From Planctomycetales bacterium 10988 (GTDB lineage: Bacteria > Planctomycetota > Planctomycetia > Pirellulales > Pb10988), in NCBI GenBank assembly GCA_009664345.1, contig CP043547.1, positions 3,066,709 through 3,130,708 of the forward strand: a stretch of 64,000 bases of DNA, in the 5' to 3' direction. Each line of letters begins with the position of its first letter. Positions within the stretch are counted from its first letter, which is position 1. This document shows positions 1-64,000 of this stretch, one piece after another. The notes under the pieces were generated by a model. The model worked only from the letters and a program-made list of their open reading frames with translations. It was not told the DNA's origin and ran no database searches. The position numbers were made by a program, and so were the translations under genes.

Positions 1-2909
1 GGACGCTTTTCTTTTCCGCCGATGATGGATGCGTGGGAAACGAGCTCTGGATGAGCAATGGAACCTCTGCGGGAACTGTGCTGGTGAAAGACATTCGTTC
101 TGGCCCAAACTCATCCCCAATCAGCGATACCATCAATTTGAATGGGACCCTCTTTTTTGCGGCAGGGGACGGGAGTACCGGAAGAGAACTTTGGCGAAGT
201 GATGGAACTTCCGCCGGCACGGTTCAGGTGAAGGACATCAATCCCAGCGGGACGTCTTCTCCTTACTATCTCATCAACGTCAATGGAGTGCTCTTTTTCA
301 CGGCGGATGATGGGAGCAATGGCCGGGAAGTTTGGAAGAGCGACGGAACCTCTGGCGGGACGCAACTAGTAAAAGACCTTTATTCTGGGGGAGATGGTTC
401 TGAGCCCAGGCACCTTACGAATGTCAACGGGACCGTCTTTTTCCGTGCCAACGATGGTAGTAGCGGCAGCGAGCTTTGGATGACCGATGGCACTTCCGCG
501 GGAACTGTGTTGGTGAAGGATCTTCTACCCGGCTCAGAGGGTTCTGCTCCCTCTCGTTTGGCGAATATGAATGGGACCCTCTTTTTTCGTGCCAACGACG
601 GAAGTACCGGAGCCGAGCCCAGGTTGAGTGATGGTTCTTCCGCGGGGACCGTTCAGGTTCAGAACATTCATCAGGGGACCATCTCCTCTTATCCCCGGGC
701 GCTCGGCAGCTTGAATGGCACGTTATTTCTGAATGCCAATGACGGTAGTAGCGGCAGCGAGCTTTGGATCACCGACGGCACTTCCGCCGGAACGATGTTG
801 CTGAAAGATATCAACCCCGGAGCGGATTCCTCGGACCCCTTTTCTCTTGTGAATTTAAATGGCACCCTTTTCTTTTCTGCCAATGATGGAAGTAGCGGAA
901 AAGAATTATGGATGAGTGATGGAACTTCCGCGGGAACGGTGTTGTTGAAAGACATCAACCCTGGAGCGGGTTCGTCTAGACCTTATGACTTAGTGAATGT
1001 GAACGGAACACTCTTCTTCGAGGCCGATGATGGAAGCAATGGTTTCGAGCTGTGGATGAGTGATGGGACTTCCGCCGGAACGGTTCTTGTGAAGGATATT
1101 CGTGCTGGTGCGAATTCCTCCTCTCCTAATTATTTCGTGAACGTGAGCGGTACCCTGTTCTTTACTGCCAATGATGGAAGCTCTGGTGGGGAAGTTTGGA
1201 TGAGTGATGGAACTTCTGCCGGAACCGTGCTGGTAAAAGACATTCACCCTGGTGCGGGTTATTCTTATCCAAGAGACCTAGTGAATGTCAACGGGACGCT
1301 CTTCTTTAGTGCCAATGACGCAAGTGATGGTTATGAACTTTGGATGAGCGATGGGACTTCCGCTGGAACCGTTCTCGTAAAAGACATTCAACCCGGAGCG
1401 TATTCGTCCCATCCAGAGTACCTCGTGAACGTGAACGGGACGCTTTTCTTCGAAGCCAATGATGGAAGTGATGGATATGAGTTATGGAAAAGTGATGGGA
1501 CTTCGGCCGGCACGATGCTGGTGACAGACCTTGTTTCCGGTTCAGATGGTTCCTATCCAACGACCTTAATCAATGTGAACGGGACGCTTTTCTTTGCCGC
1601 TTTCAATGAAGATACCGGCGGAGGGTTGTGGACGAGCGACGGAACCTCCGCGGGGACGATGCTCGTCGAACCTCTCCTTCTAAGCGGCGAGTCCAGTATT
1701 CTTCCTATGAATTTAGATGGCACGCTCTTTTTCAGTGCGAGCGATGCCCTCCTCGGTAGGGAACTTTGGGTACTGGATACGACCCTTACCCCGCTAACCG
1801 TCACGGGCAGTGATGCCGGGGCTGCCGGCACGGTGCGAGTCTTCGATGCGGCGGGTTCGGAAATTGATAGCTTTTTCCCGTATACCGAGGCCTTCACCGG
1901 AGGCATTCGCGTCGCCACCGGGGATATCAACGGCGATGGCGTGATGGACATCGTCACGGCTGCCGGACCAAGCGGTGGACCGAGGATCAGCGTTTATGAT
2001 AGTGAAACCGGCGAGTTGATCACGGGTGGGGTAAGTGACTTTTATGCTTACGATCCTTCAATCACTGTCGGTTTTTTCGTCGCCGTTGGAGATGTGAACC
2101 AAGACGGCTTTGATGACATTATCACCTCCGCCGATGCCGGAGGGGGTCCGCATATCAAAGTCTTCGATGGGAAGACCGGGGCCGTCATCATCGAGTTTTA
2201 TGCTTATGATCCCTCGATCACGGTCGGAGTCCGGATCGCCGCCGGGGATGTCGATGGGGATAACCGGGCCGATATCATTACCGCACCCGGTCCTGGCGGC
2301 GGGCCGCATATCCGCGTCTTTAATGGCATGACGGGAGCTCAAATCGAAGGGGCTGCCACGAATTTCTATGCTTATGATCCCGCGTTTACCGGCGGGGTTT
2401 ATGTCGCCAGTGGAGATGTCGATAACGATGGCTATGATGACATCATCACCGGGGCCGGGGCAGGCGGGGGTCCGCATGTGAAGGTCTTTAGCTCGCTCGA
2501 TGCTTCTCTGATCCAAAACTTCTTCGCTTATGATCCCTCCTTCACGGGTGGGGTTCGGGTGGCTGCGGAAGACCTCAATGGCGATTATATCGACGATATC
2601 CTTACCGCCCCCGGACCTCCAGGGGGGCCGCATGTCCGTGGCTTCAGCGGAGTAGATTTGGCGGAGTTGGCCAGCTTCTATAGTGGTTCCTCGACAAACT
2701 TCGACGGATTGTTCATCGCGGGAGGTTTGACGCCGCTGGACAATTTCCCTGCCGCTCCATTTTCCAGTCCCTTCTTGACGGAAACTGAGAACACTACTCC
2801 ACCTGAAGAGATAAACCTCGACAGCCCGACCGCAAAGAAATCTTGGGTTGAGGATACCGAGGAATTTTTTCAATCCGCCGAAGAAATCGATAAGCTCTTC
2901 AGCGGATAA
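1..2909 (+). CDS. Giant ELWxSDGT-repeat / FG-GAP surface protein, 5' end missing
   Basis: The reading frame is already open at base 3 and encodes the end of a repeat unit (GTLFFSADDG), so the gene enters from the left edge; the GTG at 33 is internal. About twelve ELWxSDGT(S)AGT units of about 48-50 residues follow, each with a GTLFF strand and VLVKDI segment, as in beta-propeller-like ELWxSDGT proteins. Next come five FG-GAP/VCBS-like units with calcium-loop signatures (GDINGDGVMD, GDVNQDGFDD and similar) and GGPH-[IV]-[KR]-VF strands. There is no Ig-like array between the two blocks, unlike the two paralogues in this window. The C-terminus carries KKSW, then EF, then EEIDKLFSG. The role is inferred to be a secreted or surface structural or adhesive protein; ligand and anchoring are unknown. 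A strong terminator follows. Confidence 0.9.
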   Translation, partial: TLFFSADDGCVGNELWMSNGTSAGTVLVKDIRSGPNSSPISDTINLNGTLFFAAGDGSTGRELWRSDGTSAGTVQVKDINPSGTSSPYYLINVNGVLFFTADDGSNGREVWKSDGTSGGTQLVKDLYSGGDGSEPRHLTNVNGTVFFRANDGSSGSELWMTDGTSAGTVLVKDLLPGSEGSAPSRLANMNGTLFFRANDGSTGAEPRLSDGSSAGTVQVQNIHQGTISSYPRALGSLNGTLFLNANDGSSGSELWITDGTSAGTMLLKDINPGADSSDPFSLVNLNGTLFFSANDGSSGKELWMSDGTSAGTVLLKDINPGAGSSRPYDLVNVNGTLFFEADDGSNGFELWMSDGTSAGTVLVKDIRAGANSSSPNYFVNVSGTLFFTANDGSSGGEVWMSDGTSAGTVLVKDIHPGAGYSYPRDLVNVNGTLFFSANDASDGYELWMSDGTSAGTVLVKDIQPGAYSSHPEYLVNVNGTLFFEANDGSDGYELWKSDGTSAGTMLVTDLVSGSDGSYPTTLINVNGTLFFAAFNEDTGGGLWTSDGTSAGTMLVEPLLLSGESSILPMNLDGTLFFSASDALLGRELWVLDTTLTPLTVTGSDAGAAGTVRVFDAAGSEIDSFFPYTEAFTGGIRVATGDINGDGVMDIVTAAGPSGGPRISVYDSETGELITGGVSDFYAYDPSITVGFFVAVGDVNQDGFDDIITSADAGGGPHIKVFDGKTGAVIIEFYAYDPSITVGVRIAAGDVDGDNRADIITAPGPGGGPHIRVFNGMTGAQIEGAATNFYAYDPAFTGGVYVASGDVDNDGYDDIITGAGAGGGPHVKVFSSLDASLIQNFFAYDPSFTGGVRVAAEDLNGDYIDDILTAPGPPGGPHVRGFSGVDLAELASFYSGSSTNFDGLFIAGGLTPLDNFPAAPFSSPFLTETENTTPPEEINLDSPTAKKSWVEDTEEFFQSAEEIDKLFSG

Positions 2910-2961
2910 GGTATTGCAGAGTGATCATCCAAGGTTGGCTTTGACAAAGTTTCAGTAACAC

Positions 2962-3003
2962 AAAAGGGCTTCGATGGAGAATGCTTCCACCGAAGCCCTT
3001 TTT
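2962..3003 (+). terminator. Rho-independent terminator after the first giant surface gene
   Basis: The arms AAAAGGGCTTCG (2962-2973) and CGAAGCCCTTTT match perfectly around a 17-nt loop, and a T run follows. It separates the two tandem giant genes into different transcripts. Confidence 0.85.
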
Positions 3004-3145
3004 GATTGCTATGAACCGTTCATGGCTTTTACAGGTTTTTTTGAGGAAGGGGTATTTTTATATAGACAGGGGGGGAATTTGCTTTATATTCAAACAGTAA
3101 GTTACTATTGTTTATCTAGATATCCTTTAGAGGGCAGCATCTCCC

Positions 3146-6100
3146 ATGGCTTGGCACACATTCCTCTCTTCCATTTCGCAACCACGACGGCAGGCTTCCC
3201 TTCAAGAGGCGAAAGAGACCCCTCTTCAATTGGAACAACTTGAATCACGTCAATTGCTGGCAGCGGAGCCGATCTCTTTCGATCTCAATCCGACCGGAGA
3301 CTCCGATCCTCGCAAAGCCACGGATGTCGGAGCAATCACCTTCTTTGTCGCGAATGATGGCAGCTCAGGTGCGGAGTTGTGGAAAACCGATGGAACTTCC
3401 GCCGGCACGGTTCTCGTAAAAGATATCAATCCTGGCTCAGACGGTTCTGCCCCTTATGGCCTGACGAATGTGAACGGCACGCTCTTCTTTCAAGCCTTTG
3501 AACCAAGCACCGGGACCGAGCTTTGGATAAGCGATGGGACTTCCGCCGGCACTGTCCTCGTCAAGGATACCAATCCTGGGACTCAGGGGACCTCCTTCCT
3601 TTATATGACGAATGTCGGGGGTCAACTTTTCTTTCGATCCAGCGGTGGGAGTAGCTACGGCAGTGAACTTTGGAAGAGCGATGGAACTTCCGGCGGTACT
3701 GTGATGATCAAGGATATTAATCCCGGCCCTTCAAGCTCCGGGATCGATCAGGAATTAGCCGCTAGTGGAGCAACCCTCTATTTCCAAGCAAACGACGGCT
3801 CAACCGGACCGGAACTCTGGCGGAGTGATGGAACTTCTGTGGGAACGGTTCGGATCTCGGACCTGATTTCTGGTTCTAATGGTAGTTATCCCCATGAAAT
3901 TACGAATGTGAATGGAACGATCTACTTTTCCGCGAACTCAGATTCGTTTGGCACCGAGCTTTGGCGAGTGGATTTTTCCGTTGGTGCAGTCCTGGTGAAG
4001 GATATCAACCCAGGAACGGATGCTTCTCGTCCCGATGACCTGACCAATGTCAACGGAACCCTCTACTTCTCAGCCAATGATGGAACCTACAAGGGATTAT
4101 GGAAAACGGATGGAACCTCGGAGGGGACAGAACTGTTGAAAGTTCCCTATCTCACCAAGAGCTATACTCCGTTCCGATACATGACCAATATCAATGGGAC
4201 GCTTTTTTTCTCCGCGAATGATGGTACTTCCGGGATGGAGCTTTGGAAAAGCGACGGGACTTCCAGCGGCACGGTCATGGTCAAGGATATCAATCCCGGC
4301 ACGTATGGGTCCTACCCCTACCCACAACTCCTCTTCGATGGAGAAATCTACTTCAGTGCCTATACAAACGCGAATGGAACAGAAATTTGGAAGACCGATG
4401 GCACTTCCGAGGGGACGATGCTGGTCGCGGATGTGCATCCAGGGGTCAAGTCCTCCAATCCCTATATGTTCAATGTGAATGGCAATCTAATCTTCATTGG
4501 AACAGATGCCACCTATGGCGACGAACTCTGGCGGCTTGCTCCTGACGAGACGGCCCCGACGCTTGAAATCACTCCCGATGGCACGACAACGAACAACAGC
4601 CCGATCACCTTCACTTTTCAGTTTTCCGAGGAAATCGTCAACTTTACCGTCGATGATATCAATGTGACCGGAGGAACGAAGGGCACCTTGATGATGGTCG
4701 ATGAGGATACATATACCCTCGAGGTAACGCCTTCGGCCGATGGGAGTGTAACCGTTTCCGTGGCTGATGATACGGCTGAAGATACCGCCGGGAATCTGCT
4801 TGAAAGTGATAGTGCCACGGTGACGTATGATTCGACGGCCCCGAGCTTAGAGATTACCCCCGATGGCACGACGACACCTACCAGCCCGATTACGTTTACC
4901 TTCCAGTTTTCCGAAGTCGTGACCGGATTCATCGAAGGAGACATCTCGATCACCAATGGATCGGGAAGCAACTTCATGGCCGTCGATGGCGATACTTATA
5001 CCTTGGATGTCACCCCAACCGCTGCCGGTACGGTAACCGTAATGGTAGCTAGCGAGGTTGCTCAAGATGCCGCTATGAACGACAATACCGGCGATAGTGC
5101 CTCGGTGACTTATAGTCCTTTTGAAGAGAAACCGCTCATCGTTACCGGCAGTGATACCGGCGGTGGCGTGGTCCGCGTCTTCAATAGTAGCGGGGTTGAG
5201 CAATTCAATTTCTTCCCGTTTACGGCAGCTTTTACGGGGGGAGTCCGGGTCGCCACCGGGGATATCAACAATGACGGTGTTCTGGATATCGTCACAGCTG
5301 CCGGTCCCGGAGGGGGTCCGCGAGTCAGCGTTTATGATAGTGAAACAGGTCAACTGATCACCGGGGGACTGAGTGATTTCTTTGCGTATGCCTCGAATAT
5401 CACGGTCGGAATTTTCGTGGCGGTCGGCGATGTCAACAATGATGGCTATGACGACATCATCACCGGGGTCGATGCCGGGGCTGCCCCGCATGTGAAGGTT
5501 TTCAACGGACAGACCGGGGCGGTGATCACCGAGTTCTATGCTTATAATCCAAGCATCACCGTCGGCGTTCGCGTGGCCGCAGGCGATGTTAATGGTGACG
5601 GCACTGCTGAAGTGATCACGGCCACCGGACCAGGAGGTGGACCCCATATTCGTGTCTTCAATGGAAGCAGTTCCACCGGGGTTCCGATTTCCGGGGCCGC
5701 GACGGATTTCTATGCGTATGCCCCGGATGTCACGACAGGCGTTTATATCGCTTCCGGCGATGTGGATAACGATGGCAAAGACGACATCATCACCGCACCG
5801 GGAGCTGGCGGCGGGCCGCATGTGAAGGTCTTCAGTTCCGACACCGGCGGCGTCCTTAAAGAGTTCTATGCTTATAATCCTTCGATTACCGTCGGCGTTC
5901 GCGTCGGAGCGGCGGACCTGAATGACGATGGCTTCGCGGATATCCTCACGACTCCCGGACCCGGCGGCGGACCGCACACGCGGGCCTTTAGTGGAACGGA
6001 CCTGGCGGACCTTTCCAACTTTTTCTCGGGATCGCCCACCAATACCGATGGCCTTTTCGTTGCCGGCGGCGTGAGTGTCGTGCCCTTGGGTCCGGCGTCC

Positions 6101-6286
6101 GCTCCGCTTTCCAGCTCTTTTGTAAGTACCGAAGAGAGCGATCCGCCGGAGGATATCACTTTAGAAACACTTACCAAGAAAAAATCCTGGTATGATGAAG
6201 TCGATGAATTTTATTCCAAAAGCGAAGAGGTTGACGATCTCTTCAGCGGATTGGTATTTGATTCAAATCCAAAAAGTGATTTTTAA
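3146..6286 (+). CDS. Giant ELWxSDGT / Ig-like / FG-GAP surface protein
   Basis: This is a complete 1046-aa paralogue of the preceding gene. The basic N-terminus (MAWHTFLSS) leads to LESRQLLAAEP at about residues 34-44, the planctomycete-type N-terminal signature of large exported proteins. Residues about 55-475 hold eight ELWxSDGT units plus a terminal half unit. Two bacterial Ig-like (Big_12-like) domains follow, starting PTLEITPDG and PSLEITPDG and spaced exactly 285 bp apart (4556 and 4841). Five FG-GAP-like calcium-binding units fill about 660-975. The tail has KKSW, EF and EEVDDLFSG, shared with the other two paralogues, plus about 11 extra residues. No good Shine-Dalgarno precedes the ATG; the start rests on alignment with MTWLPKF of the paralogue at 55709. 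Secretion and surface location are inferred. Confidence 0.9.
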   Translation: MAWHTFLSSISQPRRQASLQEAKETPLQLEQLESRQLLAAEPISFDLNPTGDSDPRKATDVGAITFFVANDGSSGAELWKTDGTSAGTVLVKDINPGSDGSAPYGLTNVNGTLFFQAFEPSTGTELWISDGTSAGTVLVKDTNPGTQGTSFLYMTNVGGQLFFRSSGGSSYGSELWKSDGTSGGTVMIKDINPGPSSSGIDQELAASGATLYFQANDGSTGPELWRSDGTSVGTVRISDLISGSNGSYPHEITNVNGTIYFSANSDSFGTELWRVDFSVGAVLVKDINPGTDASRPDDLTNVNGTLYFSANDGTYKGLWKTDGTSEGTELLKVPYLTKSYTPFRYMTNINGTLFFSANDGTSGMELWKSDGTSSGTVMVKDINPGTYGSYPYPQLLFDGEIYFSAYTNANGTEIWKTDGTSEGTMLVADVHPGVKSSNPYMFNVNGNLIFIGTDATYGDELWRLAPDETAPTLEITPDGTTTNNSPITFTFQFSEEIVNFTVDDINVTGGTKGTLMMVDEDTYTLEVTPSADGSVTVSVADDTAEDTAGNLLESDSATVTYDSTAPSLEITPDGTTTPTSPITFTFQFSEVVTGFIEGDISITNGSGSNFMAVDGDTYTLDVTPTAAGTVTVMVASEVAQDAAMNDNTGDSASVTYSPFEEKPLIVTGSDTGGGVVRVFNSSGVEQFNFFPFTAAFTGGVRVATGDINNDGVLDIVTAAGPGGGPRVSVYDSETGQLITGGLSDFFAYASNITVGIFVAVGDVNNDGYDDIITGVDAGAAPHVKVFNGQTGAVITEFYAYNPSITVGVRVAAGDVNGDGTAEVITATGPGGGPHIRVFNGSSSTGVPISGAATDFYAYAPDVTTGVYIASGDVDNDGKDDIITAPGAGGGPHVKVFSSDTGGVLKEFYAYNPSITVGVRVGAADLNDDGFADILTTPGPGGGPHTRAFSGTDLADLSNFFSGSPTNTDGLFVAGGVSVVPLGPASAPLSSSFVSTEESDPPEDITLETLTKKKSWYDEVDEFYSKSEEVDDLFSGLVFDSNPKSDF
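4556..5125 (+). repeat. Two in-frame Ig-like modules, 285-bp period
   Basis: Two units start at 4556 and 4841, each exactly 285 bp (95 codons). They encode P-[TS]-LEITPDGTTT ... TFTFQFSE ... DTYTL-[ED]-VTP ... VTV. The same unit length recurs nine times in the gene at 55709. Confidence 0.8.
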
Positions 6287-6322
6287 ATTACCTTACCAAG
6301 ACCGGGTAGGATGGAAATTCGT

Positions 6323-6358
6323 AGCTCTTAGAACGGATTGAAGTTTGTCAGAGCCACT
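6323..6358. repeat. Short degenerate copy of the GCTCTGACAAAAC palindromic element
   Basis: GCTCTTAGAAC at 6323 and AGTTTGTCAGAGCCACT ending near 6358 resemble the ends of the longer elements at 11498, 22245 and 50470, but the middle is almost entirely missing. It lies between convergent genes. Confidence 0.5.
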
Positions 6359-6371
6359 GAATAGATTCCTT

Positions 6372-7547
6372 CTACTCGGTTAACTTGGTGATGAGAAAAT
6401 CTTCAAGGGATTGATAAGGATTGGCATCGGCAGGCAGGTCCGGGGCGGTCACGACACATTCCAGCCCATGGTCTTGCATCGCTTCTTGTAGTTTGAGGCC
6501 GAGCAAAACATGGTGGACCCAAATAGCCGAACTCGTGTCGAGCGTGACTTCGACGTTGGGACGACTGTATAACATATAGACGCTGGCTCGGTCATCTTTC
6601 GAAAGATGCGTGATCGGAGAAGCATCTTTCATCAAGGCTTTGATCTCCGGACGATCCACATCGGATTCATTTTCCAGATCATAGAAGGCCGGCAGTGCCG
6701 GGCCCATGGCGAGGTCTGGAAGCTCGAACCATTCGCGGAAGGTATGCAAATCGTAGGTCGATTGACCATTGGTTGAACCCGCCGCCAGGATTCTTGTGGA
6801 TTGCCGGGCGATCGGGTCGTCGCTATCGGGATCGGCAAGGTCCTCGTGAAACGCCAGCCAAAGACTAATCCCAGCCCCTGCCGAACCGCCATAACAGGCA
6901 ACCCGTTCTGGATCGAGATTCCATTCCTTGGCCCGATGACGAATCGTTTGCAAGCCTCGGGCGGCATCGTGCATCATCATGGGATAAGGGCCGGTATTCG
7001 AAAGACGGTAGTTCATCGCGGCGAAGGCAACACCGGCTTTGTGATAGGTTTCCACGATTCCAGGCGGAAACATGGCTTTATCCCCAGAACGGAAACCACC
7101 TCCATGGATAAAGATGACCAGCGGGGTAGGTTCCTTGGCATCGGGAACCGGCCACAGGTCGAAGCATTGCAGGCGGTGTTCCCCATAAGCAACATTAGGA
7201 AAAGGAGCAGCGGATCGACGGGGGCGATTTCGCATTGGCTGCTCTTCCGTACCGCGGCGAGCAGACTGGAATCGTCGGATTTCTTCAAGGCTAAACGTCC
7301 CGTCTTTGTTCGTGTCCATCTCGGGAAAACGGCGGAGAAACTCCCTGCGTCGAGCAGCTTGCTGTTCTCGGAAGTTTTTAACCTCTTCCTGAGACAAGAC
7401 GCCATCTTTGTTGGTATCGCTCTCTGGAAATTGTTTTAAAAGTCGTTCGAGAGGTGATAAAGTTTCCTGAGCCGGGCGGTTCGGTGTCTGAGAATAGCTT
7501 AACATCGGGGCGAAGAAACAAAGAAGAAAAGCGGTGCGAAATGTCAT
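6372..7547 (-). CDS. Exported alpha/beta-hydrolase (esterase) with two EF-hands
   Basis: The 391-aa protein has a signal peptide (MTFRTAFLLCFFAPMLSYSQ). Two EF-hand loops follow at residues 44-55 (DTNKDGVLSQEE) and 78-89 (DTNKDGTFSLEE), then an esterase domain. HGGGF at 148-152 forms the expected oxyanion hole and GGSAG at 220-224 holds the nucleophile Ser222. A late VHH segment may hold the catalytic His. This is the pattern of the hormone-sensitive-lipase / BD-FAE group, which hydrolyses small or carbohydrate-linked esters. The substrate cannot be read from sequence; periplasmic location follows from the signal peptide. The EF-hands suggest calcium binding. It is a single gene, convergent with the giant gene upstream. 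Confidence 0.85.
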   Translation of the reverse strand: MTFRTAFLLCFFAPMLSYSQTPNRPAQETLSPLERLLKQFPESDTNKDGVLSQEEVKNFREQQAARRREFLRRFPEMDTNKDGTFSLEEIRRFQSARRGTEEQPMRNRPRRSAAPFPNVAYGEHRLQCFDLWPVPDAKEPTPLVIFIHGGGFRSGDKAMFPPGIVETYHKAGVAFAAMNYRLSNTGPYPMMMHDAARGLQTIRHRAKEWNLDPERVACYGGSAGAGISLWLAFHEDLADPDSDDPIARQSTRILAAGSTNGQSTYDLHTFREWFELPDLAMGPALPAFYDLENESDVDRPEIKALMKDASPITHLSKDDRASVYMLYSRPNVEVTLDTSSAIWVHHVLLGLKLQEAMQDHGLECVVTAPDLPADANPYQSLEDFLITKLTE

Positions 7548-7658
7548 GCTTGCTCTCTAGAAAGGGTTTAAGATGGGTTCAACTGATCCACTGATACTCC
7601 TTTCTAACCCCGATTCTGCCAAATTGTTTCGCCATCGATCTCTTTGAGGGAGAGTCTG

Positions 7659-8234
7659 ATGAATGAGCCGCTTGAAATCGTGGCATACAAACCTACTTGG
7701 CCTGCGCGTTACGAAGTGATTGCCGAGAGGCTAGCGGAGGCTTTGCAAGGGCTGGAAATTCGCATCGATCACATCGGCTCGACTTCGGTGCCAGAGTTGG
7801 CTTCTAAGGACAGGATCGATGTGCAAATCACCATCCCAACGGGAGAGGAAGCCTACATTTCCGAACTGAACCGAAAGCTGGCCAAGGCCGGTTTGGGAGA
7901 AGCGGCCCCCTTTGAAGATCATCGACCTCCTGGAGACACATCCCCGGCGATCGAGTGGCAAAAGTGGTACTTGCGTGGCAACCATTTCCCCTATCCCTGT
8001 AACATTCATATTCGCGTTCAAGGAAGAAAGAACCAAGTCTATCCGCTGCTGTTCCGGGATTTCCTGCGAGCCAATCAGCCTTCAGCCTTGGCTTATGGGG
8101 AGTTCAAGCAACGCCTCGCTCGGCTACTCCCTGAGGATCGCCATACCTATTGTGATGTGAAAGACCCGGTGTGCGATTTGATTCTAGAACATGCCCAGAA
8201 GTGGGCGGCGGAGACCGACTGGAAGTGCGAGTAA
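7659..8234 (+). CDS. GrpB / UPF0157 family protein
   Basis: This is a GrpB-family protein of about 191 aa. IVAYKPTWPARYE near the N-terminus, IDHIGSTSVPEL and a later KWYLRGNHFPYPCNIHIRV stretch are hallmarks of the family, which belongs to the nucleotidyltransferase fold. A TTG 15 bases upstream is possible, but the ATG at 7659 has a GAGGGAG ribosome site at the right distance. The cellular role is poorly known; some relatives are fused to dephospho-CoA kinase. It stands alone, divergent from the esterase. Confidence 0.85.
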   Translation: MNEPLEIVAYKPTWPARYEVIAERLAEALQGLEIRIDHIGSTSVPELASKDRIDVQITIPTGEEAYISELNRKLAKAGLGEAAPFEDHRPPGDTSPAIEWQKWYLRGNHFPYPCNIHIRVQGRKNQVYPLLFRDFLRANQPSALAYGEFKQRLARLLPEDRHTYCDVKDPVCDLILEHAQKWAAETDWKCE

Positions 8235-8463
8235 AAACGCTCGAATTTCGATTCCTCGAATGCTCGCTTCTTGTCTTGTCTGACATGGCAAGCTAAGGTG
8301 GAATGAGCCATGCGAATGGAGTCTCGGACTAGAGAACCTTCGACTATTGTAGAGGAATCATTCCTCACCATCTCCCTGGTCAGAGTTCTTTCTTTTTTCG
8401 AAAAGCTGGCGGCTACCATCTCTCTTTCTTCTCAATCTTTGAGGAACTGCCAGGAGGTTTGTG

Positions 8464-10080
8464 ATGCGGTTTTTGTTGGACGAGCGGTTCGTTCGAGAAT
8501 TGCAAGTTCGAGATTCTCACCTTCCAGACTGCTATGTCCGGCCTGGCGAATATTTGCATCATCTCTATTTAGGCGGCGTGAAATTCGTCGTCGTTCAGGC
8601 CCTCTTGGAATGCCTCAAGGAAGCGGAAGAACGGGGCGATCGCGAGGCCCTCGATCATTTGCTGTTGCATAAAAGGCAACTCGATTTCCTCATGGCCGAA
8701 GCCCAGCAAGAGGGTACTTTGGAAGGGAAGCCTCTCTTGGGCGATCCTCCTCCACCGAAAGACCAAACGAGTTCCCTGCCGGTCAATCATTATATGCCCC
8801 CCAAGCCGGAAACCATCGAGGATACCGGGCTAACCCGGACTCAATTGATGGAGATGATTCTCCGGTCGATCTACAATCATGGCCGCCTGACGGGGATTCG
8901 AATTGCCTATCATTTGCGAATTCCTTACGGCGTGATCGACCCGCTCTTGTTGGAGATGCGGGATTCGGAACTCTTGGCCGTGACGGCCCAGCGGGGCACC
9001 GGGGATTTTAGTTTCGAATATGAATTGCGACCCCCTCGCGGTCGGCAAGGGGCCGAGGATGCCCTAGAGAAAACCCAATATGACGGCCCTGCTCCGGTTC
9101 CGTTGGATGCCTATATCGATGGCATTATGAATCAAACGGTGCGTGATCTAACCGTGACCCGGCGTAACATTCGCGAGGCGTTTTATGATTTGATTTTGAA
9201 AGAGGAGATTCTCAATCAAGTCGGCCCGGCCATCAACGGGGCCTCTTCGATCTTCCTCTTCGGCTATCCTGGCAACGGAAAAACGAGTATCGCCGAACGC
9301 ATCTGCCGCGTGATGGGAAATGAGATGTACATCCCCTACGCGATCGATGTCGATGGCCAGATCATCAAGCTTTACGATCGGGTCGTGCATGAATCGATGG
9401 AGGATAATCGCACTCCAACCTATGATCCACGTTGGGTGAAGATTCGCCGCCCTGTCGTGATCGTCGGGGGGGAACTCACCCTGCCGATGCTCGATTTGGC
9501 CTATAACGAAATCGGGAAGTTCTATGAAGCCCCGTTGCAGTTGAAAGCCAATGGCGGCATCTTCCTGATCGACGACTTTGGCCGTCAACAAGTTCGCCCG
9601 ATGGACTTGCTCAACCGCTGGATTATCCCGTTGGAAAAACGGTACGACTACCTCACGACGGTCACCGGGATCAAGATTCAAATTCCTTTCGAACAGATTC
9701 TGATCTTCTCTACGAACCTTGATCCGCAACAACTCGCCGACGAAGCCTTCTTGCGACGGATTAAATATAAGATCGAAATCACCGATCCCGATGAGCAACA
9801 ATGGTGCGAAATCTGGCAAGCGGTCTGCAATGGCCGCGAAGTCCCGCTCGACCCGGCCGGGTTGGAATACATGCTCGCCAAGTGGTTCCGCCCGATCAAC
9901 CGCAACCTTCGCATGTGTCAACCGCGTGACTTGCTCGACAAGATGATCAGTATCAGCCGGTATAATATGGAGCGACCCAGCTTCAGCCCCGACCTAATCG
10001 ACGCTGCTTGCCAAGCCTATTTCATCGAAAACGACACCGAAGGCGAAAAATACGCCGCTTCCCATCAGTTGGAAATGTAA
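8464..10080 (+). CDS. AAA-type ATPase with N-terminal helical domain
   Basis: The protein is 538 aa. Residues 1-110 are charged and helical, ending in a PPPPK linker. Residues 120-190 resemble a small winged-helix-like segment. The P-loop is GYPGNGKT (267-274) and Walker B is IFLIDDFG (about 366-373). Downstream, FSTNLDPQQLADEAFLRRI gives a sensor-like Asn and an arginine pair typical of AAA+ proteins. AGGAGG at 8452-8457 lies 6 nt from the ATG and 3 nt from an in-frame GTG, so ATG is preferred. The family is a general ATPase and the target is unknown. It is followed by its own terminator, so it is not cotranscribed with recA. Confidence 0.8.
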   Translation: MRFLLDERFVRELQVRDSHLPDCYVRPGEYLHHLYLGGVKFVVVQALLECLKEAEERGDREALDHLLLHKRQLDFLMAEAQQEGTLEGKPLLGDPPPPKDQTSSLPVNHYMPPKPETIEDTGLTRTQLMEMILRSIYNHGRLTGIRIAYHLRIPYGVIDPLLLEMRDSELLAVTAQRGTGDFSFEYELRPPRGRQGAEDALEKTQYDGPAPVPLDAYIDGIMNQTVRDLTVTRRNIREAFYDLILKEEILNQVGPAINGASSIFLFGYPGNGKTSIAERICRVMGNEMYIPYAIDVDGQIIKLYDRVVHESMEDNRTPTYDPRWVKIRRPVVIVGGELTLPMLDLAYNEIGKFYEAPLQLKANGGIFLIDDFGRQQVRPMDLLNRWIIPLEKRYDYLTTVTGIKIQIPFEQILIFSTNLDPQQLADEAFLRRIKYKIEITDPDEQQWCEIWQAVCNGREVPLDPAGLEYMLAKWFRPINRNLRMCQPRDLLDKMISISRYNMERPSFSPDLIDAACQAYFIENDTEGEKYAASHQLEM

Positions 10081-10105
10081 CCGCTTTCGATCTTTCTCAG
10101 AAAAC

Positions 10106-10156
10106 AAAATCCTCTGCCTCCCTGATCGCATCAGATTTTGGGAACAGAGGATTTTT
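10106..10156 (+). terminator. Rho-independent terminator after the AAA ATPase gene
   Basis: AAAATCCTCTG (10106-10116) pairs with CAGAGGATTTT starting at 10145 and is followed by T's. The intervening loop is about 28 nt. Confidence 0.8.
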
Positions 10157-10258
10157 CTTGCGCGGATTCGCTTAGAATGTCTCTCCTTCTTGTCAAAGAA
10201 ACACCCTAAAAGCTTGAAAAATTCCCTCAGAAATTCGAATTTTAGCTCTTGATCGATA

Positions 10259-10278
10259 TAGTATAATTATGTATACTA
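10259..10278 (+). promoter_or_regulatory. Palindrome overlapping a TATAAT box upstream of recA (candidate operator)
   Basis: TAGTATA (10259-10265) and TATACTA (10272-10278) form a perfect 7-bp inverted repeat with a 6-nt spacer, and a TATAAT hexamer sits at 10262-10267. The site is about 80 bp upstream of the recA start. Its overlap with a -10-like box is what a repressor operator would look like. An SOS/LexA role is inference; no consensus for this lineage is claimed. Confidence 0.4.
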
Positions 10279-10358
10279 ACCAAGAAGGAAAGTCAAGATC
10301 CTACTCGTTGCATCTAGCATCTTGAAATCATCCAGTTAAAAAAGAGGGTAAGAACGAT

Positions 10359-11489
10359 ATGGTTACCGCTACCACCAACAACACGAAATCCATGGCCAAA
10401 AAATCAACCAAGCGATCCAGCTCCACCAAATCAACCCCCTCGGATGGCATCTTCGATCGCGATCCGAATTTGAAAAGTGCTCTCTCCCAGATTCATAAGC
10501 AATTCGGGGAAGGTTCCATCATGGCCTTGGGAGGCTCCAATATTGCCCCCATTGATGGGGTTTCCACCGGAAGCCTCGCTTTGGACTTGGCCCTCGGCGG
10601 CCGCGGAGTTCCCAAAGGACGGATTATTGAAATCTTCGGCCCAGAGTCGAGCGGGAAAACGACCCTCTCGCTGCATGTGCTGGCGCATGCTCAAAAAGGT
10701 GGAGGAATCGCCGCCTTTGTCGATGCCGAACATGCTCTTGATCCGAGTTGGGCCAAGAAGCTCGGCGTGGAACTCGAAAACCTCCTGGTCAGCCAACCGA
10801 CCAGTGGCGAAGAAGCGATGCAAATCACCGAGATGTTGATTCGCTCCAACGCGGTCGATGTCATCGTGGTCGACTCGGTCGCCGCCCTTGTTCCCAAGAA
10901 AGAGTTGGAAGGGGAGATCGGGGATTCCCACGTTGGGTTGCAAGCCCGCTTGATGAGTCAATCGTTGCGAAAACTCAATGGTGCGATCTCCAAAAGCAAA
11001 ACTTGCGTCATCTTCATCAACCAAATCCGGGAAAAGATCGGCGTGATGTTCGGCTCTCCGGAAACGACTCCTGGTGGTCGTGCCCTAAAGTTCTACTGTT
11101 CTTGCCGGATCGATGTCCGCCGTGTCGGCTCGATCAAGGATGGCGAAGAATATGTCGGCCAGCGGGTTCGTGCCAAGGTCGTGAAAAACAAAGTCGCCCC
11201 GCCGTTCCAGGTCGCGGAATTCGATATGATGCACGATAATGGCATCAGTGCCGAAGGGGACCTGCTTGATCTGGCCCTTGATATGAAACTGATTGCCCGT
11301 AGCGGAACGTGGTTCCGTTATGGGGATACGCAACTGGGGCAAGGTCGCGAACGAGCCAAGACCTTCCTCAAGGAAAACCCGGATATTTTTGAAGAGCTGA
11401 AGCAAAAGGTCCTCGCCGAGAAGGGGATTCTCAAACCTCACTACGGCGACCCGGATGCAGATCCCTCTTCGGATGAATCAGAAGACTAA
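10359..11489 (+). CDS. recA: Recombinase RecA
   Basis: RecA is the ATP-dependent strand-exchange protein of homologous recombination and the activator of LexA-type self-cleavage. The 376-aa product has Walker A GPESSGKT at 94-101, Walker B VIVVD at 168-172, and the DNA-binding and core segments [17 protein letters not shown] and [14 protein letters not shown]. The N-terminus has about 30 extra Lys/Ser/Thr-rich residues before the conserved [15 protein letters not shown], longer than in E. coli (353 aa in total). The C-terminus is acidic, as usual. The start has an AGAGGGTA purine stretch upstream. A palindrome over a TATAAT box lies about 80 bp upstream. Confidence 0.98.
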
Positions 11490-11497
11490 TTGAAGAA

Positions 11498-11583
11498 GCT
11501 CTGACAAAACTAATTTCAAAGTATCTTTAGCATGCAAACGTAATCGCATTTGCACTGATACAAGAGGTTTTGTCTGAGCCACT
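11498..11583. repeat. 86-bp palindromic intergenic element (REP/MITE-like), copy 1
   Basis: The ends are GCTCTGACAAAAC (11498-11510) and GTTTTGTCTGAGC (11567-11579), an inverted repeat with one unpaired position, followed by CACT. A second inverted repeat TGCAAA / TTTGCA is centred near 11543. Length and ends match the copy at 22245. Confidence 0.75.
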
Positions 11584-11623
11584 AAAGAAAGTGACCAAGA
11601 CGGCTCACTTTTAGGAGAGCAAG

Positions 11624-13147
11624 ATGTTGTGTGGAATGCGGGGATTATCGGAAACCTTCTGGGGGATTCTTCTGGCAGGGATGCTATTTGCTGGAACGAA
11701 TCTATTTGCCCAGATCGAAGATGCCTCGCCTCTTCAACTTGCTTTGGGTTTCGAAGAGGCCGTCACTTCCGCGATTGCTCAATGCGAAAAGAGTGTGGTG
11801 AGCATCGCCCGACTGACGCCTCCCAAGGATGATCCGGAGGTGGATTTCAATCTCTTTCAAGGTCCCTTTGGTCAACAGAATCTTCGCAATCCCAATGCCA
11901 ACAACCCGATGCTCTTCGACTTCGTGCCCAGCCGTTATGGTGCGGGAATCGTCCTGAGCGCGGATGGTTTTCTGCTGACCAATTACCATGTAATTGACGA
12001 TTACTTTACTCAAGAAGAGAGTGAAATCCGCACGACGATCCCCGATCGGATCATCGTTTGGACTCATGAGCGGCGTCCTTACGAAGCCCGCGTGGTCGGT
12101 GCCGATCCCCGTAGCGATCTGGCGGTTCTCAAGATCAATGCCGAGTCGCTTTCTCCAATGCCTTTAGGGGATGCCAAAACCTTGAAGAAGGGGAGCTTCG
12201 TGATTGCTCTGGGAAATCCATATGCCATTGCCCGAGAGGGTTCACCCAGCGCCAGTTGGGGCATTGTCTCGCATCTTGGCCGTAAGTTATGGCATGTCGG
12301 CGAGCAATCCTTTGGAAATTCGGTGCTAACCCTGCATGAGTTCGGCACCCTTATCCAAACAGATGCCAAGCTGAATCTGGGAACTAGCGGCGGGGCCTTG
12401 CTCAATCTACATGGGAAAATGATTGGCTTGACGAGTTCCTTGGCCGCCTTGGCTGGCGGGGAACGCTCTGCCGGGTTTGCGATTCCGGTCGATCAGACGT
12501 TCCGCCGAGTAGTAGCGACTCTCCGCGAAGGCCGCGAGGTCGAATATGGTTTTCTCGGGGTTTCCGTGAGAAATCTTTCCTCGGAACAATTCCAACAAGG
12601 AACCCAAGGGGTTTATGTCAGCGAGGTGATGCAGGGAACCTCCGCCGAGCAGATGGGGGTCAAAGAGAACGACGTGATCCTGAGTGTAAATGATGTGCCT
12701 TTGCGGCAAGCCGACGATCTGATGTTGCAAGTCGGTCATCTTCCCGTCGAAGCGAAGGTCCGTCTCAAGGTCATGCGTGATGGTCAAGTCGTTCCCCTCA
12801 AAGAGATTCCCCTTTCCAAATATCCCATTCGCGGGATCAAGGTCGTCACTCAACCTGCCCGAAGATGGCGAGGAATGGAAATCGATTACAGCACCGCCAG
12901 CGATGCGATGACCCGGGCGGTCCCGAACAATAACCCGATCGCCCAAGGCTCGGTTTATGTGCGTCGGGTCGAACCGAACAGTCCCGCTGCCCAAGCCGGC
13001 CTCCGCCCCGGAACGTTCTTGACTTCCGTCAATGGCAAGACGGTAACGCATCCGCAAGACTTTTGGCAAGCCGTCAATCAAGCGAACGGAGAAGTCCGCG
13101 TCAAACTCTTCGAAAACGCCCAAACCATTACGATTCCCGCCCCCTAA
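11624..13147 (+). CDS. Exported Deg-like serine protease with two PDZ domains
   Basis: The 507-aa protein has an N-terminal hydrophobic signal (to about residue 30, ending NLFAQ). The trypsin-like domain has His122 (TNYHV), Asp165 (RSDLAVLK) and Ser255 (GTSGGALL). One PDZ domain covers about 308-395 (FLGVSVRNLS) and a second about 415-505 (VRRVEPNSPAAQAG). This is the order of periplasmic HtrA/Deg quality-control proteases. The His motif is NYHV rather than the common NNHV. AGGAGAG at 11613 sets the ATG start. The REP-like element lies just upstream, so the promoter must be within or beyond it. Confidence 0.9.
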   Translation: MLCGMRGLSETFWGILLAGMLFAGTNLFAQIEDASPLQLALGFEEAVTSAIAQCEKSVVSIARLTPPKDDPEVDFNLFQGPFGQQNLRNPNANNPMLFDFVPSRYGAGIVLSADGFLLTNYHVIDDYFTQEESEIRTTIPDRIIVWTHERRPYEARVVGADPRSDLAVLKINAESLSPMPLGDAKTLKKGSFVIALGNPYAIAREGSPSASWGIVSHLGRKLWHVGEQSFGNSVLTLHEFGTLIQTDAKLNLGTSGGALLNLHGKMIGLTSSLAALAGGERSAGFAIPVDQTFRRVVATLREGREVEYGFLGVSVRNLSSEQFQQGTQGVYVSEVMQGTSAEQMGVKENDVILSVNDVPLRQADDLMLQVGHLPVEAKVRLKVMRDGQVVPLKEIPLSKYPIRGIKVVTQPARRWRGMEIDYSTASDAMTRAVPNNNPIAQGSVYVRRVEPNSPAAQAGLRPGTFLTSVNGKTVTHPQDFWQAVNQANGEVRVKLFENAQTITIPAP

Positions 13148-13155
13148 AATAAAAC

Positions 13156-13187
13156 AACCCCACTCGAATCTGCTCAAGTAGGGTTTC
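13156..13187 (+). terminator. Probable terminator between convergent genes
   Basis: AACCCCACT pairs with AGTAGGGTT with one mismatch and is followed by TTC. It sits between the protease gene and the convergent NYN gene, so it could act on either strand. Confidence 0.5.
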
Positions 13188-13222
13188 TTCGATCTCTATA
13201 GATTTATTTACAAGACAGCAGC

Positions 13223-13825
13223 TTATCGCGATTCCAGATAAGATTCTTCTTCACAATCATAGACGTCGTGTTCGGGCATATCGCCGACGATTTTTTCTTG
13301 GAAATCTTCCAAATGAATGACGCGATAAGCAACGTCGCGGAGAGCCGGGGCAACCCCGTTGTGCCAACCGACGACAATCACCCGCTTGCCCAAAGCATCC
13401 CGCAAGTGAGAGGCCAAGGCGGCAAAATCTCCATCGCCAGAACAAAGAAGTGCCTGATCGAAGGCATTCGCCGACGCCAGCTTGAGCATATGAATGGCGA
13501 TGCCGACATCGACCCCTTTTTGCTCATGTTCCAAATAGTTCGCCCGACAATGGGGGCAACTGCGGCGTTTTTCTTTCAACTCGGAAAAATGCAACTGAAA
13601 ACCGAGTGAATTGCGAAGGAATTGGTGAAAATTTTCCCGGCCGTCGCTGGGAGTATTGGAAATGCAGTCAAAGTAATGAATATCAAAAAGTGGCGTCTCG
13701 CAAATGCGATCCATCCAATATTTGAAACGATGCCAATCGAATCGTTTGCCTTGATTTAACTGAAGCCGCTGGTTGACGATCATCGGTCGAAATTGACCTG
13801 CATCGATAAAAGCTATCGTTCGCAT
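13223..13825 (-). CDS. NYN-domain (LabA/DUF88-like) ribonuclease
   Basis: This is a protein of about 200 aa with a PIN-like NYN fold. The metal-binding acids are Asp8 (AFIDAGQ), Asp106 (KGVDVGIAIHM) and Asp131/Asp133 (CSGDGDFAALA). A CPHC pair (Cys90, Cys93) within the insertion before KGVD suggests a small zinc site, although only two Cys are seen. NYN proteins are putative metal-dependent RNases acting in RNA processing or decay. The ATG at 13825 has AGGA at the right distance; the longer TTG and upstream ATG starts do not. The C-terminus is acidic (YDCEEESYLESR). Confidence 0.85.
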   Translation of the reverse strand: MRTIAFIDAGQFRPMIVNQRLQLNQGKRFDWHRFKYWMDRICETPLFDIHYFDCISNTPSDGRENFHQFLRNSLGFQLHFSELKEKRRSCPHCRANYLEHEQKGVDVGIAIHMLKLASANAFDQALLCSGDGDFAALASHLRDALGKRVIVVGWHNGVAPALRDVAYRVIHLEDFQEKIVGDMPEHDVYDCEEESYLESR

Positions 13826-14250
13826 AAACATTCCTAGCAAAGCTTTGGGGGCCGTGTGTCGCTTTTGCTATCTTGAACGGAACCCGCCTGTGAGTCCGCC
13901 CCGAGTGAAGTCCGGGGACATTGAGAGTTCAGATAGAACCAAGAACAACCTGCCAGGGTGAGTCAATTCACCGACCGGCCCGGTTTGTTCTTGTGCAAAT
14001 AACCTGTCCAGCAGAAAGAATCGCACGCATTGCGAACGCGAAATCTCTCTGATTTCCGACAATCTGGGAACTGGAACCTCTCATCCTACCCAACGGACCG
14101 CTTCACGTCTAGAATTCTTGTTTTTTTCCTAAGAATATGAAAAAGAAAATAACCCTCTCATGTTTCAGTCAGGGAAGAAAGGTGGGCTTTCGCAACCCTA
14201 GGCCAGACAGAAGAGGGTTACCATTGAGTTGGAGGAAGAATGAAATACTG
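13826..14250. other. Gene-free interval
   Basis: The space lies between the start of the minus-strand NYN gene and the 3' end of the next minus-strand gene. Apart from the long-armed hairpin at 14142-14220, nothing is recognised. Short open frames here lack ribosome sites and protein-like composition. Confidence 0.5.
14142..14220 (-). terminator. Long-loop terminator downstream of the 1048-aa exported protein
   Basis: Read on the minus strand, AACCCTCT and AGAGGGTT pair around a loop of about 53 nt, followed by ATTTTCTTTTTC. The T-rich tail points to termination of the gene at 14251-17397. Confidence 0.5.
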
Positions 14251-17200
14251 CTACTCTTTCCCTTCGTCAAGTTTCTTCATAAGGAGGAAAAGTTGATAAG
14301 TAATGAGGTTAAGTCGTTGATCCATCTTGTCGAACCGTTCATTGAATGCATCAAGCTTTTTAGACGGATCGTTTCGATAGAGTTGCAGTTCCAACTTCTC
14401 GATTTGCCGACGAAGGTCTTTGAGTTCTTCTGCTGTAGCAGCAGTTGTTTGGCTAGCCTCTTGCTGTGTGTTTGAGCGGGCTTGAGCCATTTGGGCAGCC
14501 TTAGCACGCTGTTGAGCAGCGAGTTCCTCTGCTCGTGCCTCCATTTTTTTCCGTTCTTCCTCAAGCTCTAGCAACCGTTCCTTTAATTGCTCTGGAGAGA
14601 CCTGCACAACTACATAATAGGCTATATGAGCGGACTTTGACGCAGTGTCTTTGGCCGCGATCGAAATCGGAATAGTAACAGGAAAACCCTCAAACGGAAT
14701 CTTCTCCAAAAGTGCTTTAGCCTGATCTTTCAAAACTTGCTCGAACCTTGAACTTGTTTCGCTATAGGGTTCGCCTTGGTTTTTCCCTTTCAGATAGCCA
14801 GCGAGTGCTTCGCTTGCTTTCACTGTAAGTTCTTCCGTGCTGGCCGTCACGGTTCCTGTAGAAGGATTGAGTTCAAGGCCGTCTTGGGGTTGTAGTAAAG
14901 AAAAGATATAAGGGGATTTTCCACCGATAACTTTGTGTTTGAGTTCCGTGGTGCTAGCGTTCGGGAGTACGATGACAGATTGCTCAGGCATCAAGGCGAT
15001 CGGTTGGTCGCTATTCGTGGGCTTTCCTTCGATCTCAGGAATATCTTCAGAATATAGACTATCCGAAAAAAGGACGTAGGCTCGATCATCAGCTACCCGT
15101 AACCCACAATGTCCCACAAGGACACCTCTCCCAAACTGGGCAGTATACTGATAGCGTACCAAGGGCTGCTTCTTGGATGAGGCACCTGCGAATCTTAAAA
15201 TTAGCTCCAGTTCGGCCCTTGCATTCCGCGACCCTCCGATGGATTCGAGAATGACTTGGGGATAGACTTCCAAGGTAACAGTCATATCCCTCCCTGGAAC
15301 AGATCGAGTGACTAGTTCGTTGGATTCTTTGGTTCTTCGAGAGCTTCCGGTGAAAATGTGATTCAATTCAACAGGATAGCCTCGAGTCTGAGGACTGACT
15401 GTTTCGACGGCGAATTCAAAGGGAGTATCTTTTCTCTGTAAGGAGTACCCTATATATCGGCCTCTCGCGGATGGCATCAGTCCATGCTTCGCTAGGAGCT
15501 TAGGCTGGAAATCAAAATCATAAAGGACTTCATCAACAAAGATCCCGTGTTCACTCACGGCATCCAGCTTTTCCGAGCCTTTATTTTCAAACCTTTTCAA
15601 CCGGGCAAAATCATCCAAGCCATAAACCTCAAGTGTCGTTTGGGTTTGGAGAATGAGTTTGTCCTTGTGGAGATCACAATGCAAAATGGGGCCATCCGCA
15701 TTGAGCGTTGTCTTCCGCTCCAAATCATCCAACTTCAAGATTTCACATTCTCGGGATTTCCCGGGAAGAGGTTGCAACACTACATAATTCTCGGATAAGA
15801 AAGCATTATAGATAAAACCGGATAACTTTCTCTCGGCTAGTACTTCTCCGGTTGTCAAATCGATCACCGCCAAGTTGGAGATCGTTTCTACCGTAAGTGT
15901 TCCCAGGTTGGTGGTTTGAAGATAACCGTGTTCATTTCGTTTCGGCCCTTCCCAGATGAGTACCTTTTTGCCCTTGGCATCGACCATGAAATCAGAAGGG
16001 GGAAATGGGAGACGAATACTTGGATATTCCACTTTCAAATCATATTGAACGCTTCGCTCAAGATCATTGTGTTTAAAAGTAGCCACGATCGGAGAGTCCC
16101 CGAGTTGATCAGGGGAAGGTTTCCATAGCAAATGTTCTCCCTCTTGCTTCATTCCTTCAGGCAGATCATCGAATTTCACTTCCACCCGTGGGTCGCTTGG
16201 TTTGAGGGTGATCTGCGATTCTTCTCCTACATGATAGGTCGAAGAGCCCTCCAACTCCGCAAACAGTAAAGGCTCATCCGGGAGATTGAAATCTGCCAAG
16301 GGAAGAAAGCAGATATGCTCTTGGGTAGCAAAGATAAGTTGCTCGCGATCATCATCTGAAAAAAGACGGACTCCTGAGGCATCCCGCCTGCTGCTGAATC
16401 TCGAGGAAGCTTCTCCACGATAAGATAATTCAAATTTGACTTCTTCCCCAACTGAAGCAAAAGTATTGTACGAAGCCGCTTTGAAAACCAGCTTTTCGGG
16501 AACCGCAAAACGATGGGTCAATCCCCGGATTAGAACGCGATATTCAAAGTCCAATCCAAAAATTAACGGTTTTTTCTGGCTAAAACACAATGGATAGAAA
16601 TCTAAATTCGCAATTTGTTTCCTTAACGATTTGTCATAGATGCCTCGGCCCGAAGCAGTAACATGATTGTAGGGGTCAGGAACATAGGAATAGGAAGACT
16701 CATGATCCTCAAAAAAGGAGACAAAATTCGGCTTTTCCGCATCTAAGCGATTAATCCTTGTAAACGAATCAAACCCGTTGGGCGTTGAATGAACCGTTCT
16801 TCGATAGGCAATATCTCCCTTACTTGAGATAGCCATCTCACTACTATCATTGAACACATTTCCCTTATCTGTAAAATCTCGCAAACTTACAACTCCAGTG
16901 ATATGGTTGCGATCTTTCCAGTAAACATAATAGAGAAAGGGGTCGTTTGGGTTCTGCGAGGAAGTTACCATCGAGCCATTGCTATCCGTGATTGAAACCC
17001 TTTTAAGTAACGTAAATTCTTTGGAGGGGTCTGTACCACTTCCACCGGCGTGGATCAAATAAAGATTAGCATCTTGCTGGCAAGCAACCGCGAAAATCTT
17101 TAGGCCTTGATATTCCTTGTAGCACACGGAAATCGGGTTAGAACCAATACTGACTTTTTTTACTGGTTCGAGATTGCCAGAACGCAAGTTTTCCTGCCGC

Positions 17201-17397
17201 CAGAAAAGAATTTCACCTTCCTTCGCATCAAGGCCAACTAGTGTTCCGGTTTCCGGGTGTAACGCAAAATCACTACAGATAAGAGGAAGCTCAATCTTTT
17301 CGACTTCTGCAAAGACTGTGGCTGATGCTAAGATCAGCCCAGCAATCAGGCTATGGTGCAATCCTTGTCTCAGCCAAATCAAAACCAAATTTACCAT
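14251..17397 (-). CDS. Large exported protein: propeller-like, Ig-like and coiled-coil regions
   Basis: The product is 1048 aa and the family is not recognised. The chosen ATG follows GAGGGG four bases upstream; an ATG 36 bases earlier lacks one. A signal peptide (HHSLIAGLILASATVFA) precedes repeated beta-rich segments such as LICSDFALHPETGTLVGLDA and VIDLTTGEVLAERKLSG, suggesting a WD40/YVTN-like propeller. Near residue 400, DPRVEVKFDDLPEGM and LLWKPSPDQLGDSP, and near 820 VIGGKSPYIFSLLQPQDGLE then LNPSTGTV, look like putative-Ig/cadherin-like modules. The last 120 residues are a coiled coil rich in Glu, Lys, Ala and Gln, ending NLITYQLFLLMKKLDEGKE. A periplasmic or outer-surface scaffold is inferred. 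Confidence 0.75.
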   Translation of the reverse strand: MVNLVLIWLRQGLHHSLIAGLILASATVFAEVEKIELPLICSDFALHPETGTLVGLDAKEGEILFWRQENLRSGNLEPVKKVSIGSNPISVCYKEYQGLKIFAVACQQDANLYLIHAGGSGTDPSKEFTLLKRVSITDSNGSMVTSSQNPNDPFLYYVYWKDRNHITGVVSLRDFTDKGNVFNDSSEMAISSKGDIAYRRTVHSTPNGFDSFTRINRLDAEKPNFVSFFEDHESSYSYVPDPYNHVTASGRGIYDKSLRKQIANLDFYPLCFSQKKPLIFGLDFEYRVLIRGLTHRFAVPEKLVFKAASYNTFASVGEEVKFELSYRGEASSRFSSRRDASGVRLFSDDDREQLIFATQEHICFLPLADFNLPDEPLLFAELEGSSTYHVGEESQITLKPSDPRVEVKFDDLPEGMKQEGEHLLWKPSPDQLGDSPIVATFKHNDLERSVQYDLKVEYPSIRLPFPPSDFMVDAKGKKVLIWEGPKRNEHGYLQTTNLGTLTVETISNLAVIDLTTGEVLAERKLSGFIYNAFLSENYVVLQPLPGKSRECEILKLDDLERKTTLNADGPILHCDLHKDKLILQTQTTLEVYGLDDFARLKRFENKGSEKLDAVSEHGIFVDEVLYDFDFQPKLLAKHGLMPSARGRYIGYSLQRKDTPFEFAVETVSPQTRGYPVELNHIFTGSSRRTKESNELVTRSVPGRDMTVTLEVYPQVILESIGGSRNARAELELILRFAGASSKKQPLVRYQYTAQFGRGVLVGHCGLRVADDRAYVLFSDSLYSEDIPEIEGKPTNSDQPIALMPEQSVIVLPNASTTELKHKVIGGKSPYIFSLLQPQDGLELNPSTGTVTASTEELTVKASEALAGYLKGKNQGEPYSETSSRFEQVLKDQAKALLEKIPFEGFPVTIPISIAAKDTASKSAHIAYYVVVQVSPEQLKERLLELEEERKKMEARAEELAAQQRAKAAQMAQARSNTQQEASQTTAATAEELKDLRRQIEKLELQLYRNDPSKKLDAFNERFDKMDQRLNLITYQLFLLMKKLDEGKE

Positions 17398-17518
17398 TTG
17401 TCCCCTCAAACTCGTTCTAAAACCAAAAGTCATAAAGTCTGTATAATTTAAATAGATAGCAGTCTCAGTATATTAAGGTAATGATTTTTATTCAAGCAGT
17501 ACTCTAAAAGGATCGTCT

Positions 17519-19609
17519 TTACCCGACGTCGCCGAGATCAAGGACGGAGCCGTAACGCTGCCAGACCATGCGGCGGAGTTTGCGGAATTCGGGCTGTTTG
17601 AGTTGATCTTGAGAGACAAGATCGCAGGCCTTTTGGCGGGCCTCTTCGAGTACACGTTCGTCCTGCTGAAGATTGGCAATGCGTAACGGGGGCAGGCCAT
17701 GTTGCCGTGTGCCGAAGACATTGCCCGGTCCGCGGAGTTCAAAATCCAGCTCCGCCAGGCGAAAGCCATCGGTTGTGTCTACAAAAGCTTCGATCCGTTG
17801 CTTCCCACTCGCCGTCTTCGGATCGGCAAAGATACCACAATAGCCGGGGTAATTCCCGCGACTGATGCGACCACGCAGTTGGTGCAAAGCGGCCAGGCCG
17901 AACCGCTCCCCACTTTCGATCGCCATCAAGGTCGCGTTCGGCACATCGACACCGACTTCCACCACACTCGTCGAGATCAGCACTTGCGTCTCGCCCCGGC
18001 TGAAGGCATCCATGATCGAAGTCTTTTCCTCGATGCTCAGCCTGCCGTGCATGGTCGCAAGTCGTAAACCTTGCAGCGGTCCATTCGCCAAGGTCTCTTG
18101 CAAGACCTCAACGCTGGCGGCCTCCATCGCCTCTGAGGATTCAACCAATGGCGCGATCACGTAGCCTTGGCGGCCCGATTCGATCTTTTGCCGAAAGAAC
18201 TTCCACCACCGATCCGTTTGCGACGGGGTCACCCAATACGTATGTACCGGAGGGCGACCGGGAGGGAGTTCGTCCAGTACGCTCACCTCCAAATCGCCGA
18301 AGAGCGTCATGCCAACGGTGCGGGGAATCGGCGTCGCGGTCATGACAAGATAATGCGGAGAAACCTCCTCGCCCCGGAGCTGTGCCCGCTGCTTCACGCC
18401 GAACTTATGCTGTTCGTCAATCACAACCAGCCCCAACTTGTCGAAGGTAACGTCTTGCTGCAAGAGCGCCTGCGTACCGACAATGATATCCCAATCCCCG
18501 GCGGCGATCTCAGCAAGTTTCTCTTTCCTTTGTTTGCTCGGCATTCCCCCGGAGAGCATCGTTCGCCGGACGCGACTTCCAAAAAGTAGTTTTTCGATGG
18601 TATGCCAATGCTGTCGGGCCAGGACTTCGGTCGGGGCCATGAGGATCGCTTGATAGCCATGGGCGACCGCCAGAAGCATCGCATACAGGGCGACGACGGT
18701 CTTGCCGCTGCCGACATCCCCTTGCAAAAGCCGGTTCATGGGAATCGGGCGGGCCATGTCTTGGGCGAGTTGCTCGATGGCTCGCGTTTGGCTGCCCGTC
18801 AATTCAAAGGGCCACCGCCGCATGATCCGGGCATGAATCTTCGTCGTTGCGGGAAGTTGTGGAGCGGTTAATGTTGCTTGCTGCCCGAATCTTCGGACGG
18901 CCAACGCAAGCTGCATGATGAACAGTTCTTGAAAGACGAATCGCCGCCGGGCATGCTGAAGTTGTTCAAGATCGTCGGGAAAATGAAGGGCCGGGAGGGC
19001 CTCTCGCAGTGGCATCAAGGTGTGGGATTCAAGAAAGTCCTCGGGAAAAACCTCGTCCAAGACACCGACATAATCCTCGAGAGCAGCCGTGACGATTTTA
19101 CGAAAGAGGTGCTGGCCAAAGCCTTCCGGCAAACGATAGAGGGGATGAATTGGCCGCGGCAGGTCCTCTTCCAAACTCTCCAGCCGCTTGGTGCGGGGAT
19201 GGATCATCTCCCAGGTCTGGCCACGTCGCTTAGGCGTGCCTTCTAAATAATAAGCTTCGCCCGGCGAAAACTGCTCCGCTAGAAATGGCATGTTGAACCA
19301 CACCGCTCGCAGATACGTGCCATGCTCTCGAAAGAGAACTCCGGTGATCGAGCGGCCCGTTTGCTGGTTACTCCCCTGACGATCGACCTCGACGACACTC
19401 GCCCGCACGCCGGCATCGACGCCCTCTTCCAAATCGCCAAGATGAATCAACGGGGCAAACGTCTGCCAATCACGGGGGAAATAAAAGAGAAGATCGCGAA
19501 TTGTGAACAGCCCCATCTGCCGTAACAGGTCTGCCCGCTGCGGCCCGACCTCTCGAAGTCGATCAACCGAAGCCGACAAAATCTTTTGAGGAGAAGCGGG
19601 CGTGGTCAC
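17519..19609 (-). CDS. recG: ATP-dependent DNA helicase RecG
   Basis: RecG is a branch-migration helicase that remodels stalled forks and Holliday junctions. The wedge/OB domain is in the N-terminal third (VGPQRADLLRQMGLFTIRDL, YYLEGTPKRRGQTW). Motif I GDVGSGKT is near residue 295 and DEQH near 396, followed by MTATPIPRT, SVVEVGVDVPNAT and QLRGRISRG. The length of about 696 aa matches the family. The TTG at 19621 is possible, but the GTG at 19609 has GGAAGG upstream and is preferred. The gene starts just after hemB's stop region and the strand order suggests readthrough from hemB. Confidence 0.96.
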   Translation of the reverse strand: MTTPASPQKILSASVDRLREVGPQRADLLRQMGLFTIRDLLFYFPRDWQTFAPLIHLGDLEEGVDAGVRASVVEVDRQGSNQQTGRSITGVLFREHGTYLRAVWFNMPFLAEQFSPGEAYYLEGTPKRRGQTWEMIHPRTKRLESLEEDLPRPIHPLYRLPEGFGQHLFRKIVTAALEDYVGVLDEVFPEDFLESHTLMPLREALPALHFPDDLEQLQHARRRFVFQELFIMQLALAVRRFGQQATLTAPQLPATTKIHARIMRRWPFELTGSQTRAIEQLAQDMARPIPMNRLLQGDVGSGKTVVALYAMLLAVAHGYQAILMAPTEVLARQHWHTIEKLLFGSRVRRTMLSGGMPSKQRKEKLAEIAAGDWDIIVGTQALLQQDVTFDKLGLVVIDEQHKFGVKQRAQLRGEEVSPHYLVMTATPIPRTVGMTLFGDLEVSVLDELPPGRPPVHTYWVTPSQTDRWWKFFRQKIESGRQGYVIAPLVESSEAMEAASVEVLQETLANGPLQGLRLATMHGRLSIEEKTSIMDAFSRGETQVLISTSVVEVGVDVPNATLMAIESGERFGLAALHQLRGRISRGNYPGYCGIFADPKTASGKQRIEAFVDTTDGFRLAELDFELRGPGNVFGTRQHGLPPLRIANLQQDERVLEEARQKACDLVSQDQLKQPEFRKLRRMVWQRYGSVLDLGDVG

Positions 19610-19619
19610 ATGGCCTTCC

Positions 19620-19632
19620 AAAAAGTGTTTTT
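19620..19632. repeat. Imperfect AAAAAGTGTTTTT palindrome
   Basis: A variant of the AAAAAGTGCTTTTT motif just upstream of recG; see also 19645, 20672, 33405 and 34123. Confidence 0.4.
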
Positions 19633-19644
19633 GAGATTCAAATT

Positions 19645-19658
19645 AAAAAGTGCTTTTT
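19645..19658. repeat. AAAAAGTGCTTTTT palindrome at the hemB stop codon
   Basis: A short inverted repeat (AAAAAG / CTTTTT) overlaps the hemB stop codon. The same motif, on either strand, lies at several other gene ends in the window. Confidence 0.5.
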
Positions 19659-20637
19659 ACGATTCTTGTAACCAGCGGGCGGCTTGCCGGGCGTAATAGG
19701 TGAGGATGACATCGGCACCCGCGCGGCGAATGGCGAGCAAACTCTCCAAAACCACTTTTTGCTCATCAAGCCAGCCGCGTTCACTGGCAGCCTTGAGCAT
19801 CGCATATTCGCCACTGACTTGATAAGCGGCAATCGGCAAAGGACTCGTCTCTCGCAAGGCCCGAATGACATCCAAGTAGGCCGCGGCCGGTTTGACCATG
19901 AGCATGTCGGCCCCTTCGGCTTCATCAAGTTGGGCTTCGCGAATCGCCTCGCGGACGTTGGCCGGGTCCATTTGATAGGTCTTTTTATCGCCGGATTTTG
20001 GAGCCGAATCGAGGGCATCCCGGAAAGGGCCATAAAAGGCTGAGGCATACTTCGCGGTATAAGCGAGAATCGAAACATGCTCGAAACCATCGGCATCGAG
20101 CGCGGTCCGAATCGCCCCAACGCGGCCATCCATCATATCCGAAGGAGCGATGATATCGGCCCCGGCTTGGGCCTGGCAAAGAGCCTGACGGCAAAGAACT
20201 TCGACGGTTTCATCATTCAGAATCGTCCCGTCTTCCGCGACGATGCCATCATGCCCATCACTGGAATACGGGTCCAACGCGACATCGGTGACGATCACCA
20301 AATCGGGCCACCGGTCTTTCATCGCACGAATTGTGCGCGGAATGATCCCTTCCGAATCATACGAACCGCTGCCGTGAGAATCCTTCAGCGAATCATCAAT
20401 CGCAGGAAAGAGGACAATCGCCCCGATGCCATCCTTCGCGGCCCCTTCGACCTCTTGCATCAATCCTTTGGGGCTGAGACGGAAACAACCCGGCATCGAT
20501 TCGATCGGTTCGTTCTCGTTTTTCTCATGGATAAATAACGGCAGAATAAACCGATCGGGGGCAAGTTCCGCCTCACGGCTGAAAGCCCGCACCACCGTAT
20601 TGGATCGATTGCGACGAGGTCGTTGAGGGAGCCGCAT
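19657..20637 (-). CDS. hemB: Porphobilinogen synthase (delta-aminolevulinate dehydratase)
   Basis: HemB condenses two 5-aminolevulinates to porphobilinogen in haem and tetrapyrrole synthesis. The 326-aa protein carries both Schiff-base lysines, Lys196 (AYTAKYASAFYGPFRDA) and Lys249 (MLMVKPAAAYLD). The segment at 118-131, DVALDPYSSDGHDG, replaces the zinc-binding Cys triad of E. coli-type enzymes with Asp/Ala/Ser, so this is the magnesium-dependent type. A GAAGGAAA ribosome site precedes the ATG. The neighbouring minus-strand sulfatase is upstream and recG downstream. Confidence 0.97.
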   Translation of the reverse strand: MRLPQRPRRNRSNTVVRAFSREAELAPDRFILPLFIHEKNENEPIESMPGCFRLSPKGLMQEVEGAAKDGIGAIVLFPAIDDSLKDSHGSGSYDSEGIIPRTIRAMKDRWPDLVIVTDVALDPYSSDGHDGIVAEDGTILNDETVEVLCRQALCQAQAGADIIAPSDMMDGRVGAIRTALDADGFEHVSILAYTAKYASAFYGPFRDALDSAPKSGDKKTYQMDPANVREAIREAQLDEAEGADMLMVKPAAAYLDVIRALRETSPLPIAAYQVSGEYAMLKAASERGWLDEQKVVLESLLAIRRAGADVILTYYARQAARWLQES

Positions 20638-20671
20638 GCGACGTTTCCTTCTCTAAAAATCTTGACGATTT

Positions 20672-20684
20672 AAAAAGTGCTTTT
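20672..20684. repeat. AAAAAGTGCTTTT palindrome between sulfatase stop and hemB start
   Basis: Same short palindrome as at 19645, just past the stop codon of the sulfatase gene. Confidence 0.5.
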
Positions 20685-20694
20685 GATGAATAGC

Positions 20695-22215
20695 CTATTG
20701 CTTGGATTCCAAATAGGCTTTGTATGCGGGAGCTAACGGATCGTTCGACGCTTCCATCTTATCCAAAAGGCGCTTTTGATATTGTTTGAGTAACGCTTGA
20801 TATTCCGGCTTATCGGCAAGGTTCTCCAAGGCATCAGGGTCTTCTTCATAGTTGTAAAGTTCTTCCGGCACACGATGCAGAAACAGATCGACGCGGGCGG
20901 CGATTTGCGGGTCTTTGTCCGCGGCCTTCTTCATGGCAGCCATCGTGAGGCCGGATTGCGATTCGTTTTTGAAGACCATTTCGCCATCGGCCCAGTCATT
21001 ATAAATATAGCCGAATTTGGCATCGATGATCGAACGCATCGGGTAATCGCGTTTGCCGGAGGTTCGATGGAATTGCGTAAAGACCTGGGTGCGGCTCGGT
21101 TGGGACTGCCCCAATAGGACGGGCAGGAACGACGTTCCATCCATTCCCTCTAGCGGAGGAAGATTCAAAGCCGCCAAGACGGTCGGAGTCAGATCAATCC
21201 CGCTAATGAAGTGTTGTTTGTCGAGCACGCCCGCTTTGACTTTGCCCGGCCAACGGACAATCCACGGAGTTCGCGTGGAATGCAAATAACAATTGGTCTT
21301 GCCAAAAGGCAACGGCATCCCGTGATCGGAGAGGAACATCACCAAGGTATTGTCAGCCAGGCCACTTTCTTCCAAAGCTTGGAGGACCTTGCCAGCCACC
21401 TGATCGGCTCGACGCACGGAAGTATAATACTCGGCCATTTCCTTGCGAATGTTAGGAAGGTCAGGCAAAAAGCCGGGGATGGTGACTTCTTCTTCTGAAT
21501 AGGGATTTTGTACTTGAGGGAAATTCGATGGCCTGGGATTACGAAGCTTCTTCCCCTTTTTGGTGACGCCGGCATTGCGAATTTTCTGCTTTTCCTGGCC
21601 GCTCCCGGCAAAAGGTCGGTGGGGGTCTTGAGCATTAGCCATCAGGAAGAAAGGTTGCTCGGCGTCTTTCGCTGCTTGAAGGAACTTGGTCGTTGCTTGG
21701 TAGTAATCTTCGGGACTTCGCCCAACATGCAGTTCGCTGGCGGGAACAATGACATCAAAGGCAAAGGATCGCGAAGGCACCACATGCGCAACTTTGGCAA
21801 GTAACCCATTATAATAACCGGCGGCTTTGAGCTGTTCGGGGAGGGTGGGAACGCCTTGGTTAATCTTTTCGAACCCCATCGCTCCATTGTTATGCGGATA
21901 ACGCCCCGTCATCCAGACGGCTCGGCAAGGCTGGCAGACCGCAATCGTCACGTGGGCCTGCCGGAAAAGCATTCCTTCCGCGGCCAATGCATCGAGATTC
22001 GGAGAGATATTCGGAACGGAGCAACCATTGACTCCCAGCGAATCCCAATTCATATCATCCACAGTGATCAACAAAAAGTTAGTTTTGGATTCGGCCTCTT
22101 GGGCAAAGAGAGGTTGTACTCCCTGCCAAACAACTCCTGCAATGAAAAGCAGACAGATCGTCAAGCCAAACCCGGAAGGACATTTTTTAGAGTGATCACG
22201 GATAGGGAAAATCAT
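20695..22215 (-). CDS. Exported formylglycine-dependent sulfatase
   Basis: This is a type I sulfatase of 506 aa with an N-terminal hydrophobic signal (to about residue 39, LFAQE). The metal-binding DD lies in ITVDDMNWDS (50-59). The FGly motif C-x-P-x-R is CQPCR at 94-98, so Cys94 is the predicted formylglycine. LSDHGMPLPFGKTN and DPHRPF contribute further active-site residues. It probably cleaves sulfate esters from algal or host polysaccharides in the periplasm; the substrate is unknown. A sulfatase-modifying enzyme is not in this window. AGAGA precedes the ATG. Confidence 0.92.
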   Translation of the reverse strand: MIFPIRDHSKKCPSGFGLTICLLFIAGVVWQGVQPLFAQEAESKTNFLLITVDDMNWDSLGVNGCSVPNISPNLDALAAEGMLFRQAHVTIAVCQPCRAVWMTGRYPHNNGAMGFEKINQGVPTLPEQLKAAGYYNGLLAKVAHVVPSRSFAFDVIVPASELHVGRSPEDYYQATTKFLQAAKDAEQPFFLMANAQDPHRPFAGSGQEKQKIRNAGVTKKGKKLRNPRPSNFPQVQNPYSEEEVTIPGFLPDLPNIRKEMAEYYTSVRRADQVAGKVLQALEESGLADNTLVMFLSDHGMPLPFGKTNCYLHSTRTPWIVRWPGKVKAGVLDKQHFISGIDLTPTVLAALNLPPLEGMDGTSFLPVLLGQSQPSRTQVFTQFHRTSGKRDYPMRSIIDAKFGYIYNDWADGEMVFKNESQSGLTMAAMKKAADKDPQIAARVDLFLHRVPEELYNYEEDPDALENLADKPEYQALLKQYQKRLLDKMEASNDPLAPAYKAYLESKQ

Positions 22216-22244
22216 TCCAATCTCTTTCTAGTTGAGACTTAGAA

Positions 22245-22330
22245 GCTCTGACAAAACTGATTTTAGTTAGCCTAAAACACTCGAATGCAAGTGATTTTGC
22301 ACCGAATTAGGAGGTTTTGTCCGAGCCACT
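22245..22330. repeat. 86-bp palindromic intergenic element (REP/MITE-like), copy 2
   Basis: GCTCTGACAAAAC begins at 22245 and GTTTTGTCCGAGC ends near 22326, followed by CACT. An inner TGCAA / TTGCA repeat lies in the middle. Length equals the copy at 11498 although the interior differs. Confidence 0.75.
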
Positions 22331-23120
22331 TAAAGTGGGGAACAGCATCTGGGATGGTCATCCAAGCAGGAACAAGCCAAGGATTCCCCAATTTTATAAG
22401 AACTTTGTCCCCTCGACAACGTAACGACCCAATCTTCAAAAGGAAGAAGGCAAGTCCGTTTATTTAGGCTTCTTTTAACTTCTAAGGAGATGCTGTTACC
22501 TCAAGGACTCGGCACCCGTTATTAAGCTTAGGAAAGAGTGCAAACGCGAAGCAGGAATCGCACCCTTTGGGTAGAAGTTCAGGACCAAAAGGGCATCTAC
22601 TAACCAGCATATTAATGATATGTAAATCTTTGAAATGGCTGTTTTATATAAAATTTTTTTAGAAAATTTCTCTAAGTGCCAGCAAGAGAATCGGATTTGT
22701 CCGTTTAAAAGCTGTTCGTAGCAAGAATTTAAGAAAAAAGCGTAATTTACCCTGGTATTACGAATATTGACGTTTATTGAATTCAACTATTTTGATTAAA
22801 ATCACACTTGGCAATCGACACTCCTCAATTCGATTGTACACTCCCGCCAGAAAATAATTAATTTTCGTCAAACTTTCCCCTTGTTTAGGTGGTTTTTGCG
22901 AACTTAAAATAGTTTCAGAAAATCATTCAAGCAGGCAGATATAAAATAAAGACTTCCTTAATCGTCATGGTTTTTATAATGGTTTGAGCGTATTGTTTCG
23001 CTGCTTTAAACGTCAGGGCATTCCTAAGCAGTTCCTTCCTTGTAACGCTCCAAGATGCACAACGAGTTAAAGAGGCTTCCACACGCATCGAGGCTTCCCA
23101 GCTTTTTTAGGACCGAACCT
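22331..23120. other. Gene-free, AT-rich interval
   Basis: There is no convincing gene. The only open frame of note (22496-22786, minus) has no homology signal that I recognise and lies in low-complexity, AT-rich sequence. The promoter of the gene at 23121 should lie here, but no clear -35/-10 pair was chosen. Confidence 0.4.
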
Positions 23121-24323
23121 ATGGCAACCCATACTGTCAGCCACACGCGAACAAGCCCTCAATTGGGTATTTGGGGAAAATCATTGCTCCCCGTTTCCTT
23201 GGCGAGTGTACTTCTTGTCTTTTGCATTGCTGTTGCCTGCTTCCATGAAGACCGTTCCATTGCGGATTCCTGGGGAGGAGAAGAACCGGCACACATGATC
23301 GTCACTGCTCCATCGGAAGGGATTACCTCTTTACGCAATGGTCGTGCTGTTCACGTGACGGGAGATTTGAGCGTCAAGTCGAACTTGCAAGATGAAACCT
23401 TTGGGCTAAGCGTACCAGCGGTGAAGATGCGTCGCCGTGTTGTGCTTTATCAATGGGAAGAGACCGTCGCGAATGAAGCCCGCTCGCAACTAGGCGGAAC
23501 TATTCAGAATGTTCAAGATGCCCGCTATCGTAAAGTTTGGCATCGAAACATCATTCCTTCGCAAGGATTTCTCGTCAAACGCTCGCCGGAAAATCCAAAA
23601 GCCAAAACAATTGAAGATCAAGAATATCTAGCCAAGGAAGTTCAACTGGGCGATTATACTCTGGCGATTTCGATGCTGGATAATCTGCAGCAGTATAAAC
23701 CGTTGCCTAGAAAGTACTTGCAAAAAGAGAAAGTCCCTGCCGCCATGCAGGCTTCCGTTCATCCGATTGAAGGGGGATGGTACATCGGAAACAATCCGCA
23801 TGTTCCGCAGATTGGCGATATGAAGGTCATGTACGATGTCATTTTGCCCGGTCCCGTGACGGCACTCGGCCAGCAACGTTCTACTCAACTTGGTCCCTGG
23901 ATTACCCGCTTCAATCAAAGAATCGAATTTCTTCAACAAGGGAGCTATTCGAAAGCTCAGGTCGTGGCCGCCTTACCCCACGAAGACCTTGTGCAAAGCT
24001 GGTCCATTCGTGTCGGAGTTTGGTTATTGATGAGTTTGACCATCTTCCTCTTGATGAAGCCATTAGCGGGGCTGACTCGCTCGCAAAGCACCATGCGAAA
24101 CATTTCACTAGGGGTTCAAGTTGGAATTTCTCTCTTGGCAGGAGGATCACTCGTCTTGGTGAATGCCTCGATGATGTGGCTCTTCTACCAACCGATTCTC
24201 GCCATCGGAATCTTTGTGACTTCGATTGCCTTAGCGATTCTGGTTTATTGGATTCTTAGCCGGTACAACACCAATCGCACGGTCGAGCCTTGGAATCCCC
24301 GCATGGCAGCCGTTTCTTATTAA
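23121..24323 (+). CDS. TMEM43/LUMA-like membrane protein
   Basis: The 400-aa protein has one N-terminal transmembrane segment (LLPVSLASVLLVFCIAVACF). A large non-cytoplasmic domain with VVLYQWEETV, typical of the TMEM43 family, follows. Three or so C-terminal helices (WLLMSLTIFLLMKPLAG, GVQVGISLLAGGSLVLV, AIGIFVTSIALAILVYWI) complete it. That topology fits the family, whose bacterial function is unknown. The ATG at 23121 has TAGGA 8 bases upstream; the ATG at 23055 lacks a ribosome site. Confidence 0.75.
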   Translation: MATHTVSHTRTSPQLGIWGKSLLPVSLASVLLVFCIAVACFHEDRSIADSWGGEEPAHMIVTAPSEGITSLRNGRAVHVTGDLSVKSNLQDETFGLSVPAVKMRRRVVLYQWEETVANEARSQLGGTIQNVQDARYRKVWHRNIIPSQGFLVKRSPENPKAKTIEDQEYLAKEVQLGDYTLAISMLDNLQQYKPLPRKYLQKEKVPAAMQASVHPIEGGWYIGNNPHVPQIGDMKVMYDVILPGPVTALGQQRSTQLGPWITRFNQRIEFLQQGSYSKAQVVAALPHEDLVQSWSIRVGVWLLMSLTIFLLMKPLAGLTRSQSTMRNISLGVQVGISLLAGGSLVLVNASMMWLFYQPILAIGIFVTSIALAILVYWILSRYNTNRTVEPWNPRMAAVSY

Positions 24324-24376
24324 TAAGCTTCAAGTGCTGCCTTCGCAATGAGTTCCGAGAGATTGAAAAGATCGCC

Positions 24377-24910
24377 TTAACGCAAAGTTCGGTCTTGCGC
24401 GAGACTCATCTGGCGGGTCACCGCTTCGAGAGCGGTCTGCATTTCATAAAGAACCTGTTCGGCGGGGCGACTGCCGACAAGACGATTCAACGGGGTTCCC
24501 TGCGGAGAAAGAAACTGCACGGTGGGGAATCCTGAAATCTGAAAGGTTTTACATACCTCTGGCTCTTTATCCGCATCGACGAGGACACAAATAAAGTCTT
24601 GGGACTGGGCGACAATCCGGGTATCGCTGAGGGCTTCTTCCATCATCTGATGACAATAGGAGCACCATTCCGCTGTGAAAAAGACAAGCATCGGCCGACC
24701 CTGCCGACGTGCCGTTTGCAATCCTTCTTCATAGCTTTCGATGAATTGCACGTTCTTCAAGGAGCCGTTGATCGCAAATTCCGCGGAAATCGATTCGCTG
24801 GAACTCCCCGGCTTTCGCTCGGAAATGCCAGGGGCACACCCCGCTCCGACCAAGACCGGCATTAATAAGACCCCGCTGACCACTCGTGGTCGAATCCGTC
24901 TCCATAACAT
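24377..24910 (-). CDS. Thioredoxin-like lipoprotein
   Basis: The protein is about 177 aa. A short basic N-terminus and hydrophobic stretch end at VLVGAGC, so Cys25 is a plausible lipidation site. The thioredoxin fold carries WCSYC (Cys83, Cys86) and a cis-Pro at 129 (SGFPTV). The FFTAEWCSYC context is like the DsbD C-terminal / thioredoxin_7 group of periplasmic disulfide reductases. A TTG 42 bases upstream is an alternative start. It is convergent with the TMEM43-like gene. Confidence 0.85.
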   Translation of the reverse strand: MLWRRIRPRVVSGVLLMPVLVGAGCAPGISERKPGSSSESISAEFAINGSLKNVQFIESYEEGLQTARRQGRPMLVFFTAEWCSYCHQMMEEALSDTRIVAQSQDFICVLVDADKEPEVCKTFQISGFPTVQFLSPQGTPLNRLVGSRPAEQVLYEMQTALEAVTRQMSLAQDRTLR

Positions 24911-25147
24911 ACGAAGTCCATCACCGTTTTGAGTCAAAACGTAGGCAGGCAATTGCAGATCGTTTGCCCCTTCCCCCAGCTTCTCCTAGACTTTCAGATA
25001 GGAACATTCCGAAAATCGGGAAAGCTACCCACCAAATCGACCCTTTCCGCAAAGAACTTGAACAGGAACAAAATCTCTTTTGTTTAAAAATCAACGGTCT
25101 TCTTGGGGCAAGAAGATGGACGAAATAGCGAGGATCTGTGAACAGTC

Positions 25148-25501
25148 ATGTCTTCTCCATACCCTAAAAACCTTCTTGAAAATCTCCCGGCTCAGCTTCC
25201 TGAGGAACTCATTGAAACGATTCTCGAAAATCCTCAACTTCGCATCGAACGAATTGTGAGTACCGGACAGGCCAGCCCGCCGGGGTTTTGGTATGACCAA
25301 GACGAGCATGAATGGGTTCTCGTTCTGCAAGGGGCGGCGAGACTGCAACTTGCCGATCAAGCAGAGCTCATCTCCCTCGAATCCGGCGATTCTCTCCTTA
25401 TTCCCGCTCACTGCCGGCATCGGGTGGACTGGACGACTGCGGAAAGCCCGACGGTTTGGCTGGCGATCTTTTGGCCCTCGGCAGAAGAATCCTCGACGTA
25501 G
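25148..25501 (+). CDS. Small cupin-fold protein
   Basis: The 117-aa single cupin domain has DQDEHEWVLVLQGAARLQ for the first metal motif and GDSLLIPAHCRHRVDW for the second. Conserved His and Glu suggest a bound metal. No enzyme activity can be assigned. It is followed after about 100 bases by lutA on the same strand, but no functional link is established. Confidence 0.8.
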   Translation: MSSPYPKNLLENLPAQLPEELIETILENPQLRIERIVSTGQASPPGFWYDQDEHEWVLVLQGAARLQLADQAELISLESGDSLLIPAHCRHRVDWTTAESPTVWLAIFWPSAEESST

Positions 25502-25597
25502 TCAGCTTGCGGAACTCGGTGGTCGTATAGCCTTCTTCGGATTTGTAAACTAGAATGAAAAGACTTTCACTTCCTTGTTTCTTTCCGGAGGTCAGGC

Positions 25598-26332
25598 GTG
25601 CGGATTTCGTTAATGATTCCCTGTTTTATCGATCAATTGTTTCCCCAGGTCGGCATTCGCATGGTGGAGATCTTTGAACGATTGGGCCATGAGGTCGAAT
25701 ATCCTATGGACCAAACCTGTTGCGGACAGCCGCCTTTTAACTCTGGTTTTCAAGATGAAGCCCGCCAAGTCGCCGTGCGTGTCTTGGAAATTTTCAAATC
25801 CGCCGAAGTCGTCGTTGTTCCCTCGGGATCATGTGCGGCGATGGTGAAAGTCTTCTATCCCGAGCTTTTTCAAGAGAGTCCTCAAGAGGAAGCCGCGAAG
25901 GAACTCGCCGCTAAAACCTGGGAGTTTTCGCAATTCCTCGTGGAAAAGCTGGAAGTGACCGATGTCGGAGCGAGTTTCCCTGGCAAGGTGACGTTTCATG
26001 ATGGATGCCACGGCTTGCGTGAACTCGGCGTGAAAGGGGCACCGCGGGCCCTGTTGGAAAAAGTCCGTGATCTCGAACTGGTAGAGATGGGCGAAGCGGA
26101 GACCTGTTGCGGATTCGGCGGAACGTTCGCGGTGAAGTTCCCTCAGATTTCCACGGCCATGGCCCAAGTGAAATCGAACTCCGCCGAAGAGAGTGGTGCC
26201 GAATATATCGTGTCGAATGACGCCAGTTGTTTGATGCAAATTCAAGGTTATCTTGATCGTCAGCCGAAGAATGAAATCCGCTGCTTCCATCTGGCCGAAG
26301 TTTTGGCCAAGAATCTAGACAAAACGGAATAG
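25598..26332 (+). CDS. lutA: LutA: lactate-oxidation complex Fe-S subunit
   Basis: LutA, LutB and LutC oxidise L-lactate to pyruvate. The 244-aa protein carries two CCG motifs of the heterodisulfide-reductase-like domain: TCCGQPPFNSG (Cys41-42) and ETCCGFGGTFAVKFPQIS (Cys170-171), plus HDGCHGLRELG between them. GTG at 25598 is supported by CCGGAGG upstream. lutB follows after about 100 bases. The family has glycolate-oxidase relatives, but length and pairing with LutB favour LutA. Confidence 0.92.
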   Translation: MRISLMIPCFIDQLFPQVGIRMVEIFERLGHEVEYPMDQTCCGQPPFNSGFQDEARQVAVRVLEIFKSAEVVVVPSGSCAAMVKVFYPELFQESPQEEAAKELAAKTWEFSQFLVEKLEVTDVGASFPGKVTFHDGCHGLRELGVKGAPRALLEKVRDLELVEMGEAETCCGFGGTFAVKFPQISTAMAQVKSNSAEESGAEYIVSNDASCLMQIQGYLDRQPKNEIRCFHLAEVLAKNLDKTE

Positions 26333-26435
26333 CCCTCGCCCCCGTTTTGAGAGTTGATTTCTTTTCAGAACTCCGGTTTCAATAGAACAATCCAGTGCCA
26401 GCTAGCCACACATTCCCAGCCAAAGGCCCTGCTCG

Positions 26436-27833
26436 ATGAGCCAATATACGTCGCAATTCGCCCAAGCCGCCGAAGCGGTCACGCAAAATACCGACCACCG
26501 TTCCTTTCTCCAAACGGCATTGCGAGGCTATCAAAAGGTCCGTGCCAATACGCAAGCCCGCTTTACCGATTGGCAAACCGCTCGTAAAGTCGCCGCGGAA
26601 GTCAAATGGGAAGCGATTGAAAACCTCGATACGCATTTGAAGAATTTGACCGAACGGCTAGAAGCACGCGGCACGAAAGTCTTTTGGGCAACCGATGGGA
26701 AAGAGGCCCGTGAATATATCTTGAGTGTCATTCAGGAACACGATGCCAAGAGCGTTGTGAAGTCAAAAACGATGACCAGCGAAGAGATTCACCTTAATGA
26801 TCTCTTGGAAAAAGAAGGCTTCGATGTCGTCGAATCGGACCTCGGTGAATTCATTGTGCAACTCAATCATGAGGCCCCTTATCACTTCGTCTTTCCTGCC
26901 ATGCACCTGAAGCGGGAAGAAATCAGCCACATTTTCCATGAAGCCTTGGGCACCGACGAAACGTATGACCCCGAGGAACTGACGCAAATCGCCCGGCGGG
27001 TCTTGCGGCAAAAGTATCTCGATGCGGACATCGGCATCAGTGGGGCCAACTTCGGCATCGCTGAAACCGGGATGATTTCCATTACGGAAAATGAAGGAAA
27101 CGCCCGGCTGACGACGTCACTCCCGAAGGTTCATATTGCCCTGATGGGGATCGAAAAAGTCTTGCCACGATTAGAGGACCTTTCTCTCTTCCTGCCGATG
27201 CTGGCGACCGCGGGAACAGGACAAGCCCTCACCGGTTACAACTCGATGATCGGCGGACCGCGGCAAGAAGGCGAAATCGACGGCCCGGAAGAATTCCATC
27301 TCGTCTTGCTCGACAATCACCGCACCCGCCTTTTGGCCGATCCCGAGCAACGTGATGCCCTGCGCTGTATCCGTTGCGGGGCCTGTTTGAATGTTTGTCC
27401 GATCTTTAAAAATGTCGGCGGTCATAGTTACGGCACGACCTATCAAGGTCCGATCGGTTCGGTGATCACCCCGCACTTACGCGGTTTGCAAGATTGGAAA
27501 CACCTCTCGCAAGCGTCGAGTCTCTGCGGGGCTTGTACCGAAACGTGTCCGGTGAAGATCGATTTGCACCATCATCTCCTGCGAAATCGCCGCAACGCGA
27601 TGAACGAAAAGCCCAAGTTCACCGAACGCGTGATGTTCGGGGGCTTTGTTTCGATGATGAGCCGTCCTTGGATGTATCGTTCTTTGACGAAAACCGCCCG
27701 AATTTTTGATCGGCTAATGCAGCCCTTACAAGGTTCGTGGCTCGATCCCTTCCGACCTTGGCGAAAAACCCGTTCTTTGCCCCCTGTCGCCAAAGAGACC
27801 TTCAAAGACTACTGGCAAAACCGTCAAAAGTAG
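26436..27833 (+). CDS. lutB: LutB: lactate-oxidation complex ferredoxin-like subunit
   Basis: The 465-aa LutB has an N-terminal LutB/LutC-type nucleotide-binding domain (KVFWATDGKEAREYI, GISGANFGIAETGMISITE). Two 4Fe-4S clusters follow: CIRCGACLNVCPIF from Cys311 and CGACTETCP from Cys364. It passes electrons from lactate oxidation together with LutA and LutC. lutC, which usually follows, is absent: the next gene encodes a BON protein. Confidence 0.93.
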   Translation: MSQYTSQFAQAAEAVTQNTDHRSFLQTALRGYQKVRANTQARFTDWQTARKVAAEVKWEAIENLDTHLKNLTERLEARGTKVFWATDGKEAREYILSVIQEHDAKSVVKSKTMTSEEIHLNDLLEKEGFDVVESDLGEFIVQLNHEAPYHFVFPAMHLKREEISHIFHEALGTDETYDPEELTQIARRVLRQKYLDADIGISGANFGIAETGMISITENEGNARLTTSLPKVHIALMGIEKVLPRLEDLSLFLPMLATAGTGQALTGYNSMIGGPRQEGEIDGPEEFHLVLLDNHRTRLLADPEQRDALRCIRCGACLNVCPIFKNVGGHSYGTTYQGPIGSVITPHLRGLQDWKHLSQASSLCGACTETCPVKIDLHHHLLRNRRNAMNEKPKFTERVMFGGFVSMMSRPWMYRSLTKTARIFDRLMQPLQGSWLDPFRPWRKTRSLPPVAKETFKDYWQNRQK

Positions 27834-28141
27834 ATTTTGGAAATCTGATATACCGGTATTAATAGCAGAAATAGATTGCTTTTAGGACTACCGCGCCGGT
27901 AGGAAACCGCTCGATAAGGCGGAAGCATACGTTGATACGTTGCCTCTCTTGCCCTGATTCCTCTAATTCTCCCCTCTTTCTCTCTTCTTCATCCCTTACC
28001 AAATCGGATCGGCACACCAACTGCAACGTGTAGAACCGTTCGTTTTTGTAACAATGAACTTGCTTGCAAAACTTAGAAAACACGTTTTTTCGTTGTTTTA
28101 ACCTGTTTTTGCAAGCTTCCTTCCTTTAGGAGAGATAAATA
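27834..28141. other. Gene-free interval with candidate regulatory site
   Basis: The interval holds a GG-N10-GC site at 28009-28025 and an AGGAGAG ribosome site next to the BON gene. A short minus-strand open frame (27859-28083) has no protein-like character. Confidence 0.4.
28009..28025 (+). promoter_or_regulatory. Possible sigma-54 (-24/-12) promoter of the first BON gene
   Basis: TCGGCAC ... CTGCA places GG and GC ten bases apart, with four deviations from the YTGGCACGRNNNTTGCW consensus. It is about 120 bp upstream of the ATG at 28142. On its own it is weak; a similar site precedes the neighbouring BON gene. Confidence 0.3.
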
Positions 28142-29242
28142 ATGTCTATTAATATTCGCCAAGCTGCCCTGTGGAAGAAAGGGCTTCGGCTCGCTGCCGC
28201 TCCGGCATTAGCACTTGTTTTTGCCAGTTCCGCCGTCTTCGCCCAACAAGCCCCGAACTCTGCCGAAGGCCCTACCTCCCCGGGTTCGCAAGCTCCTTCT
28301 TCTGAATCTTCTGACAGTTCTGAAGCTCCGCAGCCTAGTTCAAACGCTGCCGAATCCGCCCAAGAAGAGCAAGCGGAACCGCAGCCACAAACTCAACAAC
28401 AATCTGAGGAACAGCAAGAACAGCTTGAGGAGCAACAAGAAGAAGCTCAAGAACAGGCCGAAGATCGCGCTGAACAACAAGAAGAACAGGCGGAAGACTT
28501 AGAAGAGCAGCGCGAAGAGCAAGCCGAAGAACGCCAAGAGCGGATGGAAGAACAACGCGACGAGGCCGAAGATCGCGCTGAAGACGAAGCCGAAATGCGA
28601 GAGGAACGAGCGGAAGATCGGGAAGACGCCCGAGAAGATGCTCAAGAAAGCTCGCAATATAACTCTGATCGAGAAAGCTCGTCGGCTCAGTCTGAAGAGA
28701 ATGCTTCCCGAAATGAGCTGGAGCGAATGCGAAATCAAGAAGATCGCAACAATCCGGTTGCTGCTCAAGTCAACCTTCCTGACCGAGAACAAACGCAAGT
28801 GGAGATCCAACTTCAAGACCGAGTTCGTCAAGAATTCCGTACCGCCAACTTCATTCAACAACGGAACTCGATTGATATTCGTGTCTACGATGATCGCGTT
28901 TACTTGATTGGCGAAGTCAAAGACCCTCGCGTCAAAATGCGAGCGAAGAAGCTTGCTCGATCGATCGAAGGCATCACCGTGGTCGAAAACCACATCCATG
29001 TTGTCTATGCCGATGGGCCGGTTTCGGATGAAGAACTCCGTCGCCGAGTGATCGAAGCCTTGGTCGATGAACGATCGCGAGAAATCAATATTGATCGACT
29101 GAAGATCGAAGTTGAAGATCGTGTTGTTTATATCGAAGGAGAAGTCTACGACCGCCGAGAACACCAATTGATTGAAAATATCACCGAAGATGTTCCTGGA
29201 GTCGAAGATGTAAGACTTAAACTTTTCCTTGCTTCCTACTAG
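28142..29242 (+). CDS. Exported protein with Glu/Gln-rich region and two BON domains
   Basis: The 366-aa protein has a signal peptide (ALALVFASSAVFAQ). A low-complexity region at about residues 70-200 is dominated by Glu, Gln, Ala, Asp and Arg in short EEQ/EDR-type repeats, probably a long helical or coiled segment. Two BON domains lie at about 227-287 (IDIRVYDDRVYLIGEVKDP) and 297-364 (LKIEVEDRVVYIEGEVYD). BON domains occur in periplasmic and outer-membrane stress proteins such as OsmY, where they bind membranes. AGGAGAGA precedes the ATG. It is paired with another BON protein on the same strand. Confidence 0.85.
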   Translation: MSINIRQAALWKKGLRLAAAPALALVFASSAVFAQQAPNSAEGPTSPGSQAPSSESSDSSEAPQPSSNAAESAQEEQAEPQPQTQQQSEEQQEQLEEQQEEAQEQAEDRAEQQEEQAEDLEEQREEQAEERQERMEEQRDEAEDRAEDEAEMREERAEDREDAREDAQESSQYNSDRESSSAQSEENASRNELERMRNQEDRNNPVAAQVNLPDREQTQVEIQLQDRVRQEFRTANFIQQRNSIDIRVYDDRVYLIGEVKDPRVKMRAKKLARSIEGITVVENHIHVVYADGPVSDEELRRRVIEALVDERSREINIDRLKIEVEDRVVYIEGEVYDRREHQLIENITEDVPGVEDVRLKLFLASY

Positions 29243-29253
29243 GAAAAACTTGA

Positions 29254-29270
29254 TTGGCATCAAATCTGCA
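29254..29270 (+). promoter_or_regulatory. Possible sigma-54 (-24/-12) promoter of the second BON gene
   Basis: TTGGCATCAAATCTGCA has GG and GC ten bases apart, with three deviations from the sigma-54 consensus. It lies about 130 bp upstream of the ATG at 29398, similar in spacing to the site before the first BON gene. Confidence 0.35.
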
Positions 29271-29397
29271 TAATTTGATAACCAGTAACCTGAAATGAAT
29301 TGAGGCTTGACGAAGACTGGATGCACTCGTCTGCGAGGCGGTGCTTTCAGTTTTCTCAAGCCTTATTCCTTATTTTGATATCCCTAGGAGAAGCATC

Positions 29398-31335
29398 ATG
29401 ACAACTTCGATCTATCCCCTTCAGTTCATCAAAAAGGGAATTCGTTACGGACTGACTCCGGCACTCGCCCTGGCCATTGCAACCTCCGTGACCTTTGCCC
29501 AAGAAACCCCTGCTGAAGAGGCCCAAGAACAAACCGAAGCAGCTCCAACAGCCGCGGAGCCTTCCCAAACCAAAGCGGATGAGACTCCTCAACCCCAGGC
29601 TCAGGAGCAAGCGGAAGAGCAGAGCCAGCAGCAAGACAGCTCCAAATCGGAACAGGTCGAGCAGACTCCCGACGAAACCACCAAGACGCAATCGCAAGCG
29701 GATCAAGCTCCTTCGGCACAAAAACAGGAGATGAAATCCAAGCAAGAAGCTGCTCAAGAACAACTTCAAAAGGCCCGCAAACGTGCTCAAGAAGCGAAAC
29801 GGAAGCTTGAGCAACTCCAGAAGCAAGCAGAAACTTCGCAGGAATCTGCTTCAGAAGACACCGCCGAGACGACTTCTTCGGCCGATCAACGAACCGACCA
29901 AGAAGTACAACAACGTTTGCAAACCCAACTCAAACGGCAACGTGTACTTGATGTGGATAATATCGATATCCAAGTGAACAACGGCCGCGTGGTCTTAGTG
30001 GGAACGGTCAATAGCCCCTTGGCCAAACAGCGAGCGGTTACGATTGCCGAATCCGTTCGCGGTGTACGCAAAGTCGATAATCGGCTTCAAGTGATGCGAC
30101 CCAATCAAACGAATCCCGTTCAAGAACAGCAAGCGACCGACAATCAAATTCGTGAAGCGGTCATGGTCGCCTTAAAAGAAGAGACCAACATCGAATCTGA
30201 TTATATCGATGTCACCGTTGAAAATCGGATCGTCACCCTTGAAGGAGAAGTCCATAGTCGCATGGAACTCCTTCTGGCCGAGAGCATCGCTCGCCGTGTG
30301 CCTGGGGTTCGAAGTGTGCGACCTGAACTTGACATCCAACTGAGAAACGGTCGGGATAACGAAGAAATCGCCCAAGATGTTTTAGAAGCTCTCCGTTGGG
30401 ACAACCTTGTGAACGCCCAAAATATCAAGGTCGATGTACAAGACAACGTCGTCATTCTCACCGGGATGGTCGGAACTGCCGCGGAAAAACGCCGCGCTCG
30501 GATGAATGCTTGGGTCTCTGGTGTCCGCATGGTCGATGCCGATGACCTTGAAGTTTCCCCTTGGAAAGATAACTTCACCGAAGTCACTCCCGAACGAGAA
30601 ACGCGGACCGATGAAGCCTTGCAAGTCGCCGTGAAGAATGCTTTGATGCGCGACCCGCGAGTCTTCTCGAACAATATCATGGTGGAAGTATTGGATGGCC
30701 GGGTCTCTTTGACCGGGTCGGTCGATAATCTCAAATCCAGCCGTGCCGCCGCGCAAGTCACTCGAAGCATCTATGGCGTCACCGAAGTGATCAACCAAAT
30801 CACGATCGCTCCGAATGCCACGGTGAACAACGAACTTCTCACCGCCACTGTGCGAGATGCCATCATCCGCGACCCGTATTTAGATCGCTATCAGATCGGA
30901 GTGAATATCTTCGATAACAAAGCGTATCTGACCGGAACCGTGGATACGCTCTTTGAAAAGGCTCATGCCGAAGACGTCGTTGCCGCCATCAATGGAATCA
31001 TGCAAGTGGTCAACGAACTCAAGGTCGAACAAACCGAAGGCGCTCGATTACCTTATAATCCTTACGCCGATCAAACGAATCCCCGCGATTACGATTGGTA
31101 CGTCTATCGTCCTGCCACCACGACCCTCCCGGATGTAGAGTTGAAATCCGAAATTGAAAGCGAACTCTGGTGGAGTCCGTTTGTGGATTCGCGGCAGATT
31201 CTCGTGAGTGTGGAAAATGGCATCGCTACCCTTACCGGCGTCGTTAGCAGTACGGCGGAAATGCGATCCGCGGAACAAAACGCCTTGGAAGCAGGAGCAA
31301 AATCGGTGGTGAATAACCTCACCGTCGCACGATAG
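29398..31335 (+). CDS. Exported protein with six tandem BON domains
   Basis: The 645-aa protein has a signal peptide (ALALAIATSVTFAQ) and a Gln/Glu/Ala-rich stretch with a coiled-coil part (AAQEQLQKARKRAQEAKRKL) to about residue 165. Six BON domains start near residues 171, 250, 322, 407, 480 and 581, each with the pattern V-x-[VIL]-x-[NDG]-x3-[LT]-x-G-x-V then a helix ending in GV or GA. Family members bind membranes in the periplasm or outer envelope under osmotic or envelope stress. TAGGAGAAG precedes the ATG; upstream in-frame codons lack it. A strong terminator follows. Confidence 0.9.
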   Translation: MTTSIYPLQFIKKGIRYGLTPALALAIATSVTFAQETPAEEAQEQTEAAPTAAEPSQTKADETPQPQAQEQAEEQSQQQDSSKSEQVEQTPDETTKTQSQADQAPSAQKQEMKSKQEAAQEQLQKARKRAQEAKRKLEQLQKQAETSQESASEDTAETTSSADQRTDQEVQQRLQTQLKRQRVLDVDNIDIQVNNGRVVLVGTVNSPLAKQRAVTIAESVRGVRKVDNRLQVMRPNQTNPVQEQQATDNQIREAVMVALKEETNIESDYIDVTVENRIVTLEGEVHSRMELLLAESIARRVPGVRSVRPELDIQLRNGRDNEEIAQDVLEALRWDNLVNAQNIKVDVQDNVVILTGMVGTAAEKRRARMNAWVSGVRMVDADDLEVSPWKDNFTEVTPERETRTDEALQVAVKNALMRDPRVFSNNIMVEVLDGRVSLTGSVDNLKSSRAAAQVTRSIYGVTEVINQITIAPNATVNNELLTATVRDAIIRDPYLDRYQIGVNIFDNKAYLTGTVDTLFEKAHAEDVVAAINGIMQVVNELKVEQTEGARLPYNPYADQTNPRDYDWYVYRPATTTLPDVELKSEIESELWWSPFVDSRQILVSVENGIATLTGVVSSTAEMRSAEQNALEAGAKSVVNNLTVAR

Positions 31336-31386
31336 TCCTTCTTCTATCTCGGCATTTTTCAAGTTTAATCATTCGTAACATTTGCA

Positions 31387-31414
31387 GGGCTCTCCTCCGG
31401 GAGAGCCCTTTTTT
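31387..31414 (+). terminator. Rho-independent terminator after the six-BON gene
   Basis: GGGCTCTCC and GGAGAGCCC pair perfectly around a 4-nt loop, followed by TTTTTT. It lies inside an upstream open extension of the next frame, which shows that the sulfatase starts later. Confidence 0.9.
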
Positions 31415-31543
31415 ATTGGGAGAACCTTCCCTTTGTCACCGGAAGCTTCACGCATCGAATTGACTTTCGCAAGTTGGAAGAACACAATATTACCCGTTCT
31501 TCAGTTCTCCTTGCCTTCTGCCTCAACCGCCGAGAGGATTCGC

Positions 31544-33406
31544 ATGCTCACCTTCCGCCTTCCCTTCCCTCCTTTAGCCGGATTTTTCCTGATTTTCCTA
31601 GGTTTTGTACCTAGCATTCCTTCGATCTGCTTGGCGGAAACATCAGAGCAACCCAACGTCATCGTCATCATGAGCGATGATCAAGGCTATGGCGAACTTT
31701 CCTGTCATGGCAATCCGATCTTGAAGACCCCTGCTTTGGATACCTTGCAAAAAGAAAGTATCTCGCTGACGGATTTTCATGTCGCTCCGATGTGTACACC
31801 GACGCGAGGTCAGCTCCTCACCGGCCTCGATGCCTTTCGCAATAAAGCAATGAACGTCAGCAGCGGGCGGACACTTTTAAAGGCGGGCCTCCCCACCATG
31901 GCCGACGTGTTCACCGCCAACGGGTATCAAACCGGCATCTTTGGGAAATGGCACCTCGGCGACAACTATCCATTCCGACCGCAAGACCGGGGCTTTCAAG
32001 AAACCCTCTGGTTTCCTTCTTCCCACATCCATTCCGTGCCGGATTCCTGGAATAACGACTACTTCGACGATGTTTACTTTCACAACGGCGAAAGAAAGAA
32101 CTACCAAGGCTACTGCACCGATGTGTTCTTTTCGGAAGCGATGAAGTGGATTAAAACGCAAAAGAAAAACCAAAAACCGTTTTTTGCTTATCTTCCTACC
32201 AATGCCCCGCACTGGCCGCATTTTGTTCCCGATCATTATCGCAAGTCGATCGCCTCGGCATTAAAAAGAGAACTCCCCAACCTCCTTACGAGTCTCAACC
32301 AAGAACAACAAACGTCATTGACTAGCTTCTTAGCCATGATTGCCAACATTGACGAGAACATCGGCCGCCTCGATCAAATGTTGGAAATCGAAGGGCTTAA
32401 GGAAAATACAGTCGTTATTTTCCTAACGGATAATGGCAGTACGTTTGGGCATCTCTACTACAATGCCGGAATGAAAGGGAAAAAGACAATGCTCTGGGAA
32501 GGAGGCCATCGCGTCCCTTGTTTCATTCGGTGGCCCGGCGGAAATCTCAGAAAGCCCGGCGAAGTCAATGAACTCACGCAAGTGCAAGACCTTTTGCCCA
32601 CCCTTGTCGATCTCTGCAACCTAAAAACCACTTTTGACAACTCTCTCGATGGAACAAGCTTGACAAGTCTCCTGCGAGGAGAAACCGAACAGCTCGACGA
32701 TCGGATGGTTGTCGTGAACTTTAGCCGCATGCCCCGTGGAAAATTCGCCCGGCCCAATAGCAATTCGATTCCAACCAAAGATGGAGCCGGCGTTCTCTGG
32801 CAAAAATGGCGGTTCCTCAACAACAAGGAATTGTACAACGTCGAACAGGACCCCTTGCAGGAGACGGACCTTGCCAGCCAACACCCCGAGATCGTCAGCA
32901 AAATGCGATCGCATCTCAATCAGTGGTGGGATAGCCTGAAAGCTGAAGTGAACGAGCCGGAATGCGTGGTCATCGGCCACGAGGCGGAAAATCCCATGAT
33001 GATTACCGCCTGCGAATGGCTGGATGTTTTTGTCGATCAACAAATTCAAATTCGCCGCGGAGAACGCAAAAACGGTGTCTGGCACATCGAAGTCGCATCC
33101 TCCGGCGACTATCTTTTGGAACTGCGTCGCTGGCCCAAAGAGTCGGGATTACCGCTGAATGCCAACGTTCCCGAAGAGCAAATGACCGACGGGGTCTATA
33201 AACAAGGGACCGTTCTACCCATTCGCTCCGCTCGTATTCAAATCGGAGATCAATCCTTCGCGAAAGCGAAGAGTTCGCCGAAGGCAACCTCCATTCGCTT
33301 TGAAGTTCCCCTGGAAGCCGGCAAAACCACCCTCCAAACCTGGTGGCGTGACAATCGCAGCAAACCCATCTGCGGTGCTTACTATGTCTATATCACTAAA
33401 AAGTAA
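31544..33406 (+). CDS. Exported arylsulfatase-type sulfatase with C-terminal extension
   Basis: This is a 620-aa type I sulfatase with a signal peptide (GFFLIFLGFVPSIPSICLA). The calcium pair lies in IMSDDQGYGE and the FGly motif is CTPTR with predicted formylglycine at Cys84. KWHLG and LTDNGSTFG complete the active-site set. The last 120-150 residues after EQDPLQETDL form a beta-rich extension (WHIEVASSGDYLLELRRWP), perhaps a carbohydrate-binding module. The ATG at 31544 has GAGAGGATT upstream; longer readings run through a terminator. The substrate is unknown. Confidence 0.9.
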   Translation: MLTFRLPFPPLAGFFLIFLGFVPSIPSICLAETSEQPNVIVIMSDDQGYGELSCHGNPILKTPALDTLQKESISLTDFHVAPMCTPTRGQLLTGLDAFRNKAMNVSSGRTLLKAGLPTMADVFTANGYQTGIFGKWHLGDNYPFRPQDRGFQETLWFPSSHIHSVPDSWNNDYFDDVYFHNGERKNYQGYCTDVFFSEAMKWIKTQKKNQKPFFAYLPTNAPHWPHFVPDHYRKSIASALKRELPNLLTSLNQEQQTSLTSFLAMIANIDENIGRLDQMLEIEGLKENTVVIFLTDNGSTFGHLYYNAGMKGKKTMLWEGGHRVPCFIRWPGGNLRKPGEVNELTQVQDLLPTLVDLCNLKTTFDNSLDGTSLTSLLRGETEQLDDRMVVVNFSRMPRGKFARPNSNSIPTKDGAGVLWQKWRFLNNKELYNVEQDPLQETDLASQHPEIVSKMRSHLNQWWDSLKAEVNEPECVVIGHEAENPMMITACEWLDVFVDQQIQIRRGERKNGVWHIEVASSGDYLLELRRWPKESGLPLNANVPEEQMTDGVYKQGTVLPIRSARIQIGDQSFAKAKSSPKATSIRFEVPLEAGKTTLQTWWRDNRSKPICGAYYVYITKK

Positions 33407-33418
33407 AAAGCACTTTTT
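33405..33418. repeat. AAAAAGCACTTTTT palindrome overlapping the sulfatase stop
   Basis: Reverse-complement form of the AAAAAGTGCTTTTT motif, placed between convergent genes. Confidence 0.5.
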
Positions 33419-33421
33419 GCT

Positions 33422-34111
33422 TTAAGCGATTAACCCTGCGAGTGTCGAGGCAAGGGGTTTTGTGTCGCGATTCAAATTCCGCTTTTTGAGAATTAGTTCG
33501 AGCTGTTCGACGAAAGCGTGTCTTTGTATCTCGGCCAAAGAAACGGCATCCGCAAGTATCTCGGAAGAAATTTGCCATTTAGCAATAGGCTCAGTATCTT
33601 CATGAAGATCGCTCAGTTGCAAGAAGCCATTTTCATAGCGATAAGAAAGCCAGGGATGCCCGATCCAGAGCATTTCCCAGTTTCCCTTTTGATAGATCGC
33701 TGCCTCTTTCCAGCTTGCTAAATCCTTCAGATCCCCGCAGCACTGTGGTTCGTAGATGGCTCCTTCTTCCTCAGTCCAAAGGGCAAAGCCGCCAGAGAAA
33801 GCAACCAGCTCATCTATCTCACACGTAGCGATGTCTTCGATCTCCAGCTTTTTCAATTCAGCGTCGAGAATGATTTCTAGTTGTCGATCAGAAAGGTTTT
33901 GAATTGGCACCTGCCAAGAACCTGGTTGAATGGCTTCCAATCCCGTCAAGCCACTATCGGCCAGCGCTGCCACCCAAAATTCCTGCCACTGTTGAAGTAC
34001 CTCAAACAGACTCCCGTCCGGTCGAGGGCGTTCATGCTTTTCGAAAGCCCAGGGATCCAGTTCAATGATTGGGATGAGTCGCACGCGTTCGAGCAATGGA
34101 AGAGGTTGCAT
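33422..34111 (-). CDS. Hypothetical protein
   Basis: About 229 aa with no signal peptide. It is Trp- and acid-rich (WLSYRYENGFLQLSDLHED; QCCGDLKDLASWK) and has no motif I recognise, suggesting a cytosolic protein. ATG at 34111 was chosen over a GTG 33 bases upstream, because the earlier start would read through the short palindrome. It follows an unrelated hypothetical gene by about 25 bases on the same strand, so the two are probably cotranscribed. Confidence 0.6.
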   Translation of the reverse strand: MQPLPLLERVRLIPIIELDPWAFEKHERPRPDGSLFEVLQQWQEFWVAALADSGLTGLEAIQPGSWQVPIQNLSDRQLEIILDAELKKLEIEDIATCEIDELVAFSGGFALWTEEEGAIYEPQCCGDLKDLASWKEAAIYQKGNWEMLWIGHPWLSYRYENGFLQLSDLHEDTEPIAKWQISSEILADAVSLAEIQRHAFVEQLELILKKRNLNRDTKPLASTLAGLIA

Positions 34112-34122
34112 GTCAAATATCC

Positions 34123-34136
34123 AAAAAGCACTTTTA
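34123..34136. repeat. AAAAAGCACTTTTA palindrome downstream of the 277-aa gene
   Basis: Another copy of the short palindrome, one base past the stop codon of the minus-strand gene at 34138-34971. Confidence 0.5.
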
Positions 34137-34137
34137 G

Positions 34138-34971
34138 TTAGCACCAGCGGACGGGATTGCCGGTTTGGACCGAAGCGGAAAAGACGGCCTCGAGGGAATC
34201 CGTTACAGGGCGAAAATCCTCGGCGGTCTGATTCCGGAGTTCGACGTGGAACTCGGCGGGAAACTCATAATAAGTCTGACCCAAAAGGTTCTTTTTGGGT
34301 TCGCCTCCAACGAGCATGGTCGATTCGACTTGCTGGCCGGTTTCGGGATCTTCCCAGATCACCGTCTTGTTTTGATCCGTGATCGGCTTGCCATTTTTGC
34401 TGAACTGCCGAACGTGAGGAGCATTGAAAAGTTCGGCATTCGTCTCTCGGTCGCGGACAAAGAAGGTAAATTCCCCGATGCCGGCATCCGTTTTCTGGGA
34501 GCCGTTGAGTAGAAAAATCCCATTGTGCGATGGAACTCGCTTCCGAAGCTCTTTGCCGGTGGTTGAATCAACCAGCACGGTAGTCTTCCCGATCACCCCT
34601 TGCCGTTCGAAAAACGCCAGTTCCCGCAATGCTTTCGCGGACTGTGAAGGCTTGGTGATTCCACCATTTCCCTGTGGGAGTTCTTGATCAATCACCGGGA
34701 AATATTCCCAGCCGACTTTCCCTAGAGCCATTTTTAACATCGAAATACTTGCCCAATTCCCGATTCGCTCCTGTGCTTGATAGAGTCCTGGATGAGGGCA
34801 ACAGTCCGCGGACCACTTGGAAAGCTTCATATAGTCTTCGTCGGAATCATGTTCCTTCTTCAGATTCAAATAACCCTCAACGTCGATCTCCAGCCACTCA
34901 CGCAGCACCGGTGGCGGAGTCGTTTTCCCTTTTTGAAAGCAATTACACATCACTGAAGCATCAAGTCCCAT
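34138..34971 (-). CDS. Hypothetical protein with MGLDASVMCNC N-terminus
   Basis: The 277-aa protein has no signal peptide. The N-terminus MGLDASVMCNCFQKGK is Cys-containing. A CCPHPGLYQAQERIGNW stretch and several beta-rich segments follow. No catalytic motif was recognised. I have a loose impression of similar N-termini in other hypothetical proteins, but no family name to offer. Its stop codon is adjacent to the downstream gene. Confidence 0.6.
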   Translation of the reverse strand: MGLDASVMCNCFQKGKTTPPPVLREWLEIDVEGYLNLKKEHDSDEDYMKLSKWSADCCPHPGLYQAQERIGNWASISMLKMALGKVGWEYFPVIDQELPQGNGGITKPSQSAKALRELAFFERQGVIGKTTVLVDSTTGKELRKRVPSHNGIFLLNGSQKTDAGIGEFTFFVRDRETNAELFNAPHVRQFSKNGKPITDQNKTVIWEDPETGQQVESTMLVGGEPKKNLLGQTYYEFPAEFHVELRNQTAEDFRPVTDSLEAVFSASVQTGNPVRWC

Positions 34972-35078
34972 CTTTCCTCCGCATCTATATCAACTGGCGA
35001 AAGTTCATCACTTCCATTATAGAAAGCTTCATCTTTGAAAATGTTCGCTTGAATCTAAACAACGGCGATAATTGAAGT

Positions 35079-35393
35079 TTAAAATCGAAAGGCTTCATAA
35101 ACTAAATACATTGTCCTCGTGTATTGATATAGATCATTCAAGGCTAAGATCGACATACTTATCGCATTGCCCGTAATTGAACATGCGAGAGGAAAGGCAA
35201 TAAGAGCTCCACCAATGCAAGTCGTCGGCATCGTGTTCCACCAAAGAGTTGCTATTAAGATCGCAACTCCTGCAGCAACAAATGACCCCCAGATAGATAC
35301 CACAAAGAAAGGAGTAAAGAACGCAATCACAAAACAGCTAAGGAAAAGTTTCATGTCTATGTATATTTTTATTTCTTTGGATACGAAGGGCAT
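35079..35393 (-). CDS. Small membrane protein, hypothetical
   Basis: About 104 aa with three or so hydrophobic segments (FLSCFVIAFFTPFFVVSIW, FVAAGVAILIATLWW, IGGALIAFPLACSITGNA). The local DNA is AT-rich and no homologue is recognised. The start is uncertain (TTG at 35411, ATG at 35393 or 35354). It may not be a real gene. Confidence 0.4.
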   Translation of the reverse strand: MPFVSKEIKIYIDMKLFLSCFVIAFFTPFFVVSIWGSFVAAGVAILIATLWWNTMPTTCIGGALIAFPLACSITGNAISMSILALNDLYQYTRTMYLVYEAFRF

Positions 35394-35485
35394 AGGATAA
35401 TCTCTAAACAATTTCGCGTTGTTAACAACCTATGATTATAGAATGTTTATTTTGATTTCTCTATCTATCTTTTGTTGTTGATTCA

Positions 35486-35521
35486 ATAAAAAAGAGCGAG
35501 CCTTTTATTAGACTCGCTCTT
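35486..35521 (-). terminator. Rho-independent terminator of the TolC-like gene
   Basis: On the minus strand AAGAGCGAG and CTCGCTCTT pair perfectly around a 12-nt loop and are followed by TTTTTATTG. It lies directly after the stop codon of the gene at 35553-38321. Confidence 0.85.
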
Positions 35522-35552
35522 CGAAAAGTTTTAAATTTTTCAGACGTTCACG

Positions 35553-38321
35553 TTAACGGAGGGGGGCGGGGCGAACGGCAGGTTCGGGAAGTTTTCGATT
35601 TTGTTTATTTTTTTGTTTCCCTTCCTGCTTGTCCGACTTTTCTGAAGTCGGTTCGTTTTCGGCCTGCTGATCCTCGGTGACTTGCGAAACAAGCTGGATC
35701 GCGGGGGCTCCCGGCAGTGGCGGCTCGGGCAAGTTTTTGTCGAGCAAGCGAGGGCCTTCTAGGGGGCGAAGCCACTCTAAATCCGCCTCTTTGGGGACTT
35801 CCTTCCCTGGCGGAGCGGGAATCTCTTCGAAGTCATCCATGGCCGGGCCGCTGGATTTACTCGGCGTTTTCTTGCCGGGTTTTCCGGGGATGCCGTTGAG
35901 ATTTTCCAAATCGATCGTGCCGGGATCAATCCACTGACCATAAGGATCGAGCTGCATCGTTCCCATGTCGCGATCAAGGACCATCCGTTGCACTTGGTAG
36001 TCGATCCAGACGCCGAGGAAATCGTTCTGAGCATCCAGCAGATCGGAGAGAGCGGACAGCAAGTCGCGTGCGGTCGTCGCCCCGAATTGTTGTTGACCAC
36101 CCGACTGTCCAGCGACGGGTTTCGGCGGTTGATTCAAACGCAGGGAAGCAAGGACCACCTGACTGATGGCCACGCGAATGGCCGAGCGTCGAAGTTCGAA
36201 GTCGTAACGGTTTCGATCAAGCCGACGTATGACCGAGCGGAGATTCCCCGAAATCGAATCGACAAATTCCATATAGGCTCGGCGGGTCCGTTGGTAAGCA
36301 ATCTGCGATTCGCGATAGTTGTTCCGTTCCCCCAAACGCGTCAGCGGGGCATCGAATTGAAGGCTCATTCGCAAGCGTCCATTTTCTCCTCGGAAACCAA
36401 GGACGTTATCCCCGAGCGTGCCGAGTTGCCCATCGACAACGATGTCGAGATCGGCCTCCAGGGCATTCCCGGCGACTTCAATCAACCGCCAACTATCGAC
36501 GACCGCCGCTCTAGCGTTCATCCAGTCGCGACGATTGACGCTGGCGATTTCGAAGGCTTGTTCGTCCGTCAAGTTCACCGAAGGTAAGACAACCGCATCC
36601 ACACGGATTTCCGCTTGCAAGAGGGCCAAGTCCAGCAGGTCACTGGCCAAGAAGACCATGGCGTTGACCATGCGGAGTCGGAATTCATTCGGTTCCAGCG
36701 TCTCGGCGACTTCCTCCAAGGAAAGAAGGTCATAATACGATTGAGCGACCTTGAGTTCCAATTCTTGGTAGGCTTGTTGCAGCGTTTCTACCCGTTGATC
36801 AAAGGTGTCCGGAGAGAACTCCGTTAGCTCAAACGAACCGGCGAACGTGTTGTTCTTGGTAAGCGATTCGAGATTGCGACGCCGCTGCGGGGCATTTCTG
36901 AGCAACTGTTGCAGGTCGGTTCGCACGGTCGCCATCTGATCGAGAATCTGATCTTGATAATCCGCGACGGTGTTAAACTTCTCCATGATCACCGTGCGAT
37001 CGCTTTCGGGATCAAGCTCGCGGGACTCCCCGATCACGAGGGCTAGCTCATCTCTCAATTCAGTAAATTGCGGATCGAGCAAGTTCAGCGGTTCGATCAA
37101 GGATTCATCCAAGTTCACGTCCAAGCAAGGCGGCAATCCGAGGAAGATCAAGAAGTCGTCTTGAGCATCTTGATAGCGAGTTTGGCTGGTCAGCAACTGG
37201 CTTTGTGCGCGATAGAGGGCTTGCCGGGTTTGATCCACCTGGAACAAGTCGATCCGGCCGGCGTCGTAGGCGGCTTCCAGTTGAATCAAACTGTCTCGCA
37301 CGGCGGCAAGGTTCGCCTCTTGGTTGCGGATGGTTTGCAGTTGTTGCAAGAGTCCGTAAAAGCCGCCAGCTTGACCGGCTCCGGTGGAACCGAGGTTCGG
37401 CAGGTTCGTGACGCTTCCGATTTGACCAAAGTTGCCGCTTCGAACCGGACCGGCTCCGGCATTGACTCCAGTAAGCACCTCCACGGTGAAGGCACGACGG
37501 AAACGTTCCATCTGTCGGACATTGGCGAGCAAGGCACGTTCGGCAAAGGTCAAGCGTTCCAAGGCCACCGCTCGGGAACCTTCGCGGAGAAGTGGTTGAA
37601 TCAAAGTGAAGTCAAGCAGCGAGCTGGCGAAGTACATATCATCGCCGGAGAACTGCCAGACAATCGAGTTGGCCAACCCGGCCACGAATTGGCCTCCGGT
37701 TGCGAATCGCTTGGAGACTTGGAAATCATCGTCAAGACGTAATAGGCTTTGCGTCTGGCCGGCAAATTCACGCCCTTGCACATCGAAGGTGGTGTCGTGC
37801 GTGCCGAAGTACATGACATCGAACTGAAAGCGTTCAAAGGTCACATCCAAAGCGGAAAGATAAAGGTCTTCCAACTCAAGTTGATAATCGCGAGAGTTCA
37901 CGCGGGCCAGCTTCACCGAAGAATCTTCGCTGAGGACGACTTCTCCATCGTTATTGCGGGGCAGCAGACTCGGCCAGGCGGGATTTTCCCGAAACTGGCG
38001 ATTGCCGAACTTTCCCCAGTCGTAACCTTTTTTGTGATCGACATAGTGCATGTAGCGATTACTGAGAGGATCGTCCTGCGGCATCGGCGGGAAATCTTGC
38101 TTGTAAACGTCCAAGTTCCGCGAGGCGGGAAACGGTTGAATGCTATATTCTTGCAGCGGAACCTGAATGAGCGGAGCATGCGTGGAGATGGTGTGATAGA
38201 CTTCTTCATCCGCCTGCTTGCGATAATGGGCACGATTACAGCCTACAGGAAGACTGCAAAGACAGCCCAGGCACCCGATCAACAGGAAGGGGATGGAAAC
38301 ATCTCGCCTGATCATTTTCAT
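35553..38321 (-). CDS. TolC-family outer-membrane protein, putative lipoprotein
   Basis: The protein is 922 aa, about twice the usual TolC length. The N-terminus (IPFLLIGCLGCLCSLPVGC) is a lipoprotein-like signal with several Cys. Two long TolC-type alpha-hairpin/beta segments follow: RAVALERLTFAERALLANVR, QLEAAYDAGRIDLFQVDQTR, then DWMNARAAVVDSWRLIEVAG and VRVAISQVVLASLRL-like helices. The C-terminal 130 residues are Pro-, Lys- and Gln-rich and probably disordered. It should form the outer-membrane channel of an efflux or type I export system, but no inner-membrane or adaptor gene is adjacent. ATG at 38321 has TAGGAGT upstream. Confidence 0.88.
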   Translation of the reverse strand: MKMIRRDVSIPFLLIGCLGCLCSLPVGCNRAHYRKQADEEVYHTISTHAPLIQVPLQEYSIQPFPASRNLDVYKQDFPPMPQDDPLSNRYMHYVDHKKGYDWGKFGNRQFRENPAWPSLLPRNNDGEVVLSEDSSVKLARVNSRDYQLELEDLYLSALDVTFERFQFDVMYFGTHDTTFDVQGREFAGQTQSLLRLDDDFQVSKRFATGGQFVAGLANSIVWQFSGDDMYFASSLLDFTLIQPLLREGSRAVALERLTFAERALLANVRQMERFRRAFTVEVLTGVNAGAGPVRSGNFGQIGSVTNLPNLGSTGAGQAGGFYGLLQQLQTIRNQEANLAAVRDSLIQLEAAYDAGRIDLFQVDQTRQALYRAQSQLLTSQTRYQDAQDDFLIFLGLPPCLDVNLDESLIEPLNLLDPQFTELRDELALVIGESRELDPESDRTVIMEKFNTVADYQDQILDQMATVRTDLQQLLRNAPQRRRNLESLTKNNTFAGSFELTEFSPDTFDQRVETLQQAYQELELKVAQSYYDLLSLEEVAETLEPNEFRLRMVNAMVFLASDLLDLALLQAEIRVDAVVLPSVNLTDEQAFEIASVNRRDWMNARAAVVDSWRLIEVAGNALEADLDIVVDGQLGTLGDNVLGFRGENGRLRMSLQFDAPLTRLGERNNYRESQIAYQRTRRAYMEFVDSISGNLRSVIRRLDRNRYDFELRRSAIRVAISQVVLASLRLNQPPKPVAGQSGGQQQFGATTARDLLSALSDLLDAQNDFLGVWIDYQVQRMVLDRDMGTMQLDPYGQWIDPGTIDLENLNGIPGKPGKKTPSKSSGPAMDDFEEIPAPPGKEVPKEADLEWLRPLEGPRLLDKNLPEPPLPGAPAIQLVSQVTEDQQAENEPTSEKSDKQEGKQKNKQNRKLPEPAVRPAPLR

Positions 38322-39130
38322 CAACGGACTCCTACAGACACGAATCGAAGCGGCTGGAGAAATCGAGCGAGACACCTCATGCGTCACGACTGGGATAGAC
38401 TTCTCTTACCAAAAGCTGACCGAGCAAGCCTCGCGATTTGCTCATGAGGACTGCTTGCAAAGATGCTCCCTAGCGGATGGGAAGTTGAACGGGATGATCT
38501 TTGGAGAGATCACCTTTCCACCGCGTATGCTGATCTTATTGGTCTTGTTTAATGGCTTCGGAAAACGCGTTGTGAGGACTCCAACGATTAAAAGGTCATT
38601 GATGTGATTGCGGGATAAATGAGAGGTTACTTTATAATACAATCATGATAATGACTGCTATCTGTATAATGCTCAGGGAGGTGGTAATCCCGAAGGTTTT
38701 GTTAATCGGTAAACTTCATGAGATTCCAGATTTGCTTTTCTCGAATGCCACAGAGTACGATATTAATACGTAGCCCCTGGGGAACAGAGATGGTTTTCGC
38801 CCCGGTTTCGTAGGGCGAAAAAATGGGATTTCTTTGGAAACTCCGCTTCTCTGACTTGCTTTGTAGCAAGGAGGAGTTAGGCTAAATTAAAAGGATTCTT
38901 TCTAGTATTCAGTGTGCGTTGAGTTTCGAAAGAACCTTTGTTCCCAAAGAAAATTCAGTTTGCTCTCTTCAAGTTCATTTCTAGGAACGAAGTGAATCGG
39001 TTCAGCATGAGGGCATCCCTGCGGTATACAATTGGGTTAGGCGGTACGCCTGGAACGGATTTTGATTCGTGAAGGTTCGAGGGTCGCTTAGCTGTAACGT
39101 TTCCCTTTCTAGGTAAGGCAATTTGATCCC
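38322..39130. other. Gene-free interval with a hairpin
   Basis: About 800 bp lie between divergent genes. A 9-bp perfect hairpin, TTTTCGCCC / GGGCGAAAA, sits at 38794-38821 with a 10-nt loop and no T run. No open frame looks coding. Confidence 0.4.
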
Positions 39131-40258
39131 ATGACGACGCTTAGTAAGGTCTTCCTCGTCATTTTAATTCTGCTGGCGCTTCCTTTCCTTTATTTGACAG
39201 CCAGAACCTTAAAAACCCATGAATCCTGGGGCCAAATGGTTACCCAGCTCGAAACGCAAATCGAGGACTTGGACAAGCAAGTTGCCTTGCTCCAAACCGG
39301 ACAACGCAACGAAGACAACGAGTTGGTCGAACCGGGTCTCTTGCAATTGAGCAAGCGTTTGGACGCCGCCCTTGGGAGTCGAGGACGTGTTTTCTTCAAT
39401 GTGATTCCGCGAAGTCTCGACCAAAATGGAACGGTCGCCCTGGAGATGCAAGGGGCTGAACATAATATCAAAACCGGGGATACTTTCTACCTTTTCGATC
39501 AAAAGCCCTTTTATGAAGGGGGCCAGTACTTCGGTGCCTTCGAAGTCACGCAAGCCAACCCTAGCCCCGATCAAGGGCTCTTGCGGTTGCAACTCTCGCC
39601 GGTCAGCCTTGGGATTCCGCAACTTCAATTTGTGGAAGGAAATGGCCAGAGCCCCGATCAGGTACGGATTCGCGACAGTCGCACCGTGGCAATGGATGAA
39701 AGTATCAATTCCAGCATTGATGAAGCTTACTGGATCATGCGGGATGTCCTGCCGCCGGACCTTTATGGGGCTTTCGAAGGTCTCCCTGAAGAAACGATCA
39801 CCCGGCAATTTCCGCCGGAAGTGGCCGAACAATATCTTCGTCAAGGCAAACCTGCCCTTCCTTCGGATCCACAAACTCGGGTGAAGAACGGCAAATACTT
39901 TCGCCCCTTGCGGGATTATCAGGCAGGCATTGTTGATATCGAACGGGATTTGGCCTTGCTCACCGATGAGTTCAATGCCCGCGTGGCGGATTTGACGGTC
40001 CAAAAGACACGCTTGCCCGAGGGTTACGAAGCTGATAAAGAGGACGCGGCTCAACAAATTGCCGACCTCGATCAAGCCCTGGAAAACGGCCGCAAGGCCC
40101 AGGCAGCGGTTCAGGTTCAGCTAGAAAAAGTCCGTGCTGAACTGGAAGAAGTCCAATCGGAAACCGACCGAGTCTTCCAAGAGTGCAAGCAACTTGCCGA
40201 AGAAATCAACCAACTCTACGGAAAAGCGATTGACGAAAATCAAGTCGCCCGCCGTTAG
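39131..40258 (+). CDS. Membrane-anchored coiled-coil protein, hypothetical
   Basis: The 375-aa protein has one N-terminal transmembrane helix (VFLVILILLALPFLYLTA) and a short coiled coil (QLETQIEDLDKQVALLQTG). A beta-rich domain follows (GRVFFNVIP, IKTGDTFYLFDQKPFYEGG), then a long C-terminal coiled coil (about 265-365). Anchor plus coiled coil plus a compact domain suggests an envelope scaffold. It resembles the protein at 46419 in layout but shows no obvious sequence match. The family is not recognised. Confidence 0.65.
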   Translation: MTTLSKVFLVILILLALPFLYLTARTLKTHESWGQMVTQLETQIEDLDKQVALLQTGQRNEDNELVEPGLLQLSKRLDAALGSRGRVFFNVIPRSLDQNGTVALEMQGAEHNIKTGDTFYLFDQKPFYEGGQYFGAFEVTQANPSPDQGLLRLQLSPVSLGIPQLQFVEGNGQSPDQVRIRDSRTVAMDESINSSIDEAYWIMRDVLPPDLYGAFEGLPEETITRQFPPEVAEQYLRQGKPALPSDPQTRVKNGKYFRPLRDYQAGIVDIERDLALLTDEFNARVADLTVQKTRLPEGYEADKEDAAQQIADLDQALENGRKAQAAVQVQLEKVRAELEEVQSETDRVFQECKQLAEEINQLYGKAIDENQVARR

Positions 40259-40301
40259 TTGTCTTCTAGGAATGATTGCTAAAGTGAAGGGAACAAGGGC
40301 T

Positions 40302-41351
40302 TTAAAACAGCCAATACTCTTCGAGCTTACCGCGATCGACCTCGATTCCTAGCCCTGGACCGATCGGCACCGCCAGGGCTCCATCGAGCAATTCTAGCCG
40401 TTCGGATAAAATATCTTCGCGGAGTTGTTCGTATTGGCATTCGCTGGCCATCGTGATATTTCGCGTGCAGCCGGCGAGTTGCAACAGGGCGGCCGTCGCT
40501 AGTCCCAGGGCTTGCGGATAGCGTAACAACACCTCTAGTCCCGCCGCTTGAGCCACTACCGCACATTCTTTCGCTGTCCACAGCCCGCCGGTTTTTTCCA
40601 CATCGATCACCACATAATCGGCGGCTCGTGCCAAGGCAATCGAGACAACTTCGCCGGGAGAACTGATCGTTGCCCCAAGCGGAATCTCCTCTGCTTGCCA
40701 GACATATCCTTCACAGGCTTCAGGTTCCTCCGCAAAAGGATCGATAAAACAATCGACCTCAATTCCCGCAATTCCCTGCAAAAGAGGCTCGATATTCTTC
40801 GCCAAATAAGAATGACGCCCATCAAGTTGCAATTGAATATGGTCCGCGGAAGCGTCTTTGACGGCATGGATAAAGGATAGGTCCTTTTCTATATCTCCAG
40901 TGAGAGAAAGGATTTGCGTATAGAAGCCTTGCTCGGTCCAGGTATGTAGCCACTGCGAAAGATTTGACTCGGACATCGAAGGAATGCGAATCGCCAAGGG
41001 GACATGCTCTCGATAGCGACCTCCCCAGAGATGACAAAGCGGCTGATTCGCCACGCGACCAATCAGGTCCCAACAGGCCATTTCGAGACCCGCCCGCAAC
41101 CCGGCAATTTTTTGCAGGGGTTCAATTTCGCGAAAATCTTCCAAGCGAAAGATACTTCGACCCGCCAACAAGGGAAGGAGATAATCCCGCCACATCGGCA
41201 GCGATTCGGGAAGCCAATTGAGATGACATTCGCCCCAACCTTCAGCGTCCGTATCACTTACCAAACGCAGGATGATGGCACAAACCGACTCTTCCGCCTT
41301 CCGTTGAGGCAAGCGAACGGCATAAAACTCAAGATCACTGATCTTCATCAT
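40302..41351 (-). CDS. Enolase-superfamily (mandelate racemase/MLE-like) protein with atypical active site
   Basis: The 349-aa protein has the two-domain enolase-superfamily form: N-terminal cap (ISDLEFYAVRLP, EGWGECHLNWLPES, AGLEMACWDLIGR) and barrel. Likely metal ligands are Asp177 (LQLDGRH), Asp204 or a nearby Glu (IDPFAEEP) and Asp250 (VIDVEKTGG). The usual KxK base motif after GF is replaced by Ile/Ser (GFYTQILSL), so the ordinary acid-base pair looks absent. The reaction cannot be stated. It ends about 45 bases from a convergent gene. Confidence 0.8.
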   Translation of the reverse strand: MMKISDLEFYAVRLPQRKAEESVCAIILRLVSDTDAEGWGECHLNWLPESLPMWRDYLLPLLAGRSIFRLEDFREIEPLQKIAGLRAGLEMACWDLIGRVANQPLCHLWGGRYREHVPLAIRIPSMSESNLSQWLHTWTEQGFYTQILSLTGDIEKDLSFIHAVKDASADHIQLQLDGRHSYLAKNIEPLLQGIAGIEVDCFIDPFAEEPEACEGYVWQAEEIPLGATISSPGEVVSIALARAADYVVIDVEKTGGLWTAKECAVVAQAAGLEVLLRYPQALGLATAALLQLAGCTRNITMASECQYEQLREDILSERLELLDGALAVPIGPGLGIEVDRGKLEEYWLF

Positions 41352-41500
41352 GACGCGGCTATGCCAAGATTCAGGGAGTGGAAAAGCAAAAGGTCGTCGA
41401 ATGTCACTAAGAGAGTAGACGGAATTTTAACAGAAAAGTTCGGGAGATCGAGCCGGTTCGACTTCTCAAAAACAAGGAGCTTGTCGGAAGGGAACCCGAT

Positions 41501-42439
41501 TCAAGAGGGAGTGGTCAAGCGTCGCAATTCCTTCGGCAAGGGGAAATGAACATTCTCCTCGCGAATCGTTCGCTCTTGCAGCGTGGCACCGTAGCGATCT
41601 ACGATCGTTTGAATCGTGTCTTGCACGACCACTTCCGGCGCGCTTGCCCCGGCGGTGATCAAGACCTTTTCCACCCCTTCGAACCAGGCATCTTCCAATT
41701 CATGAGGGCCATCAATCAGATAAGCGGGCTTCTTGAAAGTTTGACCTAACTCGGCTAACCGTTGAGAGTTGGAGCTATTTTTACTTCCCATCACCAAAAC
41801 CAAGTCAGCTAAGGGAGCAAGCTCGCGGACGGCCTCTTGCCGGTTCTGCGTGGCATAGCAAATATCGTCCTTGCGGGGACCTTCCACATTCGGAAAACGG
41901 CGGCGAATCTGAGTAATCACGCGGTTTGCATCATCAACCGAAAGCGTTGTCTGGGTAAGAAAGGCGACTTTATTCGGGTCTTTCACAACCAGTTGATCCA
42001 CTTCCTCCGGGGTCTCGACCAGCTCGATCGCTTCCGGGGCCTCACCCATCGTGCCGATCACTTCATCATGTCCGGCATGTCCAATGAGGAGAATCGTATA
42101 CCCCTTCTTGGCAAAGCGGAGGGCTTCCATATGCACCTTCGTCACCAAAGGGCAGGTGGCATCGATGGCCGTGAGATCGCGTTCTTTTGCCTCTTTGCGA
42201 ATCTCTGGAGAGACCCCATGCGCGGAGAACAGAACGACACTGCCAGTCGGAACTTCACTCAGATGATTGACGAAGGTCACCCCCTGATTGCGAAACCGGT
42301 TCACGACATATTGATTGTGAACGATCTCATGATAGACATACAGCGGAGTGCCAAAGCGTTCCAAAGCTAAATCGAGAGAGTCAATCGCCATATTCACTCC
42401 GGCACAAAAACCGCGTGGATTGGCAAGTAGTATTTCCAT
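41501..42439 (-). CDS. ispH: 4-hydroxy-3-methylbut-2-enyl diphosphate reductase
   Basis: IspH is the last step of the MEP isoprenoid pathway, making IPP and DMAPP from HMBPP with a [4Fe-4S] cluster. The cluster cysteines are Cys12 (GFCAG), Cys96 (DATCPLV) and Cys194 (DDICYATQNRQ). His41 (EIVHN), His74 (SAHGVSP), His121 and Glu126 (GHAGHDEVIGT) also match the family. GAGGAG lies about 8 bases before the ATG at 42439; the GTG 9 bases upstream is less likely. Confidence 0.97.
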   Translation of the reverse strand: MEILLANPRGFCAGVNMAIDSLDLALERFGTPLYVYHEIVHNQYVVNRFRNQGVTFVNHLSEVPTGSVVLFSAHGVSPEIRKEAKERDLTAIDATCPLVTKVHMEALRFAKKGYTILLIGHAGHDEVIGTMGEAPEAIELVETPEEVDQLVVKDPNKVAFLTQTTLSVDDANRVITQIRRRFPNVEGPRKDDICYATQNRQEAVRELAPLADLVLVMGSKNSSNSQRLAELGQTFKKPAYLIDGPHELEDAWFEGVEKVLITAGASAPEVVVQDTIQTIVDRYGATLQERTIREENVHFPLPKELRRLTTPS

Positions 42440-42645
42440 CACAGACACTCCTCAATTTCCAAAATTCTCAGTGGAAGCCACAATCGATTGTCACTTCATC
42501 TCGGCGATCTTTAACAGGGTTCCCATTCTCTTATCATAAAGGGACACGCCAGTTTTGCCAATTGCGACATGTAGGGAAGTTCCCGGAGACACCGGATTGC
42601 TTCACATGATCAAAACCGAGAAACCTTCCTCTTCGCAACGAATTT

Positions 42646-43545
42646 TTATGCTTCACGGAGAGGATTGAGTCTTTCTTCCGCCAAGGCTTTATAGTTCAAG
42701 AGTGTCTCATTCTCCGGATCGGTGCTCAATCCGTCGTAGGCTGCGAAGATCGCCTCTTGCCATCTTCCGGCTTCAAAATGTTCCTTCGCAGTTTCAATGG
42801 CACTTCCGACCAGCTCTTGAAAGACCTCTTCGCTGAACTTTTTCGCTTCTTCGAAGTCAGGGTGCATCCGCAAAGCTTGACGAGCTTCGAGCCAAGCTCG
42901 GGGAAGATTTCCTTCTGCATAGGCGCTGCGGGCTTGTTGTAAACTTCTCTCAGCGGCTTGAGGAAGAAGCTTTTTCAATTGCTGTTTACTTTCAAGATGA
43001 CTCGGGTCAATCCAAGTGTTTTCTTGAATGGCGGAATACGCAGACCAAAAGTCATCGTTCGCCAAGGACTGTTCCGCGATACGAAGATTTTGTTCAATCA
43101 ATTTCGCACAAGCATTTTGATAAAGTTGCTGAACTTCAGAATCTTTACGAAATTCGAATGCTTTTCGAGCAAGTTGATAGGCTTTTTCCCAATCTCCTTT
43201 TAAATAGAAAGCATTCGCTTTTAAAAAATCAATCTCTGGATGGTTTGGCTCCAGGCGTTCCGCCGCTTTAATTTCTCGCAACGCTTTACTGGTTTGATTC
43301 AGTCCTAAGAATGCTTTTGCTTTTAAAAGATAACCTTCTTCATCATCCGGCTCGAATTGAATGATTTGCTCCGCGGCTTCACAAGCAGCGGCAAAATCCT
43401 TTTTATTTAAATAGACTTTGGTTAAACAAAAAGAAGCTTCAAAGGATTTCCCTTCGGCTTGAATCAGCTGTTTAATTTCTAATTCGGCATCCTGCCATTG
43501 ACCATCTTCGAGCAACTGTTCAATTTTAATCAGTTGTTTACTCAT
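42646..43545 (-). CDS. TPR-repeat protein (paralogue 1 of 3)
   Basis: The 299-aa protein consists of tetratricopeptide repeats (EQLLEDGQWQDAELEIKQLI; GYLLKAKAFLGLNQTSKALR; FLKANAFYLKGDWEKAYQLA; KEHFEAGRWQEAIFAAYDGL) and has no signal peptide. It is closely related to the next gene, sharing GYLLKAKAFLGLN/GYLLKAKAYLGLN and [KA]KEHFEAG motifs. TPR proteins are protein-protein scaffolds and no partner is evident. Confidence 0.85.
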   Translation of the reverse strand: MSKQLIKIEQLLEDGQWQDAELEIKQLIQAEGKSFEASFCLTKVYLNKKDFAAACEAAEQIIQFEPDDEEGYLLKAKAFLGLNQTSKALREIKAAERLEPNHPEIDFLKANAFYLKGDWEKAYQLARKAFEFRKDSEVQQLYQNACAKLIEQNLRIAEQSLANDDFWSAYSAIQENTWIDPSHLESKQQLKKLLPQAAERSLQQARSAYAEGNLPRAWLEARQALRMHPDFEEAKKFSEEVFQELVGSAIETAKEHFEAGRWQEAIFAAYDGLSTDPENETLLNYKALAEERLNPLREA

Positions 43546-43643
43546 CTGAATACCGATCCATCGCCGAACTTCAACATTGTTAGCTCGTGGTCAAAAAGTA
43601 AATTGAGAGCGAACTGGTTCCGCCGGGGTTTGATCACTGACTT

Positions 43644-44546
43644 CTACTTGCCCGATTCTCGAATCTTTTTCAATTCTTTATTTGCAAGCAAACGATACTT
43701 TCGGAGCTTGACATTACTTTCATCATAGTAAAGCCCATCTCGGGCCATTTGTAATGTTTTATCCCACTCCCCTGCTTCGAAATGTTCTTTCGCTTTTTCA
43801 ACCACTTGTTCAAGACTTTTTTCAAAAATTTCCTGAAAGCCTTTATGCTTGGGATATTTTTCCAGTCCCGATTTTGCATAGATGAGAGCGGTTTTAAACT
43901 TCCCTCTTTCGAGCTTTTCTCGGGCCTCTTGCGTCTCACGGCGGGCGTGTTCCTCTAACAGCCGATTGTTTTCAGGGTGATTCGCGTCGATCGTTTTATT
44001 TTTACGGAGGAATTCCTCTGCCCTCCAAAGGATGCCTTGTTGATAAGATTCTCTGACGACAACAAGATTCCGCTCGATAAGCTTCTCACCAGAGACTTGG
44101 CGAATCTCTTGCGCTTCGGGCGTTTGTTGATCCTCCTGAGAGAGTTGAAGGATTGAATAATAGGCATCCTCCCAGTGTTCTTTCATGAAGCTAAACTTTG
44201 CTTTTAAAATATACACATCTGGAGAATCAGGGTCGAGGCGAAAGGCGGCTTTGAATTCCCGCGAAGCTTTACGGAGATTATTTAAACCTAAATATGCTTT
44301 GGCTTTTAAAAGATAACCTTTGGCCGCGTTGGGTTTTGTATTGATTGTTTTTTGAGCCGATTCGCAAGCCGCAGCGAATTCTTTCTTTTTTAAATAGATG
44401 TCAGTTAAAAAAGCGTACGCTTCCGAAGAGTTTTCGTTCTTGTTTAAAATTTGTTGAACTTCCTGTTCCGCTTCACTCCATTTTTGATCCTTAATCAAGC
44501 TGTTCACTTGTTTGAGTTGTTCTTTGTTCATGAGAAAAAATTTCAT
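43644..44546 (-). CDS. TPR-repeat protein (paralogue 2 of 3)
   Basis: This 300-aa TPR protein (GYLLKAKAYLGLNNLRKASR; AKEHFEAGEWDKTLQMARDG) has the same layout as the neighbouring 299-aa protein, consistent with a tandem duplication. The local DNA is A/T- and Lys-richer than average. Start choice between 44546 and the ATG 18 bases later (44528) is open because neither has a good ribosome site. Confidence 0.85.
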   Translation of the reverse strand: MKFFLMNKEQLKQVNSLIKDQKWSEAEQEVQQILNKNENSSEAYAFLTDIYLKKKEFAAACESAQKTINTKPNAAKGYLLKAKAYLGLNNLRKASREFKAAFRLDPDSPDVYILKAKFSFMKEHWEDAYYSILQLSQEDQQTPEAQEIRQVSGEKLIERNLVVVRESYQQGILWRAEEFLRKNKTIDANHPENNRLLEEHARRETQEAREKLERGKFKTALIYAKSGLEKYPKHKGFQEIFEKSLEQVVEKAKEHFEAGEWDKTLQMARDGLYYDESNVKLRKYRLLANKELKKIRESGK

Positions 44547-44658
44547 TCAAGAGTCAGTAAAGTAGCGATTAGTTTGTATTTAAAGGTTTTTATCTTTTTG
44601 TTATTTTTTGTTTGGCGATCTGTCGTATTTCCTGACATTCGATTAAATAGCAAGTGCC

Positions 44659-45966
44659 TCAATGTTTGGGCTGGGCTTGCGCTAGATAATTTCCAAAGAA
44701 CTCTGCCCCAATCACGACGAAAAGAAAGACCCTTCCAAAGAAAAAATGAATGAGGAAACCGATGACTGCCAGGGTGTTCAGGAAGACATTTTCTGTTTGG
44801 ATCAACTGCACCGGAGCATAAAGAAAGCTGGGGGCAATCCCGATGAGGAAGATTCCACTCATCATGGCGAACATCGTCTTGCGAGGCCAGCCTTGGTCAC
44901 AGTCATAATAGAGTGACATCAGCAAGGCAAGTAAAACAGAGCTGATCGCCGCGAAATAGAAGAGAGGAAGGACCAGCCAGCCTAGGATTCCAAACAGGAT
45001 TCCAAGTCCGAGCCAACCGGCGACGCTGAGGGCCGTTCTTTTCTCTTCTGTTGAAAGGGCATATTTCCCCAACGGATGCAGGAACAAAAACAAATCCGCG
45101 ATCGGAACCGTCAGCCAAGTCGAAAGGGCAAAGGCAACATACAGGACCGTGACGGTGACAATAAAAATCGTCATCGCGAGCTGGCCATTATAGAGGGATG
45201 GCAAAAGATGGGCGATTAAGAGATAGCCTCCGATGATTACCCCCCAGCGGGTGGCCGCTCCCAACTTGGACATCCAGAGAAAATAATCCAAGACTTTTCG
45301 ATAGAAAAAATTCTGGGACTTGATCGCATGGAGTAATCCGGTGCGGCTCCATTCATTCTGAGGATCGATTCGCAAGGCCTCTTGAAAATGCTTCAAGGCC
45401 CGTTGTTGATCGCCTTGTTCCAAAGCAACCCAACCTTGATTGGCATGGGTGAGGGCATTTTCGGGGTCTTTTTGCATGGAAGCATCAAGGGCGATCTCTG
45501 CTTCGTCGGCCTTTCCCAAACGGACCAAGGCGATCGCCCGATAGTTGATGCACTCTTCGTCCTCCGGGTCAAAGGCTAGGCCGGCATTTGCGGCATTCAA
45601 TGCCTCTTGCCATCTTTCTTGTCGTAAATAGATCGCGGCTTCCTGGGCTAGATGTTCGGCATTGGCCGGATCAAGCCGGATGGCCTCTTCAATCGAAGTT
45701 TGTGCCTCTGGGAGTCGGTTGGAAGCGAGCCACACTTGGGACATCATCGCATGGGTATGCGGTTGGGTGGGTCCGAAATGGACGGCCTTTTGGGCGGAGG
45801 TCTGAGCGGCTTTCAAATCCTTACGAACGAGAAACAGCAAGGCCATTAAATAATGGGCGTCTGCCAATTGTGGATTCACCTGCAAAAGCTGTTGAAGTTC
45901 CTGCTCCGCCAGGTCAAAGCGTTCTTGTTGAATTAAAAGAGATGCTCGTTCTAACTGTTGTTCCAT
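44659..45966 (-). CDS. TPR protein with multi-pass membrane domain (paralogue 3 of 3)
   Basis: The 435-aa protein opens with TPRs (ASLLIQQERFDLAEQELQQL, LMALLFLVRKDLKAAQTSAQ, HANQGWVALEQGDQQRALKH). About six transmembrane helices follow (WGVIIGGYLLIAHLLP, MTIFIVTVTVLYVAFALS, LSVAGWLGLGILFGILGWLV, FYFAAISSVLLALLMSLYY, MFAMMSGIFLIGIAP, VFLFVVIGAEFFG). A cytosolic TPR face on an inner-membrane protein is likely. ATG at 45966 is preferred over an upstream extension rich in basic residues. Together with the two TPR genes downstream it forms a three-gene tandem set. Confidence 0.85.
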   Translation of the reverse strand: MEQQLERASLLIQQERFDLAEQELQQLLQVNPQLADAHYLMALLFLVRKDLKAAQTSAQKAVHFGPTQPHTHAMMSQVWLASNRLPEAQTSIEEAIRLDPANAEHLAQEAAIYLRQERWQEALNAANAGLAFDPEDEECINYRAIALVRLGKADEAEIALDASMQKDPENALTHANQGWVALEQGDQQRALKHFQEALRIDPQNEWSRTGLLHAIKSQNFFYRKVLDYFLWMSKLGAATRWGVIIGGYLLIAHLLPSLYNGQLAMTIFIVTVTVLYVAFALSTWLTVPIADLFLFLHPLGKYALSTEEKRTALSVAGWLGLGILFGILGWLVLPLFYFAAISSVLLALLMSLYYDCDQGWPRKTMFAMMSGIFLIGIAPSFLYAPVQLIQTENVFLNTLAVIGFLIHFFFGRVFLFVVIGAEFFGNYLAQAQPKH

Positions 45967-46418
45967 GGATGGATATCTTCTCCGTTGCCTCCCTTTTCGC
46001 GATCGTTTATGGAAAAGAGAGGAAGCGATTGATGATCTTGATTCGTAATTCCCCTTCTTCAAACCTGTTCAAGGGAATCAATTGTCTTTGTTTTGACTGT
46101 TCCAGTGAAAATGGAAACCAGGAAGTTCCCTTTGATTGCCTGACTTAACCTTTTCTAAGACTGGTGGTTGCGCTACACTAAAGATAGAAGATCGAGAGTG
46201 AAGGTGAAGAAGCAAGCATTGGTAAGCCGAGGAATGCTTTCCTTAAGCATACCCTGTCTCGCCAGGGAGTGGTAAAGGTTCCTTAACTTTCTCCCAAAAT
46301 TCGATTTCGAAGCCTCCTTCGATCGATTAAACTTTGTCCATCATCATTTTGCTAGGACGCATTTTCTATTATCAACCTCAAGGAACTCGATTCCTTTAGT
46401 ACAAGCAGAGGTAATCCT
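45967..46418. other. Gene-free divergent promoter region
   Basis: The interval lies between the divergent TPR gene and the coiled-coil gene. GAGGT at 46408 is the ribosome site for the downstream GTG. No clear promoter elements were identified. Confidence 0.4.
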
Positions 46419-47336
46419 GTGGCGACTAGTGCATTCGATAAGATCAATATGTTTTTGCGGACCATTGTTTATGGGGCGATTGTCGGCTTATGCGGCTGGG
46501 GTGGGTATGAATTGAATAACGCTCTGACCAGCGATCAGGACCAACTCGAAGAAAAATCGGCACAAATCCAAGAACTCAACGATAAGATGAGCGAACTGGA
46601 AGAAGAGCACGCCTCGCAGCTTCAAAAGAAAGAAAGCCAAATCAAACAGCAAGAGAGTGCTCTCGTGGCGAAAGCCGAGGAGATTACTCGTCAGAATCAA
46701 ACCATCAAAACGCAAAACGCAACGCTGAAAGAACAAGAACAGCAGATCGACACATTAGAAGAAGATTTACAACAAGTCCGTACTTCGTTGCGTCTTCTCA
46801 AAATGGATCATCGGCTGGCCAGGGTAGAGATTCTGGAACAGAACGCCGTGGAAGGGGAAGAAGAGAATCGGATGCGAACCAAGTTCCGGTTCGTGGAAGT
46901 GGATTCTCGCGATAATCCGATCAGCGATCCGATTATCGGCACCGTGGAAGGTCGGGAGATCTATATTGATGGACAGGTTGTCCGCTTTAACGATGAGTTC
47001 GTCGAACTAGGGGATGAACTTCGTGGTCGTCCGATTGTCCGCTTCCGCCGTATCTATGGAGAAGAGCAGCCTCCTCGCGATGGCGTTTCTTTGGAAAGCC
47101 CTCCCAAAAGCCCCGGCGAGATGACCGAGTTTGAAAAGAAGATTTGGGCGAACTTAATGGATTATGCGAACGATCCTGAGAAAGCCGCCACTGAAGGGGT
47201 CCGTTCCGTCAGCGGAGGAGGCCCTTCGATTCTGAATCCCAAACCGGGCATGATCTACCGACTTGACCTCCGCTCCAGTGGGCTGATGGAAATCCGACCT
47301 CTGCCCCCGAAGGAATCGCAAGCCGGCAACAATTAG
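46419..47336 (+). CDS. Membrane-anchored coiled-coil protein, hypothetical
   Basis: The 305-aa protein has an N-terminal transmembrane helix (TIVYGAIVGLCGWGGYEL) and a long coiled coil at about residues 35-130 (LEEKSAQIQELNDKMSELEE; QNQTIKTQNATLKEQEQQID). A compact C-terminal domain follows (RTKFRFVEVDSRDNPISDPI; VVRFNDEFVELGDELRGRPI). The GTG start has GAGGT 6 bases upstream. The family is unknown. The last codons lie in a tandem duplication (47323-47370). Confidence 0.7.
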   Translation: MATSAFDKINMFLRTIVYGAIVGLCGWGGYELNNALTSDQDQLEEKSAQIQELNDKMSELEEEHASQLQKKESQIKQQESALVAKAEEITRQNQTIKTQNATLKEQEQQIDTLEEDLQQVRTSLRLLKMDHRLARVEILEQNAVEGEEENRMRTKFRFVEVDSRDNPISDPIIGTVEGREIYIDGQVVRFNDEFVELGDELRGRPIVRFRRIYGEEQPPRDGVSLESPPKSPGEMTEFEKKIWANLMDYANDPEKAATEGVRSVSGGGPSILNPKPGMIYRLDLRSSGLMEIRPLPPKESQAGNN

Positions 47337-47370
47337 AGCCCGCTCTCCGGCAACAATTAGAGCCCGCTCT
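47323..47370. repeat. Perfect 24-bp tandem duplication across the stop codon
   Basis: Two identical 24-bp units occupy 47323-47346 and 47347-47370, each containing the palindrome TTAGAGCCCGCTCTAA or most of it. The first copy includes the TAG stop codon (47334-47336), so the second copy lies in the 3' untranslated region. Confidence 0.9.
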
Positions 47371-47441
47371 AAAGTGAGGTTGGACAAAGCGTCGTTCGGG
47401 TCTCATTTGCTACTAACTTGAACCAATTCAATCCCACCATG

Positions 47442-47481
47442 GTCGAGAATTCTCTTCCCAAAAGAATTCTCGACTTTTTTT
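47442..47481 (+). terminator. Rho-independent terminator of the coiled-coil gene
   Basis: GTCGAGAATTCT and AGAATTCTCGAC form a perfect 12-bp stem around a 9-nt loop, followed by seven T's. Confidence 0.95.
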
Positions 47482-47653
47482 ATAGACTTTTAAGAGGATA
47501 AAAATATCTCTACTAAACTTATGATAGATATTCACAAACGTATGAATCCCCGAACTTACAAGAGTTTTATTTGCTTTTATTAAACCATTCAATATCTAAT
47601 ATATTAAAAATACTAACATTATGATATTTGTATCATTTTGAAACTAATTCGTT

Positions 47654-47670
47654 TTGGCACGCTCGTTGCT
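47654..47670 (+). promoter_or_regulatory. Near-consensus sigma-54 promoter of the receiver-domain gene
   Basis: TTGGCACGCTCGTTGCT matches the sigma-54 (RpoN) -24/-12 consensus almost completely, with GG and GC exactly ten bases apart. The predicted transcription start is about 47681, leaving a leader of about 55 nt before the ATG at 47737. Such promoters need an enhancer-binding activator, whose gene is not in the window. Confidence 0.8.
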
Positions 47671-47736
47671 ACTACAGATCATCAATGACTTTCTTTGATT
47701 CTTTTCTACGTTCTACTTCACAAAGGATTCTCAACG

Positions 47737-48138
47737 ATGATTATGCAACCCACCCACTCTGGCCAATTCCAACTTCCCCTTGTCTATCCTTTCTCCGGTC
47801 GTGTTTTGGTTGTCTCGGAAGAGCAAATCGTCCGACGAGCCATCTCGGAACAATTGGAAGAAGCTGGTTGTGTCTGTGAAACCGCCGATTCTTATGAAAT
47901 GGCCGCTCAATTGTTCTCTCGCGATCCTTCGATCAGCCTCGTTGTGGTCGATTGCGTGCAACCGAGCTTGGAAACCCAATGGTTTGTCGATGAAGTTCGC
48001 CTTCAACGACCGGACACCGTTGTCGTCGGCAGCTCGGACCTAGACAATTCGCAAGTCCTTGAACAGGTTGGAATTGAAGCTTCTTTGCCGAAGTACTGGG
48101 AAACCCCCGCTTTGGTCAACGCCGTCCGTGGTGAATAA
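47737..48138 (+). CDS. Single-domain response-regulator receiver protein
   Basis: The 133-aa protein is a stand-alone receiver domain with no output domain. The expected features are acidic residues Glu28-Glu29 (VVSEEQ), phospho-acceptor Asp72 (LVVVDCVQP), Ser99/Ser100 (VVGSSD) and Lys119 (SLPKYW). AAGGA lies before the ATG at 47737; an upstream in-frame start has no ribosome site. A sigma-54 promoter precedes it and no sensor kinase gene is nearby. Phosphotransfer partners and output are unknown. Confidence 0.8.
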   Translation: MIMQPTHSGQFQLPLVYPFSGRVLVVSEEQIVRRAISEQLEEAGCVCETADSYEMAAQLFSRDPSISLVVVDCVQPSLETQWFVDEVRLQRPDTVVVGSSDLDNSQVLEQVGIEASLPKYWETPALVNAVRGE

Positions 48139-48233
48139 GCAATTACAACGAACAAGGGGCACAAAACTCGTTCCTTTCGCGATTCATTTCTTTGAGCTAG
48201 TGACGTTTTGGGTCGTCATTTCACTTGGTACAG

Positions 48234-48268
48234 ACTCCCCGTAGATGTCCCCCCATGCTGCGGGGAGT
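48234..48268 (+). other. Stable hairpin in the 3' region of the receiver gene
   Basis: ACTCCCCG (48234-48241) pairs perfectly with CGGGGAGT (48261-48268) around a 19-nt loop. No T run follows, so it is probably not itself a terminator. It lies between the receiver stop codon and the terminator at 48315, and could be part of a small RNA or a structured 3' untranslated region. Confidence 0.4.
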
Positions 48269-48314
48269 GGGTCGAGTGAAGACACATCTTGCTTCTTTCC
48301 ATCTCGATTAAAGA

Positions 48315-48338
48315 ACGCCCACTTAGGGCGTTTTTTTA
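48315..48338 (+). terminator. Rho-independent terminator downstream of the receiver gene
   Basis: AACGCCC and GGGCGTT pair around a 5-nt loop, followed by a T run, giving a strong terminator about 180 bp past the receiver stop codon. Confidence 0.9.
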
Positions 48339-48803
48339 TGCGCGGACCTCTACAGGACCTCCGCTGCTTTACATCTCCTACAAGAATCTTCTCTGATTCG
48401 CATCGGAATCTCACTTCCCACAATCTTGCTGTTCCCTCTTCAACCGATGAGGAACGGACCCTTGGGGATGAATACAGAGAGAATCCCAAGTATTTCCTGG
48501 ACTCCAGAAACCCTCCGAAGTGTCATAAAAATTGATGAAAAGTAAGGAGTTAGGGGTCTGATTTCATCGAAGACACCGTGATCAATATCGAACCAGGGGT
48601 CGCGGAAACCACCAAGGGGCTTTCCCCTTGAATTCAAACGGCGGGGATTTTTTTAAAAATAATTTTAATCGCAAAAAACAAGTTTCTACAATTGAGATAG
48701 ATGCACACTTAAAAGATCGTTAATAACATCTTTGTGAATAACAAGTAGATTTAACTCCCTGTTTTACTGTGGTTTACATCTATTTTTTTCTTGTAACATT
48801 CAA
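48339..48803. other. Gene-free interval
   Basis: Between two terminators on opposite strands I see no coding frame or clear regulatory site. Sequence is AT-rich toward 48650-48800. Confidence 0.5.
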
Positions 48804-48842
48804 TAAAAAAACGCCTTGGTTCCGGTGGGAAAACCAAGGCGT
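48804..48842 (-). terminator. Rho-independent terminator of the BBP7-like gene
   Basis: ACGCCTTGGTT and AACCAAGGCGT form an 11-bp stem; on the minus strand it is followed by TTTTTTTATTG. Confidence 0.92.
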
Positions 48843-48942
48843 AACTTGTTTCGAATGGATCGATGGAGGGAGTTTATTCCTGGCTGGGATGGGCTTCGTG
48901 ATGGATGAAACCATTTTCGTTCTGAACGAAAGTCATCCTCGC

Positions 48943-50196
48943 TTAGTGATTGACCTCGATCCCCATATGAACCCCGTGCATGAAGACTTCTTGGGTATTA
49001 TCGCCATTGAAGCCCATCTCTCCGACCGAGTATTCCACTAGGTTGCTCGTACGAGCAATCCCAGCCATATAAGTCCCTGACCATCCCCCTCGAACGCGAA
49101 TCTTGCGAGTGAGCAGGTAGGACATTTCAACGCGGATTTCCCCAGTCGGTGAGAACTCGGTAAAGTCGATCGAGTTCGTTTGCGAGTTCGGGATGAACCG
49201 CGAATCTTCTGTCAGGAATTCTAGGTAACGAGGATCAAATTCGTTGCGTTGTTTGAACTGTTGAAAGTTGAACGCGGCGAAGAATCGACCTTCGAAGGCC
49301 ATCGCAAACGGCCCCCATTGTTTGAAGAAGCGACCACCAAACTGTGGACCAACCAAGTTGTTGACACCTTCACTATGGAAGAAACTATCGTAAACGGTAT
49401 CGTTGGAACTGATGTCCGCGTCAGGATATTGTGTTCCCTTGACGTCGAAGTTCTCTTCAAACTGTAGATAGCGAACCCCGAACATAAAGTCCATGGTAGG
49501 ATAGTAAGGTCGTGGCGGACGCTTCAGCCGCCAAATTCGCATCAGCTCTCCACCGAAGGTTTCAATCTCATTGCGGGCGGTTAGCGTGCTGAATGCGATC
49601 CCGAAGCGACTATCGGTTCCTTGGAGTCCAACCAGATCATAAGGATCATCAAACAATACCAGTGGACCGTTGATGTTCTCATTATCGCCGAAGACATTCA
49701 CATCAGAGCGGTTGGCCCCGATGGTTTCTTCTTCGTTTTGCGAGATTCCAAAGCCGCTAAACAAGAGACCTTTGTCATCAACCACATATCCAAATTCGAC
49801 CCGACTTCCGCTTTCGAATTCACTATAGTAGTTGCCGGTATCCAGGGAGGACCGTAAGAAACGTCCGCCTGCGAGTACCACTTGCGACCCATCCTGATTG
49901 TAGACCGTGCTGACATTTGCAGGGTCTTGTCCCACAAAGGTCGAAGGAGGGGCCGAAATCGACCAGTTGAGATAATCGTAATTAAAGAAGAAACCTTCAT
50001 TAGGTGGAGGCCCACTCCCGTAGGAACTCAAGTCCAAGGGAGCGAATAAAGAGCCTGTATCGAAATCAGGTTTCGGGGCATAGTTTGCGTGTTCATAATA
50101 CGGCCGATCAAAGAGGACCGGCTGGGCGCTGGCCACCAGAGGGGCGACGCAGAAGACCCCGCAAACCAGTAAGCCTGTGAGTTTTGTTTGCATCAT
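48943..50196 (-). CDS. BBP7-family outer-membrane beta-barrel protein
   Basis: The 417-aa protein has a signal peptide (LTGLLVCGVFCVAPLVASAQ) and a planctomycete BBP7-type domain. FFFNYDYLNWSISAPP near the start, MDFMFGVRYLQFEENF and VGPQFGGRFFKQWGPFAM in the middle, and EIRVEMSYLLTRKIRVRGGW near the end show alternating aromatic and polar residues of outer-membrane strands. Function beyond an outer-membrane barrel is unknown. Two adjacent ATG codons at 50196/50193 follow GGAG; an ATG at 50232 behind GAGGGGG is an alternative. Confidence 0.85.
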   Translation of the reverse strand: MMQTKLTGLLVCGVFCVAPLVASAQPVLFDRPYYEHANYAPKPDFDTGSLFAPLDLSSYGSGPPPNEGFFFNYDYLNWSISAPPSTFVGQDPANVSTVYNQDGSQVVLAGGRFLRSSLDTGNYYSEFESGSRVEFGYVVDDKGLLFSGFGISQNEEETIGANRSDVNVFGDNENINGPLVLFDDPYDLVGLQGTDSRFGIAFSTLTARNEIETFGGELMRIWRLKRPPRPYYPTMDFMFGVRYLQFEENFDVKGTQYPDADISSNDTVYDSFFHSEGVNNLVGPQFGGRFFKQWGPFAMAFEGRFFAAFNFQQFKQRNEFDPRYLEFLTEDSRFIPNSQTNSIDFTEFSPTGEIRVEMSYLLTRKIRVRGGWSGTYMAGIARTSNLVEYSVGEMGFNGDNTQEVFMHGVHMGIEVNH

Positions 50197-51020
50197 CGCT
50201 CCATTCCTCGAGCCCACCTTGGCCATTAACATGGGAACCCCCTCGACTAATATCCACATTGGATGAGATATGTGTCGTCCATCACCGGTGTTATCGGTTC
50301 AGATGATTAAGTGGGTTGAATTGGAAATGCGGATTCTTCCAGAAAAGTTACCATCCGCGTTTCTCCGAGAGGTTCCAGCCGCAAGCACTCCTGCACCTTG
50401 GCTTAGGGGTGTCAGCAGTTCTTGGACAGGAGAACAAATCAATTTCCCAAATGATGGATTCCCTAAAAAGCTCTGACAAAACTGATGGAGACTGCCTAAA
50501 ACACGAGACGCGTCTTGGGCTTCAAATCAGCACGTTTTGTTCGAGCCACCAAAGAACCCGCGTGTGGCCTCTCGCCAAGAGAGACTCCTCGCAAGCTTCA
50601 TTCTTTGCATTGGCTTGTATTCCTCTGGTTATTCCGAATCGTCCAATCTTTCCACCTGGCTTGAGTTGGATTGTCTCTCTTTATCGGAAAAACCAAACTT
50701 TTCCATCTAATTAGACCTAGGGAACCTGGCTAGGATTCTCCTGATTTACCCAAGCTCTCTACTTTATGGAAGTAAATTATTTGAGGTGACTTTCAATTTT
50801 TCCCCAAGAGAGGCCCGTTTCGAACGAATAACCTTTTGAGATGTTCGCCGTAAATCTTTTCCCAGCTACCAAGTTTAGGGGTAGTCTGAAACTCGCGAAC
50901 TCCGAACAATTCAACTAAAATGGGAAAGGCTGCCAATACTTTCCAATCACGCAAATAGATTTCATTCGTTTAGAACCTCGACAAGACTGTCAGGAATCGA
51001 CCTCTAAAGGAGCATTCATC
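50197..51020. other. Gene-free interval with REP-like element
   Basis: About 820 bp lie between divergent genes. The 50470-50550 element is the only recognisable item apart from the AGGAG ribosome site before 51021. Confidence 0.5.
50470..50550. repeat. 81-bp palindromic intergenic element (REP/MITE-like), copy 3
   Basis: GCTCTGACAAAAC (50470-50482) and GTTTTGTTCGAGC near 50534-50546 form the terminal inverted repeat, followed by CACC. The interior carries GACGCGTC instead of the TGCAA motif of the other copies. Confidence 0.7.
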
Positions 51021-52220
51021 ATGTCACCTGAATTTCGGATACGTCCTCATCTCTGGGGGCTTTGTCTTTTACTTTCCGCGTTTGCCGTGCCGACACTCTG
51101 GGCGGAAACGGATACCGCGGAAGTCACGAAACCAAGTAGCTTCGAACCTTCCCCTCTGCCGGTGGGTGAAAATGGCCGCTTCTTGCGTGTTACCCGCGAA
51201 GGGGGCGAAGTCACGGGTCTGCAAACTTCGATCTTTCGCTATATTTTGCCATCCGCCGATGCTCCGATTCCCGCAGCCTTGCCCAGCGAGGAATCCACCA
51301 ATCCTCAAGCAATCGTAGAAGATAAAGAAGGCTTGACTCCACTCCATCTCGCCGCGAAGTCGGGTCATCTGAAAGTCGTCAAGATGTTGCTCGAAGCAGG
51401 TGCTTCCCCCGATGTCCGCACTGCCGATGGTAAAACACCGATGCACTTGGCAGCCGAGGCGGGCGAGGAAGAAGTTGTCGCCTACTTGCTTGAAGCCAAA
51501 GAAATCCCTGTCGAGGCGATCGAGCATGCCGCGCTCACGGTCGATTTGGTCAGTGTCGTTCACGTGGGGGATAAAGGCTATTACGAGAAGTTGGATAAAG
51601 CCTTTGATGAATATGATGTCGTGCTTTATGAATTGGTCGCTCCCAAGGATACCAAGATCCCTCGTGGCGGGCGGCAGTCGGCACATCCGATCGCCATGTT
51701 GCAAAACGGAATGAAATCGATTTTGGAGCTGGAACACCAACTTTCTTTCATTAATTATCAGCGAGAAAACTTCGTCCATGCCGATATGACCCCGGATCAG
51801 TTTTCCGCCAAGATGAAAGAACGTGGCGAAAGCTTCTTCCAAATGATGCTCAAGTCGATGTCCGATGCGATGGCCCAGCAAGAAGCAATGCAAAAGAATG
51901 CCCCGAGCGACCTCGATTTGATTATGGCCCTCTTTAGTAATAATCGAGCAACCCGGCTCAAACGCATCATGGCCGAACAATTCGAAAGCATGGATCACAT
52001 GATGTCCGCTTTCGGTGGACCGGAAGGTTCGACCATTATCACCGAACGGAACAAAGTCGCCTTGGAGGTCTTGGAAGAACAACGCAAGCTCGGCAAGACG
52101 AAAATCGCCATCTTCTATGGTGCTGGTCACATGATGGATATGGAGCAACGTCTCTTAGAGGACTTCAACCTTCGCCCGGTTGGCGTGAAATGGCTGACTG
52201 CCTGGGATTTACGGAAATAG
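51021..52220 (+). CDS. TraB/TIKI-superfamily protein with ankyrin repeats
   Basis: The 399-aa protein has a signal peptide to about residue 29 (LSAFAVPTLWAE). After a linker with FLRVTREGGEVTGLQTSIF, residues about 100-160 hold two ankyrin repeats (GLTPLHLAAKSGHLKVVKML; GKTPMHLAAEAGEEEVVAYL). From about 170 a TraB/TIKI/GumN-like domain follows with VVHVGDKGYY (His181), VLYE (Glu204) and GAGHMMDM (His371). The ankyrin block appears to interrupt the front of the domain. The superfamily includes metalloproteases and proteins of unknown role; whether this one is active is not known. AGGAG precedes the ATG. Confidence 0.8.
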   Translation: MSPEFRIRPHLWGLCLLLSAFAVPTLWAETDTAEVTKPSSFEPSPLPVGENGRFLRVTREGGEVTGLQTSIFRYILPSADAPIPAALPSEESTNPQAIVEDKEGLTPLHLAAKSGHLKVVKMLLEAGASPDVRTADGKTPMHLAAEAGEEEVVAYLLEAKEIPVEAIEHAALTVDLVSVVHVGDKGYYEKLDKAFDEYDVVLYELVAPKDTKIPRGGRQSAHPIAMLQNGMKSILELEHQLSFINYQRENFVHADMTPDQFSAKMKERGESFFQMMLKSMSDAMAQQEAMQKNAPSDLDLIMALFSNNRATRLKRIMAEQFESMDHMMSAFGGPEGSTIITERNKVALEVLEEQRKLGKTKIAIFYGAGHMMDMEQRLLEDFNLRPVGVKWLTAWDLRK

Positions 52221-52264
52221 TTCTTCTTTCTTTAAACTGATTCAATTCGAAGAATCCGGTCAGG

Positions 52265-52308
52265 ACGGTGAGGTGCCTCGATTCACAGGAAGGCATCTCA
52301 CCGTTTTT
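52265..52308 (+). terminator. Rho-independent terminator between the TraB-like and ggt genes
   Basis: ACGGTGAGGTGCCT and AGGCATCTCACCGT pair with one mismatch and are followed by TTTTTTA. Confidence 0.9.
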
Positions 52309-52400
52309 TATTTGTCTCTTTCTAGGCTTGCCTTCTCCCTATAATGGAACCATCCCCTATTTGTTCGATGTTTCAAGCAATCAACGGATGGAAGTTCGCC

Positions 52401-54233
52401 ATGAATCGATTTCCCCTACGACCTCGCCGACTCCTCGACTGTTGCATCTCTTTGCTTTCCCAAGCTTGGCTCCTGTTAATCTTGGGTTGTTCCGGGAGTG
52501 CCAACTTGCCCGCGATCGGCCAAGAGTTGACTTTAACGCCTGCGAAACCTCCGCTAAGTCCTTTGGCGACCGAAACGATTCACCTCGGGGATACCCTTTC
52601 GGCCACTGGTGGAATGATTGTCTCCGCACGCCCGGAAGCCTCGAAAGTCGGCGCGGAGATTTTGGAAAAAGGGGGAAATGCCGTCGATGCCGCCATCGCG
52701 ACGGGTTTCGCCTTGGCCGTGACTTTCCCGGAAGCGGGCAATATCGGTGGCGGGGGCTTCATGATGATCGCCGGTTCTGGGAAGACGCCGTCGGTCTGCA
52801 TCGACTACCGCGAGACGGCTCCTGCCGCGGCGACTGAGCGGATGTTCCCCCTTTTTCCTGATCGCCACACTTTGAAGATGGTCGGCGTTCCCGGCACGGT
52901 CCGGGGTTTTGCCTTGGCTCATCAACGATATGGAAAACTTCCCTGGAAGGACCTCGTTTTGCCCTCGGTAAAGTTGGCGGAAGAAGGCTTTGTCCTCGGC
53001 GGATCGCTCGCGGTGACGTTAAACACGTTAGTAGAGAATTCAACCGAACCGCAATTCGCGGAGTTTCGCCGGGTCTATGGGAAGCAAGGAGGCAAAGAAG
53101 AATGGAAGGCCACCGACACCATCCGTCTACCCGATTTGGCGAAGACTTTGAAACGCATCGCCGAACAAGGCCCGGATGAATTTTACACAGGCAAAACCGC
53201 CGAGCTACTGACGACTCAGATGCAGCAAGGCGAAGGCTTGATCACGTTGGAAGATTTAAAGAACTATCAAGCGATCGAAAGAGAGCCGATCACCGGAACC
53301 TTTCGGGAGTATCAAATCCTGGCGTCTCCTCCACCTAGCTCCGGGGGGATGATCTTGGTGGAAATGTTGAATATGCTCGAAACGTTTCCTCAGGCCGAAC
53401 ACGCCCGCTTTGATCCGTTGACCCTGCATAGGATGATCGAAATCATGCGAAGGGCCTATCGCGACCGGGCGGCCTACTTGGGCGATCCGGCTTTCACTGA
53501 AATCCCAGACAAGCTGACAACGAAGGAATACGCCCAGCAACTCGCCGCCACCATCGATCCAGAGCGGGCAACTTCAAGTGCCTCCATCGCCGGCGATATT
53601 CCCTTGACCGAGAAACCCGAGCCGAACAGCACCACACATTTCTCAGTGATCGATGCTAATGGGATGGCAGTTTCGAATACTTATACTTTGGAGCTAGCTT
53701 ACGGCAGCCGCATGGTGGTGAAAGGAGCGGGCTTTCTTTTGAATAATGAGATGGGCGACTTCAATCGGGTGCCGGGCTATACCGACACACGAGGCTTCAT
53801 CGGAACGCCACCGAACTTAATTGCTCCTGGCAAGCGAATGCTGAGTTCTCAAAATCCAGTGATTGTGAAGAAGGAAGGCAAGGTCTATTTAATCACCGGC
53901 AGCCCTGGCGGACGAACGATTATCAATACCGTCTTTCAAGTCTTGGTCAATGTGCTGGAGTATGAACTCAGTCTTCCACAAAGTGTGGCCTTACCGAGAA
54001 TTCACCATGGCTGGTTCCCGGAGGTTGTCTCCTTCGAAGGGATTTATCACCGCGACTACCGCGATGCGATCGAGGCCTTGAAACAAAAAGGACACAACCT
54101 CTCCGTGCTCCCGATTTCTCAAGGCGATGCCCATTCCATTCTTGTGCAAGAAACCACCGATAAGCAAACCCGCTATCTCGGCGTCGCGGATCAACGCCGC
54201 TTCACCGGAACTGCGGCAGGGGTTGAACCTTAA
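52401..54233 (+). CDS. ggt: Gamma-glutamyltransferase, exported
   Basis: Gamma-glutamyltransferase hydrolyses or transfers the gamma-glutamyl group of glutathione and related compounds. The 610-aa proenzyme is exported and may be a lipoprotein (WLLLILGC, Cys30). GGNAVDAAIATGFALAVTFP and NIGGGGFMMI lie in the large subunit. Autocleavage is expected before Thr411 in NSTTHFSVIDANG, giving the N-terminal Thr nucleophile of the small subunit. GSPGGRTIINTVFQV and LPRIHHGWFPEVV are also conserved. GGAAG supports ATG at 52401. It has its own terminator upstream and is a single gene. Confidence 0.95.
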   Translation: MNRFPLRPRRLLDCCISLLSQAWLLLILGCSGSANLPAIGQELTLTPAKPPLSPLATETIHLGDTLSATGGMIVSARPEASKVGAEILEKGGNAVDAAIATGFALAVTFPEAGNIGGGGFMMIAGSGKTPSVCIDYRETAPAAATERMFPLFPDRHTLKMVGVPGTVRGFALAHQRYGKLPWKDLVLPSVKLAEEGFVLGGSLAVTLNTLVENSTEPQFAEFRRVYGKQGGKEEWKATDTIRLPDLAKTLKRIAEQGPDEFYTGKTAELLTTQMQQGEGLITLEDLKNYQAIEREPITGTFREYQILASPPPSSGGMILVEMLNMLETFPQAEHARFDPLTLHRMIEIMRRAYRDRAAYLGDPAFTEIPDKLTTKEYAQQLAATIDPERATSSASIAGDIPLTEKPEPNSTTHFSVIDANGMAVSNTYTLELAYGSRMVVKGAGFLLNNEMGDFNRVPGYTDTRGFIGTPPNLIAPGKRMLSSQNPVIVKKEGKVYLITGSPGGRTIINTVFQVLVNVLEYELSLPQSVALPRIHHGWFPEVVSFEGIYHRDYRDAIEALKQKGHNLSVLPISQGDAHSILVQETTDKQTRYLGVADQRRFTGTAAGVEP

Positions 54234-54253
54234 TTGTGAGGAGTTAATTGGAT

Positions 54254-55174
54254 TTAAGATTCTTCATAACTAATTTCGAATAGTGGTTGAGCTTTCCTCA
54301 AATCCTCAATATTTCGCAGGGTTATTTCCAAATCTCCTGGTGCAATATGACCTATGTTTCTAACATCGCGAGTAATATCACTCAGTTCTATAGAATCAGG
54401 GTCCACTTTTACATAGATTAAAATTTTGTTTTGGGCCGCACGAAGAACGACGCAGGCAAAGTTCTTTATCCTTTTGAACGCAATATAATTCTTTACAGAC
54501 TTGATCTGAACATCATCCCCAAAGCTTAATAGCATGGTTTTTAAAGCATCATATAAATCTAGTAAGCCCTGGCTTGCATTTCCTAAATCATATTCTTCAG
54601 CCTTATGTGAACTACCAGTTCTGACACTAATCTTATAACTTCGTGGAATATTATTGTCTGAGTCATCAGCCTGCACTGCGTTTAACAATTCCAATAAGAA
54701 AAGCTCTTCACCGAATTTTAAATAACGATAGAGTTCGATATTACGATTGATTTGCTGCACGGCATGCTCATCGAACTTGGTGAAATTTCCGGCAATACAG
54801 AGCAGGCGAGGGCTGTTCCATTCGATGGAATCGGCGGCTTCTTGGCCATATTTTCTTAACACCAAAAGTTCAAATTCAGCCTGATGATCAAACAGCCAAT
54901 CTAAATAATAAAGCCCTTGATTGATAACGTTTTCATTGCTGGATCGTTTATATTCAATAATCACCGGGCAACCATTTTCATCGAGACCTAAGGTATCGAT
55001 CCTTCCACGGTGCGTCTTCCCTGTAGAATATTCACTCGCCAAAAAACGCACTCCCAAAAAGACTTCAAGCTGTTCTTCCATCAAGGTTTGAAGCGATTTT
55101 TCCAAGGCCATCGACTGGCCTTTCAACTCCCTCACTTCAGAATTTGCAATTTGAAATAATTTAATGTCGCTCAT
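54254..55174 (-). CDS. PD-(D/E)XK nuclease-like protein with DUF5655-type C-terminus
   Basis: The 306-aa protein has an N-terminal restriction-endonuclease-like core: GRIDTLGLDENGCPVIIEYK supplies Asp60, Glu74 and Lys76, and Gln87 with nearby helices follow (INQGLYYLDWLF). The C-terminal region (residues about 190-300) resembles the DUF5655 domain often found behind such cores. Function is not established; a DNA repair or defence role is possible. The gene is AT-richer than its neighbours and isolated. ATG at 55174 has TAGGAG 11 bases upstream; the GTG nearer to it overlaps the ribosome site. Confidence 0.75.
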   Translation of the reverse strand: MSDIKLFQIANSEVRELKGQSMALEKSLQTLMEEQLEVFLGVRFLASEYSTGKTHRGRIDTLGLDENGCPVIIEYKRSSNENVINQGLYYLDWLFDHQAEFELLVLRKYGQEAADSIEWNSPRLLCIAGNFTKFDEHAVQQINRNIELYRYLKFGEELFLLELLNAVQADDSDNNIPRSYKISVRTGSSHKAEEYDLGNASQGLLDLYDALKTMLLSFGDDVQIKSVKNYIAFKRIKNFACVVLRAAQNKILIYVKVDPDSIELSDITRDVRNIGHIAPGDLEITLRNIEDLRKAQPLFEISYEES

Positions 55175-55708
55175 TCGTGCCGACACTCCTATTTTTCAAG
55201 TTCGGTATACAGGTAATTTTCCTATAGAGGTATACGGTAAACACTTCTATTTACTTGTAATAAAAAAGAAAGATGGTATTTGCAATTTTTCTGACACTTC
55301 AATCTGCACTTCGGTGACGCTAGCATTTCGGTGAATTCATGGATATTAGGAAAATAATTATCGAGTATTTTTCACTGGATTGAATAATTAACCAATTTTT
55401 CCTAAGCCATTACGCCTAAACGACTATTAAAATCAATCCTTGTTATCTAATAAACAAATTGTACAGAAAGCAGATAAATTTTAGAAAAAGCTTGTGACAT
55501 TTGAAAGACGAAGGAGGTAGTATAGGCTATTGGATTCAATCCGTAGTCCAGCGTTCTAAGTTAGCGAAAGAATCTCACCTTATCTGACAGGTAAGCAAAC
55601 CCCACCAAATATCCCAGTTAAAATCCTTCCTACTTTCCTCCCGGCACCAGAAAAGGTGTTTGTCGTGGAAGGTACGCGCTTAACTATAACCCCCAGTGAG
55701 AAATGCGA
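55175..55708. other. Gene-free, AT-rich interval upstream of the largest gene
   Basis: The promoter of the giant gene should be here. No consensus elements stand out. The region has low GC compared with the genes either side. Confidence 0.4.
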
Positions 55709-58700
55709 ATGACTTGGCTCCCCAAATTTTCAAAAAAGGCAGAACAACGCCAACAAGCCCGAATTCAGTCGGAACGAGATACGGTCCTACAAGTAGAACA
55801 GCTTGAAACGCGAACTCTTTTGGCTGCGGAACCGCTTTTGATTGATATCAATACGGGGGGAGGGGCCTATCCTCGCGAAATCACCGAAGTCAATGGCAAT
55901 CTGTTCTTTGTGGCTAACGACGGAACCAGTGGAAATGAGCTCTGGAAGTCCGATGGGACGTCCGGCGGAACCGTGTTGGTCAAAAATATCTATGGCGGAA
56001 ATAGTGATCCAGAGTTCTTCCGCTCCTTGACCAATATGGATGGGACGTTGTTTTTTCTGGCCCGACAAGGTGCCAGTGGATATGAACTGTGGAAAAGTGA
56101 CGGAACGACCGGCGGCACGGTCATTGTGAAAGATATCAACGGCTCGGGGACTGGATCGCACCAGTTTCTCAATTCCGACAGTTATCGAGATTTGAGCTAC
56201 GACAGCCTCTTCCCCGTGAATGGAACGCTTTTTTTCCGAGCAGGAGATGGAAGTGGCCAAGAGCTATGGAAGAGTGATGGAACTGAAGGCGGAACCGTTT
56301 TGGTGAAGAACCTCGCACCCGGTGGGGCTAGTTCCGATCCACAAATGATGACGAATGTAGATGGGACGCTGTTCTTTACCGCCAATGATGGAAGTGGGAT
56401 CGGCCTTTGGAAAACCGACGGAACCGCTGGGGGGACGGTGCTTCTGAAAAACCTTTCTTCGAGCGATTACGATCACAATTTCGATTCAGAAAACGTCAAC
56501 GGAACGTTGTTCTTTTCCACCCAAGCGCGAGAATTGTGGGCCAGTGACGGGACTTACGCAGGCACACAGATCATCAAGCTCTTCAGCCAATCGAATTACA
56601 GCCCGACGAACTTAACGAATATCGAAGGGACTCTATTCTTCAGCGGTCACACGACGACCCAAGGTTTCGAACTCTGGAAGAGCGACGGGACTTCCATGGG
56701 GACCGAGCTAGTGAAGGACATTCGCACCGAATACGGCATCGGCTCGATCCCTTCGAACTTGACCAATTATGATGGAACCCTCTTCTTCCAAGCCAATGAT
56801 GGAACGCTGGGTTACGAACTCTGGACGAGTGATGGAACCTCCGCGGGGACGCAAATCGTCCAGGATATTGCTCCGAACTCTTCCAGCCCTCAATTCCTGA
56901 CCGTCTTCGATAACACCCTCTTCTTCCAAGCCAATGGCCTTAGCGGTGGCGTTCAATTGTGGACTTACGACGGAACGTCCGCCGGGGTGATGCCGTTCTT
57001 TGATTCCAACGCAGAAGTAGTCCAAAACCCCCGTTATCTGACCAATGCCAACGGCACGCTCTTCTTCACTTCCGGTGCTCCGATCGGGGGCCTTGGACAA
57101 GAGCTCTGGATCAGTGACGGGACATGTGCAGGAACGATGCTGGTCAAGAACCTCTTCGAAGGGGGCCTCGATTCGGTTCCGGAATTCTTTACCGATGTGA
57201 ATGGGACCCTCTTCTTCCGAGCGACCGGGGAAACCGCTGGCTTCGAGCTTTGGCGAAGTGATGGCACCATCGATGGTACCAACCTCGTGAAAGACATCAT
57301 TCCCGGACTCCGTGGATCGAACCCTATCGATTTGGTCAATGTAAATGGCACCCTCTTCTTCAGTGCCGAAAGCCCCTCTCTAGGCCGTGAACTTTGGAAG
57401 AGCGACGGAACGCCCGGTGGAACGCAGGTGGTCAAGGACCTCGTGAAAGATGAAGGAAGCTCCAATCCTTACCAACTCGCCAACATCAACGGCACGCTGT
57501 TCTTTGTGGCCGATGACGGAAGCTATGGCTTTGAATTATGGAAGAGCGACGGAACCAGCAACGGCACGCAAATGGTGAAAAATATTCACAGTGCGGAATA
57601 TCTGCCGGGATTCGATCAGTTCACGAACGTCAACGGCACGCTCTACTTTGTGAAAGACTCCGGGAATTTCACCCAACAGCTGTGGCGAACCACCGGGACG
57701 GGAGGCGGCACGGTCATGCTTCGCGAAAGCATCATGAACGGGGAAGAGCAAAAATTCCGCTTCTTGAACAACCTCAATGGACAATTGGTATTCGTCGCGA
57801 ACGATGGTTTTTCCGGCTATGAACTCTGGAAAAGCAATGGAACTTCGCAAGGGACGGTCTTGGTGAAAGATGTCCACGCCGGCAGCCCTGGTGCCTTCCA
57901 AGATACCTATTACATCTCGGATGCGACCTCTTTGAAGAACCTCAACGGGACGCTGTTCTTCCGAGCCAACGATGGCGTCAATGGCTACGAGCTGTGGAAA
58001 ACGGATGGAAGTTATGACGGCACGAGCCGCGTCACGCAGCTCAAACCGGGTGGAGCCGGAAGTCTCCTCAATGACTTTGCCGAGGTCGATGGCAGTCTCT
58101 TCTTCCGCACCAACGACGTGACGGAATCTTCTCTCTGGAAGACGGATGGAACCTCGGAAGGCACGGTGTTGATCAAGAGCTTGAATCGATCCCCGGCACC
58201 GTATCAAGTCGATCGGGTCGAGGCGATTCAAGGGACGCTCTACTTCGTGGCTTGGAATGCCTCGATGGGTCGCGAACTGTGGCGAAGTGACGGAACGAGT
58301 GAAGGAACGGTTCTCGTCAAGGAATTGCTCGACGATCCGAACGAACATCCGAACTTGCTGAACCAAGTGGATGGGACACTGTTCTATCGAGCGGATGATG
58401 GCTTCCACGGCATCGAACTCTGGTCCTTGGATGCGACCGTGCCGACCTTGGAAATTACCCCCGATGGTGGCATGACGACCTCCAGCCCGATTCTGTTTAC
58501 GTTCCAATTCTCCGAGGAAATCTTCGACTTTACCGTAAGTGATGTCATGATCACCAACGGAACGGCAGGGACCTTTACCGCCGTTGATGGGGATACCTAT
58601 ACCTTACAAGTAACTCCGACCGCCGATGGCGATGTCACCGTGAGCGTTGCCGAAGGAGGTGCTGTTGATGCTGACCTGCACGACAGCAAGGCCGATTCCG

Positions 58701-61700
58701 CGACGATTCTCTATGATGTGGAAACTCCTTCCTTAGAGATCACGCCGGATGGGACGTACGAAGATGCCAGCCCGATTCTCTTCACCTTTGAGTTCTCCGA
58801 AAATGTCTCGGGATTTGTCAAAGGGGATATTTCCGTGAGCAACGGAACGGCAGGGACCTTTACAGCCATCGACGGAAATACTTACACACTTGAGGTAGCC
58901 CCAACCTCCGAAGGAGATGTTGTCATCTCCGTTGCAGATGGTGTTGCCCAGGATAGCGCTGGGAAGACCAACCTCGGAGACATGGCCACGGTCGTCTATG
59001 ACATCACGCCGCCTTCGTTGCAAATCACTCCCGATGGAACGTACGAAGATGCTAGCCCGATTCTCTTCACCTTTGAATTCACCGAAGACGTGAATGGGTT
59101 TGTCAAAGGCGATATCTCGGTGACCAACGGGACTGCGGGCACCTTTACGGCCGTCGATGGCAACACGTATACCCTCGAAGTCGCTCCGACCGCTGAGGGT
59201 GAAGTGATTGTCACCGTGGTCAGCGGAGTTGCTCAAGACGACTCAGGGAAAGATAACATCGGTGACATAACCTCGGTGATTTACGATATCACCCCGCCTT
59301 CATTGGAAATCACTCCCGATGGAACCTTTACTGAGAATTCCTTGATCACCTTCACCTTTGAATTTTCTGAGGATGTGAACGGTTTTGATACCGGTGACAT
59401 CGTGGTGACCAATGGAACCAAGGGAACTTTCACCGCGGTCGATGGCAATACTTACACCCTCGAAGTCACTGCCGACGCTGAAGGGGAGGTCATAGCTACG
59501 GTCGCCGATGCGGTCGCCCAAGATGATTCCGGCAAGGATAACGTCGGCGATTCGGCCACGGTCGTCTATGACATCACGCCGCCTTCGTTGCAGATCACTC
59601 CCGATGGAACGTACGAAGATGCTAGCCCGATTCTCTTCACCTTTGAATTCACCGAAGACGTGAACGATTTTGATGCTAGTGACATCGTGGTAACCAATGG
59701 AACCAAGGGAACTTTCACCGCGGTCGATGGCAATACTTATACCCTCGAAGTCGCTCCGACCGCAGAGGGTGAAGTGACCGTCACCGTGGCCGATGCAGTT
59801 GCTCAAGACGATTCAGGGAAAGACAATCTCGGCGACATGGCTTCAGTGATTTATGATATCACGCCACCTTCATTGGAAATCACTCCCGATGGAACCTTTA
59901 CTGAGAATCCCTTGATCACCTTCACCTTTGAATTCTCTGAAGATGTGAACGGTTTTGATACCGGTGACATCGTGGTGACCAATGGAACTAAAGGAACTTT
60001 CACCGCGGTCGATGGCAATACTTACACCCTCGAAGTCACTGCCGACGCTGAAGGGGAGGTCATAGCTACGGTCGCCGATGCGGTCGCCCAAGATGATTCC
60101 GGCAAGGATAACGTCGGCGATTCGGCCACGGTCGTCTATGACATCACGCCGCCTTCGTTGCAGATCACTCCCGATGGAACGTACGAGGACGCCAGTCCAA
60201 TTCTCTTCACCTTTGAATTCACCGAAGACGTCAATGGGTTTGTCAAAGGCGATATTTCAGTAACCAACGGTACCGCAGGCACCTATACGGCTGTCGATGG
60301 CAATACTTATACGCTTGCTGTCACGCCGACCGCAGAGGGTGAAGTGACCGTCACCGTGGCCGATGCAGTTGCTCAAGACGATTCAGGGAAAGACAATCTC
60401 GGCGACATGGCTTCGGTGATTTACGACATCACCCCGCCTTCATTGGCGATTACCCCTGATGGCACACTTACCAATAGTGAACCGATCCTCTTTACATTTG
60501 AGTTTACCGAAGACGTCAATGGGTTCGTTAAGGGTGACATCATGGTGACCAATGGCACCGCGGGCACCTTTACCGTGATCGATGGCGATTCATACACCTT
60601 GGTGGTTACTCCGACCGCCGATGGGGACGTCGTGGTCACGGTCGCTGATGGTGTTGCTCAAGATGATTCGGGGAAAGATAACCTCGGCGACATGGCAACG
60701 GTTACGTATGATTCGACTCCGCCAACGGTTGAGATCACTCCCGACCAGCTCGTTACCGGTACCAATCCAATTATTTTCACCTTCGAGTTCTCTGAAGAAA
60801 TCGTCGGGTTTACGTTGGGAGATATTTCGGTCACGAATGGAACCGTCGGTGAGTTTGTCATGGTGGATGAAGACACCTATACCTTGGAAGTCTTCCCCGT
60901 CGAAGATGGAGAGGTCACCGTTAGCGTCGCTGATGCCACCGCGACGGACTTGGCAACCAATCCTCTGATCGGGAGTTCAGCCACGATCGAATCGGATCGG
61001 TTCCAAGAGAAGCCGCTCATTGTGACTGGAGCGGATGCCGGAATTCCCGCCACCGTACGAGTCTTTGCTCCCAATGGCTCGGAACAGTTTACTTTTGCTC
61101 CCTACGGGGCACAGTTTATTGGTGGAGTTCGGGTCGCCATGGGCGATATCAACGGGGACGGAATCATGGATATCGTGACGGCTCCTGGAGCAGGACATTC
61201 TCCGGAAATCCGTGTTTATGATACTGAAACCGGACTTCTGTTGAGCGGTGGGATCGGAAGCTTCCAAGCTTATGCCTCCAATGTGAAAGTCGGTCTGTTT
61301 ATAGCCGTCGGGGATGTGAATGACGATGGCTTCGACGATATCATCACCTCGGTCGATGCCGGAGGCGGGCCGCACGTGAAAGTCTTTAGCGGAGACGGTA
61401 GCGGCCTGATCAGTGAGTTTTATGCCTATGCTCCCAATGTCACCGTCGGTGTCCGTGTGGCGAGCGGCGACATTGATGGCAACGGCACCGCCGAAGTCAT
61501 CACCGCACCGGGAGCCGGCGGAGGACCGCATATCCGCGTCTTCGATGGAACCACCGGAATGCAAATGCCGGGTGCCGCGACGAACTTTTATGCCTACGCC
61601 CCCAATGTCACCACGGGGATCTATGTCGCTGCTGGCGATGTCAATAACGACGGGCTTGATGACATCATCACCGCACCGGGAGCCGGAGGCGGTCCCCATG

Positions 61701-62149
61701 TCAAAGTCTTTAGTTCACTTGATGCCAGCTTGCTACAAAACTTCTATGCCTATAATCCAGCCTTCACAGGTGGGGTTCGGGTAGGAGCCGCTGATCTCAA
61801 TAACGATGGCTACACGGATATCATCACTACACCGGGAGCCGGTGGCGGTCCCCATGTCCGGGCCTTTAGCGGAATGAATCTTGCTGATATCTCCAGCTTC
61901 TATTCCGGACCCACGAAGTATACACAAGGACTGTTCGTCGGCGGGGGAGTTACGATACTTCCGAAGACGATCGTCAATCCGCTTTCCAGTTCCTTCGTCG
62001 TTGATAGCTCAGCTTCGGAGACAACCCCGCAAGAAGAACTTCCTTTGGAAAAAATCCAAAAGAAAAAATCCTGGTGGGACGAAGTGGATGAGTTCTATGC
62101 TCAATCCGAAGAGATCGACAAACTCTTCAGTGGCCTTGGGATTGAATAG
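55709..62149 (+). CDS. Giant ELWxSDGT / nine-Ig-like / FG-GAP surface protein
   Basis: The protein is 2146 aa. MTWLPKF leads through a Lys/Gln/Arg-rich segment to LETRTLLAAEP, the export signature. Seventeen ELWxSDGT units and a terminal half unit occupy residues about 45-905. Nine Big_12-like Ig domains follow, each exactly 95 residues, then five FG-GAP-like calcium-binding units. The tail has KKSW, EF and EEIDKLFSG. Compared with the two paralogues at the left of the window it has more repeats of both kinds. An ATG two codons earlier (55703) is possible; 55709 aligns with MAWHTF of the paralogue. No ribosome site is seen. A surface or secreted structural or adhesion role is inferred. Confidence 0.92.
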   Translation: MTWLPKFSKKAEQRQQARIQSERDTVLQVEQLETRTLLAAEPLLIDINTGGGAYPREITEVNGNLFFVANDGTSGNELWKSDGTSGGTVLVKNIYGGNSDPEFFRSLTNMDGTLFFLARQGASGYELWKSDGTTGGTVIVKDINGSGTGSHQFLNSDSYRDLSYDSLFPVNGTLFFRAGDGSGQELWKSDGTEGGTVLVKNLAPGGASSDPQMMTNVDGTLFFTANDGSGIGLWKTDGTAGGTVLLKNLSSSDYDHNFDSENVNGTLFFSTQARELWASDGTYAGTQIIKLFSQSNYSPTNLTNIEGTLFFSGHTTTQGFELWKSDGTSMGTELVKDIRTEYGIGSIPSNLTNYDGTLFFQANDGTLGYELWTSDGTSAGTQIVQDIAPNSSSPQFLTVFDNTLFFQANGLSGGVQLWTYDGTSAGVMPFFDSNAEVVQNPRYLTNANGTLFFTSGAPIGGLGQELWISDGTCAGTMLVKNLFEGGLDSVPEFFTDVNGTLFFRATGETAGFELWRSDGTIDGTNLVKDIIPGLRGSNPIDLVNVNGTLFFSAESPSLGRELWKSDGTPGGTQVVKDLVKDEGSSNPYQLANINGTLFFVADDGSYGFELWKSDGTSNGTQMVKNIHSAEYLPGFDQFTNVNGTLYFVKDSGNFTQQLWRTTGTGGGTVMLRESIMNGEEQKFRFLNNLNGQLVFVANDGFSGYELWKSNGTSQGTVLVKDVHAGSPGAFQDTYYISDATSLKNLNGTLFFRANDGVNGYELWKTDGSYDGTSRVTQLKPGGAGSLLNDFAEVDGSLFFRTNDVTESSLWKTDGTSEGTVLIKSLNRSPAPYQVDRVEAIQGTLYFVAWNASMGRELWRSDGTSEGTVLVKELLDDPNEHPNLLNQVDGTLFYRADDGFHGIELWSLDATVPTLEITPDGGMTTSSPILFTFQFSEEIFDFTVSDVMITNGTAGTFTAVDGDTYTLQVTPTADGDVTVSVAEGGAVDADLHDSKADSATILYDVETPSLEITPDGTYEDASPILFTFEFSENVSGFVKGDISVSNGTAGTFTAIDGNTYTLEVAPTSEGDVVISVADGVAQDSAGKTNLGDMATVVYDITPPSLQITPDGTYEDASPILFTFEFTEDVNGFVKGDISVTNGTAGTFTAVDGNTYTLEVAPTAEGEVIVTVVSGVAQDDSGKDNIGDITSVIYDITPPSLEITPDGTFTENSLITFTFEFSEDVNGFDTGDIVVTNGTKGTFTAVDGNTYTLEVTADAEGEVIATVADAVAQDDSGKDNVGDSATVVYDITPPSLQITPDGTYEDASPILFTFEFTEDVNDFDASDIVVTNGTKGTFTAVDGNTYTLEVAPTAEGEVTVTVADAVAQDDSGKDNLGDMASVIYDITPPSLEITPDGTFTENPLITFTFEFSEDVNGFDTGDIVVTNGTKGTFTAVDGNTYTLEVTADAEGEVIATVADAVAQDDSGKDNVGDSATVVYDITPPSLQITPDGTYEDASPILFTFEFTEDVNGFVKGDISVTNGTAGTYTAVDGNTYTLAVTPTAEGEVTVTVADAVAQDDSGKDNLGDMASVIYDITPPSLAITPDGTLTNSEPILFTFEFTEDVNGFVKGDIMVTNGTAGTFTVIDGDSYTLVVTPTADGDVVVTVADGVAQDDSGKDNLGDMATVTYDSTPPTVEITPDQLVTGTNPIIFTFEFSEEIVGFTLGDISVTNGTVGEFVMVDEDTYTLEVFPVEDGEVTVSVADATATDLATNPLIGSSATIESDRFQEKPLIVTGADAGIPATVRVFAPNGSEQFTFAPYGAQFIGGVRVAMGDINGDGIMDIVTAPGAGHSPEIRVYDTETGLLLSGGIGSFQAYASNVKVGLFIAVGDVNDDGFDDIITSVDAGGGPHVKVFSGDGSGLISEFYAYAPNVTVGVRVASGDIDGNGTAEVITAPGAGGGPHIRVFDGTTGMQMPGAATNFYAYAPNVTTGIYVAAGDVNNDGLDDIITAPGAGGGPHVKVFSSLDASLLQNFYAYNPAFTGGVRVGAADLNNDGYTDIITTPGAGGGPHVRAFSGMNLADISSFYSGPTKYTQGLFVGGGVTILPKTIVNPLSSSFVVDSSASETTPQEELPLEKIQKKKSWWDEVDEFYAQSEEIDKLFSGLGIE
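58442..61006 (+). repeat. Nine tandem 285-bp Ig-like repeats with a duplicated two-unit block
   Basis: Units start at 58442, 58727, 59012, 59297, 59582, 59867, 60152, 60437 and 60722, always 285 bp apart. Units 4 and 6 (59297, 59867) differ at only five bases by my alignment and are identical over their second half. The 3' halves of units 5 and 7 are also nearly identical, which indicates a recent 570-bp duplication. The front of unit 7 resembles unit 3 instead, suggesting gene conversion. Confidence 0.95.
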
Positions 62150-62182
62150 TCGTTGACCACGAAGCTCGAATCCAATCATCCC

Positions 62183-62217
62183 GAAGAGATCGTATTGAAA
62201 AATGCGGTCTCTTTTTT
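62183..62217 (+). terminator. Rho-independent terminator of the giant gene
   Basis: AAGAGATCGTATT pairs with AATGCGGTCTCTT through two G-U pairs around GAAA, followed by a run of seven or so T's. Confidence 0.85.
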
Positions 62218-62406
62218 TGTGGAATGAAAGACCCCTAAAGCGAAAAACGAACTGCATATCCGTCTAGTAGAGAAAGATTTCCTCATTGTTTTTTACCAGG
62301 GGTTTGACTAGAATGAGTTTCGCGATTTTGCGAGCTCTGCGGAGAAATCCGCTCTCTTGTTCCTTCCTCCTTATGTTTGGTTCTCTAACCTTGTTGGTCC
62401 GTTCCG

Positions 62407-63846
62407 GTGGGTAAAAAACTTTATATTGAGACCGTTGGCTGTCAGATGAATATGCTCGACAGCGAACTGGCCGTGGCCGCCTTGCGAAAAGAAGGGTATG
62501 AATTGGTCGATTCGCCGAAGAAAGCGGATACGATCCTGTTCAATACCTGCAGTGTGCGTGCGCACGCGGAGGAAAAGATTTATAGTGCCCTCGGACGTCT
62601 CAAACATACGAAGTCTTACCACCCTGACAAGATCATTGGCGTGATGGGTTGCATGGCCCAAAATCATCAAGAGACCGTTTTCAAGCGGGCTCCTTATGTG
62701 GATTTGGTGTTAGGACCAGGGCAATTGCATCAACTGCCGGAACTTCTGCAAGATATTCAAACCAATGGCGGTCGCCGCATCGAGGTGAGTCTCGATCGCC
62801 GGGCGGCTTCTCGCAAGACGGTCGAAGCGAGCTTTGAAAGTTACGATCCGCTCCGCGATCCGCAAATGCGACCAACGCCCTATCAAGCCTTTGTCCGCAT
62901 TATGATCGGTTGCGATAAGTTTTGCACCTATTGTATTGTGCCTAAGGTTCGCGGCCCGGAACAAAGCCGATCGCCGGAAGAAATCGAACTGGAAGTCAAA
63001 CAGTTGGCTGCGGAAGGCTGCCGCGAAATCACCCTCCTGGGGCAAACCGTCAATAGTTATAAGGTGCGATCGAATGGGCAAACGGTTCGGCTTTCCGATC
63101 TGCTTGTCCGACTGCATGAAATCCCTGGCATCGATCGAATCAAATTTGTTACCAACTATCCGAACGATATGCGGGCGGATTTGGTAGAGGCTGTGCGGGA
63201 TTTGCCGAAATGTTCTCCTTATTTTCACGTTCCCGCTCAAAGTGGGTGCAATGAAGTCTTGAAGGGAATGCGGCGAGGCTATACGGTAGAGATGTATCGT
63301 GATATGCTGGCGATGATTCGGGATCGCATTCCCGAAGCGGCGATCACCAGCGATTTTATCGTCGGATTTTGTGGCGAAACCGACGCTTCTTTCGAAAAAA
63401 CGATGCAGCTTGTTCGCGAAGCCCGCTTCAAAAACAGCTTTATCTTTAAATATAGCCCACGACCGGGAACAAAAGGGGCTGACCAACTTCCGGACGATAT
63501 TCCGGATGCGGTAAAAAAAGAACGCAACAACGCGTTGCTGGCTGTCCAAAATCAAATTAGTGAAGAAGACAATCAACCCTTTATCGGAACTCAGGCGGAA
63601 ATCCTTGTCGAAGGACCGAGTAAAACTAGTCAAAAACGAGGCGAATCAGGACATTCTCTGCAATTGACCGGACGCACAACCTGCGATCGGATTGTCGTGT
63701 TTGATGGAAATCCGCGACAGATTGGACAGATTCTCCCGGTGCGTATTTATGATGCGAATGCCTTTACCTTGTTTGGTTCGGTGATCACCGATCACGTCGG
63801 ACCGCAACTGTTTCAACTCGGTCGGGTCCCCTCTCCTTCGTCCTGA
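62407..63846 (+). CDS. miaB: tRNA-2-methylthio-N6-isopentenyladenosine synthase MiaB
   Basis: MiaB is a radical-SAM methylthiotransferase acting on A37 of tRNAs. The N-terminal UPF0004 domain has the auxiliary cluster Cys12, Cys48 and Cys82 (VGCQMN, FNTCSVR, MGCMAQ). The radical-SAM motif is CDKFCTYC (Cys169, Cys173, Cys176). FHVPAQSGCNEVLKGMRRGY and SDFIVGFCGETDASFE are typical, and a TRAM domain ends the protein. The 479-aa length fits. The start GTG at 62407 has no strong ribosome site. Confidence 0.96.
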   Translation: MGKKLYIETVGCQMNMLDSELAVAALRKEGYELVDSPKKADTILFNTCSVRAHAEEKIYSALGRLKHTKSYHPDKIIGVMGCMAQNHQETVFKRAPYVDLVLGPGQLHQLPELLQDIQTNGGRRIEVSLDRRAASRKTVEASFESYDPLRDPQMRPTPYQAFVRIMIGCDKFCTYCIVPKVRGPEQSRSPEEIELEVKQLAAEGCREITLLGQTVNSYKVRSNGQTVRLSDLLVRLHEIPGIDRIKFVTNYPNDMRADLVEAVRDLPKCSPYFHVPAQSGCNEVLKGMRRGYTVEMYRDMLAMIRDRIPEAAITSDFIVGFCGETDASFEKTMQLVREARFKNSFIFKYSPRPGTKGADQLPDDIPDAVKKERNNALLAVQNQISEEDNQPFIGTQAEILVEGPSKTSQKRGESGHSLQLTGRTTCDRIVVFDGNPRQIGQILPVRIYDANAFTLFGSVITDHVGPQLFQLGRVPSPSS

Positions 63847-63866
63847 CACCGTCCGCTGCGATAAAG

Positions 63867-64000
63867 ATGGAAATCGAAAAACTCGTTCATTACCTTGATC
63901 ATCCTGAGGATGCCGCAGAGTGGTTCACTTCCTGGGGCGTTCAGGATACCCATCGTGCTCATGCGAACCTCACGCAGATGGCGGCTAGTCGAATCTCGCT
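63867..64000 (+). CDS. N-terminal fragment of a gene leaving the window, possibly glutamine-synthetase adenylyltransferase
   Basis: The ATG at 63867 begins a frame open to the window edge (MEIEKLVHYLDHPEDAAEWF, then TSWGVQDTHRAHANLTQMAA). The spacing of PEDAAEWF and the D-x-x-RAHANL segment recalls GlnE N-termini, but 44 residues are not enough to be sure. It starts 20 bases past the miaB stop, so cotranscription with miaB is likely. Confidence 0.45.
   Translation, partial: MEIEKLVHYLDHPEDAAEWFTSWGVQDTHRAHANLTQMAASRIS

What the first reader, a model, noticed from the sequence alone, without database searches (positions are those of the whole stretch)
1..6286. Shared C-terminal KKSW...LFSG motif in three giant surface proteins: candidate sorting signal
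All three giant ELWxSDGT/FG-GAP proteins (ending at 2909, 6286 and 62149) end with KKSW, five residues, EF, four residues, then EE-[IV]-D-x-LFSG, although the stretch just before it varies. The motif is near the end but not always terminal; one protein adds about 11 residues. Conservation at a C-terminus beyond the folded repeats is what a secretion or anchoring signal would show, paired here with the N-terminal LE-x-R-x-LLAAEP signature. The secretion role is inference.
Basis: partly seen in the sequence, partly recalled or inferred. Interest (0 to 1): 0.65.

Follow-up and report, generated by a model that had tools for sequence, protein, structure and literature searches.

The report
Lineage-specific C-terminal helix on surface proteins
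One planctomycete genome puts the same short charged helix at the very end of more than fifty large, probably surface-exposed proteins; selection clearly maintains it, but it occurs on one protein family in one lineage, and its likely role as a targeting or docking tag is not shown.

Summary
All three window proteins end in KKSW-x5-EF-x4-EE[IV]DxLFSG; they belong to a set of 56 in this 6.65-Mb genome. The full motif runs to the stop...KKSWxDEVDEFYQSAEEIDKLFSGLGI[E]-COOH; 50 of 55 keep the LFxGLG[IVM] end. The two odd window ends look like single-mutation derivatives. The tail is as conserved as the preceding beta-propeller (68% identity each) across a variable linker (29%), with near-saturated synonymous sites and pN/pS 0.27 against 0.70 for the linker. 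AlphaFold gives propeller, disordered linker, separate helix. No convincing match in Pfam, NCBIfam or PDB, and no other genome searched has it.

In relatives the propeller often simply ends; 3 of 100 carry a PEP-CTERM-like end there, only one over its family cut-off. Best reading: a surface-targeting or docking tag acting after LExR-type export. No partner is known.

The parts
1791..2726 (+). FG-GAP beta-propeller at the C-terminal side of protein 1 (ORF 3-2909, start outside the window); limits approximate
   Evidence: Pfam PF01839/PF13517; A3 profile match G000:C1:3068463-3069623; limits
2727..2834 (+). variable linker of protein 1
   Evidence: 29% mean identity among paralogues' linkers
2835..2909 (+). 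C-terminal tail of protein 1, KKSW...LFSG then TAA; last residues GLGI lost to a stop codon
3224..3271 (+). N-terminal signature of protein 2 (PF07595 Planc_extracel, LESRQLLAAEP)
   Evidence: 28.3 bits, over cut-off in the frame search; 22.8 bits, under cut-off
5132..6071 (+). FG-GAP beta-propeller of protein 2 (ORF 3146-6286); limits approximate
6072..6178 (+). variable linker of protein 2
6179..6286 (+). C-terminal tail of protein 2, KKSW...LFSGL then 10 residues out of the canonical frame, and stop
55787..55834 (+). N-terminal signature of protein 3 (PF07595-like, LETRTLLAAEP; under the cut-off)
   Evidence: 22.8 bits; 16.2 bits
61013..61945 (+). FG-GAP beta-propeller of protein 3 (ORF 55703-62149)
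   Evidence: AlphaFold2 residues 23-333 of the last 400, pLDDT mostly 91-98
61946..62062 (+). disordered, variable linker of protein 3
   Evidence: pLDDT about 42-46 in its core
62063..62149 (+). canonical C-terminal tail of protein 3, KKSWWDEVDEFYAQSEEIDKLFSGLGIE and stop; helix predicted at residues 376-395 of the model

Best explanation
The tail is a short linear targeting tag at the extreme C-terminus: an acidic amphipathic helix (W...F[YF]...I..LF) ending in a near-invariant GLGI, held by a flexible linker to a C-terminal integrin-type beta-propeller. Shown: it exists on 56 ORFs, is terminal wherever intact, is under purifying selection, and was found in this genome only. Predicted: it folds as a helix separate from the propeller. 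Inferred: the proteins are exported through their N-terminal LExRxLLA signature, which other large proteins of the genome share without the tail; the tail then docks on a dedicated receptor or assembly factor that delivers or retains this one class of propeller proteins at the cell surface. That is the kind of job a PEP-CTERM signal is thought to do on some related propeller proteins. The receptor, and whether the tail is cleaved, are unknown.
For: Terminal in 55 of 56, the other a pseudogene. pS/pN 0.75/0.20 in the tail against 0.755/0.53 in the linker, 54 sequences. Separate helix after a disordered linker in AlphaFold2; amphipathic, mean z 2.72 against shuffles, n = 55; net charge -1 to -7 in the last 26 residues of 55. 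Propellers inside four giant proteins have no tail. LExR N-terminus in 50 of 56, with no strongly hydrophobic N-terminal stretch in 48 of 50. LExR motif is reported as a planctomycete export signal (PMC8567305 section 19, citing Studholme et al. 2004, not seen). 31 of 100 relatives' propeller ORFs end at the last strand, 3 carry a PEP-CTERM-like end, none has the tail.
Against: Found on one paralogue family and in one genome only, so portability to unrelated proteins is not shown. Tail and propeller distances correlate (r = 0.37), as expected if they simply descend together. The PEP-CTERM comparison is thin: of the three, only the Sphingomonas protein passes a cut-off; G025 falls just short (14.2 of 16 bits) and G007 has no library match. 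Two of the three window copies have lost the GLGI end, as have or altered it five of 55 overall, so the last residues may be dispensable. No receptor or neighbouring export gene was found; genes beside the window copies are ordinary enzymes and RecA. Surface location itself is inferred.
Confidence: 0.45

Rival explanations
1. Self-assembly helix: the tail of one molecule packs on a neighbouring molecule (its ELWxxDGT, Ig-like or propeller domain, or another tail), building a surface layer or fibre out of these paralogues.
For: More than fifty paralogues in one genome, many in tandem clusters; amphipathic helix on a flexible tether; confined to one family.
Against: No multimer model was run. 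The tail is kept on proteins with and without ELW repeats (8 of 56 have none by pattern), so a partner site would have to lie in the propeller or tail.
Confidence: 0.2
2. Export signal proper: an uncleaved C-terminal secretion signal, as in type I secretion, recognised by an ABC transporter.
For: Terminal amphipathic acidic helix, very few cysteines (0.09% of residues), Ca-binding-type repeats, no hydrophobic signal peptide in 48 of 50. The likeness to type I signals is recalled, not tested.
Against: No type I HlyD above its cut-off (best 44.8 against 208.65 bits; that model also rings weakly in 13 of 14 control genomes). Eighteen other LExR proteins of the genome have other ends.
Confidence: 0.18
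3. Intramolecular latch or stabiliser: the helix packs on the protein's own domains or protects the C-terminus from proteases.
For: Always joined to the propeller; correlates with propeller divergence.
Against: Predicted detached, with a linker of low confidence (but only three of 25 rows hold a tail and upstream domains were not in the model). Relatives' propellers do without it.
Confidence: 0.12
4. No function: a leftover shared by recent duplicates.
For: Large paralogue family with duplicated segments of equal score.
Against: Synonymous sites of the tail are near saturation (pS 0.75) while pN is 0.20, and the adjoining linker has pN 0.53.
Confidence: 0.03

Closest known systems
PEP-CTERM/exosortase sorting signal (PMC1569441, abstract and passages seen)
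   Same: Short homology domain at the extreme C-terminus, many copies in one genome, on large exported proteins; PEP-CTERM-like ends follow the same propeller in three relatives. The genome has an exosortase.
   Different: No PEP motif, no hydrophobic helix (highest 12-residue Kyte-Doolittle mean 1.21), no basic cluster at the end; no NCBIfam model matched any of 33 tails.
Planctomycete N-terminal export signature, Pfam PF07595 Planc_extracel
   Same: Present on 50 of 56 tail ORFs as a LExR pattern; 76 matches in the genome at E <= 10, many on other giant proteins.
   Different: It is at the other end of the protein and occurs on proteins without the tail.
FG-GAP integrin-type beta-propeller (PF01839/PF13517) and ELWxxDGT repeat (TIGR04534)
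   Same: These are the domains that carry the tail.
   Different: None of 100 relatives' propeller ORFs examined has the tail.
Type I secretion C-terminal signals (recalled)
   Same: Terminal, amphipathic, no N-terminal hydrophobic peptide.
   Different: No type I HlyD over cut-off in the genome; no matching model among the libraries.

Membership tests
PEP-CTERM sorting signal | PEP motif followed by a hydrophobic helix and a basic cluster | tested here: not met
   Alignment A2 has no PEP motif; no hydrophobic stretch; no NCBIfam match for 33 of 33 tails
PEP-CTERM sorting signal | Exosortase in the same genome | tested here: met
   PF09721, 206.2 bits, cut-off 25.7
Type I secretion substrate | Type I HlyD-family adaptor in the genome | tested here: not met
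   TIGR01843 best 44.8 bits against 208.65; the ABC protein and outer-membrane channel were not searched
Type I secretion substrate | Uncleaved C-terminal signal needed for export | not testable with these tools
   Needs an experiment
Sortase (LPXTG) or type IX C-terminal domains | Match to a curated C-terminal sorting model | tested here: not met
   No NCBIfam family up to E 1 in any of 33 tails; the whole window proteins match none of these either
PF07595 Planc_extracel N-terminus | LExRxLLA motif near the N-terminus | tested here: met
   50 of 56 by pattern; of 76 Pfam matches in the genome the table marks 16 as over cut-off; window proteins under cut-off
FG-GAP propeller / ELWxxDGT proteins | Domain matches over curated cut-offs | tested here: met
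   55 of 56 ORFs, the other a pseudogene
   All 56 follow the same propeller; no other genome searched has it

The most novel reading that the evidence does not exclude
A new class of C-terminal surface-sorting tag without a transmembrane segment: one planctomycete lineage evolved an acidic amphipathic helix ending in GLGI, used where relatives have PEP-CTERM-like ends or nothing on the same propeller scaffold, with a dedicated, still unidentified receptor that serves more than fifty clients of one genome.
Probability: 0.25. Interest if true: 0.7.

Novelty: new variant of a known kind. Interest (0 to 1): 0.43.

Why it matters
How planctomycetes place their very large surface proteins is poorly understood: there is an N-terminal signature, but most of these proteins show no hydrophobic signal peptide. 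A terminal tag on more than fifty proteins of one genome, clearly kept by selection, would be a direct handle for pulling down the partner machinery. If it proves to be a self-assembly helix instead, it would point to how these proteins build a surface coat.

Tried and rejected
Chance or a low-complexity artefact: rejected (56 matches at E <= 1.3e-6). Leftover of recent duplication: rejected by near-saturated synonymous sites. General export signal of all LExR proteins: rejected. I fetched the ends for 20 of the 76 PF07595 matches, picked because no tail match shares their frame; 18 were readable and none had the tail. The other tail-less matches, mostly short frames, were not fetched. Type I secretion: not supported by the HlyD search. 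A PEP-CTERM variant: features not met. A tail-like end in a relative (L268, genome G027) was followed up: it occurs once in that genome and in none of four others searched, the own genome among them. The match in G271 (class search, E = 0.002, model positions 3-20 only) is read as chance. Plasmids and viral contigs gave nothing. Pfam gave four families for single tails only, the best LIN9_C at E = 0.0018 in 1 of 33, and PDB gave four chains at E 0.23-0.85; all are read as chance.

My first account of PEP-CTERM in relatives was too strong: it rested on a pattern. A later scan showed only the Sphingomonas protein (L204) over its cut-off, L240 just under (14.2 of 16 bits) and L241 without a match.

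Rows dropped: the alignments used 54 of 56 (pseudogene 6259824 and the 271-aa ORF 5945860 left out). A2 used 33 and A3 used 20 of 56. One search left out ORFs that run off the 3' edge of a locus, and L266 (the same gene as L241). Limits: the 84,980-species scan used one peptide pattern, [IV]D[KDE]LF[ST]GLG, and may leave out the own genome and near ones, so diverged tails could be missed. The order and class searches were samples of 196 and 297 genomes.
Full report
What is there. The window is part of a single-contig 6.65-Mb genome (G000:C1:3066709-3130708). Three ORFs, ending at 2909, 6286 and 62149, consist of ELWxxDGT repeats (TIGR04534), in the second and third Big_12 Ig-like domains, and a C-terminal FG-GAP propeller. 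A profile of the three peptides finds 57 matches in the genome, 56 at E <= 1.3e-6; a broader profile finds the same 56, a 13-residue remnant downstream of one of them (E = 0.003), and chance-level matches. Extracting the ORFs puts the motif at the ORF end in 55 of 56; the other, 6259824, has a stop inside the motif.

Anatomy. Consensus: KKSWxDEVDEFYQSAEEIDKLFSGLGI plus usually one residue. In a 33-row alignment F25, G27, L28 and G29 are invariant and W7, F14, E19, D22, L24 and I30 nearly so. Fifty of 55 keep [LV]FxGLG[IVM] at the end. In the window, protein 1 stops at LFSG because TAA stands where the Leu codon should be, with GIAE following. Protein 2 reads LVFDSNPKSDF where a one-base shift would give LGI-stop. 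Protein 3 is canonical. They also show that the last residues can be lost in genes that otherwise look intact, which tells against their being essential.

Constraint. Across 54 sequences the propeller and the tail have 68% mean identity and the linker 29%. Median pS/pN is 0.68/0.22 for the propeller, 0.755/0.53 for the linker and 0.75/0.20 for the tail. Pairs identical in the last 19 residues still differ at 61% of synonymous sites (median of 26 pairs). The tail is kept by selection on the protein. Tail and propeller distances correlate moderately (r = 0.37).

Structure. AlphaFold2 on the last 400 residues of protein 3, with the two other window rows and 22 relatives' propellers, gives a propeller (pLDDT mostly 91-98), an unstructured linker (about 42-46) and a separate helix at 376-395 (block means 64-78). 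Only three rows hold a tail, and upstream domains were not included. Foldseek places the propeller with other beta-propellers, integrin-alpha and PVL-type lectins among them. The helix is amphipathic (mean z 2.72 against shuffles, n = 55) and acidic. The tail has no strongly hydrophobic stretch, nor has the N-terminus in 48 of 50.

Distribution in this genome. All 56 tails follow the propeller: 53 complete cassettes and 3 partial ones. Four propeller matches (one complete, three partial) lie directly or about 300 residues after the LExR signature of frames of 3,540 to 7,658 aa and have no tail; the ends of those four frames have none either. Two weaker matches in 443-aa and 400-aa frames were not examined. 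N-terminal parts vary: 8 of 56 have no ELW pattern, three of these with a LExR start.

Distribution elsewhere. The family has no other genome held. The order sample gave 1 of 196, the own genome. The class sample gave 2 of 297, the own genome and a short weak match read as chance. The scan of 84,980 species' genomes confirmed none of 48 pattern matches. Plasmids and viral contigs gave none. The propeller itself is widespread: 135 relatives, and 26 of 117 order genomes, the own one included.

What sits in that place elsewhere. Of 100 propeller ORFs of relatives with a stop inside the locus, 31 end exactly at the last propeller strand (G..[VL]G-COOH), 3 carry a PEP-CTERM-like end by pattern, and none has the tail (best tail-profile E 0.18); the rest are mixed. 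Of the three, the Sphingomonas protein L204 is over the cut-off (NF035944 43.5 bits, TIGR02595 21.1 of 16), L240 is under it (14.2 of 16) and L241 has no match although its end reads IPEPS, a hydrophobic stretch and a basic cluster. The propeller thus looks like a scaffold with different C-terminal ends. This is a suggestive, not a strong, argument that the tail does the work of a sorting or anchoring end.

Machinery. The genome has an exosortase, but the tail lacks PEP-CTERM features. No type I HlyD reaches its cut-off. Of the 18 other LExR proteins with readable ends none has the tail; a Pfam scan of ten of those ends gave DUF4214 domains in three, pretoxin HINT in two (one with a YwqJ-like deaminase match), weak sub-cut-off matches in one and nothing in four. 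LExR proteins therefore do not need the tail. The LExR motif is described as a planctomycete export signal, citing Studholme et al. 2004, in PMC8567305 (section 19 read); the 2004 paper was not seen.

Literature. ELWxxDGT alone gave 0 papers. KKSW or LFSGLG anywhere gave 29 papers, of which the 10 listed are unrelated by title. Combinations on planctomycetes with giant proteins, C-terminal sorting, signal peptides and PEP-CTERM listed nothing that, by title and start of abstract, describes this tail; of the 48 papers only 12 were listed. Seen: passages of PMC1569441, PMC3192720 and PMC8567305 (plus its section 19); abstract, passages and one stretch of the results of PMC12288469. Preprints and most subscription journals are not in that library.

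Judgement. A narrower reading, a surface-targeting or docking tag for one expanded family, fits best but is inferred.

Noticed in passing
G000:C1:402973-408679, 5085384-5087662 and 5571074-5574452: Pairs of matches with equal scores suggest recently duplicated segments that carry tail genes, one copy inverted; the ORF ending at 407.6 kb lacks a LExR start in its own frame.
   Followed up: no
window 2905-2925 and 6245-6290: Two of the three window tail genes have lost the canonical GLGI end, one by a stop codon and one by a probable one-base shift.
   Followed up: yes
L111 and L112 (G000:C1 about 628 kb and 703 kb): Ends of LExR frames of 7,658 and 5,941 aa carry pretoxin HINT domains, one with a YwqJ-like deaminase match: likely polymorphic-toxin proteins with a planctomycete LExR start and an N-terminal propeller.
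   Followed up: partly
L163, L170, L176, L182, L244, L250 and others: In 31 of 100 relatives' ORFs the protein ends exactly at the last propeller strand as G..[VL]G-COOH, often GGVFVG; this terminal strand is itself strikingly conserved.
   Followed up: partly
L268 (genome G027): A relative's propeller protein ends ...YEIDVDEFFQGFGQDA, faintly like the tail; found once in that genome and in none of four others, and the tail profile gives it only E 0.86.
   Followed up: yes
L108, L117, L122: Other LExR proteins of the genome end in DUF4214 domains, one after a choice-of-anchor I domain.
   Followed up: no
G000:C1:863145-863183 (-): A 13-residue remnant of the tail end lies about 80 bases downstream of an intact tail (E = 0.003), perhaps the trace of a recombination.
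   Followed up: no
window 6372-13147: Genes next to the first two tail genes are an alpha/beta hydrolase with EF-hand matches, an ORF without a Pfam match, RecA and a trypsin-PDZ protease; no obvious export gene.
   Followed up: partly
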